Shown here piece by piece: positions 1-64,000 of a stretch of DNA of 64,000 nt; positions within the stretch are counted from its first letter, which is position 1, and every line of letters begins with the position of its first letter. The position numbers and the translations under genes were made by a program. This DNA comes from Aristaeella lactis (GTDB taxonomy: Bacteria; Bacillota; Clostridia; Christensenellales; Aristaeellaceae). Under the pieces are notes generated by a model. That model searched no databases and was not told the origin of the DNA. It saw nothing but the letters and a program-made list of their open reading frames with translations. The stretch is from assembly GCF_018118585.1 (NCBI RefSeq), contig NZ_CP069421.1, positions 1,116,001 to 1,180,000 of the forward strand, in the 5' to 3' direction.

Positions 1-31
1 TTTATTATTAAACAGAATATATATCATTTCT

Positions 32-1222
32 TTATTTTTTATTCAAAAGGCCCCATCTTCTCATCCATATCATCCTGCTATCATATTCCTGCATAGACGC
101 TATAGGCTTTCGGATTGTTACTCTTTCCTTCAAAAATACGTGTCTTTTTATTTGTCGCCACCATCGATGTATCCAAGCAATAGGCAGCAACAGTTTGCTA
201 TGTTTTAAATATCCATAAATATTTGTTCTGCTTAATACTTTCCATGATGGAAAAAATTCTTTCATGTATTGGCATATTAATGCCAGCCTGGGAAACCTGG
301 TATTACGCATCTCATTTACTGATGCACCAATTATATTATCCTTGTTATCAAATCCAAATACACCGTTACTTATGATTATCTGTGTTGCTTCTGCAAAAAA
401 AACTTCGTCTATTTTTACAGCCATTGGTGTTTGAAGTCCAAACCATCGTTCAATAAACCCAAAACATTTTTTTGCAAAACGATACATGCCTGTAGATTTA
501 AGATGTTCTTTTAACCAGTTCCAATCTATATCAATCTTTTGTACGACAACTGCTAAATCCATAAATTGACGGAATCCAACGCCAGAATTCATAAAATGTT
601 TACGTAGATGAAAAATAAGGAAAAGTAAATGAAAACTCCAGTTTATCTCATGATTTTCCACATATCTCCAACAATTGTTAAAAAACAAATCATGTCCTTC
701 CTCATTTACGTTTTCTTCATATACAAGTCGATCATGGAGTTCCAATTCTATTCCGTTTTTATAATACTGCCATTCTCTATCATCTTGTTTTGATCTGCAC
801 TCATACCCGTTTTGTATTAATATATCATTACACGAATCTCGATCTTCTCTGTGTATAACAAGATCTATATCTCCCATGGAACGTAGTTTCGGTGATGGAT
901 ATAATTCTGCTATGATCGGTCCTTTTACAACAAAATACGATATATTTTTCTCTGAAAGCGCCTTTTTAACAGAATCAAAATCATTATCTCTTTTAGCAGC
1001 ATAAAAAAGTGTAGCCATAGCTTCTTTTCTAAATGTCAGCTGCATTTCTATAGGCATACAATTCCTGGCTTGTTCAAAAACAATGCCACTCACCTGGTGT
1101 GTAAGAGCATATGAATGTATAACATTCCAATCCATATTATCTACACACCCTGTTTCCCGTCCATTCAGGTGATCTGACAGGATTTGTATGAAGAATGATT
1201 GTTCTTTTGTCATTTTCCCCAC
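32..1222 (-). CDS. Predicted nucleotidyltransferase (NTP_transf_5-like)
   Basis: A 396-residue protein that fits the uncharacterised nucleotidyltransferase family of Pfam PF14907. Seen: Lys100-Gly101, then Arg114 and the GDIDLVIH stretch (Asp118, Asp120), the KG..R..GD.D pattern in which the aspartates would bind the metal. No signal peptide or clear membrane segment. Members of this family are common in capsule and exopolysaccharide loci, but their substrate is not known. Here it is the last gene of the polysaccharide operon before the window edge, 6 nt after capF. The gene is AT-rich like the glycosyltransferase cassette and unlike capEGF beside it. Function beyond the fold is not inferred. 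Confidence 0.8.
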   Translation of the reverse strand: MGKMTKEQSFFIQILSDHLNGRETGCVDNMDWNVIHSYALTHQVSGIVFEQARNCMPIEMQLTFRKEAMATLFYAAKRDNDFDSVKKALSEKNISYFVVKGPIIAELYPSPKLRSMGDIDLVIHREDRDSCNDILIQNGYECRSKQDDREWQYYKNGIELELHDRLVYEENVNEEGHDLFFNNCWRYVENHEINWSFHLLFLIFHLRKHFMNSGVGFRQFMDLAVVVQKIDIDWNWLKEHLKSTGMYRFAKKCFGFIERWFGLQTPMAVKIDEVFFAEATQIIISNGVFGFDNKDNIIGASVNEMRNTRFPRLALICQYMKEFFPSWKVLSRTNIYGYLKHSKLLLPIAWIHRWWRQIKRHVFLKERVTIRKPIASMQEYDSRMIWMRRWGLLNKK

Positions 1223-1228
1223 CCGTTC

Positions 1229-2425
1229 TTATACAGGTTCCCCAAACGTATCCGGCCTCTGTGGATTAAACACTTCATTACACGTCATAACCGTAACCAG
1301 ATCTTCTGTCTCCGACAGATTAATAATGTTATGCGTCCATCCCGGGATCATATAGATGGCTTCGATTTTGTCACCAGACACTTCAAACTCGACCATCTCA
1401 TTGGTATTGATGTTCCGTTCCTGGATGAGTCCATGGCCGTGAACTACGATAAACTGTTCCCATTTGCTGTTATGCCAGTGTTGGCCTTTGGTAATACCGG
1501 GCTTGCTGATATTGATTGAAACCTGTCCACAATCCTTTGTATGAACCAGTTCCGTAAAACTTCCGCGGTTGTCGCAGTTCATCTTTAGTTGGTATTTAAA
1601 TGCTTCTTTAGGAAGATATGTCAGATATAAGGAAAACAGCTTCTTAGCGAAAGATCCTTCCGGCATCTTTGGCATCAGAAGGGTGATCGGCTGCTGTTTG
1701 AATTCCTGAAGAAGATCAATGATTTCTCCAAGTGTTACCTTGTGTGTTATCGGTACATAACAGTATCTGCCGTTCGGATTCTCCACGGGTTCCAGCCCGT
1801 CATATTCGCAGTGCTTCTCTTTCCCTTCCAGAAGATCCAGCATACCCTCGACAAGGTCATCAATATAGAGCAGTTCCACTACGTTATTTCGATCAGATAC
1901 GGTATAGGGCAGATCATTGGCCACCGCGTTGCAGAAGGTGGATACTGCAGAATTGTAATTTGGTCTGCTGTGTCCCATAAGGTTCGGAAAACGATATACT
2001 GCTATCTTTACGTTCTTTTCTTTCCCGTATTTGAAGAACAGTTCTTCACCAGCCAGTTTGCTCTTGCCGTAATCGCTTTCTCCATATCGGCCGATCAGTG
2101 TTGCCTGGATGGAAGATGAGAGCATTACCGGTGCTTTGTTGTCGCATTTCTGTAGTGTTTCCAGCAAAGTGGAAGCAAAGCCAAAGTTGCCAGTCATGAA
2201 TTCAGACTGGTCTTTGGGTCTGTTTACGCCGGCCAGGTTGAATACGAAGTCTGCTTTCCGGCAGTATTCTTTCAATTCTTCCTGCGTATTATCTATGTCA
2301 TAGGAATAAATCTCTTCAATCTGCAGATCAGGCCTGGTACGGTTCTTCCCGTCCCGGATGTTCTTCAGATTGTTGACAAGGGCAGTACCTACCATGCCTT
2401 TGGCACCGGTTACCAGAATCCTCAC
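1229..2425 (-). CDS. capF: UDP-2-acetamido-2,6-dideoxy-hexulose reductase CapF
   Basis: Bifunctional enzyme of UDP-N-acetyl-L-fucosamine synthesis: an N-terminal SDR domain starting ILVTGAKGMVG (NAD(P)-binding glycine motif) and a C-terminal cupin with the metal-type pattern GQHWHNSKWEQF. CapF reduces the 4-keto sugar made by CapE before CapG epimerises C2. I chose the GTG at 2425 (398 residues) rather than upstream ATGs because GGAGG lies 8 nt before it and the GTG overlaps the capG stop as GTGA, which implies translational coupling. The length is close to that of characterised CapF. Order on this strand is capE, capG, capF. Confidence 0.93.
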   Translation of the reverse strand: MRILVTGAKGMVGTALVNNLKNIRDGKNRTRPDLQIEEIYSYDIDNTQEELKEYCRKADFVFNLAGVNRPKDQSEFMTGNFGFASTLLETLQKCDNKAPVMLSSSIQATLIGRYGESDYGKSKLAGEELFFKYGKEKNVKIAVYRFPNLMGHSRPNYNSAVSTFCNAVANDLPYTVSDRNNVVELLYIDDLVEGMLDLLEGKEKHCEYDGLEPVENPNGRYCYVPITHKVTLGEIIDLLQEFKQQPITLLMPKMPEGSFAKKLFSLYLTYLPKEAFKYQLKMNCDNRGSFTELVHTKDCGQVSINISKPGITKGQHWHNSKWEQFIVVHGHGLIQERNINTNEMVEFEVSGDKIEAIYMIPGWTHNIINLSETEDLVTVMTCNEVFNPQRPDTFGEPV

Positions 2426-3585
2426 GATTCTTTCCTCCATACCATCTTGTTCACTACATTGACATAGCTCTGGATAATCCTGACCACCTTCATACTGACG
2501 CATTCATCTGTATAATCCGCGCAGGGCTGCCCCAGGATATTCTTCTGTTTCATATCGATTGCCATATCCGTTGCCTGGAGCAGCTCTTGGGTAGAGATGC
2601 CAGCCAGGATAAAGTCTCCTGCTTCCAGGGCTTCCGGACGCTCAGTGGAAGTCCGGATGCATACCGCCGCGATCGGGTGACCTATGGAAAGATAGAAAGA
2701 GCTTTCCTCCGGCAGGGTTCCCGAGTCGGAAACAACGGCCAGGGCATTCATCTGCAGTTTGTTGTAATCATTGAATCCAAGGGGTTCATTGACCCTTACC
2801 CTGGGATCCAGTTCAAAGCCGCTTGCTTCCAGCTTCTTTCTGGAACGAGGGTGGCAGGAATAAAGGATCGGAACATTATACTTCTCTGCAAGTGTATTGA
2901 TTGCTGTAAACAGAGAATTGAAGTTCTTGTCTGTATCTATATTCTCTTCCCTGTGAGCTGAAAGAAGAATGTATTTGTTGGGTTCGAGTTCCATCCTGTC
3001 CAGTACATCACTTGCCAGAATCTTATCCAGGTTTCCGTGCAAGACCTCCGCCATCGGGGAACCTGTTACATAAGTCCGTTCCTTGGGCATTCCCATTTCA
3101 TGCAGATACTTCCGTGCCGGTTCACTGTATGGAAGATTCACGTCTGAGATAACATCCACGATACGGCGGTTCGTTTCCTCCGGCAGGCATTCATCCTTGC
3201 AACGGTTTCCAGCTTCCATATGGAAAATCGGTATATGAAGACGTTTGGCTGAAATGGCGGAAAGGCAGGAATTGGTATCTCCCAAAATCAGCAGGGCATC
3301 CGGTTTGATCTCGTTCATTAGTTCGTAGGACTTCGCAATAATGTTTCCGCAAGTCTGACCCAGATTCTCTCCTACCGCGTCCATATAAATATCCGGACCG
3401 CCCAGGTCAAAATCACTCCAGAACACATCATTCAGGTTCTTGTCATAGTTCTGGCCGGTATGGGCCACGATACAGTCAAAGTATTCCCTGCACCGTTTGA
3501 TCGTAGCAGCGAGACGGATAATCTCCGGACGGGTTCCTACGATAATCAGGAGCTTAATCTTACCGTTATTCTTCCATTCAGTCAT
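2422..3585 (-). CDS. capG: UDP-N-acetylglucosamine 2-epimerase-type enzyme CapG
   Basis: A 387-residue non-hydrolysing UDP-HexNAc 2-epimerase. Seen: IVGTRPEIIRLA at the N-terminus, HTGQNYD, GDTNSCLS and HMEAGNRC, followed by PEETNRRIVD, all typical of the WecB/CapG/FnlC fold. Between capE and capF the expected job is C2 epimerisation of UDP-N-acetyl-6-deoxytalosamine to UDP-L-FucNAc. GAGGATAAAAGTAT precedes the ATG. The start lies 12 nt after the capE stop, and its stop overlaps the capF GTG. Alone it could be a WecB making UDP-ManNAc; the neighbours make CapG the better reading. Confidence 0.92.
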   Translation of the reverse strand: MTEWKNNGKIKLLIIVGTRPEIIRLAATIKRCREYFDCIVAHTGQNYDKNLNDVFWSDFDLGGPDIYMDAVGENLGQTCGNIIAKSYELMNEIKPDALLILGDTNSCLSAISAKRLHIPIFHMEAGNRCKDECLPEETNRRIVDVISDVNLPYSEPARKYLHEMGMPKERTYVTGSPMAEVLHGNLDKILASDVLDRMELEPNKYILLSAHREENIDTDKNFNSLFTAINTLAEKYNVPILYSCHPRSRKKLEASGFELDPRVRVNEPLGFNDYNKLQMNALAVVSDSGTLPEESSFYLSIGHPIAAVCIRTSTERPEALEAGDFILAGISTQELLQATDMAIDMKQKNILGQPCADYTDECVSMKVVRIIQSYVNVVNKMVWRKES

Positions 3586-3597
3586 ATACTTTTATCC

Positions 3598-4635
3598 TCA
3601 CTTGTTAGCCAGAGCTTCTTTTACATAATCTGTTGTCAGGATCTTTTCAACAACGCCGTCTACATCCAGCAATCTTGTGTTATGACTAGTATAACTCTCA
3701 TCCGCTTCTGTCACAACTTCGCCTTTGACGAAGTACTTATCATAGTTCAGATCACGGGTATCAGCTGCTACTCGGAAGTAATTGCCCATATCTTCGGAAC
3801 GAAGTCGTTCTTCCCTGGTCATGAGAGTTTCATACAGTTTCTCCCCATGACGGGTACCGATGATGTTGGTACCTGTATCACCAAAGAGTCTCTGGACACC
3901 CTTGGCAAGGTCTCCTATTGTGCTGGCATCGGCCTTCTGGATAAAGAGATCACCGGGATTTGCATGTTCAAAGGCAAAACGCACCAGTTCTACTGCCTCA
4001 TCCAGGTTCATGAGGAATCTGGTCATAGCCGGATTGGTAATGGTAATCGGATTGCCGGCTTTAATCTGGTCAATAAAGAGCGGAATAACTGATCCTCGGG
4101 AGCACATAACATTACCATAACGTGTACAGCAGATCACTGTACCTCCGCGATCTGCAGCCACACGAGCATTGGCTGTAATAACATGTTCCATCATGGCTTT
4201 GGAAATACCCATGGCGTTGATCGGGTATGCTGCTTTATCTGTAGAAAGGCAAACAACACGTTTCACACCGGCATCTATGGCAGCGTGGAGAACATTGTCT
4301 GTTCCTTCCACGTTGGTCTTCACAGCCTGCATCGGGAAAAATTCACAGGATGGAACCTGTTTCAGAGCAGCAGCATGGAAGATGTAGTCAACACCAGGCA
4401 TAGCATCTGCCACTGAACGCGGATCCCGGACATCTCCTACATAAAACTTCACTTTGGAAGCGTATTCGGGATATTTGGCTTGAATCTCATGGCGCATATC
4501 ATCCTGCTTCTTTTCGTCGCGAGAGAAGATACGGATTTGGCCGATGTCTGAAGTCAGGAAATGTTTCAGGACGGTGTGACCGAAGGAACCAGTACCGCCA
4601 GTAATTAAAAGTGTTGCTTGATTAAAAGCGCTCAT
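3598..4635 (-). CDS. capE: UDP-GlcNAc 4,6-dehydratase (5-inverting) CapE
   Basis: A 345-residue short-chain dehydrogenase of the CapE/FnlA/FlaA1 type. Seen: nucleotide-binding LITGGTGSFGHTVL, then FSRDEKKQDDMRHE and a conserved MGISKAMMEHV segment holding the catalytic Met-x-x-x-Lys of this subfamily. It removes water from UDP-GlcNAc and inverts C5, giving the L-arabino 4-keto intermediate used by CapF. It starts the capE-capG-capF set, with GGGAG upstream of the ATG. Codon use is less AT-rich than in the glycosyltransferase genes on its upstream side. FlaA1/PseB-type enzymes are the alternative; the CapF partner argues for CapE. Confidence 0.93.
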   Translation of the reverse strand: MSAFNQATLLITGGTGSFGHTVLKHFLTSDIGQIRIFSRDEKKQDDMRHEIQAKYPEYASKVKFYVGDVRDPRSVADAMPGVDYIFHAAALKQVPSCEFFPMQAVKTNVEGTDNVLHAAIDAGVKRVVCLSTDKAAYPINAMGISKAMMEHVITANARVAADRGGTVICCTRYGNVMCSRGSVIPLFIDQIKAGNPITITNPAMTRFLMNLDEAVELVRFAFEHANPGDLFIQKADASTIGDLAKGVQRLFGDTGTNIIGTRHGEKLYETLMTREERLRSEDMGNYFRVAADTRDLNYDKYFVKGEVVTEADESYTSHNTRLLDVDGVVEKILTTDYVKEALANK

Positions 4636-4713
4636 ATCTAAACTCCCATAAAATCAGTAGTTTTAGGCTATTTGTTGAAAGTTTAATTTAAGGTTCTAGA
4701 TTGATTTAAATCC

Positions 4714-5625
4714 TTATTCCCTCCGTTTATTCAACGGTAATTCAATCCAATTACCTAATAGGGAATCATTACCTTCATAATAAAATTTCCCGAATCCCGA
4801 AGCTGGATAAAAAGTCATTTCACCAAAGTATACCTTATTATCTACTTCGTAAAAATCTACTCTTACAAATGGAATAGAAACTGATAGTTTTTCAGCCAAT
4901 TCAATCATTAATTTAAGATTTTTCGGTGCATCAATTACTTTGGAATGGTCTGGTGGACAAACAATTTCTCCGATTTGCAACAGTTTGGCGTCAACATCAT
5001 AATAATTTGCTTTATGATTAATAAACCGATCAAAGTCGATCTTATAGCACCTAACTCTCCCATTAAAACAAAAAAACTTGTAATCTCTGACTTCTCCATA
5101 GTATTTATCCACTAATAGTTTCTCAGCAAATACTTTGGGTTGAATTTGTTTGTATGGCCATTCTCTCCCAGGGAAATAATAATTTCTTTTCAAACTGGAT
5201 TGAATAATGCTTTCTGCGCTTTTGTAATCAAATTCTTCTTTACTTTTGCATATTACAATCCCTCCACTATCATGATTGCATTTTAGAACAAATTTATCTG
5301 GCAACTGATTGAAATCAATCTCGTGGAATGAATTCCATTGCCCCAAAGATGGAATAATATACTGTTCCCCTATTATTTTGCCTATATAATTTTTGGCGCT
5401 AATCTTATCTACCATTTCAGAGTAGCACGGTTTGCGATCGTATAGTTTTAACCATTGCAGCTTTTCATTAAATGTTCGCGGATTATGGAGATCTAATGGG
5501 TATCCAAAAGATTTTAAAAACATGCATTTTATATATAACTTATCTGGAATAAAACATCCAAACCCATGCTCTTGCAAACCAAGTATTACTTGCTCCGGAT
5601 GCTTAATATAATCAATTATATGCAT
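4714..5625 (-). CDS. TupA-like ATP-grasp protein
   Basis: A 303-residue protein of the TupA-like ATP-grasp family (Pfam PF14305), often mislabelled as a glycosyltransferase. Seen: the family signature NPRTFNEKLQWLKLYDRKP near residue 50, PDKFVLKCNHDSGG as the ATP-grasp lysine region, and a C-terminal VRVDFYEVDNKVYFGEMTF holding the metal-binding Asp and Glu. TupA was named for teichuronopeptide synthesis, so ligation of an amino acid or similar group to the glycan is a reasonable guess; the substrate is unknown. Paralogous to the gene at 8311-9270, with a flippase and a GT2 gene between them. Confidence 0.85.
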   Translation of the reverse strand: MHIIDYIKHPEQVILGLQEHGFGCFIPDKLYIKCMFLKSFGYPLDLHNPRTFNEKLQWLKLYDRKPCYSEMVDKISAKNYIGKIIGEQYIIPSLGQWNSFHEIDFNQLPDKFVLKCNHDSGGIVICKSKEEFDYKSAESIIQSSLKRNYYFPGREWPYKQIQPKVFAEKLLVDKYYGEVRDYKFFCFNGRVRCYKIDFDRFINHKANYYDVDAKLLQIGEIVCPPDHSKVIDAPKNLKLMIELAEKLSVSIPFVRVDFYEVDNKVYFGEMTFYPASGFGKFYYEGNDSLLGNWIELPLNKRRE

Positions 5626-5642
5626 AGATTGTCTCCATCATT

Positions 5643-7076
5643 TTATTTTTTTATAAGTTTACCAATCATTGTCTTTACAAACATAAAGCACTCTCTATTG
5701 AAAATGAATGAAAGCAGGGTATATGTAATCACACCAATTATAAATTGTAAAACTAGTATTAATACCATTTTTAGCTCAAAAAGGCTCAGTCCCCAAACAA
5801 TTGCACCCATAATCATAGAAAAGATTATAGGTTTATAAACATCCGATAATTGCTCTGTGAAAGAATAACCAATAAGCTTTCGTATAATACTAGCCGAAAT
5901 AATCAGTTCTATTATACTGATAATAGGAACTGTCAATGCAATCCAAATAACCCCATATCTAATTGATAAGAACAGCAAAATCATACCAATTCCCTTTTGG
6001 ATAAACTGTAATTTCAAATAGATATCGCTTCGACCAATAGAATTGATAACATTGTTATACACATAAATAGTAGGCCATAATGCATAATCTGCACAAAAGA
6101 TAAATAGATATGGTACACATGGCAGCCATTTTTCAGTCAACAATACCTCAACCAGCGCTTTCCCACAAACCGCCAGCCCAACCAAAAAAGGCCATATAAC
6201 GAAATTCGCAACCTTATTCGCTCTTCTGGCTATACTTTTAATCGTAGAAAGGTTGTCTTGTTCTTTGGATAATGTGGGAAGTAAAACGCTATTAATGGAT
6301 GTAATAATATTCGGAACTATTTTCGCGGGTATCTCATAGCTTCTATTGTAAAACGCCAAATCGGCGGCTGTGTATACTTTTCCTATCAATAACTGTCGAA
6401 TTTCGGTGTAAACTGTAGATAATAATCTTGCCACGAGAAGTTTCCACCCATATGAAAACAGTCCTTTCAAGCGCCTCATTGAAAAACACTTTTTAGGGCG
6501 CCATTTCACAGTAATCCAAAGTATTATTGTGTCTATAGTCTGGTTAAAAAGATTCTGTGCAACTATCGCCCACACTCCAAATCCCATATAGGCCATTGTG
6601 ATTCCTATAATAGCTGCTCCAACCGTGCCCGCCAATGTTGCATAAAAGAATTTTTTGAATAACAGATATCTCGAAACATATGCTTGCTGGACACATTTTA
6701 TACCAGATATCAGCAATGATAATCCAAGGACTCGCACTATTGGTGTGAGCTCGTCTATGCCATAGAATAATGAAATATAAGGAGCTCCCAAAAAAAGTAG
6801 AGCATAGAGTGAAAAACAGATTATAATGTTAAAATAGAAAACTGAAGAAAAGTCTAAATCGTCCGCATTCTTTTTTTGGATTAACGCGGTTCCAAGTCCA
6901 CTATCGACAAAAACCTGGAGAATTGTCGTAAATACTAATACATATGCTACTATGCCATAAACACTGGGCTCAAGTAATCTCGCTAACACAAGGGATACGA
7001 TTAATGTGACTCCTTGCGCGCCCATGCGTTCCATCAAGCGCCACAAAAAATTAGAGGCGAGTTTTTTATTGTCCAT
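5643..7076 (-). CDS. Wzx-type polysaccharide flippase
   Basis: A 477-residue polytopic protein of the MOP/polysaccharide transport superfamily (Wzx/WzxC type), with hydrophobic segments along its whole length and a conserved N-terminal SNFLWRLMERMGAQGVTLI. It would move undecaprenyl-linked repeat units across the membrane for polymerisation by the protein at 10665-12023. I placed the start at 7076: GGGAAGG lies upstream and the first 11 bases overlap the end of the GT2 gene. An in-frame start 39 nt further up has no comparable site. It is the only flippase in the window. Confidence 0.9.
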   Translation of the reverse strand: MDNKKLASNFLWRLMERMGAQGVTLIVSLVLARLLEPSVYGIVAYVLVFTTILQVFVDSGLGTALIQKKNADDLDFSSVFYFNIIICFSLYALLFLGAPYISLFYGIDELTPIVRVLGLSLLISGIKCVQQAYVSRYLLFKKFFYATLAGTVGAAIIGITMAYMGFGVWAIVAQNLFNQTIDTIILWITVKWRPKKCFSMRRLKGLFSYGWKLLVARLLSTVYTEIRQLLIGKVYTAADLAFYNRSYEIPAKIVPNIITSINSVLLPTLSKEQDNLSTIKSIARRANKVANFVIWPFLVGLAVCGKALVEVLLTEKWLPCVPYLFIFCADYALWPTIYVYNNVINSIGRSDIYLKLQFIQKGIGMILLFLSIRYGVIWIALTVPIISIIELIISASIIRKLIGYSFTEQLSDVYKPIIFSMIMGAIVWGLSLFELKMVLILVLQFIIGVITYTLLSFIFNRECFMFVKTMIGKLIKK

Positions 7077-8079
7077 ATTGACCTTCCCGTATATGACTAT
7101 TAAATCTACTCGCAATAATTGCTTTAAACAAAAGCAATGAAAATGCTCTTCTAAAGAGATTTATTCTGTCACGTATATTAATGCTATTCCTATCTTTCAG
7201 CCTCGTATATATTCTTACACATCGAATTTTAATAACTCTTTTTAATGCGACTTTGGAGTACACTTTATTTTGTCTGTTCTTCGTTTCAATTTCACTGAAT
7301 AATGCAAGCACTCTGTATAATTCATTACTGTTCTCTATCAAGCCTGTTTCAAGATAATTTATTACAAAACTAAAATCTTTATCGTTAATATCAATACCTA
7401 ATTGTTGTAATTCATTGATCTTTACTTGTGTTGCAAATGCCAACTGATCTGTTTTGCCTATGTTTGATATTTGCAAATGATGATATCTAAATGAGACAAG
7501 TGGTTCTGCTATTGTAAAAAAGCGCTTGCCTTCACGAAATAATCTCGTCCATAATTCATAGTCCTGAGCTTTCTTATAATTGATATTATATTTTGTCCCG
7601 TCATTTCTAAACATTACGGACGAGTGTGTAATAGGATTGAAAAATAACAAGGTTGCAGCTATGTCATCATGTTTTAATGGGGGTTTATTTATCCCACTCC
7701 TGTTACCAATTGCTTTTACATATGAACATACCATAAATATGTCCGGATTAGAATCGAGAACGATCACCTGTTTTTCCAGTCTGGATAAGTCGGAAACATC
7801 ATCCGCATCCAATCTTGCAATATACTCTCCACTTGATCTTTCGATCATACTGTTAAGATTGGCTGTAAGTCCTTGCTGCTTATTATTCTCAATAACAATT
7901 AGGCGATCATCATGATAGCTTTTTAGTATTTTCAGCGTATCGTCTGTAGAGCAATCATCTGTAACTAACAGTTCGAAATCACCCATGGTCTGATTTAATA
8001 TACTATCTACAGCTTCTCGAATAAACGCTTGAGCATTATATGCAGACATTATGACGCTAACTTTAGTCTTATTCATCAT
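7066..8079 (-). CDS. Family 2 glycosyltransferase
   Basis: A 337-residue GT-A inverting glycosyltransferase. Seen: VSVIMSAYNAQAFIREAVDS at the N-terminus, LLVTDDCSTDDT, and the nucleotide-sugar and metal motif ARLDADDVSD near residue 95. Later ITHSSVMFRN and the QDYELWTRL acceptor region are typical of capsule GT2 enzymes. Two ATGs are in tandem (8079 and 8076), with GGAGG 8 nt upstream inside a short preceding open frame. Donor and acceptor cannot be read from sequence. Confidence 0.9.
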   Translation of the reverse strand: MMNKTKVSVIMSAYNAQAFIREAVDSILNQTMGDFELLVTDDCSTDDTLKILKSYHDDRLIVIENNKQQGLTANLNSMIERSSGEYIARLDADDVSDLSRLEKQVIVLDSNPDIFMVCSYVKAIGNRSGINKPPLKHDDIAATLLFFNPITHSSVMFRNDGTKYNINYKKAQDYELWTRLFREGKRFFTIAEPLVSFRYHHLQISNIGKTDQLAFATQVKINELQQLGIDINDKDFSFVINYLETGLIENSNELYRVLALFSEIETKNRQNKVYSKVALKRVIKIRCVRIYTRLKDRNSINIRDRINLFRRAFSLLLFKAIIASRFNSHIREGQYGQ

Positions 8080-8214
8080 CTACAGTACCTCCATATATAC
8101 ATTTTCATACTTTCTGCAATAATAGCCTCGTTGTTGAATCCGAGATTGGTAATAAACTCCCGCAATTCCCATTTCTCGTAGGCTTTTTTTGCTAAAATGG
8201 CCATCTATGGTCAT
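8080..8214 (-). CDS. Small ORF of 44 residues, possible gene remnant
   Basis: A short frame, MTIDGHFSKKSLREMG at the start and KYENVYMEVL at the end. Its ATG overlaps the stop of the preceding open fragment (ATGA), and its TAG directly touches the ATG of the GT2 gene. Its last codons contain the GGAGG that serves the GT2 gene. It has no strong ribosome binding site of its own. I do not recognise the product; it could be a translated spacer peptide or the tail of a decayed gene in a second frame. Confidence 0.3.
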   Translation of the reverse strand: MTIDGHFSKKSLREMGIAGVYYQSRIQQRGYYCRKYENVYMEVL

Positions 8215-8310
8215 AGTTTGACGGCCTCCAGCATTTTCTGTGCGCCCATAACGTCATGCACATTTCCTGCAATGGATTCGATTAATATGCATAAGTCACA
8301 TCTTAAACGA
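8211..8310 (-). pseudogene. Open C-terminal-like fragment without a start
   Basis: In the frame ending TGA at 8211-8213 the sequence reads LCILIESIAGNVHDVMG followed by AQKMLEAVKL. It looks like the tail of a protein, but it has no usable start and lies between two intact genes. Together with the 44-residue frame next to it, this suggests a gene deleted down to its 3' end. The parent family is not recognisable. Confidence 0.3.
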
Positions 8311-9270
8311 TTATCTTTCTACTATTTTGTCGGGTAAAGGTAGCCACTCTCCCAATTTAACTTCCCATTCTTCTGGAGAAAAAAAACTAAAACCACCTGT
8401 TGGTGTAAATGTCATCTCCGAGAATAGAATTTGATCGTTAACCCAATATAAATCCACTCTGACAAATGGTATCCCTTTTGATAATTTCTTGGAAATTTCA
8501 ATCATTTCATCAAAGTGAGCTGGCTTTTCAAGATCAAAAGGAAGCGGCTCATGATCCGAGCGAAAAAAAGGAGGAGTTTCCCAATCAAGATCTAGCAATG
8601 ACAGCTTCACTACGCCTTTTGCCCCACTAGATACATCTTCAACCGAAACATAAAGAAACTTCGGTTCACCATAGAAACAATAAAATTTGTAATTAATTAA
8701 TGTCCCAGTTGTGTTTTGTGGGTCATCATCTATAAGATACTTTTCGCAAATAAGTCTTGGAACAATATTCTTATATTGCCATTCTCGACATCTATAATAA
8801 TAGTTTTCTTGTAATGCTTTTTTAAGTTCATTATTTACACTTGCAAAATTAATTGCTGACTTGTCACGACATAAACACATACCACAACCAGAATTATGAT
8901 TACATTTAATCACAAACTTGTTTGGAAGTGAGTTGTAATCAATTTGATCAGGATTGTCATATGTTGCAATAAGCGGAATAAGATACTTTTCTCCTATAGT
9001 TTTCTTGACAAAATCCCTGACGCGTATTTTATCTGCCAATTCAGTATATTCTGGTTTATGGTAATATAGTTTCAGCCATTGTATTTTTTCATTAAACCCT
9101 TTTGGTGTCTTCAAATTCAACTTTTTTCCTGTAGCTGACCACCAAAGTAGTTTTAAACATGCTTTATCTGATAAGAAGTTTAGAATTCCAAATCCCATAA
9201 CACTCATATAATAAAATATCAGTCTTGGCCTTTTCATTATTTTTATAGCGCCATGGAAATATTTATTCAT
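8311..9270 (-). CDS. TupA-like ATP-grasp protein, second copy
   Basis: A 319-residue paralogue of the 4714-5625 product. It shares KGFNEKIQWLKLYYHKPEY, NKFVIKCNHNSGCGMCLC and a C-terminal VRVDLYWVNDQILFSEMTF. The glycine-rich CNHNSGCG segment carries extra cysteines absent from the other copy. Both have the ATP-grasp core but differ in their N-terminal 40 residues, so they probably act on different acceptors. SD AGGAGGC lies just before the ATG. A 217-nt AT-rich gap separates it from the GT4 gene upstream. A ligase role in decorating the repeat unit is inferred from the family only. Confidence 0.85.
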   Translation of the reverse strand: MNKYFHGAIKIMKRPRLIFYYMSVMGFGILNFLSDKACLKLLWWSATGKKLNLKTPKGFNEKIQWLKLYYHKPEYTELADKIRVRDFVKKTIGEKYLIPLIATYDNPDQIDYNSLPNKFVIKCNHNSGCGMCLCRDKSAINFASVNNELKKALQENYYYRCREWQYKNIVPRLICEKYLIDDDPQNTTGTLINYKFYCFYGEPKFLYVSVEDVSSGAKGVVKLSLLDLDWETPPFFRSDHEPLPFDLEKPAHFDEMIEISKKLSKGIPFVRVDLYWVNDQILFSEMTFTPTGGFSFFSPEEWEVKLGEWLPLPDKIVER

Positions 9271-9487
9271 TATTTTATGCCTCCTATGCTATATAATAAA
9301 TACAAAGTTTTTCCATATCGACATATCTGTATTCCATCTGTTGCATGTCTTGTTTCCATGAAAATGAAGTTATATTAATCTATTAGCTTTATTATGATAA
9401 TTACTGTATTCAAAATCACAGCCTGTTTTTCATAATATTTTCCCTTCCTGATATATGTAATAATGGGATTAGTTATTTGATGTTATT
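9271..9487. other. AT-rich intergenic gap
   Basis: 217 nt between the GT4 gene and the second ATP-grasp gene. I see no open frame with a ribosome binding site, no strong hairpin with a T-tract and no match to the repeat families found elsewhere in the window. Confidence 0.5.
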
Positions 9488-10699
9488 TCATCTAATTTTG
9501 TATAATTCTAGATATTTGCTTAACATATTTTCTTTACAAAATTTTCTCGCTCTTTGTTCGCACATCTCATGTGTAAATGGATGATTCTCACATATATATC
9601 TTATCTGCTTTTCTAAACCATCAACATCATTACAATCCACAACACAACCGCAAGTTTCATCCACGCATTCTGGACTTCCACCCGTATTAAAAGTTATTAC
9701 AGGAGTTCCACATGCTAAGGCTTCCAAGTTTACAAGTCCAAGCACTTCTTGTCTCGTTGGATTAACAAATACATCTGCAACAGAATATATTTCCGCTAGT
9801 TGCTGTTGGTTCTTTGTTTTCTGCACTGATATAATATGTTTCGGAAGATAACTTTCAACATTTTCATCTGTCCCAACTAAAACAATCACGTATTTTTCTG
9901 GATTCAATCTTTTTGCTAATTCAATGAAACAATCTAACCCCTTATTATTATTCCAACTAAATGCAACTCCTAAAACAACATATCTGTCTGCAGGAATTAT
10001 ATGCTCTTGCTTAAATGTACTTATTGTCCTTTTAAAGATTGATAAATCAATCCCATTAGTGACAACTTTGATAGGATAGCAATTTAAGAAAGATTGCTCT
10101 ACTAATCCTTCTAACCATTGTGATGGTGTAACGATTGTCAGATTCTTCACACCAGTAAACCATTTCTTTTTTTGTTTCCACATATAAGCTGAGCGGTCAT
10201 GATTTGCTATAGGGTAACACTCTGTTGGATAAATACATCTTTTGCATCCGTCTTTCCATTTTTCACATGATAAAGCCACAAAATGAGGACATCTACCCGT
10301 AAACGCCCAACAATCATGCAATGTCCATATAATCTTTATGTTTCTTTTTTTTATATAGCGAAATAACAAGGGCAGATTTATATAATTGCTATGTAGATTG
10401 TGTAAATGGATTATTCTAGGATTAAGCCGATCTAATTTTCGCAGGAAAATCAATGTGGACAAAAAAGAATCATACCCTCGAACGCTGAATACTCTATCAA
10501 ACAATTCATTAATACGCCTAACTGTATATGATGATATTATGAGACAACCATTATTTTTTTTCTCCTTTTCCCCTGCAATTGCGCAACACGTTTTATATCC
10601 TGAGAGTTCTGCTGCTGCACTCATCTGCTTCATTATTTTTCCAGTACTTCCATAATCAACCGTATTAATATACAAAATATCTACATGTTTTTCTCTCAT
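9488..10699 (-). CDS. Family 4 glycosyltransferase
   Basis: A 403-residue GT-B glycosyltransferase. Seen: DILYINTVDYGSTGKIMKQM (donor-side glycine loop), IIWTLHDCWAFTGRCPHF with a cysteine-rich insertion (C..C..C, around GCKRCIYPTECYP), and the C-terminal E-x7-E region PTRQEVLGLVNLEALACG that contacts the nucleotide. This layout matches the WcaC/colanic-type GT4 subgroup. The start at 10699 has an AGGA 11 nt upstream and overlaps the end of the polymerase gene by 35 nt; a start 102 nt further upstream would overlap more. Confidence 0.88.
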   Translation of the reverse strand: MREKHVDILYINTVDYGSTGKIMKQMSAAAELSGYKTCCAIAGEKEKKNNGCLIISSYTVRRINELFDRVFSVRGYDSFLSTLIFLRKLDRLNPRIIHLHNLHSNYINLPLLFRYIKKRNIKIIWTLHDCWAFTGRCPHFVALSCEKWKDGCKRCIYPTECYPIANHDRSAYMWKQKKKWFTGVKNLTIVTPSQWLEGLVEQSFLNCYPIKVVTNGIDLSIFKRTISTFKQEHIIPADRYVVLGVAFSWNNNKGLDCFIELAKRLNPEKYVIVLVGTDENVESYLPKHIISVQKTKNQQQLAEIYSVADVFVNPTRQEVLGLVNLEALACGTPVITFNTGGSPECVDETCGCVVDCNDVDGLEKQIRYICENHPFTHEMCEQRARKFCKENMLSKYLELYKIR

Positions 10700-12023
10700 T
10701 TGATATGTATTCCTCACTTTTTTGCATGTCTTCAGTTCTTTCCGATTCAAATCCATAGAATATGAAAACATATGGCACCATAGAGACCAAATAGTTTTCA
10801 CCTATATAGAAAATAATCAAAAGAATAAATACTGAGAATGTAAATAACGCCCCTTTATGAAATACCCTTCCAAACAATGACGATCCGATTAGAAATAATC
10901 CTCCAAATATACAGCCATGTGCAGCAAACTGATAAAGAAATGTATTTGTATTTTGCGATGTCCACCCAAAGTACAAATCAGACGCTTTTGTAATTGTGTA
11001 CATTTGAGTTCCGACATTTTCCATACCGACACCGGTAAGAGGATGTGACCTTGCTATACTGATACTGGCAAAGAATGAAGCAAACCGTACCATGGTCGTT
11101 CCTTCTTTAAGGTTGTTTGCTTTACCAAAGACTTTTTGCCCGATAGATGTCCTAGTAATTATTTGCAATAAAATTATTAATAAAATAGGTAAAATAATAA
11201 ACCATCTATTTGCTTTAGATATTGTAGTATTTTTTCCCCCGAACAAAATATATATTAAAACAATCCATAAAAATGCTATATATCCAGTTGTAGAAAACGT
11301 GGATAATAAAGCAATACAATAAACGATGAGATATACTCTTCGTGGCCGGTTCTCAACAAATAGTTCAAATAGAATAGCCAAGTTAATAAACATCTGAAAA
11401 ACACCTGGCTCCCAAAAGATACCAAATGTACGAATCATCGGGCTATAGATAGTTGATATATCGAGACCAGCAAAAATAATTGTGGCAAACTTTACTCCTG
11501 CCGTATTCTCCATTCGTGGTAATTGTAATACTAAATCGGGAATTAAATATGATAAAATCCATAACACAGTAGATGAAATTGATATCAATAGAATTGAGTT
11601 TCGAAATGCCTTACTATAGTCTTTAAAGCTCAAGAGAATGCAAACAAATAATCCGCCCGACATAAATAGCATTTTGTTAATTGTTCGATTTATTAGTTCT
11701 TTATTGATTAAACTGATTACGATAAAAGTAACCAGCATGATACAATACATAACAAGTTGCTTTTTATGTTTTTGAATTGATTTTTGCCGTAAAAAATACA
11801 CAAATTCAAACAAGCAAAAGAGCAATAAAATATAACGGGGAAGGCTAACGAATAATGTGTTTTTATTAGAACCAAATAGATATGTATCATTTGAGAAAAA
11901 CATCAGAAAAAAAACCAATAACGTATTAGTCAATTCACTGGATCTGGAATCTGGTATTATTATATACTTACTATGATTGTCTGACTGTGAATTGTTCACA
12001 TATATACCATAGTTCTTTCCCAT
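10665..12023 (-). CDS. O-antigen polymerase/ligase-like membrane protein (Wzy)
   Basis: A 452-residue polytopic protein with about ten to twelve hydrophobic helices and a large extracytoplasmic loop late in the chain (roughly residues 285-360, including RFASFFASISIARSHPLTG). RxxxW/SHPLTGVG-type loops are typical of Wzy and WaaL proteins. As the only such protein beside a flippase, a Wzy-type polymerase of repeat units is the best inference. It is strongly AT-rich: the 60-base line at 11161 contains only 10 G+C. Sequence alone cannot separate a polymerase from a ligase. Confidence 0.82.
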   Translation of the reverse strand: MGKNYGIYVNNSQSDNHSKYIIIPDSRSSELTNTLLVFFLMFFSNDTYLFGSNKNTLFVSLPRYILLLFCLFEFVYFLRQKSIQKHKKQLVMYCIMLVTFIVISLINKELINRTINKMLFMSGGLFVCILLSFKDYSKAFRNSILLISISSTVLWILSYLIPDLVLQLPRMENTAGVKFATIIFAGLDISTIYSPMIRTFGIFWEPGVFQMFINLAILFELFVENRPRRVYLIVYCIALLSTFSTTGYIAFLWIVLIYILFGGKNTTISKANRWFIILPILLIILLQIITRTSIGQKVFGKANNLKEGTTMVRFASFFASISIARSHPLTGVGMENVGTQMYTITKASDLYFGWTSQNTNTFLYQFAAHGCIFGGLFLIGSSLFGRVFHKGALFTFSVFILLIIFYIGENYLVSMVPYVFIFYGFESERTEDMQKSEEYISNERKTCRYFVY

Positions 12024-12164
12024 CTATTTATATCCTTCCATGATATATCCAAGCGACTATTGATCACTTTTCATCTGTCCTGAAATAACCCAATAATATC
12101 CTGATGCTCTTTTCGACCTTAGGCTCTGCAGACATTATTACTGTAAAAAAATGATACGAATGCA

Positions 12165-13331
12165 TCATTCTGTCAAATGAGTTCTACAATAATCATAAAT
12201 CTTATCTGCTGAGTATTCAGGGGTATTCTCATAAAATGCATTATATACATCATCTGATGAGACTATTCGCTGATAACTTGAAAAAATAAAAGCTTTGAGT
12301 TTTTGTACACTAACCTCTATGTCATCCCACTCATATAGTATTACGCTGTTTTCATATTTATCAAGATATGGAATGCATGCATCATTTTTTTGGTTGCAAA
12401 TATGAATTATTGGTTTTCCTGTCGATATATACGCTAGAACTTTTGATGGAAGCATATCAGAATACTTATTTGATATATTCAGCAGAAAGTCACTTTGCGA
12501 AATCACATTGTCCAGGTCTGCCTTTGGTATATAATCGCTCACTTTTATATATAAGCTTTGGCTTTTTACCTTTTGCAGCATTTCCTGGCAATTGCCACGG
12601 CAATAGAAGCGTGCTATGACCGGTATTGATTGATTCAGCCGATCTAATACTTTCAGCAGGTATTCCGGAGATCGAATCAGCATATCAAGCATCCCTGAAT
12701 ATATAAACGAAATCTGACCTCCTTGATACTGACATGCTTCATGCTGTTGATGCCTGTCATTTATAACCAGCGGAAAATCTAAATATTCCGATTTTGCTTC
12801 ATATGACTTATATGTGTTACTGCTGAACTGTTTTTGATTGCATCTCATGTGGAATATGCAGTCTGCTCTTTGATACATGCGCCGTTCGGAATATCTTGTA
12901 AGCCATGTCAGATATTTGCCAAGACCAAGTTTTGAATCGATTGAATTCACAATTGGGTCTAACTCATATATGATCATTTTTACATTTGGAAAACGCTTTT
13001 TGTACTTATAAGCAGCATATAATGCTTCATATGGTTTATGGACACCTATTACAAAATCATATGGATCATTTTGGCTTACACGTATGGCTTGATGATATCG
13101 CTGTTTAATGATATCTGGATTAACTGATGGCCAGTAGAGCAATCGTTTCAACGATATAATCACATTTTTATGCCATAGACGTATATTGGGCTTTTCCCAT
13201 TGAGCAGCACTCACAACTGATAGCTTGATGTTCTTGTTATTTGATATTTTGTCCACTACCTGCTTTACGCATTGTGCATTCGGACTGTTGTTTTCAATAT
13301 GCAAACCAGTTATCAATAGGATTCTGATCAT
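12165..13331 (-). CDS. Glycosyltransferase, GT4-like
   Basis: A 388-residue protein whose shape fits a GT-B glycosyltransferase. Seen: RILLITGLHIENNSPNAQCV at the N-terminus, where the acceptor loop lies, a central IYELDPIVNS, then PLVINDRHQ and FIYSGMLDMLIRSPEYLLKV opening the nucleotide-binding half, and LLNISNKYSDMLPSKVLAYI near the end, matching the SD..PSK..EY region. The E-x7-E motif is weak. It lies 9 nt from the next gene upstream and is followed by a 141-nt gap without recognisable content. Sugar specificity is unknown. Confidence 0.78.
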   Translation of the reverse strand: MIRILLITGLHIENNSPNAQCVKQVVDKISNNKNIKLSVVSAAQWEKPNIRLWHKNVIISLKRLLYWPSVNPDIIKQRYHQAIRVSQNDPYDFVIGVHKPYEALYAAYKYKKRFPNVKMIIYELDPIVNSIDSKLGLGKYLTWLTRYSERRMYQRADCIFHMRCNQKQFSSNTYKSYEAKSEYLDFPLVINDRHQQHEACQYQGGQISFIYSGMLDMLIRSPEYLLKVLDRLNQSIPVIARFYCRGNCQEMLQKVKSQSLYIKVSDYIPKADLDNVISQSDFLLNISNKYSDMLPSKVLAYISTGKPIIHICNQKNDACIPYLDKYENSVILYEWDDIEVSVQKLKAFIFSSYQRIVSSDDVYNAFYENTPEYSADKIYDYCRTHLTE

Positions 13332-13340
13332 AATATCACC

Positions 13341-14390
13341 TTATCTATAGGGTTCTAGCTTTTGTTTATACTTATATACCTTCTGGACGATAAGTAATAC
13401 AAAAAACAGATGTTTTTTAAAGCACAGATATTTCACTTTGAATGACTTTTTCAATTCTTCTACACTGATTTCATCAAGTGTCTCTTTATATGGACTACTA
13501 GAGAGAAAATCAATAAATGTTTTTCTCCGGTGTCCATCCGAATACTCTGGATGATAATACTTTTGAAAGAAACACATCTGAATGGATATTAGCGCCCGTA
13601 GATAATAAGCATGCAATAGTCCCTTGCCCTTTTTGTTTGTTTCAATAAATCCCTTGATTCGTTTGAGTACCAGTTCTTGTTCCTTTTCAACATTTTTTCT
13701 ATATTTATTTGTTTTACTACTGCTTACTTCTCGATAATGATAATAATTCTTTCCTAAAAAAATAATTTTTGATGCCTTTTCATAAGTTTCCAAACAAAAA
13801 ATCACATCTTCATTATATCTCATTTGTTCATCCAGAAGCAGATTGTTTTTGTGAAGGAATTCTCTTCTATAGAATTTACCCCAAACGCTTGTCAACGAAG
13901 CTGTGTTGGGTATGTTAGCTGCCTTCGATAAAGTTTTTATAGCTATTTCGTCTATTTCTTCTCGTGTAGCAAATATTCTTTTATCCTCAAAAACTACAGG
14001 ATCAGGAATAGTCTTGTTTATGTATTCGGTATATCCCGGGAATATGACAATATCAACATCGTCCGTCGGTGATAAAGCTACAAAATCCTGAAACAAATCA
14101 TTTTCAATCCAATCATCTGCATCAATGAACATGATCCACTTGCCTGTAGCATTCTTTATACCTACATTTCGTGCTGATGCGGATCCGCCATTATCTTTAT
14201 GAATGACTTTGATACGATCATCTTTTTCAGCATATTCATCACAGTAAATTCCACTGTCATCTGGTGAACCATCATTAACAAGAATAATCTCGATATCATT
14301 CACATCTTGTTTATATATGCTTTCAATACAACAATCCAGATATTCTTTTTTGACTTTATATACAGGAATAATGACTGTAATAAGGCTCAT
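13341..14390 (-). CDS. Family 2 glycosyltransferase
   Basis: A 349-residue GT-A enzyme. Seen: LITVIIPVYKVKKEYLDCCI, ILVNDGSPDDSG, DNGGSASARNVGI and WIMFIDADDWIENDLF (DxD-type metal site), the classic capsule GT2 N-terminal half. The C-terminal third is basic and carries a hydrophobic stretch near the end (residues 325-338), which may sit on the membrane. It is 4 nt downstream of the acetyltransferase gene. It may follow the initiating sugar transferase in building the repeat unit, but order of action cannot be read from the sequence. Confidence 0.9.
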   Translation of the reverse strand: MSLITVIIPVYKVKKEYLDCCIESIYKQDVNDIEIILVNDGSPDDSGIYCDEYAEKDDRIKVIHKDNGGSASARNVGIKNATGKWIMFIDADDWIENDLFQDFVALSPTDDVDIVIFPGYTEYINKTIPDPVVFEDKRIFATREEIDEIAIKTLSKAANIPNTASLTSVWGKFYRREFLHKNNLLLDEQMRYNEDVIFCLETYEKASKIIFLGKNYYHYREVSSSKTNKYRKNVEKEQELVLKRIKGFIETNKKGKGLLHAYYLRALISIQMCFFQKYYHPEYSDGHRRKTFIDFLSSSPYKETLDEISVEELKKSFKVKYLCFKKHLFFVLLIVQKVYKYKQKLEPYR

Positions 14391-14394
14391 ATTT

Positions 14395-14967
14395 TCATCC
14401 TTCTTTATTTACAACTCTGGCTGGTACACCGACTAATGTTGCTCCAGGTATGTCACAACTATGAACCACAACAGCTCCTGCACCAATCTTACAATTGTCA
14501 GCAATAACAACATCACCAATTACTGATGCACCAAATCCAATATCCACGTTCTTCCCGATAGTAGGCGCTTTATTATCTTTTCCGTTTGTACCTACACAAT
14601 TATCTCCATGGAATACTGTACCGCTGCCAATATGCGCTGCACCATTTATGATTACGGTTCCATGATGCCATATTGTTATACCTCTATCCAAGCCCTTGCT
14701 TTCAATAAAGAAACCAATACGGTTCCCTATGCGATTCTTTCGTCTTGCATGATATGCTTGTAATACTATAAAGCGTGTTCCTTTTTCTCTATAGTATTGT
14801 TCATATCGAAGGTGTTTCATGTATCTCTTTATCACTATTCTATGATCTTGAATCAGATATAGCCAGAATCTTTCTGTTTGAGGAAGAGAGTTAATATGGG
14901 TATTGTCTTCTTGTATTGCTTTTTTTACTGCTTTTTTATTCTCAAACGTTTTTCCTTGGTTTTCCAT
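14395..14967 (-). CDS. Hexapeptide-repeat acetyltransferase (serine acetyltransferase-like)
   Basis: A 190-residue protein with a helical N-terminal half and a C-terminal left-handed beta-helix of hexapeptide repeats (IIINGAAHIGSG through VIADNCKIGAGAVV). The pattern is that of the LbH_SAT group, used both for serine acetylation and for O-acetylation of polysaccharides. The position between GT2 and Gfo/Idh genes in a capsule operon favours the second role. No membrane segment. The ATG is preceded by AAGGTG. It marks the change from AT-rich cassette genes to the more GC-rich upstream genes. Confidence 0.82.
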   Translation of the reverse strand: MENQGKTFENKKAVKKAIQEDNTHINSLPQTERFWLYLIQDHRIVIKRYMKHLRYEQYYREKGTRFIVLQAYHARRKNRIGNRIGFFIESKGLDRGITIWHHGTVIINGAAHIGSGTVFHGDNCVGTNGKDNKAPTIGKNVDIGFGASVIGDVVIADNCKIGAGAVVVHSCDIPGATLVGVPARVVNKEG

Positions 14968-14984
14968 AGTTGCTCACCTTCTTT

Positions 14985-16160
14985 TTATACAAGATCAATC
15001 CTGCGGCCTTCTTCGTCAGAATAATAGGCTGCATAGATAACCTTCATGACCTGGGCTGCCAGATCAAAGCAGCCTTCAGGCTCTCTGTCTTCGAGAATGG
15101 CACCCATGAAGTCAACGATCTCGTTGCAGTAGCCGCGGAGCATTTCGTCGGCGACAAAGGGCTTGTTCCATCCGGTGACGATAGGAAGCATTTCGGAGAG
15201 GTAAACGCCGTCCATGCCCTCGTCATCTACCATGTAGGTTTCCATGGCGTCGTTCATGGTCAGGCGACAGTTGATAGCAGTATCATTCGCATAGATCTCA
15301 ACGTAGTTTTTGCTGCCACCCAGGAGATTATCCGTGGAGAGAATGGTAGCCTTGCTGCCATCGGTGAAGGTGATAACCGCGGTACCGGCGTCTTCCACGT
15401 CATGAGGCCTTGCAGCGATGTGGCGATGCTCATGTTCGGTGAGGCGCTTGGTAGCGTAGCCCATATCGCCGATGACGCTTTTTACAGTTACGTTATGGCC
15501 CTGGGAAATGGATTCCTGTTCCTTCAGGTAAAGGATAGCGCCCAGCGGATGCACGCCGTTGCGCATGAAGATACCTCCGCCTGTCTTGTTCCACTCACCG
15601 GCCACGGCGGAGCTGGAACCTTTCAGGCTTTCCTCGCCCTTCATGTACAGGATGCGGCTCTTCTTGGCCCGGATGATCTCTCCGGCTTTCAGGACAGCGG
15701 GAGCATAGACAAAGTTTTCAGCATACATGAACCGCTTTCCGGTTTCAGCACGAACTGCCCGCAGTTCATCCAATTCCTCCAGGAGGCACTCATACATGAA
15801 TTTCTTGGAGACTTTTTCTCCGATGGGTTCCGGATCTCCCGGGCGGCCGAAATAGCCTACCAGCGGCTTTTCACAGATGACATGCTTCCCTGCCCGCATG
15901 GCCTTGATGATCTCTTCCTTATGCACATAGGGCGGAGTGCAGATATCGATCACATCAATCTCCGGATCATTGAGAATATCGTCATAATTGGTGGTTCCCT
16001 TCTCAAAGCCGTACAGTTCTACTGCTTTGTTGATCTGTTCCCATCTGCGGGCCATAACGGTTTTCAGCCTGCAGGGAATATTGGAACGCTTGTATCCGAA
16101 CGCGTGCAGTTCCAGGGCACGGCCGGCGCCGACTACTCCGACTGTAACTCTGTCTTTCAT
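14985..16160 (-). CDS. Gfo/Idh/MocA family oxidoreductase
   Basis: A 391-residue NAD(P)-dependent oxidoreductase. Seen: Rossmann motif VGVVGAGRALELHA at the N-terminus, DVIDICTPPYVHKEEI, and the family signature VICEKPLVG with the catalytic Lys of the EKP motif. The C-terminal alpha/beta domain would hold the substrate. In polysaccharide loci such enzymes oxidise or reduce ring or side-chain hydroxyls of sugar nucleotides. Downstream of the aldolase-type gene (19 nt gap), it could equally act on the acyl precursor. SD AAAGGACAG lies upstream of the ATG. Confidence 0.88.
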   Translation of the reverse strand: MKDRVTVGVVGAGRALELHAFGYKRSNIPCRLKTVMARRWEQINKAVELYGFEKGTTNYDDILNDPEIDVIDICTPPYVHKEEIIKAMRAGKHVICEKPLVGYFGRPGDPEPIGEKVSKKFMYECLLEELDELRAVRAETGKRFMYAENFVYAPAVLKAGEIIRAKKSRILYMKGEESLKGSSSAVAGEWNKTGGGIFMRNGVHPLGAILYLKEQESISQGHNVTVKSVIGDMGYATKRLTEHEHRHIAARPHDVEDAGTAVITFTDGSKATILSTDNLLGGSKNYVEIYANDTAINCRLTMNDAMETYMVDDEGMDGVYLSEMLPIVTGWNKPFVADEMLRGYCNEIVDFMGAILEDREPEGCFDLAAQVMKVIYAAYYSDEEGRRIDLV

Positions 16161-16179
16161 CTTCTCTGTCCTTTCCGGT

Positions 16180-17127
16180 TTATTGATATGACAGGAACTT
16201 CAACTGTTCCGCAAACTGTGTATCTTTTTTCTTGGTAGCCGCAATAGCGGTTCTCGGGTGCTGGTTGGTCAGGCCCGTGAGCATGTAGGAGGTGTTGTAT
16301 CCCCATTCGATGCCGGACTGCTTTATTGGGAGCATCCATTCGGAGATCAGGTTAAGAATCGGCTCTACATGGTATTTCTTTCCGTCCAGATAACCCAGCA
16401 GGGCTTCCGAATGGCAGTTGCCGGCGCCGCGTCCCATGCCGTACACTGTTCCGTCCAGCCACTTGGCTCCCAGTTCCTTCGCTTCCAGGGTGTTGGCAAA
16501 GGCGCACTGCTGGTTGTTGTGACCATGGATACCCACTTCTTTCCCTGCTGGAGAAAGGATATTGTGGAAAAGTCTGGTCAGTTTTCTTGTCTGTTTCGGA
16601 TACAGGGCACCATAGCTGTCAACAATATATACGGCCAAAGCAGGTGTCTGGGCAAGCTGATACAGTGCCTGGGCGATCTGTTCATCTGTACACTTGGAGA
16701 TGGCCATCAGATTACAGGTAGTCTCATAGCCAAGGCCGCTGATATAGTTTATCATCTCACAGGCTTCGGGAATGGTATCGATGTAGGTGGCCACACGGAA
16801 CAGATCGATGGGGCTTTCGTTCCGGGGCTTGATATCCTCTCGGAAATCTGTGCGTCCCACGTCCACCATGATGGAAAGCTTCATCCGGGGATCCTTCTCC
16901 CCGATAGCGGCCCATACATCCTCGTCGCTTGTGAATTTCCATTTGCCGAATTTGGCCGGATCAAACTGCTTTTTGCTTGCCCTGTAGCCAAACTCCATGT
17001 AGTCGATCCCGGCTTCAATGTTCGCTTTGTACAGGGCCTTTACGAACTGATCATCGAAATAAAAATCATTCACAAGGCCGCCGTCGCGAAGCGTGGCATC
17101 GAATACTTTTATTCCATCAACGGTCAT
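16180..17127 (-). CDS. HMGL-like aldolase-domain protein
   Basis: A 315-residue TIM-barrel enzyme of the DRE-type aldolase family (HMGL-like; relatives include 4-hydroxy-2-oxovalerate aldolase and isopropylmalate synthase). Seen: the FDATLRDGGLVNDF motif (usual DxTLRDG, with the metal-binding Asp and catalytic Arg) and GIHGHNNQQCAFANTLE with the two metal-binding His. The C-terminal allosteric domain of synthases is absent. Its ATG overlaps the acyl carrier protein stop (ATGA), so the two are probably made together. A role in forming or cleaving a keto acid or acyl group for glycan decoration is inference. Confidence 0.85.
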   Translation of the reverse strand: MTVDGIKVFDATLRDGGLVNDFYFDDQFVKALYKANIEAGIDYMEFGYRASKKQFDPAKFGKWKFTSDEDVWAAIGEKDPRMKLSIMVDVGRTDFREDIKPRNESPIDLFRVATYIDTIPEACEMINYISGLGYETTCNLMAISKCTDEQIAQALYQLAQTPALAVYIVDSYGALYPKQTRKLTRLFHNILSPAGKEVGIHGHNNQQCAFANTLEAKELGAKWLDGTVYGMGRGAGNCHSEALLGYLDGKKYHVEPILNLISEWMLPIKQSGIEWGYNTSYMLTGLTNQHPRTAIAATKKKDTQFAEQLKFLSYQ

Positions 17128-17378
17128 TCTGCCGCTCCCTCCATCTTTGAAGCAATCAGTTCAGCCATTTTTCCGACAACTTTGATATCTTCGCTTTCCA
17201 GGTCTTCATCCGTAAAGGTAATGCCGAATTCATCCTCGATGACCGCAATGAACTGGATCAGGCCGAGCGAATCAATATATCCTTCCTCCACATAGTTCAG
17301 GTTCAGGATATCCACATCATCCGGAATGTCGTATTCCCGCTGAATATAATCAATAATGAACTCTCTTACTTTTTCCAT
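17124..17378 (-). CDS. Acyl carrier protein
   Basis: An 84-residue, acidic, helical carrier protein. Seen: phosphopantetheine site YIDSLGLIQFIAVIEDEF with Ser37. It differs from a fatty-acid-synthesis ACP (usually DSLD) in having DSLG. It lies between an AMP-forming ligase and an aldolase-domain protein, overlapping the latter by 4 nt, so it is probably a dedicated carrier that takes an acyl or hydroxyacyl group from the ligase. A phosphopantetheinyl transferase is not in the window. Confidence 0.92.
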   Translation of the reverse strand: MEKVREFIIDYIQREYDIPDDVDILNLNYVEEGYIDSLGLIQFIAVIEDEFGITFTDEDLESEDIKVVGKMAELIASKMEGAAE

Positions 17379-17407
17379 ATAGCATTACTCCTTTCGATGT
17401 GGACAGT

Positions 17408-18961
17408 TTACTGATCCAGTCCGTTCTCACGGACATAGTCCAGAATGGCCATGCGCTGCAGCTTGCCCATAGTGTTCTTGGGAAGCTTATCGACAATAAA
17501 GATCTTGTGGGGCTGCTGGAAGTCCGCCAGGTTCCTGGCGCAGTAGGTTTTCAGGGCACGAAGATTGATCTCCTGGTCTTCCTTGGGCACAACCGCCAGG
17601 GCAACCACTTCTCCCAGCCGTTCATCCGGATAAGCGAAAGCAGCGCATTCCTCCACCTCCGGCAGTCGTCCAACTACCACATCAATATCATGAGGATAGA
17701 CGTTAATCGCGCCTGTGATGATCAGTTCCTTCTTGCGGCCGGCAAAGTACAGGTATCCGTCCTCGTCCAGGTAACCCAGGTCGCCGGTCCGGAAATAATC
17801 ACCGAACATGGCAGCCTGCATCATGGCTTCCTGCTTATAGTAGCCTTTGCACTGAAGTTTGGATTTTACAGCGATCTCTCCTACTTCACCGGGAGCGCAG
17901 TCGGTATCAAAATCGGATTCACTCTCGTCCCGGAGGATCCTGATCTGGGCTTCATCAAAGGGTTTACCAACAGAGTTCTGCTTGTTCTTTGTCTCCTGGA
18001 AGCAGATATCCGTTACCGTGGATACTTCCGAGGTTCCGTACATCTCATGGAATTCGCAGTGCAGCAGATCGATGAGTTCATATTTCACAGAAGCTTCCAG
18101 CAGGGCGGAAGAAGAAACGATGCTGCGGAAGCTGGTGATCTTGGGAGCGTCAGGCTGCTTCAGCAGTTCCAGAATCTGTGCCAGCTGCGCAGATACGGCA
18201 ATGGTGAAGGTGGGTTTCTGTTCCTCCACACATTTGAGCCAGATGGCCGGGGTGAACCGCGGCAGCAGAATGGAAGTCGCGCCAAGGATCAGGGGCAGAA
18301 TCACCAGGCGTTCCGCAAGAGAGTGGTAAAGCGGTGTGGCCGCCAGGATCTTGTCATCCTGCGTGATCTTGTAGACCCGGATATGGGCCATGGAACGTTC
18401 ATACTTGTTGTCCTGGCTGATATCAATGGGCTTCGGCGTCCCGGTTGAACCGGAAGTCATGGTCAGGATCAGGCTTTCCGAGCCGTCCACATCGTGGTTG
18501 ACCTCGGGTCTTTCCGCAGGCATCTCATTGATCTTTTCAAACGGAACGGTACCGGGATACTCCTTATCCAGGCAGATGGCAAAACCGGGGACATCCAGTC
18601 CGCCGCTCTTTTCACAGTCGGCAAAGAAAGCCCTCCGGGCAATCACATGCTTAATGTCGCCTGCGGCCATCGCTGCTTTGATGGCTTCCAGCGGCAGGGA
18701 TGGATTCAGCGGTACAACGCAAATGCCCAGATCCGCGGCGGAGAAGAACAATGCCACCGATTCTATGCTGTTATTCATAGGAATGGCGATATGGTCGCCG
18801 TATACCGCTCCCTGGCTCAGCAGGAGATTGGAATACCGGCTGACAAGATTCGCCATTTCTTTATATGTTGCTGTTTTTCCATCGCACCAGATCGCCAGTT
18901 TGTCAGGTGTTTTCTGTGCGTTTTCATAGAACATGCTTGCCAGTCTGCTTCTCATTGTCAT
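17408..18961 (-). CDS. Adenylate-forming acyl ligase
   Basis: A 517-residue AMP-binding enzyme. Seen: ATP loop LILTMTSGSTGTPKPI, MYGTSEVSTVTD, FRTGDLGYLDEDGYLYFAGR and the C-terminal NTMGKLQR with the catalytic Lys. It activates a carboxylic acid as acyl-AMP and transfers it to CoA or a carrier; the adjacent ACP (29 nt downstream) is the obvious acceptor. Two in-frame ATGs lie at 18961 and 18955; GGGGG is 1 nt before the first and 7 nt before the second, so 18955 may be the true start. The acid cannot be deduced. Confidence 0.9.
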   Translation of the reverse strand: MTMRSRLASMFYENAQKTPDKLAIWCDGKTATYKEMANLVSRYSNLLLSQGAVYGDHIAIPMNNSIESVALFFSAADLGICVVPLNPSLPLEAIKAAMAAGDIKHVIARRAFFADCEKSGGLDVPGFAICLDKEYPGTVPFEKINEMPAERPEVNHDVDGSESLILTMTSGSTGTPKPIDISQDNKYERSMAHIRVYKITQDDKILAATPLYHSLAERLVILPLILGATSILLPRFTPAIWLKCVEEQKPTFTIAVSAQLAQILELLKQPDAPKITSFRSIVSSSALLEASVKYELIDLLHCEFHEMYGTSEVSTVTDICFQETKNKQNSVGKPFDEAQIRILRDESESDFDTDCAPGEVGEIAVKSKLQCKGYYKQEAMMQAAMFGDYFRTGDLGYLDEDGYLYFAGRKKELIITGAINVYPHDIDVVVGRLPEVEECAAFAYPDERLGEVVALAVVPKEDQEINLRALKTYCARNLADFQQPHKIFIVDKLPKNTMGKLQRMAILDYVRENGLDQ

Positions 18962-18968
18962 ACCCCCG

Positions 18969-19607
18969 TTATTTCATCTTCGGCATCGGCCGGGCCGGAT
19001 TGCCAAACATGGTATCTCCTTCTTTGACGTCCTTCAGGACAACACAGCCAAGGCCAAGGTAGGCTCCGTCCCCGATGTGGACATCCTGGGCAATGCAGAC
19101 ACCGGCTGCCAGGAACACATCCTTGCCGATGACCACGTTCCGGACCACACTGCAGTTGCCGCTGATCACGGAATAATCTCCGATATAGGTGTCATGCCCG
19201 ATCGGTGAAGAAAGAAGCGTCACAAAATCACCGACCGTGGAGTTCGCGGAAAGCTTTGAATACGGGAACATGATGAAGCCTTCCCCGTGATGGGCGAATT
19301 CCGACAGCATGGCTGTGGGATGGATGATTGTGGCGAACTTCGCTCCCTTTTCCTTCAGGATGGCAACGATCTTCCGTTTCAGTGCCGGAGAACCCAGTGC
19401 CAGGGCGAATTCTTCATCCTCTTTGGGCTGCCAGTCCTTGATGGAACCAACAACGCCATAGTCACATTCATAGCTGTCCAGGGCATGGGGATCATCATCC
19501 AGGAAACCGGCGATCTCCCAGGTTGGCTGTACTTTGTTGATGTCCTTGATCCACCAGAGGAGTTCGCGGCCGAAGCCGCCGGCACCGACAATGTATATCT
19601 TCTTCAT
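18969..19607 (-). CDS. NeuD/PglD-type sugar acyltransferase
   Basis: A 212-residue protein with an N-terminal nucleotide-sugar domain (IYIVGAGGFGRELLWWI) and a C-terminal left-handed beta-helix (GDFVTLLSSPIGHDTYIG onward), the PglD/NeuD layout. PglD acetylates the 4-amino group of UDP-4-amino-sugars; the neighbouring PglE-like aminotransferase and PglC-like transferase support that substrate. With a ligase and ACP immediately downstream, an acyl group other than acetyl is possible. It lies 18 nt after the sugar transferase gene. Confidence 0.87.
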   Translation of the reverse strand: MKKIYIVGAGGFGRELLWWIKDINKVQPTWEIAGFLDDDPHALDSYECDYGVVGSIKDWQPKEDEEFALALGSPALKRKIVAILKEKGAKFATIIHPTAMLSEFAHHGEGFIMFPYSKLSANSTVGDFVTLLSSPIGHDTYIGDYSVISGNCSVVRNVVIGKDVFLAAGVCIAQDVHIGDGAYLGLGCVVLKDVKEGDTMFGNPARPMPKMK

Positions 19608-19625
19608 ATGTTCCCTCTTCCGCTT

Positions 19626-20303
19626 TTATAGTTTCATAAAATTGCCTTCGGCATCATTCTTCAGGTCTTCAATGTTGGCTGTTCCAATGAACTCTCCGCG
19701 GGCTCCGCCATCCTCCGCCGTAGCACCGTCCCGTTTGAACACCACTTTGATGGTGTCAATAATGCTCTTCAGGTCTGTCAGGAAAGTCACATGATCCACA
19801 TACCACACATCCCCGGCAAACTGCTGCTCCCATGTCTGGCTGTTCCTTCCGTTCGTGGTGGACGGGTTGGAAAGACCCGGACGGACTTCATGGCGTCTGC
19901 GTTGTTCCGGTGTGTATCTGTCCAGATACCTGGAAGGCAGCGGCCTGGGTCCGATGATGGCCATATCCCCTTTCAGGATGTTCAGGAGGCTGGGCAGTTC
20001 ATCAATACTGGTTTTACGGATCAATGCTCCCAGTCTGGTGGTACGCTCATCATCTGGCAGGAAGATCCCGTTCTCATCCCGGGCATCTGTCATGGACCGG
20101 AACTTATACATGCTGAATTCCCTGTCATTCAGACCGATACGATGCTGTTTGAAGAGAACCGGGCTCCCCATATCCTTTCGGATCAGAAGGGAAATGATCA
20201 GGAGAAGCGGACTGAATACAATCAGGGCTATAGCTGACAATACACAATCCAATGGACGCTTCAGAAATCTCTCATAGGGGCCGCAGGGCTTTTTATAGGA
20301 CAT
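19626..20303 (-). CDS. Initiating sugar-1-phosphate transferase (PglC-like)
   Basis: A 225-residue monotopic phosphoglycosyl transferase (Pfam PF02397). Seen: N-terminal KRPLDCVLSAIALIVFSPLL (re-entrant helix), LFKQHRIGLNDREFSMYKF, RKTSIDELPSLLNILKGDM and IGPRPLPSRY, which together hold the catalytic Asp-Glu pair and phosphate-binding residues. It would load the first sugar phosphate on undecaprenyl phosphate. The short form without the five-helix domain resembles PglC rather than WcaJ. SD GGAGATAACCTGAT precedes ATG. It is probably the start point of repeat-unit assembly. Confidence 0.92.
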   Translation of the reverse strand: MSYKKPCGPYERFLKRPLDCVLSAIALIVFSPLLLIISLLIRKDMGSPVLFKQHRIGLNDREFSMYKFRSMTDARDENGIFLPDDERTTRLGALIRKTSIDELPSLLNILKGDMAIIGPRPLPSRYLDRYTPEQRRRHEVRPGLSNPSTTNGRNSQTWEQQFAGDVWYVDHVTFLTDLKSIIDTIKVVFKRDGATAEDGGARGEFIGTANIEDLKNDAEGNFMKL

Positions 20304-20325
20304 ATCAGGTTATCTCCTTATTGAT

Positions 20326-21633
20326 TTACTTGAAGCATCTGTGAATGATCTCAATCACGATATCCTGCTGATGTGCTGTCATCTTGTTGTCACTAGGCAG
20401 GCACAGTCCGCGCCTGAACAGATCCGCGCCAACGTCCGGCGCTTGTCCTTCGATATAGGCGTTACTCCTTGCCCTGCCGTTACCGTCTACAGTGATGAAC
20501 TTGTTGTTCTGGTAGATCGGCTGCATATGCATCGGTTTCCAGATTGGACGGCCTTCTGCCCGGAAGGCTGCCAAGGCTGCCAGGATCTCGCCGGGGCTGC
20601 TCTTGCCTTCCACGTGATGCCAGAGTTCTTCCTTATCGCTCCTTACGTGCGGAGCCATAGCCTCTTCGTTGATCAGCATGCAGGAAAGCCAGAAGTTCGG
20701 TTCTGACTTTTCCTCGTCCCAGGGATTCATAGAGACCGGAAGATCTTTGAGGCCTTCCTTGTACCTTTCCCAGATCTTTTTCTTCTGTGCGATGTGCTCA
20801 TCCAGGTGCGGGATCTGTCCCCGGATGATACCGGCGACGATGTTGCTCATCCGGTAGTTATAGCCGATCTCCTCATGCTGATACCAGGAGGCGTTTTCAC
20901 GGCTCTGGGTGGACCACTTTTTGACCTTGTTGGCGTCTTCCAGGGAATCCGTCAGGAACATGCCGCCGGAAGAGCCGGTAATGATCTTGTTTCCGTTGAA
21001 GCTGATGCAGCCGTAGTCCGCCAGCATACCGGTTTCAATCCACTGGCCGTTGAGCTTGTATTTTGCTCCGAGGGACTCCGCCGCGTCCTCCACAATCAGG
21101 GCGCCGTGGGCATCAGCGATCTTCCGGATCTCTTCCATCTTCCCGGGGGTTCCGTACAGGTGGGCTAGGATGATCAGTTTGACATCCGGATACATCTCAA
21201 AGGCTTTTTCCAGGGCGACCGGATCCATGTTCCAGGTATCCCGCTCCGTATCAATAAAGATAGCCTCCCCATCTTCATACGCAACCGGATTGATGGAGGC
21301 ATCAAAAGTGACATCAGAACAGAAAACTCTTTTCCCCGCCAGGGTTCCCTGGTCCGGTCTTGCCATGCTGTAGAGCCGTTCTCCTGCCAGCTTTGTGGCA
21401 AGATGGAGCGCCGCTGTGCCGGAGCTGAGGGCCACCGCGTATTTGCAGCCTACATACTCAGCGAGTTCCCGTTCGATCTCGTTGATGTTGGCGCCTACGG
21501 TACTCACCCAGTTGGTGCGGATCGCTTCGTCCACATAGCGCTGCTCATCACCGTGCATTGTCGGTGATGAAAGCCATATTCTGCCGTCAAACGGCATAAT
21601 GCCTTGAAACCGGGGATCTGTCAGGAAATCCAT
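20326..21633 (-). CDS. DegT/DnrJ/EryC1-type sugar aminotransferase
   Basis: A 435-residue PLP enzyme. Seen: YAVALSSGTAALHLA (phosphate-binding region), LIVEDAAESLGAKY and CISFNGNKIITGSSGG, where the Lys forms the internal aldimine. This SFNGNKIIT form is typical of PglE-like enzymes that aminate UDP-4-keto-6-deoxy-GlcNAc. It carries an insertion with PWDEEKSEPNFWLS, and the C-terminus is slightly longer than in standard family members. It lies between the PglF-like fragment and the sugar transferase gene. Confidence 0.9.
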   Translation of the reverse strand: MDFLTDPRFQGIMPFDGRIWLSSPTMHGDEQRYVDEAIRTNWVSTVGANINEIERELAEYVGCKYAVALSSGTAALHLATKLAGERLYSMARPDQGTLAGKRVFCSDVTFDASINPVAYEDGEAIFIDTERDTWNMDPVALEKAFEMYPDVKLIILAHLYGTPGKMEEIRKIADAHGALIVEDAAESLGAKYKLNGQWIETGMLADYGCISFNGNKIITGSSGGMFLTDSLEDANKVKKWSTQSRENASWYQHEEIGYNYRMSNIVAGIIRGQIPHLDEHIAQKKKIWERYKEGLKDLPVSMNPWDEEKSEPNFWLSCMLINEEAMAPHVRSDKEELWHHVEGKSSPGEILAALAAFRAEGRPIWKPMHMQPIYQNNKFITVDGNGRARSNAYIEGQAPDVGADLFRRGLCLPSDNKMTAHQQDIVIEIIHRCFK

Positions 21634-21719
21634 ATGCTCATTCCTTCCTGTAACCGGATAGAATTACTGTCTTTAGTTTTTGATAGATAGGTTTAGCGTT
21701 TGGGTATTTGGTTTATATA

Positions 21720-22733
21720 TCAGAAATAGCTGACTTCATGGCCTGTCTGTTCCTGATAGACCTTCATCCAGCTGGTATCTTCCTCTCTCTTTTTCAGGAC
21801 CAGTTTGGTGGCCTGAACCTTGATAACGTCATATTCGCCCGGCAGGGTGGAAAGGCATTCCTCTGCGGAAGCAAACTGCTGTTCTTTTCCGTCCACATCC
21901 ACCACAATGGGCATATCCATCACATCCAGGAGGTTTGTCAGCGGCAGGAAGCCGGATTGGTTGCTCATATAGCCGGTAAAGTCTTCCACTTCAAGCCCTT
22001 CTGATACCTGACGGACATGATCACGCTGTTCTTTGCTGAGATCCTTATCAGCGATAAATACAGCCTTAACACCGTTTTCCTTGATCTGGCTTTCAATTTC
22101 TTCCATGGAGATGACCGGAACTCCGTCCATCATCCAGCCGCTGTCCTTGCCGGCAATCGCTACGGGTTTATACAGCGTATTGTTTTCAAGATGATGAAGA
22201 ACCTTCTGTCCCAGATCTCCGGAGCCAATGATCATTGCCGGCACATTGCTGGAACGTTTACTGTCGATCTTTGCTTTTTCGATCATGAAGATCCTGCGTG
22301 AGAACCGGATCAGAGTCACATAGATAAACTGAAGAACAGCGCCGATCACATAATAGGAAAAAGGCATACGGTAAATGTTATGCTCTTTTTTGATCACCGC
22401 AAGCACAATAATGGAAATGACAACATGGAGGATCGTGGTCACAATATGTGCTTTAATGATCCTGTTCAGGTCATTCAGCCCGGCATACTGCGTAAGGCCA
22501 CCGTAAAGACGGAACAGGAAAAACACAGCGATAGCGCCGACTGTATAGAACGGAGCGATCTTCCAGAAATAATCCAGGTATGAAACGCTGACCTTGAACT
22601 CTCCGTGTACAAAAAAGCGCAAAAGGAGCGCGACAATGTAGGCCAGGTTTACCGCGATAATATCCAGCAGCAGGATAAACCCTTTATTCTTTATAAACTT
22701 AATAACGCGGTTTTCCTTTTTCATCTGCTCCAT
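21720..22733 (-). CDS. PglF/CapD N-terminal-like membrane protein lacking the dehydratase domain
   Basis: A 337-residue protein with four N-terminal membrane helices (GFILLLDIIAVNLAYIVALL onward) and a CoA_binding_3-type Rossmann domain (SNVPAMIIGSGDLGQKVLHH). In PglF, CapD and WbpM-type proteins this is followed by a 4,6-dehydratase SDR domain of about 300 residues; here the chain ends soon after, with no second glycine motif. It could be a regulator, a truncated enzyme, or the N-terminal part of a split protein. I chose the ATG at 22733 because GGAGG is 8 nt upstream; an ATG at 22799 overlaps the loaP stop but has no binding site. Confidence 0.75.
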   Translation of the reverse strand: MEQMKKENRVIKFIKNKGFILLLDIIAVNLAYIVALLLRFFVHGEFKVSVSYLDYFWKIAPFYTVGAIAVFFLFRLYGGLTQYAGLNDLNRIIKAHIVTTILHVVISIIVLAVIKKEHNIYRMPFSYYVIGAVLQFIYVTLIRFSRRIFMIEKAKIDSKRSSNVPAMIIGSGDLGQKVLHHLENNTLYKPVAIAGKDSGWMMDGVPVISMEEIESQIKENGVKAVFIADKDLSKEQRDHVRQVSEGLEVEDFTGYMSNQSGFLPLTNLLDVMDMPIVVDVDGKEQQFASAEECLSTLPGEYDVIKVQATKLVLKKREEDTSWMKVYQEQTGHEVSYF

Positions 22734-22798
22734 CTGATCATCCTCCGCCTGGTACTGAAATTGTAAAAAGCAACAGTCACAGCTGTTGATGGATGACA

Positions 22799-23305
22799 TT
22801 ATATATCTTTCTGTTCTTCTTTGACAAGCTGTATCAGTTCATAGCCTAGCCAGACCGTACGTTTCACCTGGTCGAATGTAAATTCCACACAGCAGCGCTT
22901 CCGGCCGCGGTCGATCTTGATGACCTTTCCCTCCATCTTCTGCCACAGGGGATCATCAACGGTACAATACTGTCCTTCTTCTGCAAGATGAATTGTACCC
23001 ATAACGCCCTGATGCTCATACAGCATATTGGCAAATGCAAGATCTTCGTTCTGCAGCTCCCCGTCTCCCAGTCTCCGGATGATTCCGGGAATACGAAGAG
23101 ACTCTTTTAACGGTTCTTCTGTATAGAGGAATATATACCCGGGAAGCCAGTCATGCCGCTTCTCCTCACAGATTCCCCTCACCCATTTGCGCTGGATGAT
23201 TTCGGGAGATATACAGCGGATATCATGTGTACGCTCGATCATTGCCGCGATTGTCTTACATTTCTGTGTCTCACAGAACAAACAGTATGCGTGTATCTCC
23301 CTCAC
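22799..23305 (-). CDS. loaP: Specialised NusG paralogue (LoaP-like antiterminator)
   Basis: A 168-residue NusG family protein with the N-terminal NGN core (HAYCLFCETQKCKTIAAMI, DWLPGYIFLYTEEPL) and a C-terminal KOW-like end (MEGKVIKIDRGRKRCCVEF). Such paralogues (LoaP, and UpxY or RfaH by analogy) keep polymerase transcribing through long polysaccharide operons. It is the first gene before the 22-kb biosynthetic block. The start is uncertain: the GTG at 23305 sits inside the SD (GGAGGTG), while a well-spaced ATA codon 9 nt later aligns better with the usual family N-terminus. A strong hairpin lies in its leader. Confidence 0.87.
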   Translation of the reverse strand: MREIHAYCLFCETQKCKTIAAMIERTHDIRCISPEIIQRKWVRGICEEKRHDWLPGYIFLYTEEPLKESLRIPGIIRRLGDGELQNEDLAFANMLYEHQGVMGTIHLAEEGQYCTVDDPLWQKMEGKVIKIDRGRKRCCVEFTFDQVKRTVWLGYELIQLVKEEQKDI

Positions 23306-23328
23306 CTCCGTTCATAAATCCTATGAAT

Positions 23329-23365
23329 CAGATTTCTCCATGCGCTTCGCTTAGTCGAAATGACA
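23329..23365 (-). repeat. Copy of the GTCATYYCGAC repeat in the loaP leader
   Basis: On the minus strand this reads TGTCATTTCGACTAAGCGAA and ends GGAGAAATCT, the same layout as the repeats at 32515-32672 and 62231-62565 (GTCAT, CGAC, GCGAA-like middle, GAGAGATCT end). It lies in the untranslated leader between the LCP gene and loaP. Confidence 0.6.
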
Positions 23366-23400
23366 CATTGTGTGCATTGATTTTTGGGTAGGCTCCGCCG

Positions 23401-23454
23401 TCCCGGGTTTTTATGCCGGGATATAATGCTGCCCGCAGTGGGTACTGCGGGCAG
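23401..23454 (-). promoter_or_regulatory. Two hairpins in the leader before loaP
   Basis: A perfect 11-bp stem with a 4-nt loop (CTGCCCGCAGT, loop ACCC, ACTGCGGGCAG on the minus strand, 23429-23454) is followed by a 6-bp stem (TCCCGG/CCGGGA, 23401-23421). Neither has a proper U-tract, so they do not look like ordinary intrinsic terminators. LoaP proteins are known to use an RNA hairpin in the operon leader; this is the best candidate here, by inference. No convincing promoter is visible between the LCP stop and loaP. Confidence 0.45.
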
Positions 23455-23516
23455 GCTTTCGTATACTCCAGGGGTTCGTCAGCCTGCCAGTCCGGTCAGT
23501 ACTTGGTTACCCTTTC

Positions 23517-24575
23517 TTACTTGTCGCTGTAGAGGAATTCCTTGACAGCGGCGATGTTGGCTTCCTTGTCAATGAGGTGTCCTTTTGTTCCGGCTACCAT
23601 GTCATAGGGTTTGGTGGCTTCCAGGGGAAGAACAGTTGATTTGATCAGATCAAAAATGCTGGTGCCTTCCCGTTCCGCCTGGTATGCGATGCGGGCAAGG
23701 GCCAGAGTAATGGAACGAATTTCTTCTTCTTCCATATTGTTTACAGACATATTGAAGATAGGAGCTATCTGTTGGCGGAGGAACTTGTAATCTTCCTCGG
23801 AGATATCATCCATATTGATAGCCCGTCTGCCATAAGTGTCCTTAGGTTCGCCACTTTCGTTGGTATAAAGTGCAACTTTATCAGCGATAAAACTGCCCGC
23901 GCTGTGGAACAGGGCCGCAACGACCTCTGAATCGCGTTCACAGCAGTTGTATACGCTGTCATACTGAAGCCAGCCGAAACCGACAGCCTGAAGGCCGTTC
24001 AGGTGGGTGTTGGGGCCGAAATCGTTCAGGTAATATTCCTGGGCCAGCATATCAATAACAGTCTGTCCCAGTTCACCGCTGGCAACCTGTTCCTGTAGAC
24101 GGATCTTTTTGGAAGCCACCATGCCGTTCAGGGCGTTGCGTTCCGCACGGGTGATGTCCACATTGATTCCGCCGTATTCATCGATAAGAGAAGCCAGATT
24201 CAGGTAGTTCAGGCTCAGGTAATGATTAATGTTCAGGCCAAAGTTTTCATTGAACACCCGGACTGCTTCTTCCGGTCCGTTGTTCCGGTAAGGCATGTCA
24301 AGTTTCTGTGGTACATCATAGCCTTCATAGTCAATGAAAGTATCCCAGGTGAACATCATCAGGTGGATCTTGCCAAGGTTGGGCTCCATGGCAGCGACCA
24401 TCAGGGTGTTGCCGGCGTTGCCCTTGTCATTGTTCATACCTTCATTGCAGATCAGGAGGAAGCTTTCCCAATGGGCTTCTTCTTCCTTGGCTTCCGCTGT
24501 CGCTGCCAACGGAAGCAGACTAAGGAGGAGAAGCAGGGCCGTGAGCTTGATGATTGTGCTTGTGATCTTCTTCAT
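23517..24575 (-). CDS. Divergent LytR-CpsA-Psr (LCP) family protein
   Basis: A 352-residue exported protein: signal peptide (ITSTIIKLTALLLLLSLLPL), then an LCP-like domain (GNTLMVAAMEPNLGKIHLMM, LASLIDEYGGINVDI, LNGLQAVGFGWLQYDSVYN). LCP enzymes attach undecaprenyl-linked polymers to peptidoglycan and use arginines in the PRDT and YxRxR segments to hold the pyrophosphate. Here these read FTWDTF and GFGWLQYD, so both are lost; it may bind rather than transfer. The ATG at 24575 has GGAGG upstream, 14 nt after the giant repeat gene. It probably works with that protein and the autokinase. Confidence 0.78.
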   Translation of the reverse strand: MKKITSTIIKLTALLLLLSLLPLAATAEAKEEEAHWESFLLICNEGMNNDKGNAGNTLMVAAMEPNLGKIHLMMFTWDTFIDYEGYDVPQKLDMPYRNNGPEEAVRVFNENFGLNINHYLSLNYLNLASLIDEYGGINVDITRAERNALNGMVASKKIRLQEQVASGELGQTVIDMLAQEYYLNDFGPNTHLNGLQAVGFGWLQYDSVYNCCERDSEVVAALFHSAGSFIADKVALYTNESGEPKDTYGRRAINMDDISEEDYKFLRQQIAPIFNMSVNNMEEEEIRSITLALARIAYQAEREGTSIFDLIKSTVLPLEATKPYDMVAGTKGHLIDKEANIAAVKEFLYSDK

Positions 24576-24589
24576 GGTGCTTCCCTCCT

Positions 24590-27500
24590 TCAAGGATTAT
24601 TGGTCGGAAGTGCTTCCCGTTCCTGGTTGTACTTGTTCGTGAGGATCAGGTTGCCTTCAGCGTCGTAATAGCCGTTCCATCCGGCAACGCCTTCCGCGTT
24701 ATTAGTCAGCTTGTTATACCGGTCGAGATACCGTTCGGAGATCAGGCGTCCTGCGGAATCGTACTCTCGCTCACAGCTGAAGTAGCCATCATTGCAGTTT
24801 GTCTGTCCCCCGAATCGGTCATAGTAGCCTTCCCAGGTACGGTTGCCGTTCTCGTCTTCTTCGTACTGCAGCTGTGCGTAGCCTTTGTCGATGTTTGCGG
24901 GCTTCCCGTCCTCATCCAGGTAGGTGATCTCGTGCACACGGGTAGCCGGATAGTAGAGGCTGCTCATACCGTAAGCACCGTTGTTGGCTGTGGTCGGCTC
25001 ATCATTCGCATCAAAGTAGTACTGGAAATACTTCTCCACCTTTGCCGCGTTTGTCAGATCATAATCATAAGTCATAGCGGCGTATCCGTCTGCGTTCGGA
25101 GCGGGATTGCCGTTCTCATCTAACCAGGTTTCCTTGGCAATACGTCCGAAGGGAGTGTACTCGATGCTGACACCATAAGCGCCATTTACCTGTGTCTTGT
25201 CTCCCGTTGCGTCAAAGTATCTTTCCAAAGCCAGCTGTCCGCGTCCTGTGTATTCCTTTTCGACGGTGCTGGCACCTTCGGCACCGATTGCCGGATTCCC
25301 CTTCTTGTCGAAGTAGCTGATCCGGATCATCCGGTCATACTTGTCAAAGGTCTGGCGGCTTTCGATATAGGAGATATCGTCCATAGCCTCGTTCATGACG
25401 CGGAGAATATAGGTCCGGTTTTCTTCATCCTCTTCCAGGAGTTCGCGTCTGCTGTAGCCGTTCACTGCCACCGGTTTCTCTTCTGCGTCAATGTAGTTTT
25501 CTTCTTTTACATGACCGCTTTCGGTGTAGGTGGCATAGTGTCCGTAATAACCATCCCGGCAAAGAGCGGGCCTGTCCAGTTCATCGTAGTATTCTTCGCT
25601 CAGGATCCTGCCAGCCTCGTCATAAGCCATCAGGTAATAGGCGTAGGTGGAACCTTCGGGAACAACCTGCAAGTCTGAGGTGTTCAGATACCGTTCGGTG
25701 AGCCGGTTACCCAGTTCATCATAGGTGTATACAGCTTTGGCGTAACCCATCTGGGTATCAACCAGGTTATCATCAGCGTCGAAGTAAGCTTCCTCAGTCA
25801 TGAGACCCAGGGTGTTATAGGTTGTAGTCTTCTTTGCGAAGCCGCGGCGGACGCTCATCGGTTTGCCTTCGTTATCGTAGTAGGTAACCTCTGTCTGCCG
25901 TCCGGCCAGGTCGTATACGTAATGAGCTTCCGCGTAATCGCTGGCGTAATAGGTGGGCCGTCCCTGTTCATCGAAGAAACGAACTGCCAGAACACGGCCA
26001 TCCTGATCCACTTCCCTCGTCATGGAAGCATAACGTCCGTAGGTATGGAGAGCGGGTTTCCCACCACGAGTCAGCAGGCGCTCTTCAATGCAGTGGTTCC
26101 GGTCGTCATAAGTCAGCAGGATCTCGCAGTAACCGTCATTGCACCAGATCAGTTCATTGTCCTGGTTATAGTAGGATTCCCTGGTCTTGTTGTCATTGTT
26201 GTCATATTCATACCTGACCGTGCAGTAGCCGCTGGAAAGCTTTGCCGGCTGGCCGTCAACATCCAGGTATTCACGCTTTGTCACACGCCGTCTTGTATCC
26301 CAGGTGTTCCGCAGGGTGGCATATCCGCCTGCGCCGGCAACCGGCTGGTCTTCGTTGTTCAGGAAGGTTTCGGTCAGGATATCCCCGTTCTTGTCCACTT
26401 CACGGTGGACACCGGAATAACCAGCGCTGATATAGGTACGGTTGTATTTATCATCCAGGTAGATCGTACCGACCTGATTCAGATCCTTATCATAAATGAA
26501 TTCGCTGGCAGCGTAACCGTCCTTGAACAGAGTGGGCTGTCCGGAAATATCCAGGTAGGTGGTACGCCAAACTTTGCCCTGGTCACTGTATTCATAGCGG
26601 ATTCCGGCATAACCGCTGGAAATGATGGTGTTCAGGCCATTGGCATCCAGGTATTTCATGCCTGTACGCCGGTCATACTCATCATAGGTGTATTCAATAG
26701 TGGCATATCCGAATCTGGTTTCAACTGCCTGAAGACCTGAATTCAAGTACTCTGTACGGATCAGGTTTCCGCGATTATCGAATGAATAACGTCTTGCCGT
26801 ATCAAGATTGGTCAGGGAAGCGATCCTCTCGTTTTCATCCAGATACTGCTCTAAAGTAACGTGGTTGTATTTGTCATACTCACGCTGCCAGACACTGAAG
26901 CCTTCCGGCAGGCGGGTCAGCTTATCCTGTTCGTTCAGGTAGCGAACCTGGAGTACATTGTTGGCGTTGTCATAAACATTCTGGATGGCGGAATAGCCTT
27001 TTTTTGTCATGACGCGTGCCATCTTGTCATCCAGGTAGGATGTCTTGGTGACCCGGCCGCGTGCATCATATTCATACGCCGTTGCGGCATAGCCGTCCGG
27101 AAGGGTCACGATATCCATGTTGTAATACCAGACACTGCGGGCCTTCCGGTCCAGAGCATTATATACGTGGACTACCCTGTTGTAGCCGTCCGCAAGGACT
27201 GTCGGTGCGTCTTCGTGATGATACCAGGCTTCTTCCGTCAGGTTGTTGTGGTTATCATACTTGTAAGTCTTGTAGGCATAGGTATTTTCCTGCAGAGCAG
27301 GCTGATTATCATTATCAAACCAGGCTTCGCTGGTCAGGTTGCCGTGACTGTCCCAGGTCTGCAGCTTCTTTGCATATCCGCTGCGCTGCATCAGCAGGTT
27401 GCCCTTGCCGTCGCTGTATTCCTCGCTCAGCAGATGACCGCGGATATCGTAGGTATCCTTCTTCAGGGCATAGCCCTTGGTGGAGATCACGGGCTCCCCG

Positions 27501-30493
27501 TTTGTTCCGAAGAAAGCCTCTGTGAGCAGGTTGCCCAGCGCGTCATATTCACACTTCGTGGAGGCGTAGTCACCACGGAGCATGTAGGGTGTTCCTGTTT
27601 CGTCAAAATACTCTTCACTCAGCAGGCGGTTATCCGCGTCATATTCCCTGCGGACTTCAGCTGCACCGGCATAGATGTCAGTGATGTGGCCGTCAGCACC
27701 GTAATACACTTCACGGGTTGTATTGCCGTTGGCGTCATACTCGCAGACGAAGGCGGCATAGCCGTCCGGGCATTCGGCGGGATTATTGTTTTCGTCAAAG
27801 TATTTCTCACTCAGCTGATGACCTTCATTGTCCCAGGTGTTTTCCTGCTTGTGATAACCGGCTGCGATTTTTACGGGCTGATTCTGGGTACCGTAGTAAG
27901 CAATGCTCTTTACATTACCCATATAGTCCGTTTCAGTTTCTTTGGTGGCATAACCGAAGGATGTTTGCGCAGGTTCCCGATTATCGTTCAGGTAGGCAAT
28001 AGTTGTTTTGTTGGTTTCGTATGTGGTTTGAGTTACAGCATAGCCGTTGGGATTCAACATCAGGGAACCATCGGCATTGAAGAAAGCTTCTTCCGTAACC
28101 CTGCCCTGGGCGTCGGTCTGACGCTCCAGTTTGGCATAGCCAGGAGTGGAAGGAGCGATCAGGTTTCCGTTCTCATCATAGTAAGCACGCAGGGTCAGGT
28201 TCCCGGCATGGTCATACTTTGTTTCATAAGCGGCATAACCCAGAGTGATCAGTGCAGGTTTACCGTCCGCATCCAGATATTCCACTTTGGTAGTCATACC
28301 GGTTTCCGGATCATAGGCCAGTCTCCGGGCCGCGTATCCTTCAGTCTGGAGCACCGGGCGGCCGTTGGTGCCGATGTTCATTTCGTACACCATGTGATGA
28401 GCATTGTCATATTCACGTTCAACCTTAGCACGTCCGCTCACCAGAGTGGGCATATTTTCCGCATTATAGTATGAAATACCTGTAATATTGCCCTGGTTGT
28501 CATACTCATAGATGGCAGAGGCATATCCGTTGCTGTTGGTAACAGGATTGCCTTCAGCATCGAAGAACTTTTCACCGGTGTGGTGTCCGGCATAGTCATA
28601 GCTGTGTACCTGGGCGGCGTTGGTTCCGTTCACCGCCATGGGATTTCCGTCATCACCGTAGGTAATTTCCCACAGAAGACTTCCCTTGCTGTTGTATTCC
28701 CGCATCATGGCAGCTTCGCCGGTACGGGTGGCAGAAAGAGTGCCATCCGCGTTGTAATAATGAACAGAAGTCTGGAGCAGGTTCAGGTCATAGGTATAGG
28801 TAGCCTTGTGGGCACCGGTCGTTATGCTGGTATCCGGATTGCCATCTGCGTCAAAGAAAACTTCCTCAAGAAGCAGGTTCTTCTTGGGGCCACCGTAGAC
28901 CATGCTGCGGGCATAGGCACCGGAAATCTCTTCAGTAGGATTCCCGTTTTCATCGAAGTAAGCTTCAAATACTGCAGGATCTTCACGATCGTTGGAATCA
29001 TATGTATAGTCTATCCACGCATACTGTTTTTCGTCATTCCGTACAGGCTTCCACTGATCATCTTTATAGACTGTACGAATAACCTGTCCATTTTCATTCC
29101 TGTAGTTTTCATATCCTGCATAGCCAGCTTTACGTTTAATCAGCTGCATGTCTACGCCATATACTTTTTCCCATTTTACTTCATCTGGATCAACAATCCA
29201 GGATGACCTGGTTTTTTCATCAAAGCTATTATAAGGTATTATTTTCCATTCTATACGTGCATATCCACCATCAGTCAATGTGTATTCATCAAGAATATCA
29301 TAATAGGTTTCTCTAGCCGACCATTCACCATCTATACTATCATCGTATTCACGTTCGATCATGGACATTCCGTTTGTGACCATTGTACGTTCGCCATCAG
29401 CGCCAAAATAGCGGATATAGTGTACACGATCACTACTGCCGTAGTATTCATAGGTCACACGGGCATATCCGCTGAGCATCTTGATCAGATGCTCTTCTTT
29501 ATCGAGATAGTCAATCTGGATAACGCGGTCATATTCATCGTATATATTGATAATAGAAGCGTAGCCGTATCCGGAGATTACAGGATCTCCGTCTGCATCA
29601 TAGTAGTCTTTACGTATCAGATTTCCGCGCTCGTCATAACTACAGATTTCACGCTGCCAGCGTTTTGCACCAAGAGACGCAGACCCGTCTGTTGAAAAAA
29701 TCTCCGTAGACAGCAGCATCGGTTTTCTGTCTTCAGTCTTCTGATGATACTTATTTAGCGGTTCATTTGCCGGGTAATACTCATCACGTGCACCCATGGA
29801 CATAACCATGCCCAGGCCCATATTGTCCACTCTTGCGTTAACCGCGGCAGTTAGGCCTTTGGCATAAATGTATATTACTTTGGAACCGCCTTCCGCCCCC
29901 AGCAGAGGAATATTGTCCACACCTTCATAACGCTTTGTAATAACGATTGCGTTCTCGTCTTCTTCCCTGCTGTAAAGAATACGGGCATATCCGCCTGTCG
30001 GCTGGGTTATGTTGCCTTGCGCATCATAATACGTTGTAGAGTAGATCTGATCTCCGTCCCAAATATCCCTGCGATAGCTGTAACCACCGGGAATATCCGC
30101 ACGGCTGCCGTCAGCGGCATAACGGTCTTCAGCCACGATATGAGGAACTTTGTTGGAGTCATTTTCATAAGTAAACACAGCTTTGGCATATCCGCCGTCA
30201 GCATTTATCGGTTCACCATTCAGTCCGGTGTATGCTTCCGTCAGCGGATTTCCTTTTTCATCCCAAGTGTATTCAGCTTTATAGAATCCACGAGCATTAA
30301 TGGCAGGATTGCCGTCCGAGTCCACAGCTGTTTCGCTGATGAGCCTGCCATCTTCATCCCATTCACAATCTGTACGGGTTGCATTTGGCATACGAAGACT
30401 TTGGGGCGTCGTTGCAGCAGACGCTCCATGAAGTACACTGAATACAAGCATCAGTGCCAGAATGACCGGGATGATCTTTGCCAGCTTTTTCAT
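24590..30493 (-). CDS. Giant exported YD-like repeat protein
   Basis: A 1967-residue protein with a signal peptide (residues 1-26, ending HGASA) and then about 57 units of roughly 32 residues to the C-terminus. A typical unit reads LLSEEYFDETGTPYML, then a GYA motif, then YDxxGN. The pattern resembles RHS/YD repeats (beta-strand pairs around YD and GN), but the RHS core end and any toxin domain are absent; the chain simply stops after LILTNKYNQEREAL. Units differ at many positions, so this is old duplication. Its ATG overlaps the autokinase stop (TAATG). A filament or shell that binds the polysaccharide is one possible role; none is established. Confidence 0.85.
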   Translation of the reverse strand: MKKLAKIIPVILALMLVFSVLHGASAATTPQSLRMPNATRTDCEWDEDGRLISETAVDSDGNPAINARGFYKAEYTWDEKGNPLTEAYTGLNGEPINADGGYAKAVFTYENDSNKVPHIVAEDRYAADGSRADIPGGYSYRRDIWDGDQIYSTTYYDAQGNITQPTGGYARILYSREEDENAIVITKRYEGVDNIPLLGAEGGSKVIYIYAKGLTAAVNARVDNMGLGMVMSMGARDEYYPANEPLNKYHQKTEDRKPMLLSTEIFSTDGSASLGAKRWQREICSYDERGNLIRKDYYDADGDPVISGYGYASIINIYDEYDRVIQIDYLDKEEHLIKMLSGYARVTYEYYGSSDRVHYIRYFGADGERTMVTNGMSMIEREYDDSIDGEWSARETYYDILDEYTLTDGGYARIEWKIIPYNSFDEKTRSSWIVDPDEVKWEKVYGVDMQLIKRKAGYAGYENYRNENGQVIRTVYKDDQWKPVRNDEKQYAWIDYTYDSNDREDPAVFEAYFDENGNPTEEISGAYARSMVYGGPKKNLLLEEVFFDADGNPDTSITTGAHKATYTYDLNLLQTSVHYYNADGTLSATRTGEAAMMREYNSKGSLLWEITYGDDGNPMAVNGTNAAQVHSYDYAGHHTGEKFFDAEGNPVTNSNGYASAIYEYDNQGNITGISYYNAENMPTLVSGRAKVEREYDNAHHMVYEMNIGTNGRPVLQTEGYAARRLAYDPETGMTTKVEYLDADGKPALITLGYAAYETKYDHAGNLTLRAYYDENGNLIAPSTPGYAKLERQTDAQGRVTEEAFFNADGSLMLNPNGYAVTQTTYETNKTTIAYLNDNREPAQTSFGYATKETETDYMGNVKSIAYYGTQNQPVKIAAGYHKQENTWDNEGHQLSEKYFDENNNPAECPDGYAAFVCEYDANGNTTREVYYGADGHITDIYAGAAEVRREYDADNRLLSEEYFDETGTPYMLRGDYASTKCEYDALGNLLTEAFFGTNGEPVISTKGYALKKDTYDIRGHLLSEEYSDGKGNLLMQRSGYAKKLQTWDSHGNLTSEAWFDNDNQPALQENTYAYKTYKYDNHNNLTEEAWYHHEDAPTVLADGYNRVVHVYNALDRKARSVWYYNMDIVTLPDGYAATAYEYDARGRVTKTSYLDDKMARVMTKKGYSAIQNVYDNANNVLQVRYLNEQDKLTRLPEGFSVWQREYDKYNHVTLEQYLDENERIASLTNLDTARRYSFDNRGNLIRTEYLNSGLQAVETRFGYATIEYTYDEYDRRTGMKYLDANGLNTIISSGYAGIRYEYSDQGKVWRTTYLDISGQPTLFKDGYAASEFIYDKDLNQVGTIYLDDKYNRTYISAGYSGVHREVDKNGDILTETFLNNEDQPVAGAGGYATLRNTWDTRRRVTKREYLDVDGQPAKLSSGYCTVRYEYDNNDNKTRESYYNQDNELIWCNDGYCEILLTYDDRNHCIEERLLTRGGKPALHTYGRYASMTREVDQDGRVLAVRFFDEQGRPTYYASDYAEAHYVYDLAGRQTEVTYYDNEGKPMSVRRGFAKKTTTYNTLGLMTEEAYFDADDNLVDTQMGYAKAVYTYDELGNRLTERYLNTSDLQVVPEGSTYAYYLMAYDEAGRILSEEYYDELDRPALCRDGYYGHYATYTESGHVKEENYIDAEEKPVAVNGYSRRELLEEDEENRTYILRVMNEAMDDISYIESRQTFDKYDRMIRISYFDKKGNPAIGAEGASTVEKEYTGRGQLALERYFDATGDKTQVNGAYGVSIEYTPFGRIAKETWLDENGNPAPNADGYAAMTYDYDLTNAAKVEKYFQYYFDANDEPTTANNGAYGMSSLYYPATRVHEITYLDEDGKPANIDKGYAQLQYEEDENGNRTWEGYYDRFGGQTNCNDGYFSCEREYDSAGRLISERYLDRYNKLTNNAEGVAGWNGYYDAEGNLILTNKYNQEREALPTNNP

Positions 30494-32022
30494 TACTCTT
30501 TATTCCCCCTGCGATTGTTTCGGGTCTCCTGATTCCGGTTGTCATTCTGGCTTAGCTTTTGGCTGCTTGCCTGAATTCGCGTGTCATACTTGTTGTAATA
30601 CTGATATCCCCTTTGGGATCTCTTGCTGTAATACCTGCCCTGATGGATATTTTCTCCATAGAATACAAACCCCAGTACTTCCAGACCTGTCATCTCCGCG
30701 CTGATCAGTGCCCTGCGGATTTCCCTATGGTCAGAGAAATTCTGTCTCACAACGAACAGTGCGCCTGCGCATTGGCCAGATAGTGCAAGTGGATCAGATA
30801 CGATGTTGATTGGTGGAACGTCCATCAGAATCAGATCATACTTTTCTTCCAGTTCTTTCAGTAGTTCCTGCATAGCCGGGGATTCCAGCAATTCGCAGGG
30901 ATTAGTCGGAACAGCACCAGCTGGAAGTACATCCAGGTTGTCCCAGGTGGAATTTAAAATGGCCTGTTCTACTTTTATGTTACTGGTAAGAATATCAGAA
31001 AGGCCCGGAGAATTCGGATCATAGTAGAACATCTCGCTTTGGCAGGCGCGACGCATATCTCCGTCAACAAGAAGCACTTTCTTTCCACTTAGAGCAAGTG
31101 ATACAGCCAGGTTAGCAGCAATGGTGGATTTACCCTCACCGGAGATAGCACTGGTCACCAGGACAGTCCGGCGCATTTTTTCACTCATGGTATATAGCAG
31201 GTTCATGCGAAGTTTCGCATAGCTCTCTACCATATCCATGTCGGTTTTGTCATTTAGAAGAAATACGCCTGCATCCTTTTCTTCCCCTTTTGCCCGACGG
31301 ATATAAGAAAGGATTGGTGGCGTATAATTGTCTGTAAGTTCTGCAGGTTTTTCTACACGGTGATTCATGAGGAATAATAAAGTAAGAAGAGCGCATGCAA
31401 TCACAGCACCAATAAGCGCACCGATTATACCTTTTTTCATGTCATTGCGACCGTTCGCAAACATTGGAATAGTCGCATAATCCTGAGCTTTCGCTTCACC
31501 AGCAGCAACAACATCCTTGATCGCAGTCGGTGCAACCTGTAATACGCTGTTGCAGATATCAGCAGACAGTTCAGGGTATGGAGTAGTGCAGCTGACCCGA
31601 ACCATAGGAGTTTCATGAACGGAGTTCATTGAAATAACGTTCCGAATGAAGTCTGTGGAAAGCCCCGGGTATTTTTGACTCAGAAGAAGATCGTTTTCAT
31701 TCCCGTTCTCGCCTGCAGGTTCAATAGCGTATTCCAGAACCTTCTGCATGACGGTTTCGCTTTTTACGACCTCGCTGTAGATATTCACCAGCTGTACCGC
31801 GCTAGAAATATCAGAAGTACTGGTGTAGCCGTAGTTGACCAAATTGGGGTTGCTGTTGGTAACGAACATGGTGCCAGAAGCGGTATACGTATCTATGGCT
31901 TTGGATGCTCTCCAGTACATAAAGCCGAATCCTATGGCTGCGCAAATGATCACAAGCCAGATACGCTTGAGAATGTATACAGCGAGTCTTGCCAGATCGA
32001 TGCTTCCACTCTGCTTGTTCAT
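30493..32022 (-). CDS. Wzz/BY-kinase: polysaccharide co-polymerase with tyrosine autokinase
   Basis: A 509-residue fusion. Seen: TM1 (about 20-37), an extracytoplasmic Wzz loop, TM2 (198-219), then the cytoplasmic kinase with Walker A SAISGEGKST (291-300), Walker A' VLLVDGD (317-322) and Walker B LILMDVPP (397-404). The C-terminal tail has a tyrosine cluster (Tyr464, 465, 473, 475, 476, 479) for autophosphorylation. In Firmicutes Wzz and kinase are usually two proteins (CpsC and CpsD); here they are one, as in proteobacteria. It controls chain length and assembly. First gene of the long operon, about 290 nt after a good promoter. Confidence 0.93.
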   Translation of the reverse strand: MNKQSGSIDLARLAVYILKRIWLVIICAAIGFGFMYWRASKAIDTYTASGTMFVTNSNPNLVNYGYTSTSDISSAVQLVNIYSEVVKSETVMQKVLEYAIEPAGENGNENDLLLSQKYPGLSTDFIRNVISMNSVHETPMVRVSCTTPYPELSADICNSVLQVAPTAIKDVVAAGEAKAQDYATIPMFANGRNDMKKGIIGALIGAVIACALLTLLFLMNHRVEKPAELTDNYTPPILSYIRRAKGEEKDAGVFLLNDKTDMDMVESYAKLRMNLLYTMSEKMRRTVLVTSAISGEGKSTIAANLAVSLALSGKKVLLVDGDMRRACQSEMFYYDPNSPGLSDILTSNIKVEQAILNSTWDNLDVLPAGAVPTNPCELLESPAMQELLKELEEKYDLILMDVPPINIVSDPLALSGQCAGALFVVRQNFSDHREIRRALISAEMTGLEVLGFVFYGENIHQGRYYSKRSQRGYQYYNKYDTRIQASSQKLSQNDNRNQETRNNRRGNKE

Positions 32023-32083
32023 CAGGTTACCTCTCCCTCTTTTGGTACATGTAACACTTTTGTATCAATTACACCATATAACT

Positions 32084-32111
32084 ATTGTATTTTAGCATAT
32101 GATAATTGCAA
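32084..32111 (-). promoter_or_regulatory. Possible second promoter for the polysaccharide operon
   Basis: TTGCAA, a 16-nt spacer and TACAAT on the minus strand, 62 nt before the autokinase ATG. The -35 is weak. It is listed as an alternative to the stronger upstream promoter. Confidence 0.35.
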
Positions 32112-32313
32112 ATGTAAATATAAAAAGACAGGTTTTTCCTATGTTTTTTCAACGATTTCAAGGTGCCACAGGCACATCCTGCATCGTATAAACCAATTTT
32201 ACGCATATTCTGCAGAACGTTGTACAATCGTTTGCATTTTTGTTCAAAAAGACCTGATTTTTGTGGTAGTATGCGTAACCAAATACAAATGTTGATCATT
32301 TTATGTATCTATT

Positions 32314-32342
32314 ATAGTATAGTTACGTGCTCTTTTTGTCAA
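32314..32342 (-). promoter_or_regulatory. Sigma-A-type promoter of the polysaccharide operon
   Basis: TTGACA, 17 nt, TACTAT on the minus strand. Transcription would begin near 32307, leaving a leader of about 285 nt before the autokinase gene. The leader contains a small GTGCC-TGT-GGCAC hairpin (near 32165) and an open frame starting MRKIGLYDAGCACGTLK (minus, ending 32069) that could be a leader peptide. Confidence 0.7.
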
Positions 32343-32514
32343 TATTTTATGTAACTTTTCCCGTTTTATACAATATCTGTATAGGGTTGAGCCGACAACC
32401 CCCAAAATACATTATCAAAAATCCAAGGGACAAAAAATGCAGCAACGAATAATAATGCACAGTTTTTTTGCAATTCTTAATTCACAATTCATAATTATTC
32501 CCTGGTCACTCTTC

Positions 32515-32672
32515 CCTTTTCATCTCGATCAGAGTCTCAGGAAATCTGCCCCCTGATGTCATCTCGACCGGAGTCGTATAAAACCAGCCCCTGATGTCAT
32601 CTCGACCGGAGCCAAACAAAATCAGCCCCCTGATGTCATCTCGACCGAAGCCGAAGGCGGAGTGGAGAGATC
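32515..32672 (+). repeat. Tandem GTCATCTCGACCGG repeat, about four units
   Basis: Units of 38-39 nt starting near 32515, 32553, 32591 and 32630; the core is CTGATGTCATCTCGACCGGA. The last unit continues into GGCGGAGTGGAGAGATCTG, which is the full-length form found at 62231-62565. Further single copies occur near 32731 (GTCATCCCGACC), 32812 (GTCATTCCGACC), 23329 and 56926. Confidence 0.75.
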
Positions 32673-32854
32673 TGTTCCTGTTAGTAATAATATGACGGCC
32701 AAACTATATACCATTCATCCCCGCCCCCGTTGTCATCCCGACCGTGGTGGGATCTCCTACGGGTTCAGAACGAAACAACACACATAGGATTCATTCAGCA
32801 GCGCACCTAGCATGTCATTCCGACCAAGCGTCAGCGTGTGGAGGAATCCCCCTG

Positions 32855-32883
32855 ATACAAAATAGGTGGCATTTCTGCCACCT
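32855..32883 (-). terminator. Intrinsic terminator of the peptide gene
   Basis: On the minus strand AGGTGGCA, loop GAAA, TGCCACCT, then ATTTTGT. It sits 20 nt after the stop of the 62-residue peptide gene, which makes that gene a closed unit with its own promoter. Confidence 0.75.
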
Positions 32884-32902
32884 GTTAAATCTTTTCTATT
32901 GT

Positions 32903-33091
32903 TCAGGGTTCAAATCCCTGTACGTTTTGTCCGCTGGCTCCACCGGTCTGTGTTGGCGGAAATGCAGGACCGGGCTGGAATCCTGAAGCATTTTGTCCTC
33001 CACCGGTAATGGTCTGCACACTTTCAGTCATAAAGCTTACATCCTTATCCAGCTTGATGACTTCAACCTTGGGCTTTTCGTATGTGCTCAT
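32903..33091 (-). CDS. Small peptide precursor with a double-glycine leader pattern
   Basis: A 62-residue product starting MSTYEKPKVEVIKLDKD. A leader of 31 residues ends TESVQTITGG with hydrophobic residues at -4 (Ile28), -7 (Val25) and -12 (Phe20) relative to GG, the pattern cut by C39 peptidases. The predicted 31-residue core has no cysteine and repeats GQNxxGFxP twice (GQNASGFQP and GQNVQGFEP) around a proline-rich middle. AGGAG is 8 nt before the ATG; a strong promoter and a terminator flank it. No modifying enzyme is adjacent. The only C39-type exporter in the window is at 45830. The role is unknown: signal, bacteriocin-like or structural peptide. Confidence 0.7.
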   Translation of the reverse strand: MSTYEKPKVEVIKLDKDVSFMTESVQTITGGGQNASGFQPGPAFPPTQTGGASGQNVQGFEP

Positions 33092-33143
33092 CTTCTTCGC
33101 TCCTTTGTTTTGGGGTGTGTAAACGGTTTTTGCATTTGTATGT

Positions 33144-33173
33144 ATTGTATATATCATTTTGTTCCTTTGTCAA
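33144..33173 (-). promoter_or_regulatory. Promoter of the peptide gene
   Basis: TTGACA, 18 nt, TACAAT on the minus strand, about 45 nt before the peptide SD. Consensus -35 and near-consensus -10 suggest strong constitutive expression. Confidence 0.75.
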
Positions 33174-33221
33174 GGGCTTGTATGTTTTATTTTGTACATT
33201 CTTGTTTCTGCTTCTGTGTAC

Positions 33222-33256
33222 AATAAAAGGACCTCACCCTTTCGGGCGAGGTCCTT
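33222..33256 (-). terminator. Terminator of the flavoprotein gene
   Basis: A 13-bp stem with one mismatch (AAGGACCTCGCCC, loop GAAA, GGGTGAGGTCCTT) followed by TTATTG on the minus strand, 80 nt after the flavoprotein stop. Confidence 0.85.
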
Positions 33257-33336
33257 CGTTGTTTGTTGTTATTGGTTGTTTTTTATGGGTGGTTTGTCTT
33301 TGGTTGTTTGTTGTGGTTGTTTGTTATGTGGTGTTG

Positions 33337-35454
33337 TTACTCCCCTTTTGCGTAGGCGGCTGCGTTGGCGCCAGCGAGTCTGCCGCTGGTGAGGGACCAG
33401 CCGGCTGCGGCACCGCCGTATGTGACGTAGGCCTTTTCGGAGGCGAGGAGGACGCCGATGGAGTCATTGCCGGTGGCGTAGAGGCCGGGGACGGGGTTGC
33501 CGTCTGTGTCAATGACGTTGATGTTGGTGTCCACTTCCAGGCCGCCGCAGGTGGAGTAGATGTAAGAGGCGCCCTTGACTGCGTAGTAGGCCTTGCCGTT
33601 GTCTTCCACGAGTTCGGTGATGTTCGGGACGTTGATCGCTTCGCCCAGTTCCTTCAGGCTGGCGGCTTCGTAGACATCGCCGTACTGCTTGCCCACTTCC
33701 AGGATGGTGTCCAGGTCGGTTACGGGCTTGTTCGCTTCCACGGTGCCGCCCTGGGCCAGGAACATGGGAACGTTGGCGTTCTTCAGGCCTTCCGTTTTGA
33801 AGGCATTGATGTCATCCTCGGAGTAGATGACAAAGTAGGTGGGGCCGGCTGCCCAGCAGTCAAAGGAGAAGAACATGCCGATCTGGTCGTTGACCCGCTT
33901 GCCGTTCTCGCCGATGACCGGGTAGGAGTTGTCGATGACCAGGGAGGTCAGGACCGCTTTCTGGTCCTTCGTGAGGTCATCGTTTTTGATGATGTTGTAC
34001 ACCTGGGCGATGTGGGAAACCGGGACCACGTCCATGTTGTACAGGTTGGCGTTCACAGCCTCCTGGGCCATGCGGATGCCGGCGCCGTCGCACTGGGTCA
34101 TGGCTTCCGTCTTCCAGACACCGTGGATGTATTCCTTTTCGAGCTCCGGATCACCGGCGTAGCCGCCGGTGGCGAGGACAACGGATTTGCCGTGGATGTT
34201 GTAGGTGGTGCCGTCCCAGGCAACCGCCTTCACGCCGGCAACCTTGCCGTCTTCCATGATCAATTCCTTGGCTTCCAGTTCCAGCATGTAGTCGTTCTTT
34301 TCATTCATGGCCTTGGCGGTCTCGATGGCTGCGATATAGCCGTCATCCTTGGTGCCGCCGTTCTTGCCGCCGTAGGTGGCCCAGACCTGCCATCCGGCGG
34401 GATGGAAGAAGGCCGCCATCTGGGGAGCGAACTCAAAGGTATAGCTTTCCATCCAGTCCAGGGTCTCGCCGGATTCGGCGATGAACTTCTCCACCACGTC
34501 CAGCTTGGCGTCCTGCTGTCCGTCGATGGTGGTGTATTCCGCCCAGTCCTTCAGGAGGTCTTCCGGGGGAACGATCTGTCCGCCGTTGGCCTCCACGCGG
34601 GACGGCGGGTTGATGGCCATGGGGCCGGCGGTGTTGGTGGAGTTGCCGCCCACCTTCGCGGCCTTTTCAATGCCGAATACGGTGGCGCCCTTCTCCGCGG
34701 CGGAGAGGTAGGCCGTCATGCCGGCGCCGCCCAGGCCGACAACGATCACATCATAGCCGTCCAGGTCGATGACTTCGGTGGACTTTTCGATGGGGGTATG
34801 CCAGTCGGCGGCGCTGCCGCCGGCCTGCTCGATGGCCATGGCAAGTGCCTGCTTCACGGCGCTGGAGGCGACTGTCGCGCCGGAGACGGCGTCTGTTTCA
34901 AGGCTCTGGGATTCGATGAGCCGGGGATAGAGCCGCTCTTCCACGGTAGCAAAGATCACCGGGGTGTTGCCCGCGGTGACGGTCTCGATGTTCGTCAGCT
35001 TGCCGCCTTCGAAGGTGAAGTTCAGGGTCATCTGCTCGGTGACGGAATAGCCGGGTACGGTGACGGTGTAGGTGCCGTCCTTGACCTGTGCCGCTTCCGC
35101 GCCGCCGGCCTGGGCCTTCAGCATATCGATGGCGGTTTTGATCGCGTCGCTGGTGATGGTGGCGCCGGTCACGCTGTCGATGGCTTTCGTGTCCACGTCA
35201 GCAAGCTTCGTGCCTACGAGGGCTGCCAGGGCGCCCTCATTCAGGGTCGCGGCAGCAGCGCCGCCCACCTCAGGCGTCTGGGTGGATCCGTCCGCGGAAA
35301 TGGCGGTGATCACACCGTCAGCGTCCAGTTCCACGGTAATGGTCACGTCCCCGCCGAAACCGGCGACACTCGCCGTCAGCGGATCCGCCGATGCGACGCT
35401 GACGAGGGTCATCATCATCGCAAGGGCAAGGACAAGAGAAAGAAGTTTTTTCAT
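33337..35454 (-). CDS. Secreted FAD/FMN flavoprotein (fumarate or urocanate reductase type)
   Basis: A 705-residue exported reductase. Seen: signal peptide (1-23), two FMN-binding domains with the covalent-flavin motif SVTGATITSDA (about residue 80) and AVSGATVASSA (about 185), then an FAD_binding_2 domain opening VIVVGLGGAGMTAYLSAAEKG and an FAD-contacting GLYATGNDS near the end. Proteins of this build reduce fumarate, urocanate, cinnamates or related enoates outside the membrane, taking electrons from an Rnf/Nqr-like flavin transfer system. Which acid is reduced cannot be told. It is transcribed alone, between its own promoter and terminator. Confidence 0.9.
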   Translation of the reverse strand: MKKLLSLVLALAMMMTLVSVASADPLTASVAGFGGDVTITVELDADGVITAISADGSTQTPEVGGAAAATLNEGALAALVGTKLADVDTKAIDSVTGATITSDAIKTAIDMLKAQAGGAEAAQVKDGTYTVTVPGYSVTEQMTLNFTFEGGKLTNIETVTAGNTPVIFATVEERLYPRLIESQSLETDAVSGATVASSAVKQALAMAIEQAGGSAADWHTPIEKSTEVIDLDGYDVIVVGLGGAGMTAYLSAAEKGATVFGIEKAAKVGGNSTNTAGPMAINPPSRVEANGGQIVPPEDLLKDWAEYTTIDGQQDAKLDVVEKFIAESGETLDWMESYTFEFAPQMAAFFHPAGWQVWATYGGKNGGTKDDGYIAAIETAKAMNEKNDYMLELEAKELIMEDGKVAGVKAVAWDGTTYNIHGKSVVLATGGYAGDPELEKEYIHGVWKTEAMTQCDGAGIRMAQEAVNANLYNMDVVPVSHIAQVYNIIKNDDLTKDQKAVLTSLVIDNSYPVIGENGKRVNDQIGMFFSFDCWAAGPTYFVIYSEDDINAFKTEGLKNANVPMFLAQGGTVEANKPVTDLDTILEVGKQYGDVYEAASLKELGEAINVPNITELVEDNGKAYYAVKGASYIYSTCGGLEVDTNINVIDTDGNPVPGLYATGNDSIGVLLASEKAYVTYGGAAAGWSLTSGRLAGANAAAYAKGE

Positions 35455-35509
35455 TAGGGTTCCTCCTCCTTACAATAAGAAAAAATATATACAGGTTTCC
35501 TGTCCTTTC

Positions 35510-35538
35510 ATTATATATAGCGTTTTTGTATACAACAA
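35510..35538 (-). promoter_or_regulatory. Promoter of the flavoprotein gene
   Basis: TTGTTG, 17 nt, TATAAT on the minus strand, about 55 nt upstream of the ATG, which is preceded by AAGGAGGAGG. Confidence 0.65.
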
Positions 35539-35576
35539 GGTATAAAGCCGGTATACCCGCGTGTAACCAACGTCTG

Positions 35577-35680
35577 GCCAAAAACGGAACCCCGGGACGG
35601 TTCCTAGTTCCATTTTTGGGCCTGAGGGACGGTTCCGGTGGCCCATTACCATGTGCCACCGGAACCGTCCCTCAGGCCCA
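35577..35680. repeat. Half of a family A palindrome joined to a family B palindrome
   Basis: 35577-35617 is one arm of family A (ACGGAACCCCGGGACGG, then TTCCTAGTTCC). From 35618 it runs directly into a complete family B palindrome (GGGACGGTTCCGGTGGCCCA, an 8-nt loop and its reverse complement, to 35680). Both share GGGACGGTTCC. The rest of the 35455-35790 gap contains only the flavoprotein promoter on the minus strand and no further gene. Confidence 0.8.
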
Positions 35681-35790
35681 CCCCGTCCGCCGCAAAATAA
35701 CATGCCTTATTTTCCGAAACCTATTCTGTATCCTTTATTTGGGATATTGTATGATGCTTGTAAAGGAGGCTGCGTATTGCAGGTAAGGTT

Positions 35791-36132
35791 ATGTACACCG
35801 TTGTTTATCCGGTTCTGTTTATCTCGATCGGCGTTGGCGCTGTGCTTGTTGCCATTTTCCGTGAGGAAAAGCATTATGCGAAGATTTCGGGTAAAAAGGT
35901 CTTTAACCTGAATGCGCTGTTAGATGACATCCGCCGCCAGGAGGAGAAAAAGCAGCACGCCTCCCTGACCGCTGCAAAGCGTGCCCGGCGTATTCAGGCG
36001 CGCAAAGAGTCCCTGGAGAACGCCAGGGTCATCCGTGAACTGGTGGATGGTCTGGACCGGGATGCCGGTGCTGCTGTTGTTCCTGTCATCCGGGTAACCT
36101 GTCAGGGGGATGGTTCCTGTGGCCGGTCATAA
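35791..36132 (+). CDS. Small single-pass membrane protein of unknown function
   Basis: A 113-residue protein with one N-terminal membrane segment (VVYPVLFISIGVGAVLVAIF) and a long, highly charged cytoplasmic helix (DDIRRQEEKKQHASLTAAKR). The C-terminus is GDGSCGRS. I do not recognise the family. The ribosome binding site is weak (AAGG close to the ATG; a GGAGG lies 21 nt upstream), so the start is not certain. It lies just before the first leucine-rich protein, 86 nt upstream on the same strand, but the conserved motif at 36128 suggests that gene has its own promoter. Confidence 0.55.
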   Translation: MYTVVYPVLFISIGVGAVLVAIFREEKHYAKISGKKVFNLNALLDDIRRQEEKKQHASLTAAKRARRIQARKESLENARVIRELVDGLDRDAGAAVVPVIRVTCQGDGSCGRS

Positions 36133-36176
36133 TTTACAGAGATGTTACACCGTTTTTCTCCGGTTCATGTTATGCT
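36128..36176 (+). promoter_or_regulatory. Shared upstream motif, copy 1
   Basis: CATAATTTACAGAG, A, TGTTACACCGTTTTTC and later GTTCATG. The same stretch, with a few changes, lies before the membrane-protein gene at 40546. It ends 42 nt before the leucine-rich protein ATG. It is probably a promoter or operator; the class of sigma factor or regulator is not recognisable. Confidence 0.6.
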
Positions 36177-36218
36177 TTTTACAGAAAGACCCGTAATAGC
36201 CTGGAAGGAGAAATGACC

Positions 36219-38249
36219 ATGAAGACAATGTTTTCCCGTCTGTTTGCCTGCCTGATGTGTGTTGTGCTGATGCTTTCCTCCCTCTGCTTTGCGGAAGCTG
36301 AGGAACAGCTGAACGGCACCTGCGGCGAGAAACTCACCTGGAGGATCGAGGGAAATACCCTGTATATCTCCGGCACCGGTCCCATGGAGGACTATAAGGA
36401 GATCCGGATGCCGCGTACTGACGGCGAGTCTGGGACCAGGATCGGCGTCAACAGCCCGTGGTATGGCAACAGAAGCTTCGATAAGGTCGTTGTGGAAGAA
36501 GGCGTCACTACCCTGGGTAATTACGCGTTTTTTAACAAAACCGCCATTGTCAGCGTATCCCTGCCGGAGACTCTGGTGTCCATCGGGAAATTTATGTTCG
36601 GCGGAGACGGACACCTGAAGGACATCAACCTGCCGGATTCCATTACCTGTATCGGACAGAACGCGTTCTCCGGCTGCCATAGCCTGCGGAGTCTCAGCCT
36701 GCCCGCTTCCCTGGAAAAGATCGAATTCGGAACTTTCCAGTCCTGTGACGGACTGTCCGAGATAAGGATTCCGGATTCCGTAATGTCGATCGACAGGTAC
36801 TCCTTCTATGCATGCATAGGCATGGATACGGTCCTGATACCTGCTTCTGTGACCGAGATCGCGCAGGATGCTTTCGGCGACTGCCGAGGCCTGAAGAGCA
36901 TCATCGTTGTTAATGGCAGCTATGCCGAACAGTTCTGTAAGGAAAACGGAATTAAGTATACCGGCGTAGATACGCTTCCTGAAGCGGCAGCGCCTGCCGC
37001 AAAGGCGGAGATTACCTGGAACGTGAAAAACGGAATCCTGACCATCTCCGGAAACGGTCCTATGGAAGATTTCGAGTATACTTATGATGAATCATCTTCA
37101 ACACCCGGCCGTCGTACGGTCAATGGCACAACCGCGCCCTGGGACGATGAAGTATTTGGGCGTGTTATCGTTGAGGAAGGGATCACTTCCATTGGCAAGC
37201 GGGCATTCTATAATCATAAAGACCTGAAATATGCCGTCCTGCCGGATTCCCTGCTTTACATAGAAGCTTATGCGTTTGATACTACCGCGCTGAAGAAGAT
37301 CACAATCCCCGGTTCAGTCCGCAGGATTGGAGCCAATGCATTCGATTACTGTCTCCAGCTGAAAGATGTCATACTGCCGGAATCGATTGAGATTATCGGA
37401 GACCGTGCTTTCGTGAACTGTACCAGGCTGGAGCATGTCAACCTTCCCGCATCCCTGCACACCATTGAATATGAAGCCTTTGATGAATGCGGGAATGCCG
37501 TTTTCACTGTAGAGAAGGGCAGTTACGCCGAAGAATACTGCAATAAAAACATGCTGGCATATAACTACGGGGATGACGCTTCCGTACACGTGCCTGTGGG
37601 AAATACCAGTATTTCCTGGAAGGTGGAGGACGGAACCCTGTATATCTCCGGCACCGGAGCCATGGATGACTATAACGAAGTATTCGGTACCCACGGAACC
37701 ACTGACAAAGGTGAATTCCTGGGTGGCAACACACCCTGGGATAATGAGGACTTCAGTCGTATTGTGATCGAAAACGGCATTACCTCCATCGGGAAAAACA
37801 CTTTCCGGAACAGGTACGCGCTTGTTTCCGTATCCCTGCCTGATACTCTTGAGTCCATCGGGGAAATGGCGTTCGGCGCCAGCCCGTCCCTGGAGGAGAT
37901 CAACCTGTCGGAAGGCCTGACCAGCATTGGGGCGAACGCGTTTGTTTCGTGCCCCAAACTGAAGAACATTACCCTCCCCGACTCCCTGAAGGAGATGGAT
38001 TATGGTATATTCCAGAACTGTACAAGCCTGAAGGAGATCCGCATTCCGGAATCCATCACCACGCTGGGTGCTGTACTGTTCTCACGCTGCACCAACCTTG
38101 AAAAGGTCATCATCCCGGCTTCCGTTACCAAAATGGAGCCCGGGATCTTCAGGGACTGCGAAAACCTGAAAGAAGTTATCGTTGAAAAAGACAGCTGCGC
38201 CATGCAGTACTGCATCGACAACAACCTCCCCTACACCATCGTGGAATAA
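36219..38249 (+). CDS. Secreted BspA-like leucine-rich repeat protein
   Basis: A 676-residue exported protein: signal peptide (to about residue 24) and three modules starting near residues 40, 263 and 464, each opening with a W-x-x-x-G-x-L-x-I-S-G-x-G-x-M-x-D strip and followed by LRR_5 repeats (for example SVSLPETLVSIGKFMFGG). LRR_5/BspA proteins bind host or bacterial surfaces. No sortase motif or transmembrane anchor. I start at 36219 because the SD AAGGAG is 9 nt before it and only 3 nt before the ATG at 36213. The stop codon TAA is the first part of a family A repeat. Confidence 0.88.
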   Translation: MKTMFSRLFACLMCVVLMLSSLCFAEAEEQLNGTCGEKLTWRIEGNTLYISGTGPMEDYKEIRMPRTDGESGTRIGVNSPWYGNRSFDKVVVEEGVTTLGNYAFFNKTAIVSVSLPETLVSIGKFMFGGDGHLKDINLPDSITCIGQNAFSGCHSLRSLSLPASLEKIEFGTFQSCDGLSEIRIPDSVMSIDRYSFYACIGMDTVLIPASVTEIAQDAFGDCRGLKSIIVVNGSYAEQFCKENGIKYTGVDTLPEAAAPAAKAEITWNVKNGILTISGNGPMEDFEYTYDESSSTPGRRTVNGTTAPWDDEVFGRVIVEEGITSIGKRAFYNHKDLKYAVLPDSLLYIEAYAFDTTALKKITIPGSVRRIGANAFDYCLQLKDVILPESIEIIGDRAFVNCTRLEHVNLPASLHTIEYEAFDECGNAVFTVEKGSYAEEYCNKNMLAYNYGDDASVHVPVGNTSISWKVEDGTLYISGTGAMDDYNEVFGTHGTTDKGEFLGGNTPWDNEDFSRIVIENGITSIGKNTFRNRYALVSVSLPDTLESIGEMAFGASPSLEEINLSEGLTSIGANAFVSCPKLKNITLPDSLKEMDYGIFQNCTSLKEIRIPESITTLGAVLFSRCTNLEKVIIPASVTKMEPGIFRDCENLKEVIVEKDSCAMQYCIDNNLPYTIVE

Positions 38250-38388
38250 AAACGGAACCCCGGGACGGTTCCTAGTTCCACTTTTCCCTCAAATCGCGCC
38301 TTGATGGCCAAAAACGGAACCCCGGGACGGTTCCTGGTTCCATTTTCAAAAAAGTGGAACAGAGGAACCGTCCCGGGGTTCCGTTTTT
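38247..38388. repeat. Family A: one half and one full palindrome
   Basis: A half element (38247-38286) starts in the stop codon of the leucine-rich protein. A full element follows (38309-38388): ACGGAACCCCGGGACGG, GTTCC, a loop TTTTCAAAAAAG, then GGAACAGAGGAACCG and TCCCGGGGTTCCGT. The pair separates two convergent genes, so it may also end transcription from both sides. Confidence 0.85.
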
Positions 38389-38404
38389 CCGTTTTTTCCG
38401 TTTT

Positions 38405-39322
38405 TCAATGCGGGATGTCGAGCATGTCGAGGAGACGGGTGAAGGTGTCTTGTCCGTCCAGGCAGGTATCGATCAGCCAGCCTTTTTCATTTCGCCATTC
38501 GGTAAGACCCCGGTAATAAAAGCTTTTCTTAGAATCCTCAATGATAAACGGAATAATGTTGTGGCGAAGGCATTCCTTCAGCGCTACAAGCCGTCCGACC
38601 CTTCCGTTACCATCCTGGAAGGGATGAATATATTCAAACTCGGCATGCAAGGCGATAATATCCTCAATGGATGCACAGGATTTCGCGTTATACGTGTCAA
38701 GAAGTTTCTTCATTTGAATGTGGACTTCCGAAGGCTTAACAGTTTCCCTTCCGCCTACAACATTAGCCCGCTTTTTATAATCTCCGACCGCGAACCAGGG
38801 AAGAGTGGAATCCTTTGTATCGTGTTTCATGATATAGTGTAGGTGCTTGATGATATCTTCTGTCAGTTCTTTTTCCGCTGTATCGATCACATAATCAATC
38901 GCCCTGAAATGATGAACTGTTTCCAGAATGTCATCGACAGGAATTCCGTCACCGATATCCACGGTATTGGTTTCAAAGATATATCTTGTTTGGTCTTCAG
39001 ACAGCTTACTGCCTTCGATATGATTGGAGTTGTAGGTCATCCTGACCTGCAGCTCATGGTAAAGACCGCCGGAAAGTCTCATTTCTTTCTCATCCCGCAG
39101 GATCTGAAGGATGCGGTTGCAGCTTTCCTCACGCATGATCAGTTCAGAAGATGTGTTCAGGTATTCCGCAATCTTTCCAATGCTGGCACGGGACAGCTTT
39201 TCACCCTTGGCGATTTTCGCCACTGTACGGGTTGAAAGGCCCAGGTCGCGGGAAAGGTCTGTTTTCCCGACCCCTTTTTCCTTCATTGCTTTGATGAGGC
39301 CTTCATATGAGATTTTTGCCAT
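38405..39322 (-). CDS. HTH-Fic protein (AMP transferase type)
   Basis: A 305-residue protein: N-terminal helix-turn-helix (TDLSRDLGLSTRTVAKIA) and a Fic domain with the complete active site HPFQDGNGRVGRL. A YNSNHIEGSKLS segment before it matches the inhibitory S/T-x-x-x-E-G/N helix, so activity is likely self-restrained (class II-like). Such proteins usually AMPylate a partner or themselves and can also bind DNA through the HTH. SD GGAGGGG precedes the ATG. No antitoxin gene adjoins it. It is flanked on both sides by family A palindromes. Confidence 0.88.
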   Translation of the reverse strand: MAKISYEGLIKAMKEKGVGKTDLSRDLGLSTRTVAKIAKGEKLSRASIGKIAEYLNTSSELIMREESCNRILQILRDEKEMRLSGGLYHELQVRMTYNSNHIEGSKLSEDQTRYIFETNTVDIGDGIPVDDILETVHHFRAIDYVIDTAEKELTEDIIKHLHYIMKHDTKDSTLPWFAVGDYKKRANVVGGRETVKPSEVHIQMKKLLDTYNAKSCASIEDIIALHAEFEYIHPFQDGNGRVGRLVALKECLRHNIIPFIIEDSKKSFYYRGLTEWRNEKGWLIDTCLDGQDTFTRLLDMLDIPH

Positions 39323-39429
39323 TCAAACCCCTCCTTGAATCTTTACTTATTTTAGCTCTAAAATGCTTAAAAGTAAAGATATTGCGTGTTTCCTATGAAA
39401 AAATGTAAAGATTGAGGTTGGATGGTACA

Positions 39430-39510
39430 TAAAACGGAACCCCGGGACGGTTCCTAGTTCCATTTTTCAAAAAAGTGGAACAGAGGAACCGTCCCGGGGT
39501 TCCGTTTTTT
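39430..39510. repeat. Family A palindrome beside the first RAYT
   Basis: A full 80-nt element (AAACGGAACCCCGGGACGG arm, loop TTTTTCAAAAAAG, then the complementary arm). It ends 22 nt after the stop of the transposase gene at 39533-40378 and probably represents the repeat family served by that protein. Confidence 0.88.
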
Positions 39511-39532
39511 GGCAGCTTCCCCGCCGCCTCCT

Positions 39533-40378
39533 TCACCACACTTCGTCACATGCGACATACTCACATACATCCTCATGCAGTTGAAAAGATTCTCTTTCTT
39601 TTCTTTCTTCTAAATCTATTTTGTTAATAACCCTGGATATACTTGATTTGGGTGTATCGGTATACTGCTCTATCTGATTTACAGAGAGCCCCGCCAGGTA
39701 TAATTTCTGGACATATTGCCTTCTGACAGGTTTATCCAGCATCATAAACTCATCCGATGACGTACACCCCGTGATATCCCTGAACAACTCTTCCGCTTCC
39801 TCATCCGTCATGCGCCAGCGGATCTCTGTGTCATCCAACGCCTCATCGTCATTGGCCTGGTTCACGAAGTCGATGAGCGCTTCCCTGCCCCCGAACATCT
39901 TCTCCGCATAGGCGGTGTCCGTCAGCTGACCGCCGCCTTTTTCATAGGCCAGATAGCTGCTCCAGCGGTAGGTGCCTGGTTTGCTTTCCATGCCCGCCTT
40001 CATGGGGTTCTGAAGGATATACCGCAGGACGGTCATATAGTACCGGTCCGTTTCCACGTTCTCGCTGCGGAACCGGTCCTGGAACAGATGACCCACCCGC
40101 TGGTATTTCCGGTTGTACCAGACCGCGTACCGGCTGCCGATCCGCTTGAAGATGATCTCCAGCGGCTCGTCCCCCGCCGGCTCCAGCAGCAGATGGAGAT
40201 GGTTGGGCATCAGGCAGAAGGCATGGAGCTTAAAGCCGGAGATCTCCTTGCATTCTCCCAGGATGGTAATAAAATGCCGGCGATCCGCGTCACTCTGGAA
40301 GATCACCTGCCTGTTGATCCCGCGCATCATGATGTGATAGATATTCGATCTGCTTTTTGTTCTCGCTGTTCTCGGCAT
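39533..40378 (-). CDS. REP-associated tyrosine transposase (RAYT), copy 1
   Basis: A 281-residue Y1 transposase of the IS200/REP type. Seen: start MPRTARTKSRSNIYHIMMRG, HUH motif MPNHLHLLLEP, and the nucleophile helix YYMTVLRYILQNPMKAGM. The C-terminal third adds a helix-turn-helix (LAGLSVNQIEQYTDTPKSSI). RAYTs nick single-stranded DNA at short palindromes and mobilise them; they are usually single-copy domesticated genes. No tnpB and no IS ends are present. The neighbouring family A palindrome is the obvious cognate substrate. The SD is poor. Confidence 0.9.
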   Translation of the reverse strand: MPRTARTKSRSNIYHIMMRGINRQVIFQSDADRRHFITILGECKEISGFKLHAFCLMPNHLHLLLEPAGDEPLEIIFKRIGSRYAVWYNRKYQRVGHLFQDRFRSENVETDRYYMTVLRYILQNPMKAGMESKPGTYRWSSYLAYEKGGGQLTDTAYAEKMFGGREALIDFVNQANDDEALDDTEIRWRMTDEEAEELFRDITGCTSSDEFMMLDKPVRRQYVQKLYLAGLSVNQIEQYTDTPKSSISRVINKIDLEERKERESFQLHEDVCEYVACDEVW

Positions 40379-40458
40379 AGATCATCACCCGCTCAACTAT
40401 ATCATCCGGATCCATCGTCTGTAAAGATTCTGCAGGACTGCCTTTCTCCCTTGATTTA

Positions 40459-40507
40459 CATAATTTACAGAGTTGTTACACCGTTTTTCTGTGTTTCATG
40501 ATATCAT
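40459..40507 (+). promoter_or_regulatory. Shared upstream motif, copy 2
   Basis: CATAATTTACAGAG, T, TGTTACACCGTTTTTC and later TTTCATGATAT; matches the motif at 36128-36176. It ends 38 nt before the ATG at 40546, the same order of distance as the first copy. Confidence 0.6.
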
Positions 40508-40545
40508 CTGATCATCAGGTAAACCATTGATTAAGGAGCATGCAT

Positions 40546-42147
40546 ATGAGCGAGATCCAGGATACCGACAAAATCTTTGTTCCCGAGGAAGAAGAACCCC
40601 CTAAGAAGAAGTTTCAGCTGATCCTCATCCCGGCGGCCATCACGCTGGTGATCATGGTGGTCATCTTCCTGCTGACCGCCTACATTTCCACAAAGAAGTA
40701 CAACGTGCGCGACGGGATCTTTGGCAGCCCGGGTACGGGTCTCAGAAATTTCCAGGTAGCATCCGGGATCATTGGCACCGCCCTGCAGAACACCCTGCTG
40801 GTCAAAGTCTTTATGCTTGCTGTGTGCGGCGTGCTTTCCGCAGCCCTGTGCACAATATATAAAGCCATGAAAAAGCCTGGAACGGTTCTGACCGCTGCCT
40901 GCCTGTGGCTGGTTCCGCTGGTGCTCCCCTCCTTCATGCTGACTCTCGCTTTTATCCATTTGCCGGATCACACGTCTATCCTCGGTGCCGGCTTGCTCCA
41001 TCTTCTCTCGGAAGGCCTGCAGACGATTTCCCTCTTCTGCTTTACCGCCGGCATCTTCGCTTATCTGCACATGCGCAAAGGCATTGAAGCCGAAAAAGGT
41101 GCGTATTCAGGCCTTTTGACTGCCATCCTTGTCTGGCTCCTGGGCAATATGACCACAAACGGTATCCTGTTCGTTTTTCAGAATGCTTATCCTTATTCAA
41201 ACACCTTTGACTGGGCTATATTCACCAACAGTTTTGTCGGTAGCACAGGCGCCGGCAATGCCATTGCTGTCATTAAGGTCCTTCTGCAGGTCCTGATCGG
41301 CATTATTCCTGTTATATACCTGCGCCGCCGTGCCGGCGAAAATCATGTTGAACTGAGCAAAGCCTCCGGTGAATTCTGGCTGTTCCCGATTGCCGGCATC
41401 AGCCTGGTCCCGATCCTGTTCGGCAACAAACTGGCGGATGTTATTGGCGATAAATGGGTCTCTGCCGCCGCCAACAGCATTCTGCTCGCTGTCGGTGCCG
41501 GAGCCTTCGGATGCCTGATTGCCTGGAGCCTGATCCGGCTCATGAGCCGCGCTTCCGGAAAAGCACTCGGCATCATCGCGATCGTGCTTGCAGCAGCCCT
41601 GAGCTGTGCCTTCATGGAATTCATGTTCTTCCATAGGGTTATCTCAAATGATACGCTTCTGCCCCAGGTGCTTACCGTTATATTCGACTGGCGCATGGTG
41701 CTTGTGATCATCATCCTGGCGTTCATCCTGCGGAATCATAAGGTCAATCGTCCCGCAAGCCTGATGGCTGCGCTGGCACTGCTTGCCGGTGCCATCTCAT
41801 GGAGCGGCCTGTACAGCGCATATATTTACGGTGCCAGCAAGCGTGTCAGTACGCTGTCATACATGTATTATGGATTGATCGCGAATATCAAAACGATCAG
41901 TTCAAGCGGCTCATTCTCCGCATACGGCATGGAACGCCTCTACTGGCCCTGGGCTCTGCTGATCTACGCTGCCCCGCTGCTTCTCGGCCTCGGTGCCGCC
42001 CTGCTGATGCGCAAGGCTTTCATGAAACCGGAGCCCCGGGACGATTCCCCTGTTCCGGTTCCGGAACAGGAAACCCAGCCCGGGATGAACCGGGAAGACG
42101 TATCCGGCGGGTCAGCGGAAGCCGAACCTGAGACACAGGAACCATAA
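40546..42147 (+). CDS. Polytopic membrane protein, permease-like
   Basis: A 533-residue protein with a charged N-terminus (about 30 residues), roughly 12 membrane helices, and an acidic, proline-rich C-terminal tail (PVPEQETQPGMNREDVSGG). Segments such as FQVASGIIGTALQNTLLVKV recall the binding-protein-dependent ABC permeases of sugar uptake (LplB/UgpA type), but the usual EAA motif is not clear. I cannot assign a substrate. The start at 40546 has AAGGAG 7 nt upstream. The gene at 42156 follows after 8 nt, so the two form an operon controlled by the motif at 40459. Confidence 0.6.
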   Translation: MSEIQDTDKIFVPEEEEPPKKKFQLILIPAAITLVIMVVIFLLTAYISTKKYNVRDGIFGSPGTGLRNFQVASGIIGTALQNTLLVKVFMLAVCGVLSAALCTIYKAMKKPGTVLTAACLWLVPLVLPSFMLTLAFIHLPDHTSILGAGLLHLLSEGLQTISLFCFTAGIFAYLHMRKGIEAEKGAYSGLLTAILVWLLGNMTTNGILFVFQNAYPYSNTFDWAIFTNSFVGSTGAGNAIAVIKVLLQVLIGIIPVIYLRRRAGENHVELSKASGEFWLFPIAGISLVPILFGNKLADVIGDKWVSAAANSILLAVGAGAFGCLIAWSLIRLMSRASGKALGIIAIVLAAALSCAFMEFMFFHRVISNDTLLPQVLTVIFDWRMVLVIIILAFILRNHKVNRPASLMAALALLAGAISWSGLYSAYIYGASKRVSTLSYMYYGLIANIKTISSSGSFSAYGMERLYWPWALLIYAAPLLLGLGAALLMRKAFMKPEPRDDSPVPVPEQETQPGMNREDVSGGSAEAEPETQEP

Positions 42148-42155
42148 GGAGAATT

Positions 42156-42602
42156 ATGAAAGAAGTCTATTATCTCAATAAAGAAACCCTGCCCCGGATC
42201 CCCGTTCCCCATGACTGTTTGATCAGGGAGGTCGCCCTGAAGGACGGGTTCCTTGAATTCACATTCGAAGATGATATTAACCTGCATGATTCGATCCAGG
42301 CCATCAAACCGGAAGCGAAATCCCTGATCATCCGGTATCACCTGATCTATGATCTGGATGATATAGAGATCATATTTCTGGAATCAATTGCCTACCATTG
42401 GTGGGCACGGGATCCGTATGCTCATAAATCTCACTTCAGGGTTTATGATTATAAAAAGCTTCCTGAATTAACGAAGGACGGCAGTCTTTCGTACAACGCG
42501 CATTATGTCAACTATAATGCCATGTTCATCAGGCTTAGTTCACGTTGTTCTATCCATATAGAACTGTTTGCGGATTACGTGGAATATGAGTGGATCTGCT
42601 GA
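42156..42602 (+). CDS. Hypothetical cytoplasmic protein
   Basis: A 148-residue acidic, aromatic-rich protein without signal or membrane segment (start MKEVYYLNKETLPRIPVPHD; features such as SIAYHWWARDPYAHK). I do not recognise it. The composition and the position just after a membrane protein are compatible with an immunity-like or accessory protein, but nothing shows this. SD AAGGAG lies 4 nt before the ATG. The next downstream feature is a family A palindrome. Confidence 0.65.
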   Translation: MKEVYYLNKETLPRIPVPHDCLIREVALKDGFLEFTFEDDINLHDSIQAIKPEAKSLIIRYHLIYDLDDIEIIFLESIAYHWWARDPYAHKSHFRVYDYKKLPELTKDGSLSYNAHYVNYNAMFIRLSSRCSIHIELFADYVEYEWIC

Positions 42603-42628
42603 ACCCGAATGAAGGATCGGCCAGGGGG

Positions 42629-42708
42629 AAAAACGGAACCCCGGGACGGTTCCTAGTTCCATTTTCAAAAAAGTGGAACAGAGGAACCGTCCCGGGGTTC
42701 CGTTTTTA
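42629..42708. repeat. Family A palindrome
   Basis: A full element between two convergent genes (42602 on plus, 42717 on minus), same arms as at 39430. It is 26 nt after one stop codon and 8 nt from the other. Confidence 0.87.
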
Positions 42709-42716
42709 TTCTATGT

Positions 42717-44984
42717 TCATTCTTCCGGTACAGGTCCAAGGGACTCAAACTTCAGGTTATGCTTCTCCGCATAGGCCTGGACCGTGCTGTTCTCATATCC
42801 GTACAGTGTCACCCAGGGTGTATTTTCCGTGATGAGGTTGTCATCCGGCAGGTTGACATTCGGATTGAGAATCACGAGCTTTTCCAGCTTGTGGCAGTCA
42901 ACAAAGGCATATCCGGAAATATACCCAACAGAAGCAGGCACCGTCACGCTTTCCAGGGATTTCGCCCAGGAAAAGGCCATCCAGTCGATTACTTCAATTC
43001 CTTCCGGTAGTTCAACCGTCTTCAGGTTCTTATCTTGCTGGAAGGCAAAGGCTCCGATGTTGATAATCCCCTTCTGGAAATCCTCCGGTTTAAGCTCGGT
43101 TTCTTCCCTGTTGTTCGGATAGAAAATCAGTGATTTCCTGTTACGGCTGTACAGTACGCCATCCACAGAATAATAGAATTGATTTTCAGGGGAAACATAA
43201 ACACCCTTCAGTGTGGATATTCCCGAAAAGTCACCGCCGTCGCTGTGCAGCTGCCTCAGCGTGGACGGAAGATGGATCGCTGATATTTCGGGATAACTGA
43301 AGGCAGTGTATCCCAGTTCTTCCGTTCCTTCCGGAATGATATACAGATCTGTTTTCTTTCCGTCCGGATAATAAATCAATGTCTTCCCGTCTGCGGAAAA
43401 CAATACGCCGTCAATCGACTTGTACAGCGGGTTGCCTTCCTCCACGTTGATTGCCTCAAGCTTCGGGTTGTTGCTGAACACCTGCGCCTGTATTGGCACA
43501 TAACCTGTTGTTGCATCAATATAGTATTCCAGATTCCTCAATGATGCTGGCAGCGTAATTTCACACAGTTCAGGGCAGTTCCAGAAGCAGTAGCTTCTGA
43601 TCTCCTTCAGCCCGCGAGGCAGATTCACTTTCGTGACCATGCTGTCATAAAACGCGGACTCACCCAGCACTTCAATCATATAGGGCACGGTCACTTCTCC
43701 GCCGGATCCCTTATATTTGACCAGGGTGTTTCCCTTGATCTCAAAGTCCTTGTACTCTTCCGCCCACCGGGCTTCCTGCTCGGCCATGACGTCCACCGGC
43801 TCACACTCAGGTTCCGTTTCCGTATTCGCCGACACTTCCTCCGGTGCCGGTCCCAGGGATTCAAACTTCAGGCCCCATTTTTCGGCGTAAGCCTGGGTAG
43901 TGCTGTTGTCATACCCGTAAAGCACCGCCTGATCCGAATCCTGTATGATGATATATTTATTGATTTCACGATATTTTTCCTCAATGAAACTGTTGTCAGG
44001 CAGCAGAACACGAGGATTCAGAATAACAACTTTCTGAAGGGTCCGGCATGAATCAAACGCATACGCGCTGATCTCTTTTACAGAAGCCGGAATCGTAACG
44101 CTTTCCAGGGACAGAGAAGAGCAAAAGCTCATCCATCCGACGTATTCTACTCCTTCCGGTATTTCAACGGTAACCAGGTTACGATTGCACGCAAAAGCTT
44201 CCAGCGCGATATTCGTCACCTTTTCAGGAAAAACCTCTGCCGCCAGTTCTGTCCCGGATTTGCTTGCCGGATAAGAAATCAACGTATTGTCTTTATACAG
44301 GACACCATCTATCGAATAATACTTTTTATTATCCGGCGATACATTGATTTCTTCCAGTGTCAGTATGGCCGTGAAAGGATTTTCATCGTATTTATCCAGC
44401 TTCTCCATGGTTGAAGGAATGCTGATCGACTTCAGATTCGCGGAGCTGAACGGGGAATATCCCAGTTCCACTGTTCCCTCCGGAATGGCATACTCTCCGT
44501 CATTATATTTCCCATCCGGATAATAGAGCAGTCTTTTGCCGTCCGCGGTAAAAAGCACACCGTCTATGGATTTATAATTCGGATTGCCCTCCGCCACCTT
44601 TATTTCGCTCAGTGACGAATTGAACGCGAAAATCTGTGATTTTTCTATTCCGTTCTCATCATACTCAAGGTTTGTCAGAGATGCCGGCAGGGTAATATCT
44701 GTCAGTTCATAACACGCAAAGAAACAGAAGCTGTCAATCTCCTTCAGCGTTTCCGGCAGGTTGACCTTTGTCACCCGGGCGCCATCGAATGCCCATGTGC
44801 CCAGTTTCTCAATCCCGTCCGGCACGGTCACTTCCCCGCCGGGGCCGTTATATTTCACCAGGGTGGTTCCTTCAATAGTAAACTCATCCTCCGCGGCTTC
44901 CCCCGCGGCGCCTGCGCAAGCCAGGCATACAAGCATTAAACAGATTACCAGAGTCCAGATTTTGCACCATGAATGACTTTTCAT
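42717..44984 (-). CDS. Secreted BspA-like leucine-rich repeat protein with two tandem modules
   Basis: A 755-residue exported protein. Signal peptide (IWTLVICLMLVCLACAG), then two modules of about 375 residues that are near duplicates: FTIEGTTLVKYNGPGGEVTV at about residue 35 and FEIKGNTLVKYKGSGGEVTV at about 410, each followed by LRR_5 repeats and ending with YAEKHNLKFESLGPVPEE or its equivalent. A surface or secreted binding protein is likely. No anchor motif. The ATG at 44984 has AGGA 9 nt upstream; longer in-frame starts would read through a family A repeat and are not credible. Divergent from the exporter operon. Confidence 0.87.
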   Translation of the reverse strand: MKSHSWCKIWTLVICLMLVCLACAGAAGEAAEDEFTIEGTTLVKYNGPGGEVTVPDGIEKLGTWAFDGARVTKVNLPETLKEIDSFCFFACYELTDITLPASLTNLEYDENGIEKSQIFAFNSSLSEIKVAEGNPNYKSIDGVLFTADGKRLLYYPDGKYNDGEYAIPEGTVELGYSPFSSANLKSISIPSTMEKLDKYDENPFTAILTLEEINVSPDNKKYYSIDGVLYKDNTLISYPASKSGTELAAEVFPEKVTNIALEAFACNRNLVTVEIPEGVEYVGWMSFCSSLSLESVTIPASVKEISAYAFDSCRTLQKVVILNPRVLLPDNSFIEEKYREINKYIIIQDSDQAVLYGYDNSTTQAYAEKWGLKFESLGPAPEEVSANTETEPECEPVDVMAEQEARWAEEYKDFEIKGNTLVKYKGSGGEVTVPYMIEVLGESAFYDSMVTKVNLPRGLKEIRSYCFWNCPELCEITLPASLRNLEYYIDATTGYVPIQAQVFSNNPKLEAINVEEGNPLYKSIDGVLFSADGKTLIYYPDGKKTDLYIIPEGTEELGYTAFSYPEISAIHLPSTLRQLHSDGGDFSGISTLKGVYVSPENQFYYSVDGVLYSRNRKSLIFYPNNREETELKPEDFQKGIINIGAFAFQQDKNLKTVELPEGIEVIDWMAFSWAKSLESVTVPASVGYISGYAFVDCHKLEKLVILNPNVNLPDDNLITENTPWVTLYGYENSTVQAYAEKHNLKFESLGPVPEE

Positions 44985-45119
44985 TTCGTCACATCCTTTC
45001 TGCTTCACCTGAAGCCCGTATATTAATCTGACGAATGAGCCGCCCATTTCTTTCACGTTTTCAGATTTGTTAATACTTTTGTTAAAATTTACAACCGGAA
45101 AGAGACAAATCCGCACCCG

Positions 45120-45197
45120 AAAACGGAACCCCGGGACGGTTCCTAGTTCCATTTTCAAAAAGTGGAACAGAGGAACCGTCCCGGGGTTCCGTTTTTT
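45120..45197. repeat. Family A palindrome
   Basis: A full element with a slightly shorter loop (TTTTCAAAAAG), between two divergent genes. The only family A copy in the window placed upstream of both neighbours. Confidence 0.87.
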
Positions 45198-45254
45198 CCA
45201 ATCCTGTCATTCGTCCCTGAATCTATCTTTTCATCCCTCCCGGTAACTTTTCTG

Positions 45255-45283
45255 TTGTCCCGGTGCAAGAACTTTGTTATACT
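45255..45283 (+). promoter_or_regulatory. Promoter of the NHLM-type exporter operon
   Basis: TTGTCC, 17 nt, TATACT, about 45 nt before the ATG at 45329, which has GAGGAGG upstream. Confidence 0.6.
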
Positions 45284-45328
45284 TGTCCATAGGTTTTTGT
45301 ACAATTTGATGCCGAGGAGGCTGCACTC

Positions 45329-45817
45329 ATGTCCGAACAGACAAAAACAAAGCTTTTCCGGGAGAAAAGCCTGGAAGCCGTGGAATCCCCCGAGAGCCTG
45401 AATGATTACCTGCGCGTGACCTCCCCCGGAGTCTGGCTGATCCTAGCCGCGGTCATCGTGCTGCTGGTAGGCGCCATCCTGTGGGGAATCTTCGGCCATA
45501 TCCGCACAACGGCGAAGGTCGCTGTTTCCGTTTCAGAAGGCAAGACTGTCTGCTATGTCCCCTATAACAAGGTGGACGGCGTCATGGCCCAGGGCGTGAT
45601 CACCCTGGAAGGCCGGGAATACCCCCTGGACACGGAAGCGGAATGTGAGCTCGTCATGATCGAGAAGGACACTCCCCTGCGCGTCATGAAGGCCGGAGAG
45701 CTGAACATCGGCGATCCGGTGGTGCTCGTCCCCGCGGACACGGACCTCAAAGACGGCGTCTATGCCGGGGTGGCTGTCACGGAGGACCTGCAGCCCATCT
45801 CCCTGCTGCTGCAGTAA
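45329..45817 (+). CDS. Short NHLM-type secretion protein (HlyD-like, reduced)
   Basis: A 162-residue protein: basic N-terminus (FREKSLEAVESPESLNDYLR), one membrane helix (VWLILAAVIVLLVGAILWGI, about 34-53) and a short extracytoplasmic part with an SH3-like or barrel-sandwich look (GKTVCYVPYNKVDGVMAQG, LNIGDPVVLVPADT). The N-terminus is that of the NHLM bacteriocin secretion protein (TIGR03794), normally about 400 residues; the coiled coil and lipoyl part are missing. A reduced adaptor would suit a single-membrane cell. It leads the operon, 12 nt before the peptidase transporter gene. Confidence 0.8.
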   Translation: MSEQTKTKLFREKSLEAVESPESLNDYLRVTSPGVWLILAAVIVLLVGAILWGIFGHIRTTAKVAVSVSEGKTVCYVPYNKVDGVMAQGVITLEGREYPLDTEAECELVMIEKDTPLRVMKAGELNIGDPVVLVPADTDLKDGVYAGVAVTEDLQPISLLLQ

Positions 45818-45829
45818 GGAGGGTTCGGC

Positions 45830-48010
45830 GTGTTTGGATTGAAGAAAGCGGTGCCAAAGCCCATTGAGAAGGGCGTGGCCCGCGTACCCGTGGTCATGCA
45901 GATGGAGGCGCTGGAATGCGGTGCCGCCTCCCTGACCATGATCATGCACTACTATAAAATGTGGATCCCGCTGGAGCAGGCCCGCGTGGACTGCGGCGTT
46001 TCCATGGACGGCGCCAGCGCCAAGAACATCATGGTGGCGGCCCGCAGCTACGGCATGACCGCCAACGCCTGGCGGGTGGAGCCCGAAGACCTGCAGAAGG
46101 AAGGCCCCTTCCCCTGCATCATCCACTGGGGCTTCAACCACTTCGTGGTCCTGTGCGGCTTCCAGGGAAACCGCGCGGTCATCAACGACCCTGCCCGTGG
46201 CCGTGTGAAAGTGGAATGGGAGGAGTTCGACCGGGAGTTCACCGGCGTATGCCTGTGCTTTGAGCCCGGAGAAGCCTTCGTCCCCTCCGGCAAGCCCAAG
46301 AGCGTTATTTCCTATGCCAAAGAGCGCCTGAAGGGCAGCGGCACCGCCGTCGCCTTTGTGGTGCTGACCACCACCATCGCCAGCCTCATGGGCATCATCC
46401 AGCCGGCTTTCTCCCGGACCTTCCTGGACCGGCTGCTCTCCGGCAGCAACCCGGACTGGCTGACCCCGTTCATCCTGCTGTTCCTGCTCTTCACGCTGAT
46501 CAGCATCGCGGTCACCTGGATCTCCGCCACCTATTCCCTGCGCATCCAGGGCAAGATGACCTCCTACGGCAGCAGCAGCTACCTCTGGAAGGTGCTCCGC
46601 CTGCCGATGCAGTTCTTCTCCCAGCGTATGAGCGGTGATATTGCCGACCGCCAGAGCACCAACGCGACCATCGCCACCACCCTGGTGCAGATCTTCGCTC
46701 CCCTGGTCATCCAGGGCGCCATGATGATCTTCTACCTGGCGGTCATGATCCATTACAGCCCGCTGCTGGCGGCCATCGGCGTCGGGGCCATCATCCTGAA
46801 CCTGATCGTTTCCGCCCTGGTCACCGCCAGGCGCCTGAACATCACCCGCGTACAGCAGCGGGACTCAGCGAAGCTCTCTTCCGCCACCATGTCCGGCATC
46901 TCCATGATCGAGACCATCAAGTCCAGCGGCGCGGAGAACGGCTTCTTCGGCCGGTGGGCCGGCTACCAGGCCAGCGTGAACACACAGAGCGTTTCCTATA
47001 CCAAACTGAATCTCTTCCTGGGCACCCTGCCCAGCGCCATCACCGCGGCGGCCAATATCGCCGTTCTGGGTCTCGGCGTGCTGCTGGTCATCCGCGGCCG
47101 GTTCACCGCCGGTATGGTCATGGCCTTCCAGGGCTTCCTGGGTTCCTTCATGGCCCCGGCCAGCGCCCTTATCAACGCGGGCCAGAGCATGCAGGAGATG
47201 ACCACCCAGATGGAGCGGGTGGACGACGTCATGAGCTATCCCGAAGATCCTTCCTTCAGACCCCGTGAGAAGACCGCCGAGTACCAGAAGCTCTCCGGCG
47301 CCATTGAGCTGAAGAACGTCACCTTCGGCTATTCCCGCCTGGGCAAACCGCAGATCACCGATTTCTCCATGACCGTGAAGCCCGGCCAGAAGATCGCCTT
47401 CGTCGGCCGCACCGGCTGCGGCAAGAGCACCCTGGCCAAACTGATCTCCGGCCTGTACCGTCCCTGGAGCGGCACAATCACCTTCGACGGCGCCTCCCTG
47501 GATGAGATCGACCGGGACGTGTTCACCGGTTCCGTCAGCGTCATCGACCAGGATATCACCCTGTTCGAGGACACGGTCAGCCAGAACATCAAAATGTGGG
47601 ATGACTCCATTGAGGACTTTGAAGTCACCCTGGCCGCCCGGGACGCCGGCATCTATGATGATATCGTCACCCGGGAAGGCGGCTTCCTGCACAAGCTCCT
47701 GGATGGCGGACGCGATCTGTCCGGCGGGCAGCGCCAGCGCCTGGAGATCGCCCGGGCCCTTTCCCAGGATCCCACCATCTGCATCATGGATGAAGCCACC
47801 AGCGCCCTGGACGCCCGGACCGAGTACGAGGTCATCAAGTCCATCAACGCCCGCGGCATCACCTGTATCATTATCGCCCACCGCCTTTCCACCATCCGGG
47901 ACTGCGATGAGATCATCGTCCTGGACAAGGGAAAGATCGTGGAGCGCGGCACCCATGACGAACTGTACGCCCAGGGCGGGTATTACACTGCCCTGGTCAG
48001 CAATGAGTAA
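45830..48010 (+). CDS. NHLM-type peptidase-containing ABC exporter
   Basis: A 726-residue peptidase, permease and ATPase in one chain. Seen: C39 protease with Cys30 (MEALECGAASLTM), His104 (HWGFNHFVVL) and Asp120 (INDPARG), then six membrane helices, Walker A VGRTGCGKST (about 525), signature LSGGQRQRLE (about 629) and Walker B CIMDEATSALD (about 650). It should cut a double-glycine leader and export the peptide. It matches the NHLM family ABC1 group (TIGR03796). GTG start with AAGGAGGG upstream. The second transporter follows after 17 nt. Confidence 0.92.
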   Translation: MFGLKKAVPKPIEKGVARVPVVMQMEALECGAASLTMIMHYYKMWIPLEQARVDCGVSMDGASAKNIMVAARSYGMTANAWRVEPEDLQKEGPFPCIIHWGFNHFVVLCGFQGNRAVINDPARGRVKVEWEEFDREFTGVCLCFEPGEAFVPSGKPKSVISYAKERLKGSGTAVAFVVLTTTIASLMGIIQPAFSRTFLDRLLSGSNPDWLTPFILLFLLFTLISIAVTWISATYSLRIQGKMTSYGSSSYLWKVLRLPMQFFSQRMSGDIADRQSTNATIATTLVQIFAPLVIQGAMMIFYLAVMIHYSPLLAAIGVGAIILNLIVSALVTARRLNITRVQQRDSAKLSSATMSGISMIETIKSSGAENGFFGRWAGYQASVNTQSVSYTKLNLFLGTLPSAITAAANIAVLGLGVLLVIRGRFTAGMVMAFQGFLGSFMAPASALINAGQSMQEMTTQMERVDDVMSYPEDPSFRPREKTAEYQKLSGAIELKNVTFGYSRLGKPQITDFSMTVKPGQKIAFVGRTGCGKSTLAKLISGLYRPWSGTITFDGASLDEIDRDVFTGSVSVIDQDITLFEDTVSQNIKMWDDSIEDFEVTLAARDAGIYDDIVTREGGFLHKLLDGGRDLSGGQRQRLEIARALSQDPTICIMDEATSALDARTEYEVIKSINARGITCIIIAHRLSTIRDCDEIIVLDKGKIVERGTHDELYAQGGYYTALVSNE

Positions 48011-48027
48011 GAAAGGAGGCGCGAAGC

Positions 48028-50217
48028 ATGGGCTGGTTTGATGATCAGATTGAATTCCGAAAAAAACATGAACGGGAGCTGCTGAGCGACTCCTTTGAGA
48101 ACATCGCCCGGAGCGTCACAGGCCGGAAAGTCCGCAAGAGCCTGCTGAACGACCAGGAAGACGTCAGCGATGCGGTCAGCGCCCTCCTGCGCCACATGGG
48201 CGTCAAGGAAAAAGAGGTTCCCCCGACCGTCCGCGGCCTGCGGGACCGGCTGGATTACCTGCTGTCCTCCACGGGCATCCTGTACCGTGAGATCATTCTC
48301 ACCAAGGGCTGGCAGAATGACGCCATGGGCCCCATGATCGCAAGCCTGAAGGATTCCGGTGCGGTCATCGCCGTGCTGCCCAGCGAGATGGGCGGCTATG
48401 AGTACATGGACCCCGCCACCGGCAAAAAGGTGGGCGTCAACGTCCATACCGCCGCGAACATCAGTGAGGAAGCGCTGTGCTTCTACCGTCCCCTGCCCAT
48501 GCGGGCCCTGAAACTGCGGGACCTCCTGAAGTATATGATGAGCTGTCTCACCGGCCGCGACCTGGTCAGCTTCGGCGTCGCCGCCCTGGCCATCACCCTG
48601 GTGGGCCTGCTGATCCCGAAGCTGAACCAGATCCTGACCGGCACGGTCATTGCCACCGGCAGCACCAGGCTCCTGCTGGCCGTGGTGAGCTTCCTGCTCT
48701 TCGCCACGATCACCGGAATCCTTCTGACCATTATCCGGAATATGCTTTTGTCCCGCATCCGGTATAAGCTGAACATCAACGTCAGCGCCGCCACCATGAT
48801 GCGGATCCTGAGCCTGCCCGCCTCCTTCTTCAAGTCCTACAGCGTGGGTGAACTCAACCAGTACATCAGCTATATGGACAGCCTGTGCACCACTCTAGTG
48901 GACAGCCTGTTCAGCACCGCGGTCACAGGCCTTTTCTCCCTGATCTATTTAGGGCAGATCATGACCTTCGCTCCGAGCCTTGTCTGGCCCAGCCTGATCG
49001 TCACCCTGCTGACACTGGCCGTGAGCCTGATCTCCGCCCGGGTGCAGATGCGCATTGACCAGGAAACCATGGTGCAGGTCGCCCGGGAACGGGGCCTGGT
49101 ATACAGCCTCATCAACGGCATCCAAAAGATCCGCCTCTCCGGTGCGGAGAACCGGGCCTTCGCCAAGTGGTCTGAGCTGTATGTCCAGAGCGCTTCCACC
49201 ACCTTCAACCCGCCGGCCATCATCCGGCTCAGCAGCGTTCTGACAACAGCCATCTCCCTCATCGGTACGGCGGTCATGTATTTCATCGCCGTGAAGAGCA
49301 GGGTCAGCATCGCTGACTACTTCGCCTTCAACGCGTCCTACGCGAACATTTCCACCGCTTTCTCCGCCCTGGCCACCATGGCCCTGTCCGCCGCGTCCAT
49401 CAAGCCGGTCATCCAGCTGATCAAGCCCCTGCTGGAAGCAACGCCCGAGGCCAGCGGCAACCGGGAGACCGTGACCCGCCTCAGCGGCAATATCGAGATC
49501 AGCCACGTCACCTTCAGCTACGATCCGGACAGCAAGCCCATCTTTGAGGACTTCTGCCTCACCATTCCCGCCCGGCAGTATGTGGCGATCGTCGGCAAGA
49601 GCGGCTGCGGAAAGAGCACCCTGGTACGCCTGCTCCTGGGTTTTGAAAAGCCTACCCGCGGCGTCATCAACTACGACCGCAAGGACCTGCAGCAGCTGGA
49701 CATGCGTTCCGTCCGGAGGCAGATCGGTACCGTCATGCAGGACGGCCGGCTCTTCTCCGGCAGCATCTTTGACAACATCGTCATCTCCGCCCCCACCCTC
49801 AAGCTGGAGGAAGCCTGGGAGGCCGCGGAGATCGCCGGCATCGCGGATGACATCAGGGATATGCCTATGGGCATGCATACGGTCCTGCAGGACGGCGGCG
49901 GCACCATTTCCGGCGGTCAGCGCCAGCGCCTGATGATCGCCCGGGCCATCGCCCCCAAGCCCCGCATCCTGATCTTTGACGAGGCCACCAGCGCCCTGGA
50001 CAACATCACCCAGCGCAAGGTGTCCGAAGCCCTGGACAAGATGAAGTGCACCCGCATCGTCATCGCCCACCGCCTGAGCACCATTAAGCACTGCGACCGC
50101 ATTCTCGTCATCGACGGCGGAAAGATCGCCGAGGACGGCACATACGAAGAGCTGATCGCAAAGAACGGCATCTTTGCCGAGCTGGTCGAGCGCCAGAAGC
50201 TCAGCAACGAGAGTTGA
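48028..50217 (+). CDS. NHLM-type ABC exporter, second subunit without peptidase
   Basis: A 729-residue ABC protein with a distinct N-terminal domain of about 160 residues (FDDQIEFRKKHERELLSDSF; PPTVRGLRDRLDYLLS) in place of the protease, then six helices and an ATPase: Walker A GKSGCGKSTLV (about 521), signature ISGGQRQRLM (about 625), Walker B ILIFDEATSALD (about 645). This is the NHLM ABC2 group (TIGR03797), which pairs with ABC1 as a heterodimer. The stop TGA is supplied by the start of a family C repeat (GTTGACAG). No precursor or modifying enzyme gene follows. Confidence 0.92.
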   Translation: MGWFDDQIEFRKKHERELLSDSFENIARSVTGRKVRKSLLNDQEDVSDAVSALLRHMGVKEKEVPPTVRGLRDRLDYLLSSTGILYREIILTKGWQNDAMGPMIASLKDSGAVIAVLPSEMGGYEYMDPATGKKVGVNVHTAANISEEALCFYRPLPMRALKLRDLLKYMMSCLTGRDLVSFGVAALAITLVGLLIPKLNQILTGTVIATGSTRLLLAVVSFLLFATITGILLTIIRNMLLSRIRYKLNINVSAATMMRILSLPASFFKSYSVGELNQYISYMDSLCTTLVDSLFSTAVTGLFSLIYLGQIMTFAPSLVWPSLIVTLLTLAVSLISARVQMRIDQETMVQVARERGLVYSLINGIQKIRLSGAENRAFAKWSELYVQSASTTFNPPAIIRLSSVLTTAISLIGTAVMYFIAVKSRVSIADYFAFNASYANISTAFSALATMALSAASIKPVIQLIKPLLEATPEASGNRETVTRLSGNIEISHVTFSYDPDSKPIFEDFCLTIPARQYVAIVGKSGCGKSTLVRLLLGFEKPTRGVINYDRKDLQQLDMRSVRRQIGTVMQDGRLFSGSIFDNIVISAPTLKLEEAWEAAEIAGIADDIRDMPMGMHTVLQDGGGTISGGQRQRLMIARAIAPKPRILIFDEATSALDNITQRKVSEALDKMKCTRIVIAHRLSTIKHCDRILVIDGGKIAEDGTYEELIAKNGIFAELVERQKLSNES

Positions 50218-50242
50218 CAGAGGGACGGGGTTTTTGTCAACT
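50212..50242. repeat. Family C half element
   Basis: GAGTTGACAGAGGGACGGGG then TTTTTGTCAACTC: one arm of family C, itself a small palindrome of GTTGAC/GTCAAC. It begins inside the last codons and stop of the second exporter gene. Confidence 0.8.
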
Positions 50243-50258
50243 CTCTTCGAATCAAAAA

Positions 50259-50290
50259 GGGAAGCTGTTTATGAACAACAGCTTCCTTTT
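50259..50290 (+). terminator. Terminator of the exporter operon
   Basis: Stem GGAAGCTGTT / AACAGCTTCC with a 7-nt loop, followed by TTTT. It lies 42 nt after the exporter stop, between two family C elements. Confidence 0.75.
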
Positions 50291-50301
50291 CAGTTGGTTG
50301 A

Positions 50302-50400
50302 AGTTGACAGAGGGACGGGGTTTTTGTCAACTTTTCCAAACTATAAAATCCGATCCGGGCCTTCAAAAAAGTTGACAAAAACCCCGTCCCTCTGTCAACT
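50302..50400. repeat. Family C palindrome at the 3' end of the second RAYT
   Basis: Outer arms GTTGACAGAGGGACGGGG and CCCCGTCCCTCTGTCAAC with inner GTCAACTTTT / AAAAAAGTTGAC, and a central CCGATCCGGGCCTTC. The last bases (AACT) run into the stop codon of the transposase gene at 50399. Confidence 0.9.
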
Positions 50401-51145
50401 ATGCCTTCATCACGATACCGCGGGTTATGCCGGTCAGCCTTTCAATCTGTCGGATGGACAATCCCCCATCCTTAAGAATTCGCAAGGCCTTATTTCTCTT
50501 GACTCGATCCAGTTCCTGAATCTTTGTACCGCTTTCCATATGCAGCAATTCTCTGATCTTCTCCTGGGCCCGGGAATCAGTCAGTCGGCTTGGATCTTTG
50601 AATTCAAAATATCCATCATCCTGGTCATGCCCCGTATACATACTGTATTCCATAAAACCGCTTTTTCCACCCAGCATATTCAGAACAATATCTGCGTCCA
50701 CCATTCCTGTGACCCCGTCATAGTACTTCCAGCTGCTCCAGCGGTACTGATCCACAGAACACAGCCCTGCCTTCACAGGATTATTATGAATATAGCGCAT
50801 CGCGCTCAGCAGATAGGATCCGCTTTCAATCGCCTTACTCTTATACCTGTCCTGGAACAGATATCCGATTCGTTCATATTTCGTATTATAATACTTTGCA
50901 TAGGTGGTTGAGATTTTATTCATCACCCGATCCATCCCGCTGTCAATTTGAACCAACAAGTGAAAGTGATTCTCCATCAGGCAGAAAGCGAGAAGCTTAA
51001 ACTTTTCTTCTTCTTTGTATTTCTTTAAGATTTTCAAGAAAAAAAGATAATCAGCGTCTTCTTCAAAAAGAACCTGTCTTGCAATTCCTCTTGCCACAAT
51101 GTGATAATACCCGCTTACGCTTTTTATTCTCGCTGTTCTGGGCAT
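50399..51145 (-). CDS. REP-associated tyrosine transposase (RAYT), copy 2
   Basis: A 248-residue Y1 transposase. Seen: MPRTARIKSVSGYYHIVARG, HUH motif MENHFHLLVQI and nucleophile helix LLSAMRYIHNNPVKAGL, ending in a helix-turn-helix (GLSIRQIERLTGITRGIV). I start at ATG 51145 because GGGGG lies 8 nt upstream; an in-frame GTG at 51154 is the alternative. It is enclosed by two nearly identical family C palindromes (50302-50400 and 51217-51311), one touching its stop codon, a layout like a mobile REP-transposase unit. Clearly diverged from copy 1, including the repeats it is next to. Confidence 0.92.
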   Translation of the reverse strand: MPRTARIKSVSGYYHIVARGIARQVLFEEDADYLFFLKILKKYKEEEKFKLLAFCLMENHFHLLVQIDSGMDRVMNKISTTYAKYYNTKYERIGYLFQDRYKSKAIESGSYLLSAMRYIHNNPVKAGLCSVDQYRWSSWKYYDGVTGMVDADIVLNMLGGKSGFMEYSMYTGHDQDDGYFEFKDPSRLTDSRAQEKIRELLHMESGTKIQELDRVKRNKALRILKDGGLSIRQIERLTGITRGIVMKA

Positions 51146-51216
51146 GATTCTCACCCCCTTGGTATCAGTATAAGTGGTCTATTCCGTGAACTCAAGGCGA
51201 ACAAAAAAATAATCTG

Positions 51217-51311
51217 AGTTGACAGAGGGACGGGGTTTTTGTCAACTTTTCCAAAACAAACACCCGATCCGGGCCTTCAAAAAAGTTGACAAAAACCCCG
51301 TCCCTCTGTCA
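51217..51311. repeat. Family C palindrome upstream of the second RAYT
   Basis: The same arms and central CCGATCCGGGCCTTC as at 50302-50400, 71 nt before the transposase ATG. The last bases differ (CTGTCACCC instead of CTGTCAACT). Confidence 0.9.
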
Positions 51312-51349
51312 CCCTTTTCATTTTTCTTCCGTTTTTTGCAATTTTCCCC

Positions 51350-51441
51350 TTGCATGAAACTGTTAAATCATGGTATTTTTATACAGGCAAAAGCTTTCTG
51401 AGACAATGAGATACCGTTATAAGGCTTTTGCTGATTTTTTT
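51350..51441 (+). promoter_or_regulatory. Leader with possible attenuator before the 1037-residue protein
   Basis: A weak promoter (TTGCAT, 18 nt, TATTTT) is followed by GCAAAAGC (51387-51394), a 29-nt loop, GCTTTTGC (51424-51431) and TGATTTTTTT, an intrinsic-terminator shape about 110 nt before the start codon. It could be a regulated terminator. No known riboswitch class was recognised. Confidence 0.4.
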
Positions 51442-51549
51442 CGGATTTTTTAATTGTCTGCTGACAGCTGTTCAAACTTGTACGTATCTATGTATGGATA
51501 GTAAAACGGACAGTTGTTTCAACACCATATCAAGTCCTGGAGGTATTGT

Positions 51550-54500
51550 ATGAAAAAGTTTTATCGGATCTTTCTGGCTTCGGTTCTTACCCTGTCACTC
51601 CTGACGGGCAGCATCGGCATTCCTGCTTTCGCAGAAGAGATGATCGATGCAGAAATACCGGAGGAAGAGCTCAGCGGCACAGCCCCGGAAAGGGATTATT
51701 ACCCGATCAATCATACAAATCCACTTAATTATGTGGCCGATACAGGGAACATCTCCGGCCAGTTAGTCAACTGGGTCTATATTGAAAACGACGGTAAAGA
51801 AAAGGGCCCGGAGCAAACTGCCGTTACGCTCGGCGCTGCGAACGGACACAGAAACAATGTAGGTTTAACAAACATCTACATTCACGTCAGCTACGCTGGA
51901 GAGCCGATAACGCAATCCGAGCCCACCGCCCTTCATGTTTTCGCTGAAAATGAAGGCACGGCCGACATCAACGTGAGAGGCATGGTTATCGCTGAAACGG
52001 CCGGTTCCAATGTGCCCGGCGATCCCACAGCCATCAAGGCAGAATCCAGTTCCGGCGGCCAGACCACGGTGACGGCCGAGGGACAGGTAATTGCCGGCGA
52101 GGACACAGAAGGCCTATACCTCGATCATACACTTGTGAACGCCTCCTCCACGGGTGAAGGCAGCAACACCGCCGTTACACTGCTCAGCACGGCCAACGGC
52201 GATGTGAAAATCAGCGCAGCGGACGGCGGTACGTCGGTCATCAATATTGACAACGAGGGGCAGGGTCTCGGCAGACGCGCCACGCTGTCCTCCAACGACG
52301 ACGGCAGCCTGGCCCAGCTCAACCTGAAGGAAGGCAATGTGTCCGAGATCCGGTTCCGCGGTGAAGACGGTACGCGTGAAGCGAACATTAACGGCGACGT
52401 CAAAATACAGGTAGAATCCTACTTCGCAGGCGGCGAAGCCAACGCAAACATTACCGGCAATGTCGGCGACCCCAATGCCTCACAAGGCGGCATCAACGCC
52501 ACGGTCAAGGGAGGCGGAACCGCTAATTATGACGTAGACGGAACCATTTACGGCCATGTTTATCTGAACGAAAATAAAAACGAAGATCACCTTGACGGCG
52601 CCAACATCAATGTGCAGGCCGCGAATGTCGAAGGCGAAGTCAGCATTGGTTCCCAGCATGACGGCAAATACAACGTCACGATCGAAGAAGACATTACAGC
52701 CAAGGAAGACGCCCTGAAGATCAGGAACAACAATTCCGAAGTCAACGTTGATGTCCAGGGAAGCATTACCTCCAACGGCGGAACCGGCATTGCCGTGAAC
52801 AATGTCGGCGACCTTGAATGGATTGAAGCCGGCACGTTTGACAACGTGGATGATCTGCCGGCAGGGCGCAACGAGCTCAAATCCATTCTGAACCCCGCCA
52901 CCACAGGGGATGAGGTGACGTTCACGCTCGATCACAAGAGCACGCTCAACGAAAACACCGAGCAATACAACGACGACATTCTCTACGAATACACAACAGA
53001 CGTGTATACAGATACTCCTATCCCCCTCCACAAGGATAACGACCCGGACAACCCCACCATTTCCAGATGGGGCATTAATGACGAACAAAATATCACGGTC
53101 GTCTATCCGGGAAATACATACAAAAAGTATGAAATAACCGGTGAGGAATACAAACCGGAAACCCAGATAACCTATGCCCGTGAGCGTATTGACTACGAAA
53201 ACACAGACGTGACAAACGTGAATGTGGGCGAAGACCTGATTGTCAAAGGCGAATCCAGGGAGCTTACGGGCATCAGCGTCCGGAGCGATAACAAATTCAA
53301 TGAAACCAACATCAACATCGGTGACAACGTGAAGGTGACCTCCCTGGACACCAATGAAGAAGGTGACCACACCGCCACCGGTATCCGCGTGGACGCCCTG
53401 GAAGGCGACATCAACATCAACGTCGCGACTGACCTGGTGGTCGAAGGCGGCGTCAACGACACCGGTATCGTCCTCAACCGGCATGCCCATGAAGAATTTG
53501 CCGCCAGCAGCGCGGAAAAAGTCAACCCCGAGGATCTGAACGGCATCTCCCTGGGCGACCAGATCATCGACGGCAAAGTCGTTCAAGTGTATGAAGCGGA
53601 ACAGGAAGACGGCACCGCGCTGTATTACGACGAAGAAGGCAATGTATACGACTGCGTCACCGTGGCAAACGAAGGCACGACCCAGATTGTCATCGGGCGC
53701 GACGTGATCAGCGACGGCAACGGCGTTGAACTAACCGCGGCCGGAGAAGAAAAGACCGACCTGATCATCGACGGCTCCCTGGTCGCCACCGGCGGCACCA
53801 GCGTTGTGCTCAAGGACGACACGACCCTCGGCAATAACCTGACCCTGACCGTATGGGAAATGACGGCAGACAGGGACGGCGACTACGTCAAGCGTGAGGA
53901 ATATGACGAAACCACGGACAGCAAGAAGCTTGTTGCCGACCGGGAAGCTGAAAAAGCCATCCAGTACATTATCCGGGTTGACCCCAGCCAGGAGGGCATC
54001 ATCCACACAAACGGCACCAGGGATTACAAAGGCCGCGACGTTGCCAATGAAGGCGACATCATTGTGCTGAAGATTGACGTGCCCGCTGGCCTGATGATCG
54101 ACGAGGTATACGGCGACCAGGCCCATAACAAGCTGGTCCAGGACAGCTACGGCAACTATTTCATGATCGTTCCGCGCGGCGGCGGCGTACTCTTCTCCGT
54201 AATCCTGAAGGATTATGTTGAGCCTGAACCGGAACCCCAGCCGGAACCCAAGCCCCAGCCCGATCCCGAACCCAAGCCCGCGCCGAAACCCGAACCCAAA
54301 CCCGAACCCAAACCCGAACCCCAGCCCGAACCCCAGCCGATTGACGAGTCCATCAACAAGCCCGCTGAAATTGCTGTTTATGTTGCCCGGCCTCTCCTCA
54401 CAGCAACCGACCTTACCGGAAGCGTACAGCTGAACTGCTTCCGCGGCGGCACTTTCACAATCCACCTTCTGAACGGCCGCCGCACCACTTTTACAGGCAA

Positions 54501-54663
54501 GATCACTCTGTACAGTGATGGCACTCTGTATCTCATCGGACCGGACGGTTTGGAAATGCCAATCAACGAAAAAGGTGAATTCACCCTGATCGTGGGCAGC
54601 GAACGTTTCTCCTTCCTGTTCACAGAAGCAGATCTCGCCGTGCTGCGGTCCTGCGCCAAATAA
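51550..54663 (+). CDS. Large secreted beta-rich protein with a proline-rich stalk
   Basis: A 1037-residue exported protein. Signal peptide (cut near AFA-EE, residue 28); a long beta-strand region rich in G-x-x-x-V and N-I-N-V steps (for example GDININVATDLVVEGG, GTSVVLKDDTTLGNN) that looks like a beta-solenoid; then a stalk of EP/KP repeats (about 890-930); then a C-terminal domain of about 100 residues (FTIHLLNGRRTTFTGKITLY). No LPXTG, SLH or cell-wall repeat is visible, so anchoring is unexplained. ATG 51550 has GGAGG 6 nt upstream. It stands between the second RAYT and the STAS gene; a link with the exporter is only positional. Confidence 0.85.
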   Translation: MKKFYRIFLASVLTLSLLTGSIGIPAFAEEMIDAEIPEEELSGTAPERDYYPINHTNPLNYVADTGNISGQLVNWVYIENDGKEKGPEQTAVTLGAANGHRNNVGLTNIYIHVSYAGEPITQSEPTALHVFAENEGTADINVRGMVIAETAGSNVPGDPTAIKAESSSGGQTTVTAEGQVIAGEDTEGLYLDHTLVNASSTGEGSNTAVTLLSTANGDVKISAADGGTSVINIDNEGQGLGRRATLSSNDDGSLAQLNLKEGNVSEIRFRGEDGTREANINGDVKIQVESYFAGGEANANITGNVGDPNASQGGINATVKGGGTANYDVDGTIYGHVYLNENKNEDHLDGANINVQAANVEGEVSIGSQHDGKYNVTIEEDITAKEDALKIRNNNSEVNVDVQGSITSNGGTGIAVNNVGDLEWIEAGTFDNVDDLPAGRNELKSILNPATTGDEVTFTLDHKSTLNENTEQYNDDILYEYTTDVYTDTPIPLHKDNDPDNPTISRWGINDEQNITVVYPGNTYKKYEITGEEYKPETQITYARERIDYENTDVTNVNVGEDLIVKGESRELTGISVRSDNKFNETNINIGDNVKVTSLDTNEEGDHTATGIRVDALEGDININVATDLVVEGGVNDTGIVLNRHAHEEFAASSAEKVNPEDLNGISLGDQIIDGKVVQVYEAEQEDGTALYYDEEGNVYDCVTVANEGTTQIVIGRDVISDGNGVELTAAGEEKTDLIIDGSLVATGGTSVVLKDDTTLGNNLTLTVWEMTADRDGDYVKREEYDETTDSKKLVADREAEKAIQYIIRVDPSQEGIIHTNGTRDYKGRDVANEGDIIVLKIDVPAGLMIDEVYGDQAHNKLVQDSYGNYFMIVPRGGGVLFSVILKDYVEPEPEPQPEPKPQPDPEPKPAPKPEPKPEPKPEPQPEPQPIDESINKPAEIAVYVARPLLTATDLTGSVQLNCFRGGTFTIHLLNGRRTTFTGKITLYSDGTLYLIGPDGLEMPINEKGEFTLIVGSERFSFLFTEADLAVLRSCAK

Positions 54664-54826
54664 CCTGACAAAACAACAGACAGGAGAGCCGGTCTCTCCT
54701 GTCTTCTTTATATTCATACCGGAAGGATACGGCGGTCCAAACCCTTTTCAGCCCTTGATTCTTCACGCCTTATCCTATATAATCTGTACATACCCACCCA
54801 AACCATTCAGTAAAGGAAGTATGAAC

Positions 54827-55126
54827 ATGAATATCCGGAAAAGCACAGAATCCACCAAACTGACGATCGCCCTTGAGGGCCGCCTGGACACCACCACCGC
54901 TCCGCAGCTGGAAGGCGAGCTGGCCACCGCACTGGACGGCATTACCGATCTGATCTTTGACCTGGCCGATCTGGACTATATTTCTTCCGCCGGACTGCGT
55001 GTCCTGCTCAGCGCCCAGAAGAAGATGAACAAGCAGGGCAGCATGATCGTCCGCCACTCCAAGCCGGAGATCATGGAGATCTTCGATGTGACCGGCTTCA
55101 CGGATATCCTGACACTGGAGGATTAA
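54827..55126 (+). CDS. STAS-domain anti-sigma-factor antagonist
   Basis: A 99-residue STAS protein. Seen: LTIALEGRLDTTTAPQLEGE and LADLDYISSAGLRVLL, the phosphorylatable Ser-Ser turn of SpoIIAA/RsbV-like proteins. It would bind an anti-sigma kinase and be released by phosphorylation. The ATG at 54827 is 9 nt after AGGA; 54821 (3 nt) is an alternative start. It is 40 nt before the kinase-like gene and probably co-transcribed with it. No sigma factor or SpoIIE phosphatase is in the window. Confidence 0.9.
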   Translation: MNIRKSTESTKLTIALEGRLDTTTAPQLEGELATALDGITDLIFDLADLDYISSAGLRVLLSAQKKMNKQGSMIVRHSKPEIMEIFDVTGFTDILTLED

Positions 55127-55166
55127 CGTGATTTCCTGATCATCCCGGGAAGGAGGGTGCACCGCA

Positions 55167-55574
55167 TTGAAAGAACTGACCCTGGAAGCCACGCTGGATA
55201 ACCTGTCCGAGGTGCTGGGCTTTGTGGACAGTTTTCTGGAAGAAAACTACTGTTCCGCCAAAGCACAGATGCAGATCGATGTGGCAGTGGAAGAGATCTT
55301 CGTCAATATTGCCAGCTATGCCTATGCCCCGAAAACCGGCAATGCCACCATCAAGCTGGACCGGGTTGAACACTCCCCCATCGTGACCATTATCCTGGAG
55401 GATGAAGGCGTCCCCTACGATCCGCTTGCAAAAGCCGATCCGGACATCACCCTTTCCGCGGACGAACGCCAGATCGGCGGTCTCGGAATCTACATGGTGA
55501 AGAAAAGCATGGATTCCATGGAATACCAGCGAGCGGATGGCAAAAATATCCTGACACTGAAAAAGAAGATCTGA
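55167..55574 (+). CDS. RsbW-like anti-sigma kinase (HATPase)
   Basis: A 135-residue GHKL ATPase. Seen: N-box VAVEEIFVNIASYAY, G1 DEGVPYDPLAKADPD and G2 ERQIGGLGIYMVKKSMDSM. This is the build of RsbW/SpoIIAB-type serine kinases that hold a sigma factor and phosphorylate the STAS partner. Start codon TTG with AAGGAGGG 9 nt upstream; no in-frame ATG fits. The STAS gene is just upstream and a strong terminator overlaps its stop codon. Related pairs also control secretion or surface adhesion in Clostridia, so a role beyond sigma control is possible. Confidence 0.9.
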   Translation: MKELTLEATLDNLSEVLGFVDSFLEENYCSAKAQMQIDVAVEEIFVNIASYAYAPKTGNATIKLDRVEHSPIVTIILEDEGVPYDPLAKADPDITLSADERQIGGLGIYMVKKSMDSMEYQRADGKNILTLKKKI

Positions 55575-55593
55575 TCCCAGATCTTCTTTTTTT
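55561..55593 (+). terminator. Terminator of the STAS-kinase operon
   Basis: Perfect 9-bp stem GAAGATCTG, loop ATCC, CAGATCTTC, then seven T. The stop codon of the kinase gene lies inside the stem. Confidence 0.92.
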
Positions 55594-55603
55594 GCCAGTT
55601 GGA

Positions 55604-55707
55604 TTGGGCCATAGGGACGGTTCCGGTGGCCCATTTTCGAATCGACACAACAGGAAAAACCAAGCATCACCTAAAATGGGCCACCGGAACCGTCCCTATG
55701 GCCCATT
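55604..55707. repeat. Family B palindrome
   Basis: GGGCCATAGGGACGGTTCC, GGTGGCCCATTTT, a 40-nt centre, then the exact reverse complement. It lies between two convergent genes (kinase ending 55574, thiI ending 55718). The arms share GGGACGGTTCC with family A. No RAYT for family B is in the window. Confidence 0.85.
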
Positions 55708-55717
55708 ATGAATTGGC

Positions 55718-56863
55718 TTATACTCTTACCATTTCCACACCTTCAAGGGCTTTGGCGATCAGCTCTTCCGTGTCCAGCTTCGCTTCTCCCTCCAGGATCT
55801 TCTCCATCTTGGGATGGGTTGCCGGATGACGGGGCGTGAACACCGTGCAGCAGTCCTCATAGGGCAGCTCGGAGATGGCCAGGGTGTCGATCTTCCGGGC
55901 CACGTCGATGATCTCGCTCTTGTCAAAGCCGATCAGCGGCCGGAATACGGGCATGTTCACCACCGCGTCCGTGGTGCCAAGCGCTGTCATGGTCTGGCTG
56001 GCCACCTGGCCGATACTCTCGCCGGTGATCAGCGCCTCGCTCTCCGTATCCCGGGCAATGCGCTCCGCGATCCGCATCATATACCGCCGCATGATCAGGG
56101 TGGTGTATTCTTCCGGGCACTTCTCGTGAATAGCCATCTGGATCTCGGTAAAGGGTACAATGTACACCTTGATGCCGCAGCAGCTGAAGGACAGCTTCCG
56201 TGCCAGGTCCAGCACCTTTTCCTTCGCCCGGTCAGAGGTATAGGGATAGCTGTGGAAGTGCACCGCGTTGATCTGCACGCCGCGCTTGGCGATCATCCAG
56301 CCCGCCACCGGGCTGTCAATGCCGCCGGAAAGCAGCAGCGTCGCGTTGCCGTTGGTACCAACGGGCATACCACCGACCGCCGGGATCACCTTCACATACA
56401 GATAGGCCATATCCCGGATCTCGATGTTCACCAGGTGCTCGGGGTTATGCACGTCCACCTTCAGGTTCGGATTGGCCTGTAGAATGCGATAGCCCACTTC
56501 CTCGTTGATGGCCATGGAGTTCATGGGATACCGCTTGTCCGCCCGGCGGGCATTGACCTTGAAGGTGCCTTTCAGGTCCTTCGCCATCTCCACCGCCTGG
56601 GCACAAATGGCCTCAAAGTCCTCCTTGGGCATCTCCACCGCGGGGCACACGCTGTGCACACCGAAAACCTTCGTCACCCGGCTGATGCACTCCTCCAGGT
56701 CATTGAAGCCCCGGACAAAGATCCGGCCATCATGGACCCACACTTCCGCGCCCATGCCGCGCACGGCATAACGCACCTTACGTACCAGCGCGCGGATAAA
56801 GTAAGGACGGTTCAGTCCCTTCAGGAAGATTTCGCCGTAGCGGACAAGAAGTAAATTCTGCAT
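55718..56863 (-). CDS. thiI: tRNA 4-thiouridine synthase ThiI
   Basis: A 381-residue sulfurtransferase: N-terminal ferredoxin-like part (VRYGEIFLKGLNRPYFIRAL), THUMP domain (about 60-165) and a PP-loop ATPase LLLSGGIDSPVAGWM (SGGIDS at 179-184). The C-terminal rhodanese domain of the E. coli enzyme is absent, as is usual in Firmicutes. It adenylates U8 of tRNA and receives sulfur from a cysteine desulfurase; the gene at 57055-58206 is upstream on the same strand, separated by a 191-nt repeat-rich gap. Confidence 0.95.
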   Translation of the reverse strand: MQNLLLVRYGEIFLKGLNRPYFIRALVRKVRYAVRGMGAEVWVHDGRIFVRGFNDLEECISRVTKVFGVHSVCPAVEMPKEDFEAICAQAVEMAKDLKGTFKVNARRADKRYPMNSMAINEEVGYRILQANPNLKVDVHNPEHLVNIEIRDMAYLYVKVIPAVGGMPVGTNGNATLLLSGGIDSPVAGWMIAKRGVQINAVHFHSYPYTSDRAKEKVLDLARKLSFSCCGIKVYIVPFTEIQMAIHEKCPEEYTTLIMRRYMMRIAERIARDTESEALITGESIGQVASQTMTALGTTDAVVNMPVFRPLIGFDKSEIIDVARKIDTLAISELPYEDCCTVFTPRHPATHPKMEKILEGEAKLDTEELIAKALEGVEMVRV

Positions 56864-57054
56864 TGCTTACCAGTTCCTTTTCTCGATAGTTTAATAATCA
56901 GGGATACATAACCAGACTCATTGGTGTCATCCTGAGTGAAGCCGCAGGCGGAATCGAAGGATCTCCTTCGGATTCAGATTATAACCCGTAACTAAGAATT
57001 ACACGATACATACCCAGACTCGTCAGCGTCATCCTGAGTATTCATAATTCTGAA
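56864..57054. repeat. Intergenic GTCATCCTGAG repeats
   Basis: Two GTGTCATCCTGAGT-type copies (near 56926 and 57030). The first continues GAAGCCGCAGGCGGAATCGA to AGGATCTCC, a full element of the family found at 62231. The second is cut short and passes into ATTCATAATTCTGAATTATC, an AATTC-type repeat. No gene is visible here. Confidence 0.65.
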
Positions 57055-58206
57055 TTATCTCCGGGTAAACTTTTTCAGCATATTGTAATGCTTTTCGACG
57101 CACGCGGCCGCATAGTCAATTTCTTCTTCCGTTGTGTACGGGCACAGGCTGAACCGCAGCGAGCAGTCCGCCCGCTCCGTGCTGACGCCCATGGCCTTCA
57201 GCACCGGCGAGATCTTCTGCTTCCTGCTGGCGCAGGCGCTTCCGGCGCTCACATACACCCCGTCGCCTTCCAGCGCAAAAAGCATCGTCTGGCTCCGCAC
57301 CGGCATCAGGGCGATATTCAGGATATGCGGCGCGCACCGCTCCGTGCTTTCTTCCGGCCCGTTCACTCCTGCCTCGGGGACCTTCTCCAGCAGCGCGTCC
57401 CTAAGCCTGATTTTCAGCCGCCGCATCCGGTCATTCGCCTCCGGATCCCAGGTCCTCACGGCTTCACCCAGGGCAATAATGCCGAACGTATTCTCCGTAC
57501 CGGACCGGATATTTCCTTCCTGTCCGCCGCCGAACTGCACCGGCCGGACCGGATGATCCTTCCGTACGATCAGCGCGCCGGTTCCCTTCAGCCCGTGGAT
57601 CTTATGCCCGCTGAAGGCATAGGACTGGATGCCCAGCCTGTTGAATTCCAGCGGCATCCGCAGGAATCCCTGTACGCCGTCCACATGGATGGCGGCTTCC
57701 GGCGCCAGCCGGTTCCGAAGGCTCACGATCTCCTCCAGCGGCTCCACGCCCCCGGTCTCGTTGTTCACCTGCATCACGGAAATGAGGAGCACGTCCTCGC
57801 TCAGCATTTCCTCCAGCTTCGCCAGGTCCACCGTGCCGTCCGGCCCCGCGGGAATCTCGTCCACCGCATGGCCCATCTTCCGGATCTCATCCGCGCAGGC
57901 GGACACCGCCGGATGCTCCACCGAGGAGATCAGCACCCTGCCCGGCTTCCGCCGGCTCTTCAGGTGTCCCAGCAGCGCCAGGTTATCCGCCTCGGTTCCG
58001 CCGGATGTGAAAATCACGGTCTGCCCCGCCGCGCCTGCCGCCTTCCGCACGGTTTCCCGAACAGCTTCCAGCTCTTTCTGCACTTCCAGGGCAGGCCTGT
58101 ATAAAGCGGATGGATTATACCATCCGCTTTCCATCTGCTTCGTAACAGCCGCCGCGACTGCCTGTGAAGGCTTCGTTGTGGCGCTGTTGTCCAGATATAC
58201 AGTCAT
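57055..58206 (-). CDS. Cysteine desulfurase (NifS/IscS family)
   Basis: A 383-residue PLP enzyme. Seen: VYLDNSATTKPSQAV at the N-terminus, FTSGGTEADNLALL (PLP phosphate), SSVEHPAV, Lys202 in SGHKIHGLKG and the catalytic Cys325 in SAGSACASRKQK. It removes sulfur from cysteine as a persulfide for ThiI and other acceptors. The Cys-containing loop is of the short NifS type often seen beside thiI in Firmicutes. It starts 3 nt after the DUF6106-like gene, so the two are in one transcript. Confidence 0.94.
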   Translation of the reverse strand: MTVYLDNSATTKPSQAVAAAVTKQMESGWYNPSALYRPALEVQKELEAVRETVRKAAGAAGQTVIFTSGGTEADNLALLGHLKSRRKPGRVLISSVEHPAVSACADEIRKMGHAVDEIPAGPDGTVDLAKLEEMLSEDVLLISVMQVNNETGGVEPLEEIVSLRNRLAPEAAIHVDGVQGFLRMPLEFNRLGIQSYAFSGHKIHGLKGTGALIVRKDHPVRPVQFGGGQEGNIRSGTENTFGIIALGEAVRTWDPEANDRMRRLKIRLRDALLEKVPEAGVNGPEESTERCAPHILNIALMPVRSQTMLFALEGDGVYVSAGSACASRKQKISPVLKAMGVSTERADCSLRFSLCPYTTEEEIDYAAACVEKHYNMLKKFTRR

Positions 58207-58209
58207 CGC

Positions 58210-58749
58210 TTACTCCCGCCAGGCCCCGTTGGGCAGGTATTTACGGATATAATCCACCATTTCATCGCTGGGCTCGAGGATGATCATCTTCTTGTCCTGC
58301 TCCTTGGTGAAATAGAAGTAGTACAGCTCCGCTTCCCGGTTCAGGAACCAGTTCATGCGCTTTACGCCGGGCATGCTCAGGTACCGCTGGAAGGAAGAGG
58401 AGGTAACCTTTCCGAAGGCTTCCACGTTCCGCACGTTCAGGCTTCCCAGGCTCTTGCGCTTCTTGTTGTTATACACTTCCGCGAAATCCAGGGAGCCGTT
58501 TGTGAAAGTATACTCATACTCTGTCAGCAGCCTGTCATGCATCCAGTAGGTATACACCGCGATACCGGCAGACACAAGCATCACAATAACGGAGAACCAG
58601 CTGAAATTGGTGCTCAACGTCCCCAGCGTCATACTGGCAATGATGCCCGCGAGGACGATCACGATCCAGCTCAGGTAGTACAGGGCGCGGTTGAAACCGT
58701 TCTTGTGCTTGACAACAACTTCTTCCAGAAAGTGATCCATGAAAGGCAT
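58210..58749 (-). CDS. DUF6106-like two-helix membrane protein
   Basis: A 179-residue protein with two membrane helices (YYLSWIVIVLAGIIASMTLG and WFSVIVMLVSAGIAVYTYW) followed by a soluble part (YEYTFTNGSLDFAEVYNNKK). The family has no known function but recurs in Clostridia. The ATG at 58749 has GGAGG 8 nt upstream; a TTG 15 nt earlier would remove that spacing. The SD is part of a 53-nt inverted repeat, so translation may depend on the RNA fold. Confidence 0.8.
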   Translation of the reverse strand: MPFMDHFLEEVVVKHKNGFNRALYYLSWIVIVLAGIIASMTLGTLSTNFSWFSVIVMLVSAGIAVYTYWMHDRLLTEYEYTFTNGSLDFAEVYNNKKRKSLGSLNVRNVEAFGKVTSSSFQRYLSMPGVKRMNWFLNREAELYYFYFTKEQDKKMIILEPSDEMVDYIRKYLPNGAWRE

Positions 58750-58751
58750 AA

Positions 58752-58804
58752 GATTTTCCTCCAATTCGTGATTCTGAATTCAGAATCACGAATTGAGGAA
58801 AATC
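58752..58804. repeat. 53-nt palindrome over the DUF6106-like ribosome binding site
   Basis: A perfect 32-nt palindrome (58763-58794, AATTCGTGATTCTGAATT and its complement) flanked by GATTTTCCTC and GAGGAAAATC, which also pair, with one extra C. On the mRNA the SD GGAGG lies in the stem. Further AATTCAGAATTCAGAATGC repeats follow to about 58834. Confidence 0.8.
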
Positions 58805-58927
58805 AATTCAGAATTCAGAATGCAGAATGCAGAATTATTTTTTGTTACACCATTATATATACTGAGGAACATGTCCCTGACAAGATGGTTTATCAAGAAT
58901 TCAGGGAATGTTCATGTATATATCACA

Positions 58928-59809
58928 TTAGTTTTTCCGGGTCAGTGTACTGCGTGCCAGTTCCCGGAAGAAATCGGCATTCCAAGGCAGGTTATCGAGC
59001 GCTTTTTCCGCCAGGTCAACCTGTTCCGCGGCGTCTTTGGCGGTGCCTTCAACGCCCTTCAGGGCCACCCAGGTCAGCTTGTTCAGCTCCGCGTCCATGC
59101 CGGTGTTCTTTCCCAGCAGCGCCGCGTCCCCGGTCACATCCAGCAGATCGTCCGTCATCTGGAACGCCAGCCCCAGGTGCAGGCCGTACTCAAAAGCCGC
59201 CCGGATCTGTCCTTCATCCGCCCCGGTCAGCGCCAGACCGGCTTCCATCGGGGCTTCCAGCAGATCCGCGGTTTTGTGGGCATGGATATAGGAGACCAGA
59301 TCCTCCCGCGGATCATCTCCTTCCGACAGCACATCCTTCGTCTGTCCGGCGATCATCCCGGTCACGCCGGCATGGCGCATGATGATCTCCAGCGCGTGGA
59401 TTCCCCGGGCATCCGCCATCCGCAGCGCCGCGCGGGCCATCAGCTCCGCCGCCGCGTTCAGCAGCCCGTCTCCTGCCAGGATCGCCAGATCTTCACCGAA
59501 CACCTTGTGATTCGTGGGCTTACCCCGGCGCAGGTCATCGTTGTCCATAGCCGGCAGATCATCATGGATGAGGCTGTAGGTATGGATCATCTCCAGCGCA
59601 CAGGCAAAGGGCATTGCCGTAGTGATATCCCCGCCCGCCATGTCGCAGGCAGCCAGGAGCATCACCGGCCTCAGGCGTTTTCCGCCGGCCAGCAGGCTGT
59701 AACGCATGGCTTCCAGCAGCCGGTCCGGGATCTCTCCCAGGCTTTCCAGCATCGGCCCCAGCGCCAGTTCCACCTCGGCGCGGTATTCCTCATACGTCTT
59801 CATGCTCAT
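58928..59809 (-). CDS. ispA: Polyprenyl (farnesyl/geranylgeranyl) diphosphate synthase
   Basis: A 293-residue all-helical prenyltransferase. Seen: GGKRLRPVML, first aspartate-rich motif HDDLPAMDNDDLRRGKP (83-96) and second FQMTDDLLDVTGD (about 215-227). It joins isopentenyl and allylic diphosphates; the product feeds undecaprenyl phosphate, the lipid carrier used by the polysaccharide locus. Its ATG overlaps the xseB stop (ATGA); an ATG 6 nt later has better SD spacing. The order xseA-xseB-ispA is typical of Firmicutes. Confidence 0.93.
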   Translation of the reverse strand: MSMKTYEEYRAEVELALGPMLESLGEIPDRLLEAMRYSLLAGGKRLRPVMLLAACDMAGGDITTAMPFACALEMIHTYSLIHDDLPAMDNDDLRRGKPTNHKVFGEDLAILAGDGLLNAAAELMARAALRMADARGIHALEIIMRHAGVTGMIAGQTKDVLSEGDDPREDLVSYIHAHKTADLLEAPMEAGLALTGADEGQIRAAFEYGLHLGLAFQMTDDLLDVTGDAALLGKNTGMDAELNKLTWVALKGVEGTAKDAAEQVDLAEKALDNLPWNADFFRELARSTLTRKN

Positions 59810-60027
59810 TCTCCCGGAGTCTCAAGCTCCTGTTCCTTCCCGTCCTGCAGCACGGTAAGCCGGCGGTTCATATCCTTCAGCTCCTCGTCCAGGGCGGAGA
59901 GGGTCTTCATGCCCTCCTCAAACTGCTTCACCGAATCCTCCAGGGGAAGCTTTCCCTCCTCGATCCGGCTGATGATCTCCTGCACGTCCTGCAGGCGATC
60001 CTCAAAAGACTTCTTCTCTTCGCTCAT
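59806..60027 (-). CDS. xseB: Exodeoxyribonuclease VII small subunit
   Basis: A 73-residue helical protein (SFEDRLQDVQEIISRIEEGK, LPLEDSVKQFEEGM), the small subunit that binds several copies to one XseA. The sequence and size are standard. Its ATG overlaps the xseA stop by 4 nt and its stop overlaps the ispA start by 4 nt, so all three are translationally coupled. Confidence 0.95.
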   Translation of the reverse strand: MSEEKKSFEDRLQDVQEIISRIEEGKLPLEDSVKQFEEGMKTLSALDEELKDMNRRLTVLQDGKEQELETPGE

Positions 60028-61292
60028 GTTGTTCCCTTTCTGGTCACAGCCACACGGCCGTCCGCGAACTGCAGGGTCATTTCCTTCTGCTGCTGCGCTT
60101 CCGCGGCCCTTGTCATGATCTTCTCCTCCGGATCATATACCAGGGCGTATCCCCGGTTCAGTACTGCCAGCGGGCTCACCGCCTCCAGCCGCTCCCGCAG
60201 CCTTATAGTCCGGTGTTCCACGTCCTTCAGCCGGTTGGTAACTGCCAGCCAGAGGTTTGTCTTCGCGTCCTTCATCTCCGCCGCGGCATTCTCCAGCCGT
60301 GCGCCCATGGCGGTGCACAGCTGCATCTTTGCCAGTTCCCGGCGGTTCAGCAGCAGGGCAATCCGCTTTTCCGGCGAAAGGCCCGCCAGCCGGTGCATCA
60401 GGGAACTGACCGTCAGTTCCGCCCGGCGCAGCCCGTTTGACTGGGCCCTCACAAGGCCGGACCGCATCAGGTCCACCCGGCCCTGGAGTTCTCTCCGGTC
60501 CGGGAATACAATCTCCGCCGCGTTGCTGGGCGTGGAAGCCCTTACATCGGCGGCCAGGTCACACAGGCTGGTGTCGATCTCATGGCCCACCCCGGAAACC
60601 ACCGGCAGGCGGCTTTCCGCCACAGCCCGCGCCACAATCTCATCATTGAAGCACCACAAGTCTTCCGCGGAGCCGCCGCCCCGGGCGACAATGATCACAT
60701 CCGCGTCAGTTTCATTGGCTTTGCGGATCCCCTCAGCAATCTCCTTACCCGCCCCTTCGCCCTGTACCGTCACAGGGACAAGGACGATCGGGATTGCGGG
60801 ACTCCGCTGCGCCGATACATTCAGGATATCATGCAGGGCCGCGCCGCTCCGGGAGGTGACCACCGCCACCTTACGGGGCCGCATGGGCAGCTGCCGCTTC
60901 CGAGCCGGATCAAACAGGCCTTCCGCTGCCAGCTTCCGCTTCAGTTCCTCCAGCCGGACGTACATATCGCCCAGGCCGGCGGGGCTGAGGCCCGTTACGA
61001 TCAGCTGGACCTTCCCCTGGGGCGCGTAAAAGTCCACATAGCCTTCCGCCAGCACCTGGTCGCCGTCCTTCGGGCGGATCTTCGCCCGCAGATTGGCGTT
61101 CCGGAACATGGCACAGGTGATGGAGGCATTCGCGTCCTTCAGGCTGAAATACCAGTGACCCGAAGCGATCTGGTTCCGGAAGCTGCTCACCTCGCCGCGC
61201 ACAAGCACGCTCCGCGTCCGCGGATCCCGCCGCACGGCTTCCGAGATGATCAGATTCAGTTCCGATACGCTCAAGCCTGCTTCATTATTCAC
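60024..61292 (-). CDS. xseA: Exodeoxyribonuclease VII large subunit
   Basis: A 422-residue nuclease subunit: N-terminal OB-fold ([20 protein letters not shown]), catalytic domain ([37 protein letters not shown]) and a C-terminal helical stalk. It degrades single-stranded DNA into acid-soluble oligonucleotides, together with XseB. The length is slightly below the usual 440-450. Its start overlaps the folD stop (ATGA). Confidence 0.95.
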
Positions 61293-62137
61293 GCAAGCGT
61301 CCTTTCCGCGGCTTCCACGGTGTTCATCAGCAGCATCGTGATCGTCATCTTTCCGACACCGCCCGGCACCGGCGTAATGTACCCGGCCACCTCTTTCACC
61401 GCGTCAAAGTCCACATCGCCCTTCACTTTACCGTCCACCCGGTTGATGCCCACGTCGATGACGATGGCACCGGGCTTCACCATATCCGCCGTCACAAAAC
61501 CTGCCTTGCCCACCGCGGCCACAAGCACATCCGCCCGGCGGGTATGCTCCGCCAGGTTCTTCGTCCGGCTGTGGCACATGGTTACGGTGCAGTTCTGCTG
61601 CAGCAGGAGCATGGCCATGGGCTTGCCCACGATGTTGCTCCGGCCGATCACCACGGCTTCCTTGCCGTTCAGGTCCACACCGGTGGACTTGATCATATAC
61701 AGGGCGCCCTTGGGCGTGCAGGCCACAACCCCGGGCGTTCCGGTCAGCATATGGCCGGCGTTGATCAGGTGGAAACCGTCCACGTCCTTCTCCGGCAGGA
61801 TCTTTGCCAGGGCGGCGTTCTCATCCAGGTGTTTCGGCAGCGGCAGCTGCACCAGGATCCCGTGGATCGCGGAATCGTTGTTCAGCTCCTCAATCGCCGC
61901 TTCCAGCTGCTCCTGGGTGGTTTCTTCCGGCATGTTGATGGTCCGGGAATACATCCCGACTTCCGCGCAGCCGTTTCCCTTGTTCCGCACATAGATCTCG
62001 CTTGCAGGATCATTGCCGACCAGGATAACCGCCAGACCGGGAGTGAGGCCGCGCTCTTTGAGCGCTGAAACGCGCTCGGCAATTTCCTTTCTAAGTGATT
62101 CAGACATTATTTTTCCACTCAAGATTTCTGCTGCCAT
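61289..62137 (-). CDS. folD: Methylenetetrahydrofolate dehydrogenase/cyclohydrolase
   Basis: A 282-residue bifunctional folate enzyme. Seen: [17 protein letters not shown] (Tyr and Lys of the active site), [25 protein letters not shown], and [16 protein letters not shown] for NADP. It converts methylene-THF to formyl-THF for purine and formate metabolism. The family consensus PG/TPGGVGP ends as [10 protein letters not shown] here, with Lys instead of Pro, a small deviation. The region upstream is a tandem repeat array, so its promoter may lie inside or beyond that array. Confidence 0.95.
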
Positions 62138-62600
62138 GAAATTGCCTCCCGCGTTGTTTTAATTCAGAATTCAGAATTATGATTACTGTGTACTGATAAA
62201 ACCTGTTTCGCCGACCATATCGCCCCAGGTGTCATCCTGAGCAAGGCCGCAGGCCCAAATGTCATCTCGACCGGAGCCGTAAGGCGGAGCGGAGAGATCT
62301 GTTTTATCTCCTACCTCCTACCTCCTACTTCCTACCTGTATAAAGTGTCATCCCGACCAAGGCCGCAGGCCCAAATGTCATCTCGACCGGAGCCGTAAGG
62401 CGGAGTGGAGAGATCTGTTTTATCTCCTACCTCCTACTTCCTACCTGTATAAAGTGTCATCCCGACCAAGGCCGCAGGCCCAAGTGTCATCTCGACCGGA
62501 GCCGTAAGGCGGAGTGGAGAGATCTGTTTTATCTCCTACCTCCTACCTCCTACTTCCTATTATCCTATCGCCATTAGCCGTAACACTCTGTCATTCTGCA
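62138..62600. other. Gap of 463 nt filled with repeats
   Basis: From left to right: an AATTCAGAATTCAGAATTATG repeat (about 62161), the three-unit tandem array (62231-62565), and a GCATTCTGCATT repeat (about 62588) that runs into the next gene. No open frame with a ribosome binding site, no tRNA, and no clear promoter for folD was found. Confidence 0.65.
62231..62565 (+). repeat. Three-unit tandem repeat array
   Basis: Units begin GTCATCCTGAGC/GTCATCCCGACC at 62231, 62347 and 62456 (116 and 109 nt). Each has GGCCGCAGGCCCAA, GTCATCTCGACCGGAGCCGT, GGCGGAG(C/T)GGAGAGATCTG and a run of CTCCTAC heptamers that differ in number, which explains the 7-nt length difference. The units are nearly identical, so expansion is recent. 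Confidence 0.88.
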
Positions 62601-63581
62601 TTATGCATTCTGCATTCTGCATTGGAGGCGTTGCACTCCAATGAGCGCAACGCCGACCGCATTGTCCCCTGACATCTCCGGCCGTCCGAATACGATCTCC
62701 GGGCACCCCCGGGTCTTCGCCTTCCGTTCCGCCATCAGCTGCCTCAGCAATGCCGACGCGGCAACCCCGCCGGTCACCAGCGCTTCCCTGCACCCACTCT
62801 TTTCTGCTCCGGCTTTGAGCATCCTCACCAGGGTCCTGGCCAGCAGGTCATAGATCTCCCTGGCCATATCCTCCCGGACCATGCTGCCTTCCCGGATCCA
62901 CTGCTGGACCTTTGTCTCGGCGCCGCTCAGGTGGCAGGTCAGGTCCCCGTTCTCCAGGCTTACCCCCAGCAGAGCTCCGCTCTTCCCCTTCACGGCCAGC
63001 TTTTCCAGTTCCTCGCCCGAGGGAAACGGCAGCCCCATGGCCACTCCGGCCCGGTCCACCAGCTGTCCGGCGTGCAGGTCCGCGCTTCCGCCGATCTGCG
63101 TTACGCTGTCCGCGTCCATCACCAGCAGGTCTGTTGTCCCGCCGGAAAGATGTACCGCCAGGATCCGCTCCGCGCCTTCCAGCTTCGTTCCGGCCAGCGC
63201 CGCGGCCAGATGTCCCCGCTGGTGGGTCGTCTCATAAAACGGAACTCCCAGTGCCGCCGCCATCATGCTTCCGGCGGTGTGACCCACCTGGAACACCGGC
63301 ATGTAGCTTTCCCCGCCGTCCCGGGGTTTCGTGCTCGCCGCCACCGCGGCGATCCGCGTCCCCTTTAGCTTCTCCCGCAGCGCTTCCTCACTGTTTCGCA
63401 GCTGCCGGATATGCGCAAAAACGGCGTCGCTCTGGCGAAGCCCCCGCTCCCCGCTTGACACGGGCAGCAGTTCCCGGTGATTCACCAGGATCTCTCCGTC
63501 CAGCGTGACCGCCGCCACCGAGGTTCTGTAGTTGCTGGTATCAAAGCCGATGACTACCGGCGTTCCGTCAAGCTGACTCAC
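62601..63581 (-). CDS. Kae1/TsaD-like protein (peptidase M22 family)
   Basis: A 326-residue ASKHA-fold protein. Seen: VIGFDTSNYRTSVAAV (ATP/phosphate loop), the metal ligands HQRGH (HxxxH) and VHLSGGTTDLLVMD. It resembles TsaD but is divergent and clusters here with nusB, so it may be the clostridial paralogue rather than the t6A enzyme. The last residues (RLQCRMQNA) and the stop codon are encoded by a GCATTCTGCATT repeat at 62588-62622, so the natural C-terminus was altered by that element. It overlaps nusB by 4 nt. Confidence 0.83.
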   Translation of the reverse strand: MSQLDGTPVVIGFDTSNYRTSVAAVTLDGEILVNHRELLPVSSGERGLRQSDAVFAHIRQLRNSEEALREKLKGTRIAAVAASTKPRDGGESYMPVFQVGHTAGSMMAAALGVPFYETTHQRGHLAAALAGTKLEGAERILAVHLSGGTTDLLVMDADSVTQIGGSADLHAGQLVDRAGVAMGLPFPSGEELEKLAVKGKSGALLGVSLENGDLTCHLSGAETKVQQWIREGSMVREDMAREIYDLLARTLVRMLKAGAEKSGCREALVTGGVAASALLRQLMAERKAKTRGCPEIVFGRPEMSGDNAVGVALIGVQRLQCRMQNA

Positions 63582-64000
63582 GCCTGCGCCTCGTGCTCCC
63601 GAAGGATGGTACCAAGGATACCGTTGACGAAGCCCTTGTCCTCCGGATCGGAGAACCGCTCCGTCAGTTCCATCGCTTCCGCGATGGAAACATTGCCGGG
63701 CACATCCTCAGCGTAGAGGATCTCCCAGACTGCCAGCCGCATGATCGTCAGGTTCACCAGGGAGATCCGTTCAATGGACCAGCCTTCCGCGGTGTTCTTT
63801 CCGATCAGCTCATCGATCTCGTCGATATGAGCCAGTACGCCCTCCAGGGCTGCCGTGATATACTCCCGGTCTTCCCCGTCCGGCTCCTTGCGGCCAATAT
63901 GCTCGACGCCGGGGAAGCCGTCTTCCCGCAGCTCGTCATAGACCATTTTCAGCGTGTCTTCACCGCCCTGTCCGCCGGAGATCTTCTCAAAGATCATCTG
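63578..64000 (-). CDS. nusB: Transcription antitermination factor NusB, 5' end outside the window
   Basis: At least 139 residues of NusB, open to the right edge of the window. Seen: the C-terminal half SIERISLVNLTIMRLAVWEI and VSIAEAMELTERFSDPEDKG, then FVNGILGTIL, the helical core and RNA-binding end of the family. The first in-frame Met is near the edge, but the reading frame continues (a Gln codon precedes it), so the true N-terminus is outside. It assists antitermination at ribosomal RNA operons. Its stop overlaps the start of the Kae1/TsaD-like gene. Confidence 0.92.
   Translation of the reverse strand, partial: QMIFEKISGGQGGEDTLKMVYDELREDGFPGVEHIGRKEPDGEDREYITAALEGVLAHIDEIDELIGKNTAEGWSIERISLVNLTIMRLAVWEILYAEDVPGNVSIAEAMELTERFSDPEDKGFVNGILGTILREHEAQA

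Follow-up and report, generated by a model that had tools for sequence, protein, structure and literature searches.

Introduction

Linear polyphosphorylated peptides (LPPs) are reported to be encoded with a gene set made up of a RiPP recognition element (RRE), an HprK-like kinase, a signal peptidase I (SpI), an NTP transferase, and an MsbA-like ABC transporter (PMC13381572). LppA from Paenibacillus alginolyticus has Tyr at -16 and Pro at -13, is cut after Thr at -1, and carries a phosphate on Ser3, with a Tyr-Ser distance of 18 (PMC13381572). The C39 peptidase consensus consists of Leu-12, Glu-8, and Leu-7 (PMC6363468). NHLP and Nif11 precursors go with exporters of the TIGR03794/03796/03797 type (PMC2887384).

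Here, we analyzed a window of 64,000 nucleotides, the whole stretch of DNA under study, from a host that may be a member of the Clostridia by its gene content. The window encodes a 62-residue peptide, P0001 (Table 1). Its leader has the YxxPxV motif that is also found in LppA (YEKPKV, residues 4-9), and the two have in common a Ser about 18-20 residues downstream, a variable C-terminus, and a polysaccharide-locus setting (PMC13381572). They differ in the place of the Ser, which is core residue 3 and 18 residues after the Tyr in LppA but 20 residues after it in P0001. The LPP motif HQxIxFETxxS (PMC13381572) is matched loosely by FMTES in P0001, which adds a GG and sits in the same slot as a C39 exporter. 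The F-x-T of the LPP leader end is present as F20-M21-T22, but the Ser would then be core residue 2, not 3. The P0001 genome also holds genes resembling the HprK/RRE/SpI/NTP-transferase/ABC set, yet P0001 is not beside them.

P0001 shares with the NHLP and Nif11 systems a GG and an exporter of that type, which is 12.7 kb from P0001 and adjacent to its counterparts in G066, a genome of the same genus. In contrast to those systems, the P0001 leader is a short YxxP leader in which no TIGR03793 or TIGR03798 type was recognized. The [Y/W]xxP motif and a B1-type RRE (in G066, with model matches to 6jx3 and 5v1u/5v1v) are shared with lasso and paeninodin-like peptides. Lasso ring closure uses an Asp or Glu at core positions 7-9, and there is no such residue at positions 7-9 of P0001 counted from G30, G31, or G32.

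Results

The P0001 gene

P0001 is encoded by a 62-codon ORF, as the initial annotation had proposed, and we consider the gene real. Its frame scored 0.096 bit/codon compared to -0.13 to -1.04 for the five other frames, and none of 2000 base shuffles reached this score. The value is low among the genes here, for which the 5% point was 0.07 and the median 0.54 (137 windows from 14 window genes). The gene had also been described as monocistronic, with a promoter and a terminator of its own, and the 11/12 promoter-like sequence and the hairpin after the stop agree with this. The 1.4-kb region around P0001 contained 12 promoter-like sites compared to 3.1 expected and three terminator-like sites compared to 1.0 expected. 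An alternative ATG at 33157, upstream of this start, would give an 84-residue version of P0001 and would precede the predicted transcription start. Short interspersed repeats of ~45 bp, with 93-96% identity between places, were seen at 32520-32676 and 62250-62528 of the window, and a 57-bp repeat at 82% lies inside 32520-32676.

Table 1. Features of the window that bear on P0001 (positions are those of the window)
Feature	Positions	Strand	Basis
P0001, 62-residue precursor MSTYEKPKVEVIKLDKDVSFMTESVQTITGGGQNASGFQPGPAFPPTQTGGASGQNVQGFEP	32903..33091	-	ORF call, codon usage
Promoter-like TTGACA-18-TACAAT, 11/12	33144..33173	-	
Ribosome-binding site AAGGAG, 8 nt before the P0001 ATG	33100..33105	-	
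Terminator-like hairpin, just 3' of the P0001 stop	32864..32883	-	
YEKPKVEV, residues 4-11, RRE-binding type motif [Y/W]xxPx[L/V/I/F/A]	33059..33082	-	motif from PMC13381572
Ser24, family-conserved Ser, 20 residues past the aromatic residue	33020..33022	-	alignment by position
G30-G31, candidate C39 cut site (I-4, V-7, F-12)	32999..33004	-	
Residues 32-62, Cys-free, predicted disordered (pLDDT <50)	32906..32998	-	
Repeat copy 1, GQNASGFQP	32972..32998	-	
Repeat copy 2, GQNVQGFEP	32906..32932	-	
Polysaccharide tyrosine autokinase (TIGR01007, 157.1 bits), slot flank	30493..32022	-	
Short HlyD-like protein, NHLM export system (TIGR03794 partial, 39.3 bits, cut-off 156.2)	45329..45817	+	
NHLM exporter ABC1 with C39 peptidase (TIGR03796, 889.3 bits, cut-off 853.3)	45830..48010	+	
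NHLM exporter ABC2 (TIGR03797, 711.6 bits, cut-off 709.4)	48028..50217	+	
NTP_transf_5 protein (154.8 bits), polysaccharide cluster downstream of the 1.103-1.109 Mb group	32..1222	-	

The GG site and the core

The initial annotation had placed Ile, Val, and Phe at -4, -7, and -12 ahead of a GG, followed by a 31-residue Cys-free core with GQNASGFQP and GQNVQGFEP, and the P0001 sequence bears out both statements. The C39 pattern that it drew from them stood in part: the GG is preceded by hydrophobic residues at I28 (-4), V25 (-7), and F20 (-12), but the residue at -8 is Ser and not Glu. Compared to the consensus, P0001 therefore reads F-12, S-8, and V-7, plus I-4. The six of nine identities between the two copies of the GQNxxGFxP repeat were reached by 90 of 20,000 core shuffles. 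By eye, a longer repeat could be aligned, TITGG.GQNASGFQP with TQTGGASGQNVQGFEP, giving the unit TxTGG.(x)GQNxxGFxP. Since this repeat includes TxTGG, P0001 has two copies of the candidate cut site (residues 27-31 and 47-51).

AlphaFold, run with four sequences, predicted leader strands at residues 2-15 and 18-30 (pLDDT ~73) and no order in residues 32-62, so that the change from order to disorder falls at residue 31/32, with low confidence (mean pLDDT 57.4). The computed monoisotopic masses are 3029.390 for residues 32-62, 4002.862 for residues 22-62, and 6471.131 for uncut P0001. Residues 23-62 come to 3901.81 by subtracting Thr, and each phosphate would add 79.966.

The initial annotation had stated that no described family with this core was known, and our searches agree. 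No family was found for P0001 in Pfam or NCBIfam up to E 10. Thus, neither a nitrile-hydratase-like (TIGR03793) nor a Nif11 (TIGR03798) leader was recognized. A narrow literature search, with most subscription journals outside it, turned up no paper on this core or on the combination of an RRE leader with a C39 site.

A family of short-peptide leaders

Judged by its sequence, the P0001 leader (YEKPKVEV...FMTES) belongs to a scarcely described family of short-peptide leaders. The shared form is approximately [YF]xxPxxEVxxFxxxD-[IV]-x-[TA]-S, and the tails after the Ser differ (65 distinct peptides). A profile with four rows (P0001 first, then its relatives P0004, pep1, and pep2, described below) matched such N-termini both in the class (23 of 391 genomes) and in the family (18 of 308 genomes) at E<=0.01; both counts include the P0001 genome, and the second also includes the source genomes of the other rows. 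A scan of the loci, minus 115 stretches matching a KPxxE pattern, gave 70 peptides, from which five regex artefacts were dropped (L006, L008, L088, L098, and L116). The 65 that were kept are defined by the motif and ribosome-site filter of our script and are not an unbiased census. The distance from the aromatic residue to the Ser was 19 in 50 of them, 18 in nine, 20 in five (P0001 included), and 21 in one. When eight leader-family peptides and one Prevotella peptide were searched against Pfam and NCBIfam, none scored above a cut-off; there was one paeninodin match, at 12.1 bits (cut-off 27).

One genome, G802 (L316-L327 and L331-L340), gave 12 profile matches, and the scan recovered ten peptides from it that share the leader but have tails unrelated to each other. 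FYN, FYD, FN, or FD forms the end of six of these ten. In G056, two Cys-rich leader-family peptides, together with rSAM, RRE, and HprK-like genes, directly follow an NHLM ABC2 gene (L095:2-3280).

A working cut site should exceed chance, and the GG does not. A GG after the Ser was present in 23 of the 65 members compared to a mean of 20.7 in shuffled tails (129 of 500 shuffles reached 23). At Ser+5 to Ser+9, seven were observed compared to 4.5 in shuffles (67/500 reached this number), and a GG with hydrophobic residues at -4 and -7 was observed twice (P0001 and P0004) compared to 0.5 (47/500). The double-glycine cut site is uncommon in the leader family, and the GG as a conserved trait of the family was rejected, since none of the three measures gave an excess over shuffled tails.

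Relatives of P0001

A search of the P0001 genome found P0001 itself, a weak paralogue, P0002 (E 0.07), and two further matches at E 1.09 and 2.27; a similar peptide, P0003, adjoins P0002. Nearby are a PqqD-family protein (45.1 bits), a radical SAM/SPASM protein, two ABC transporters, and a protein that we read as HprK-like and that has no Pfam or NCBIfam match. Among 199 other genomes of the family, the whole design had a single homologue, P0004 in G051 (FEKPEAEV...DVIATSITTVTGGGQGAQG; E 4.5e-8), which has V-4 and I-7 at its GG. G066 encodes two tandem peptides, pep1 (...DVIATSTQDVGAGEG...) and pep2 (...DIITTSTTTIIVGGQDAQGCPINNPPPIP), the first of which has GA in place of GG and Asp at -4. The position of the GG is kept at Ser+6 in P0001 and P0004 and Ser+7 in pep2, and P0004 and pep2 are the nearest relatives of P0001 that have a GG. 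Two of 45 genus genomes, those of P0001 and G066, were found to hold relatives in which GQ or Q comes after a GG at Ser+6/+7. In a more distant relative, from G580, the GG is at Ser+5 and the neighbors are an RRE and an HprK-like gene.

Searches further afield gave no match to P0001 by tblastn in plasmids and phages. A profile, A3, picked out 192 pattern stretches from genome contigs and a further 51 from viral contigs, none of which was confirmed by tblastn at 1e-3. The DNA pattern KPxxE-V-[IV/M]..GGGQ occurred in 115 stretches of genome contigs, 35 of them in open frames of <=160 codons. Two of these 35, L206 (Prevotella) and L273, resemble YxKP-GGGQ peptides but end in acidic tails; they were set aside, as their kinship to P0001 was not established.

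The initial annotation had looked to homologues that keep the GG and that occur with C39 transporters. Relatives were indeed found by tblastn and profile searches, and such peptides co-occur with a C39 transporter in G000 and G066. On the other hand, pep1 lacks the GG, as do 42 of the 65 leader-family members after the conserved Ser, and G051 (89% complete), the home of the closest homologue, gave no match to Peptidase_C39. These expectations therefore failed in part.

Gene neighborhoods and LPP-like gene sets

Neighborhoods were scored by tblastn (E<=1e-4) at 13 places in 13 genomes outside G802, a non-random choice made by hand from the class and family profile lists, and at 10 of the 12 G802 matches. 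An RRE was near 8 of the 13 places (L330, L341, L343, L344, L346, L348, L349, and L350); an HprK-like kinase was also present in seven, and SpI-like and NTP-transferase genes were also present in six. At L342, L335, and L340, the peptide itself was missing from the neighborhood output, and they were counted as places without an RRE. No RRE was found in the 10 G802 stretches (eight around recovered peptides and two around further matches), some of which are short or at contig ends. With five of 13 places and all 10 G802 stretches lacking an RRE, the leader family is not always accompanied by LPP genes. No RRE, HprK-like, or SpI-like gene was found in the P0001 window or in 19.7 kb around P0004; maturation in trans, with RREs from other loci acting on P0001, is therefore assumed.

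The P0001 genome, with three known RREs, has such loci. At ~2.322 Mb of contig 1 (~2.3223-2.3267 Mb), there is an LPP-like set with a 29-residue precursor, MEKYEALEMEVVRFEAEDVICASQQYPTK, that has the same leader. In this set, PqqD (42.4 bits) and NTP_transf_5 (139.0 bits) are both above cut-off and an ABC transporter is also present; the archaeal-type SpI (41.1 bits) is below its cut-off of 51.85, and the HprK-like protein has weak matches only, far under cut-off. A second group at 1.103-1.109 Mb holds two HprK-like genes, an RRE, an SpI-like gene, and an rSAM gene and is followed by a polysaccharide cluster, whose NTP transferase sits 32 kb from P0001.

The NHLM/C39 exporter and the kinase-exporter slot

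The initial annotation had named the gene at 45830, 12.7 kb from P0001, as the sole C39 exporter and had noted that it lacks a precursor. It holds the only Peptidase_C39 match found in the genome, and there is no precursor next to it in the window. However, a canonical GG precursor (...FELNEVTGG...) is present in the genome ~55 kb from the exporter, at 1107025-1107249 of contig 1; this precursor was itself a row of the alignment used for searching.

In G066, where the exporter is 90% identical, the gene order is ABC2-, ABC1-, HlyD-, pep1+, pep2+, RRE+, kinase+, and giant repeat protein+. The window keeps these flanks and their orientation to each other. P0001 adjoins the kinase there, ~12 kb of other genes separate it from HlyD, and the slot between kinase and exporter is widened to 13.3 kb compared to ~1.2-1.35 kb in G066. 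In the one other congener that has GG peptides of this kind, the precursors are at the slot position that P0001 occupies. The G066 cassette, with two precursors and a lasso-B1-like RRE, lies at L024:11410-12641. In the window, a 1967-residue repeat protein with one weak RHS_repeat match directly follows the tyrosine kinase (24590-30493).

The putative RRE of G066 is a 115-codon frame that overlaps the pep2 stop; aligned to RREs, its start may be Met28, ~77 bases on. It scored 17.6 bits with PqqD, compared to a cut-off of 23.4. Its model (pLDDT 71) matches solved structures of lasso B1 proteins with bound leaders (6jx3_B, E 7.7e-5, plus 5v1u and 5v1v), and on this structural prediction we take the frame to be an RRE. 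No SpI-like or HprK-like gene was found in 48 kb of G066. The congeners G149 and G175 have the same flanks, with 69 of 69 bases identical on the HlyD side and 88.5% over 660 and 85.8% over 787 columns on the kinase side. Their spacers measure ~0.12 and ~0.29 kb, compared to ~1.35 and ~1.23 kb for the peptide-RRE stretch of G066, and no remnants of P0001, pep1, pep2, or the RRE were found in them. The slot is therefore variable.

The exporter was present in 33 of 45 genus genomes and 77 of 200 family genomes. A GG peptide of the P0001 type adjoined it in one of 36 stretches with >=77% identity (35 of the 36 were examined twice), which is a lower bound, since several are cut by contig ends. On these counts, an exporter dedicated to P0001-type GG peptides was rejected as a general rule. 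RRE or HprK-like genes were found in five of the 36 stretches (L024, whose RRE was itself a query, L095, L101, L103, and L114) and in none of five stretches around exporters of ~60% identity. Canonical GG precursors adjoin HlyD in L101 and L103, whereas that of L114 is 2.8 kb upstream; another GG peptide (...LENVVGG...) is found ~3 kb upstream in L103. The canonical GG precursors of this clade have short leaders, for example LNDNQLEQVSGG, that are unlike the P0001 leader.

The canonical precursors (LNDNQLEQVSGGAFNFY...) form a small family of their own near NHLM exporters or RRE/HprK-like genes (L101 ~3860-4084, L103 ~11111-11335, L114 ~6566-6799, and L124:1848-2078). Kinase matches were seen in 13 of the 36 exporter stretches. 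At L083:18092-19086 (G582), the same kinase gene ends early, after 266 codons, and is followed by a fragment similar to an SpI-like RiPP protein (59%, 85 residues).

Discussion

We consider it on balance probable that P0001 is an orphan RRE-guided precursor, related to the LPPs, that is matured in trans. This reading is preferred over a cut at the GG because the leader is unlike the GG leaders of the clade and its family is often near RRE, HprK-like, SpI-like, and NTP-transferase genes. Weighing against it are the absence of RRE, HprK-like, and SpI-like genes from the window and from the stretch around P0004, the Ser spacing of 20, the loose FMTES match, the GG kept in P0004 and pep2, the G066 pair beside the C39 exporter with an RRE but neither an HprK-like nor an SpI-like gene in 48 kb, and the leader-family places that lack an RRE. 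The motif and the family context suggest that a discrete PqqD-like RRE, with its gene at another place in the genome, would bind the YEKPKV leader. An HprK-like kinase would phosphorylate Ser24, whose position corresponds within two residues to that of Ser3 in LppA. A signal-peptidase-I-like enzyme would cut before Ser24, after M21 or T22, to give a linear Gly/Pro-rich peptide of 40-41 residues. The released peptide would include the TITGGGQN stretch, and the GG would be part of a Gly-rich, duplicated core. An ABC transporter would then export the peptide, possibly after tailoring by the NTP transferase. Binding, phosphorylation, cleavage, and export of P0001 are all deduced from sequence.

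The main alternative, a serious one although less probable, is that P0001 is a hybrid with an RRE-type leader and a GG site. Cleavage would then follow G31, and the NHLM/C39 exporter at 45830 would export the product, whether or not RRE-guided modification came first. G066 places pep1, pep2 (the one with the GG), and the RRE between the HlyD gene of the exporter and the kinase, the slot that also holds P0001, and both genus genomes with a GG at Ser+6/+7 have it in this kinase-exporter slot. Hydrophobic residues are kept at the GG (I-4/V-7 in P0001 and V-4/I-7 in P0004), the low-confidence AlphaFold boundary falls at the candidate cut, and RRE or HprK-like genes accompany 5 of the 36 exporter stretches, one of these being the G066 query RRE. 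A C39 domain can also be very substrate tolerant, as described for LahT150 (PMC6363468). Against a cut by this exporter are the missing C39 match in G051 at 89% completeness, the GG peptide adjoining just 1 of 36 exporter stretches (a lower bound), the GA and Asp-4 of pep1, the absence of E-8, and the GG frequency in the leader family, which is that of shuffled tails.

A broader form of this idea is that P0001 and the G066 pair represent a precursor type with a two-part leader, in which a lasso/LPP-type RRE-binding segment is followed by a GG handed to the NHLM C39 exporter. We put it forward tentatively and think it rather unlikely. The G066 cassette may then be the minimal form, without a recognized modification enzyme.

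It is improbable that P0001 is a decayed orphan whose cluster was lost and which is transcribed but no longer matured. The window without RRE, HprK-like, or SpI-like genes, the varying slot content among congeners, the lack of a peptide-RRE cassette in G149 and G175, and the low codon score for a gene here would all fit decay. Nevertheless, the ORF, the ribosome site, the strong promoter and terminator, the leader motif, and the Ser are intact, and G802 holds other leader-family copies without a nearby RRE. The reading of the initial annotation, a class II-like unmodified GG peptide whose leader serves the C39 exporter alone, accounts for the GG with hydrophobic residues at -4, -7, and -12 and for the promoter and terminator but is very improbable given a leader of a family often near RRE genes, canonical GG precursors in the clade that look different, and one such precursor in the same genome.

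By its leader, P0001 joins a wide set of short peptides with an RRE-type leader and unrelated tails, of which one genome has at least ten. Prochlorosins are a combinatorial peptide system, and these bacteria would have a comparable one if a single LPP-like set served to mature such orphans in trans. The P0001 locus is also well suited to testing whether one precursor can use both an RRE leader and a C39 site.
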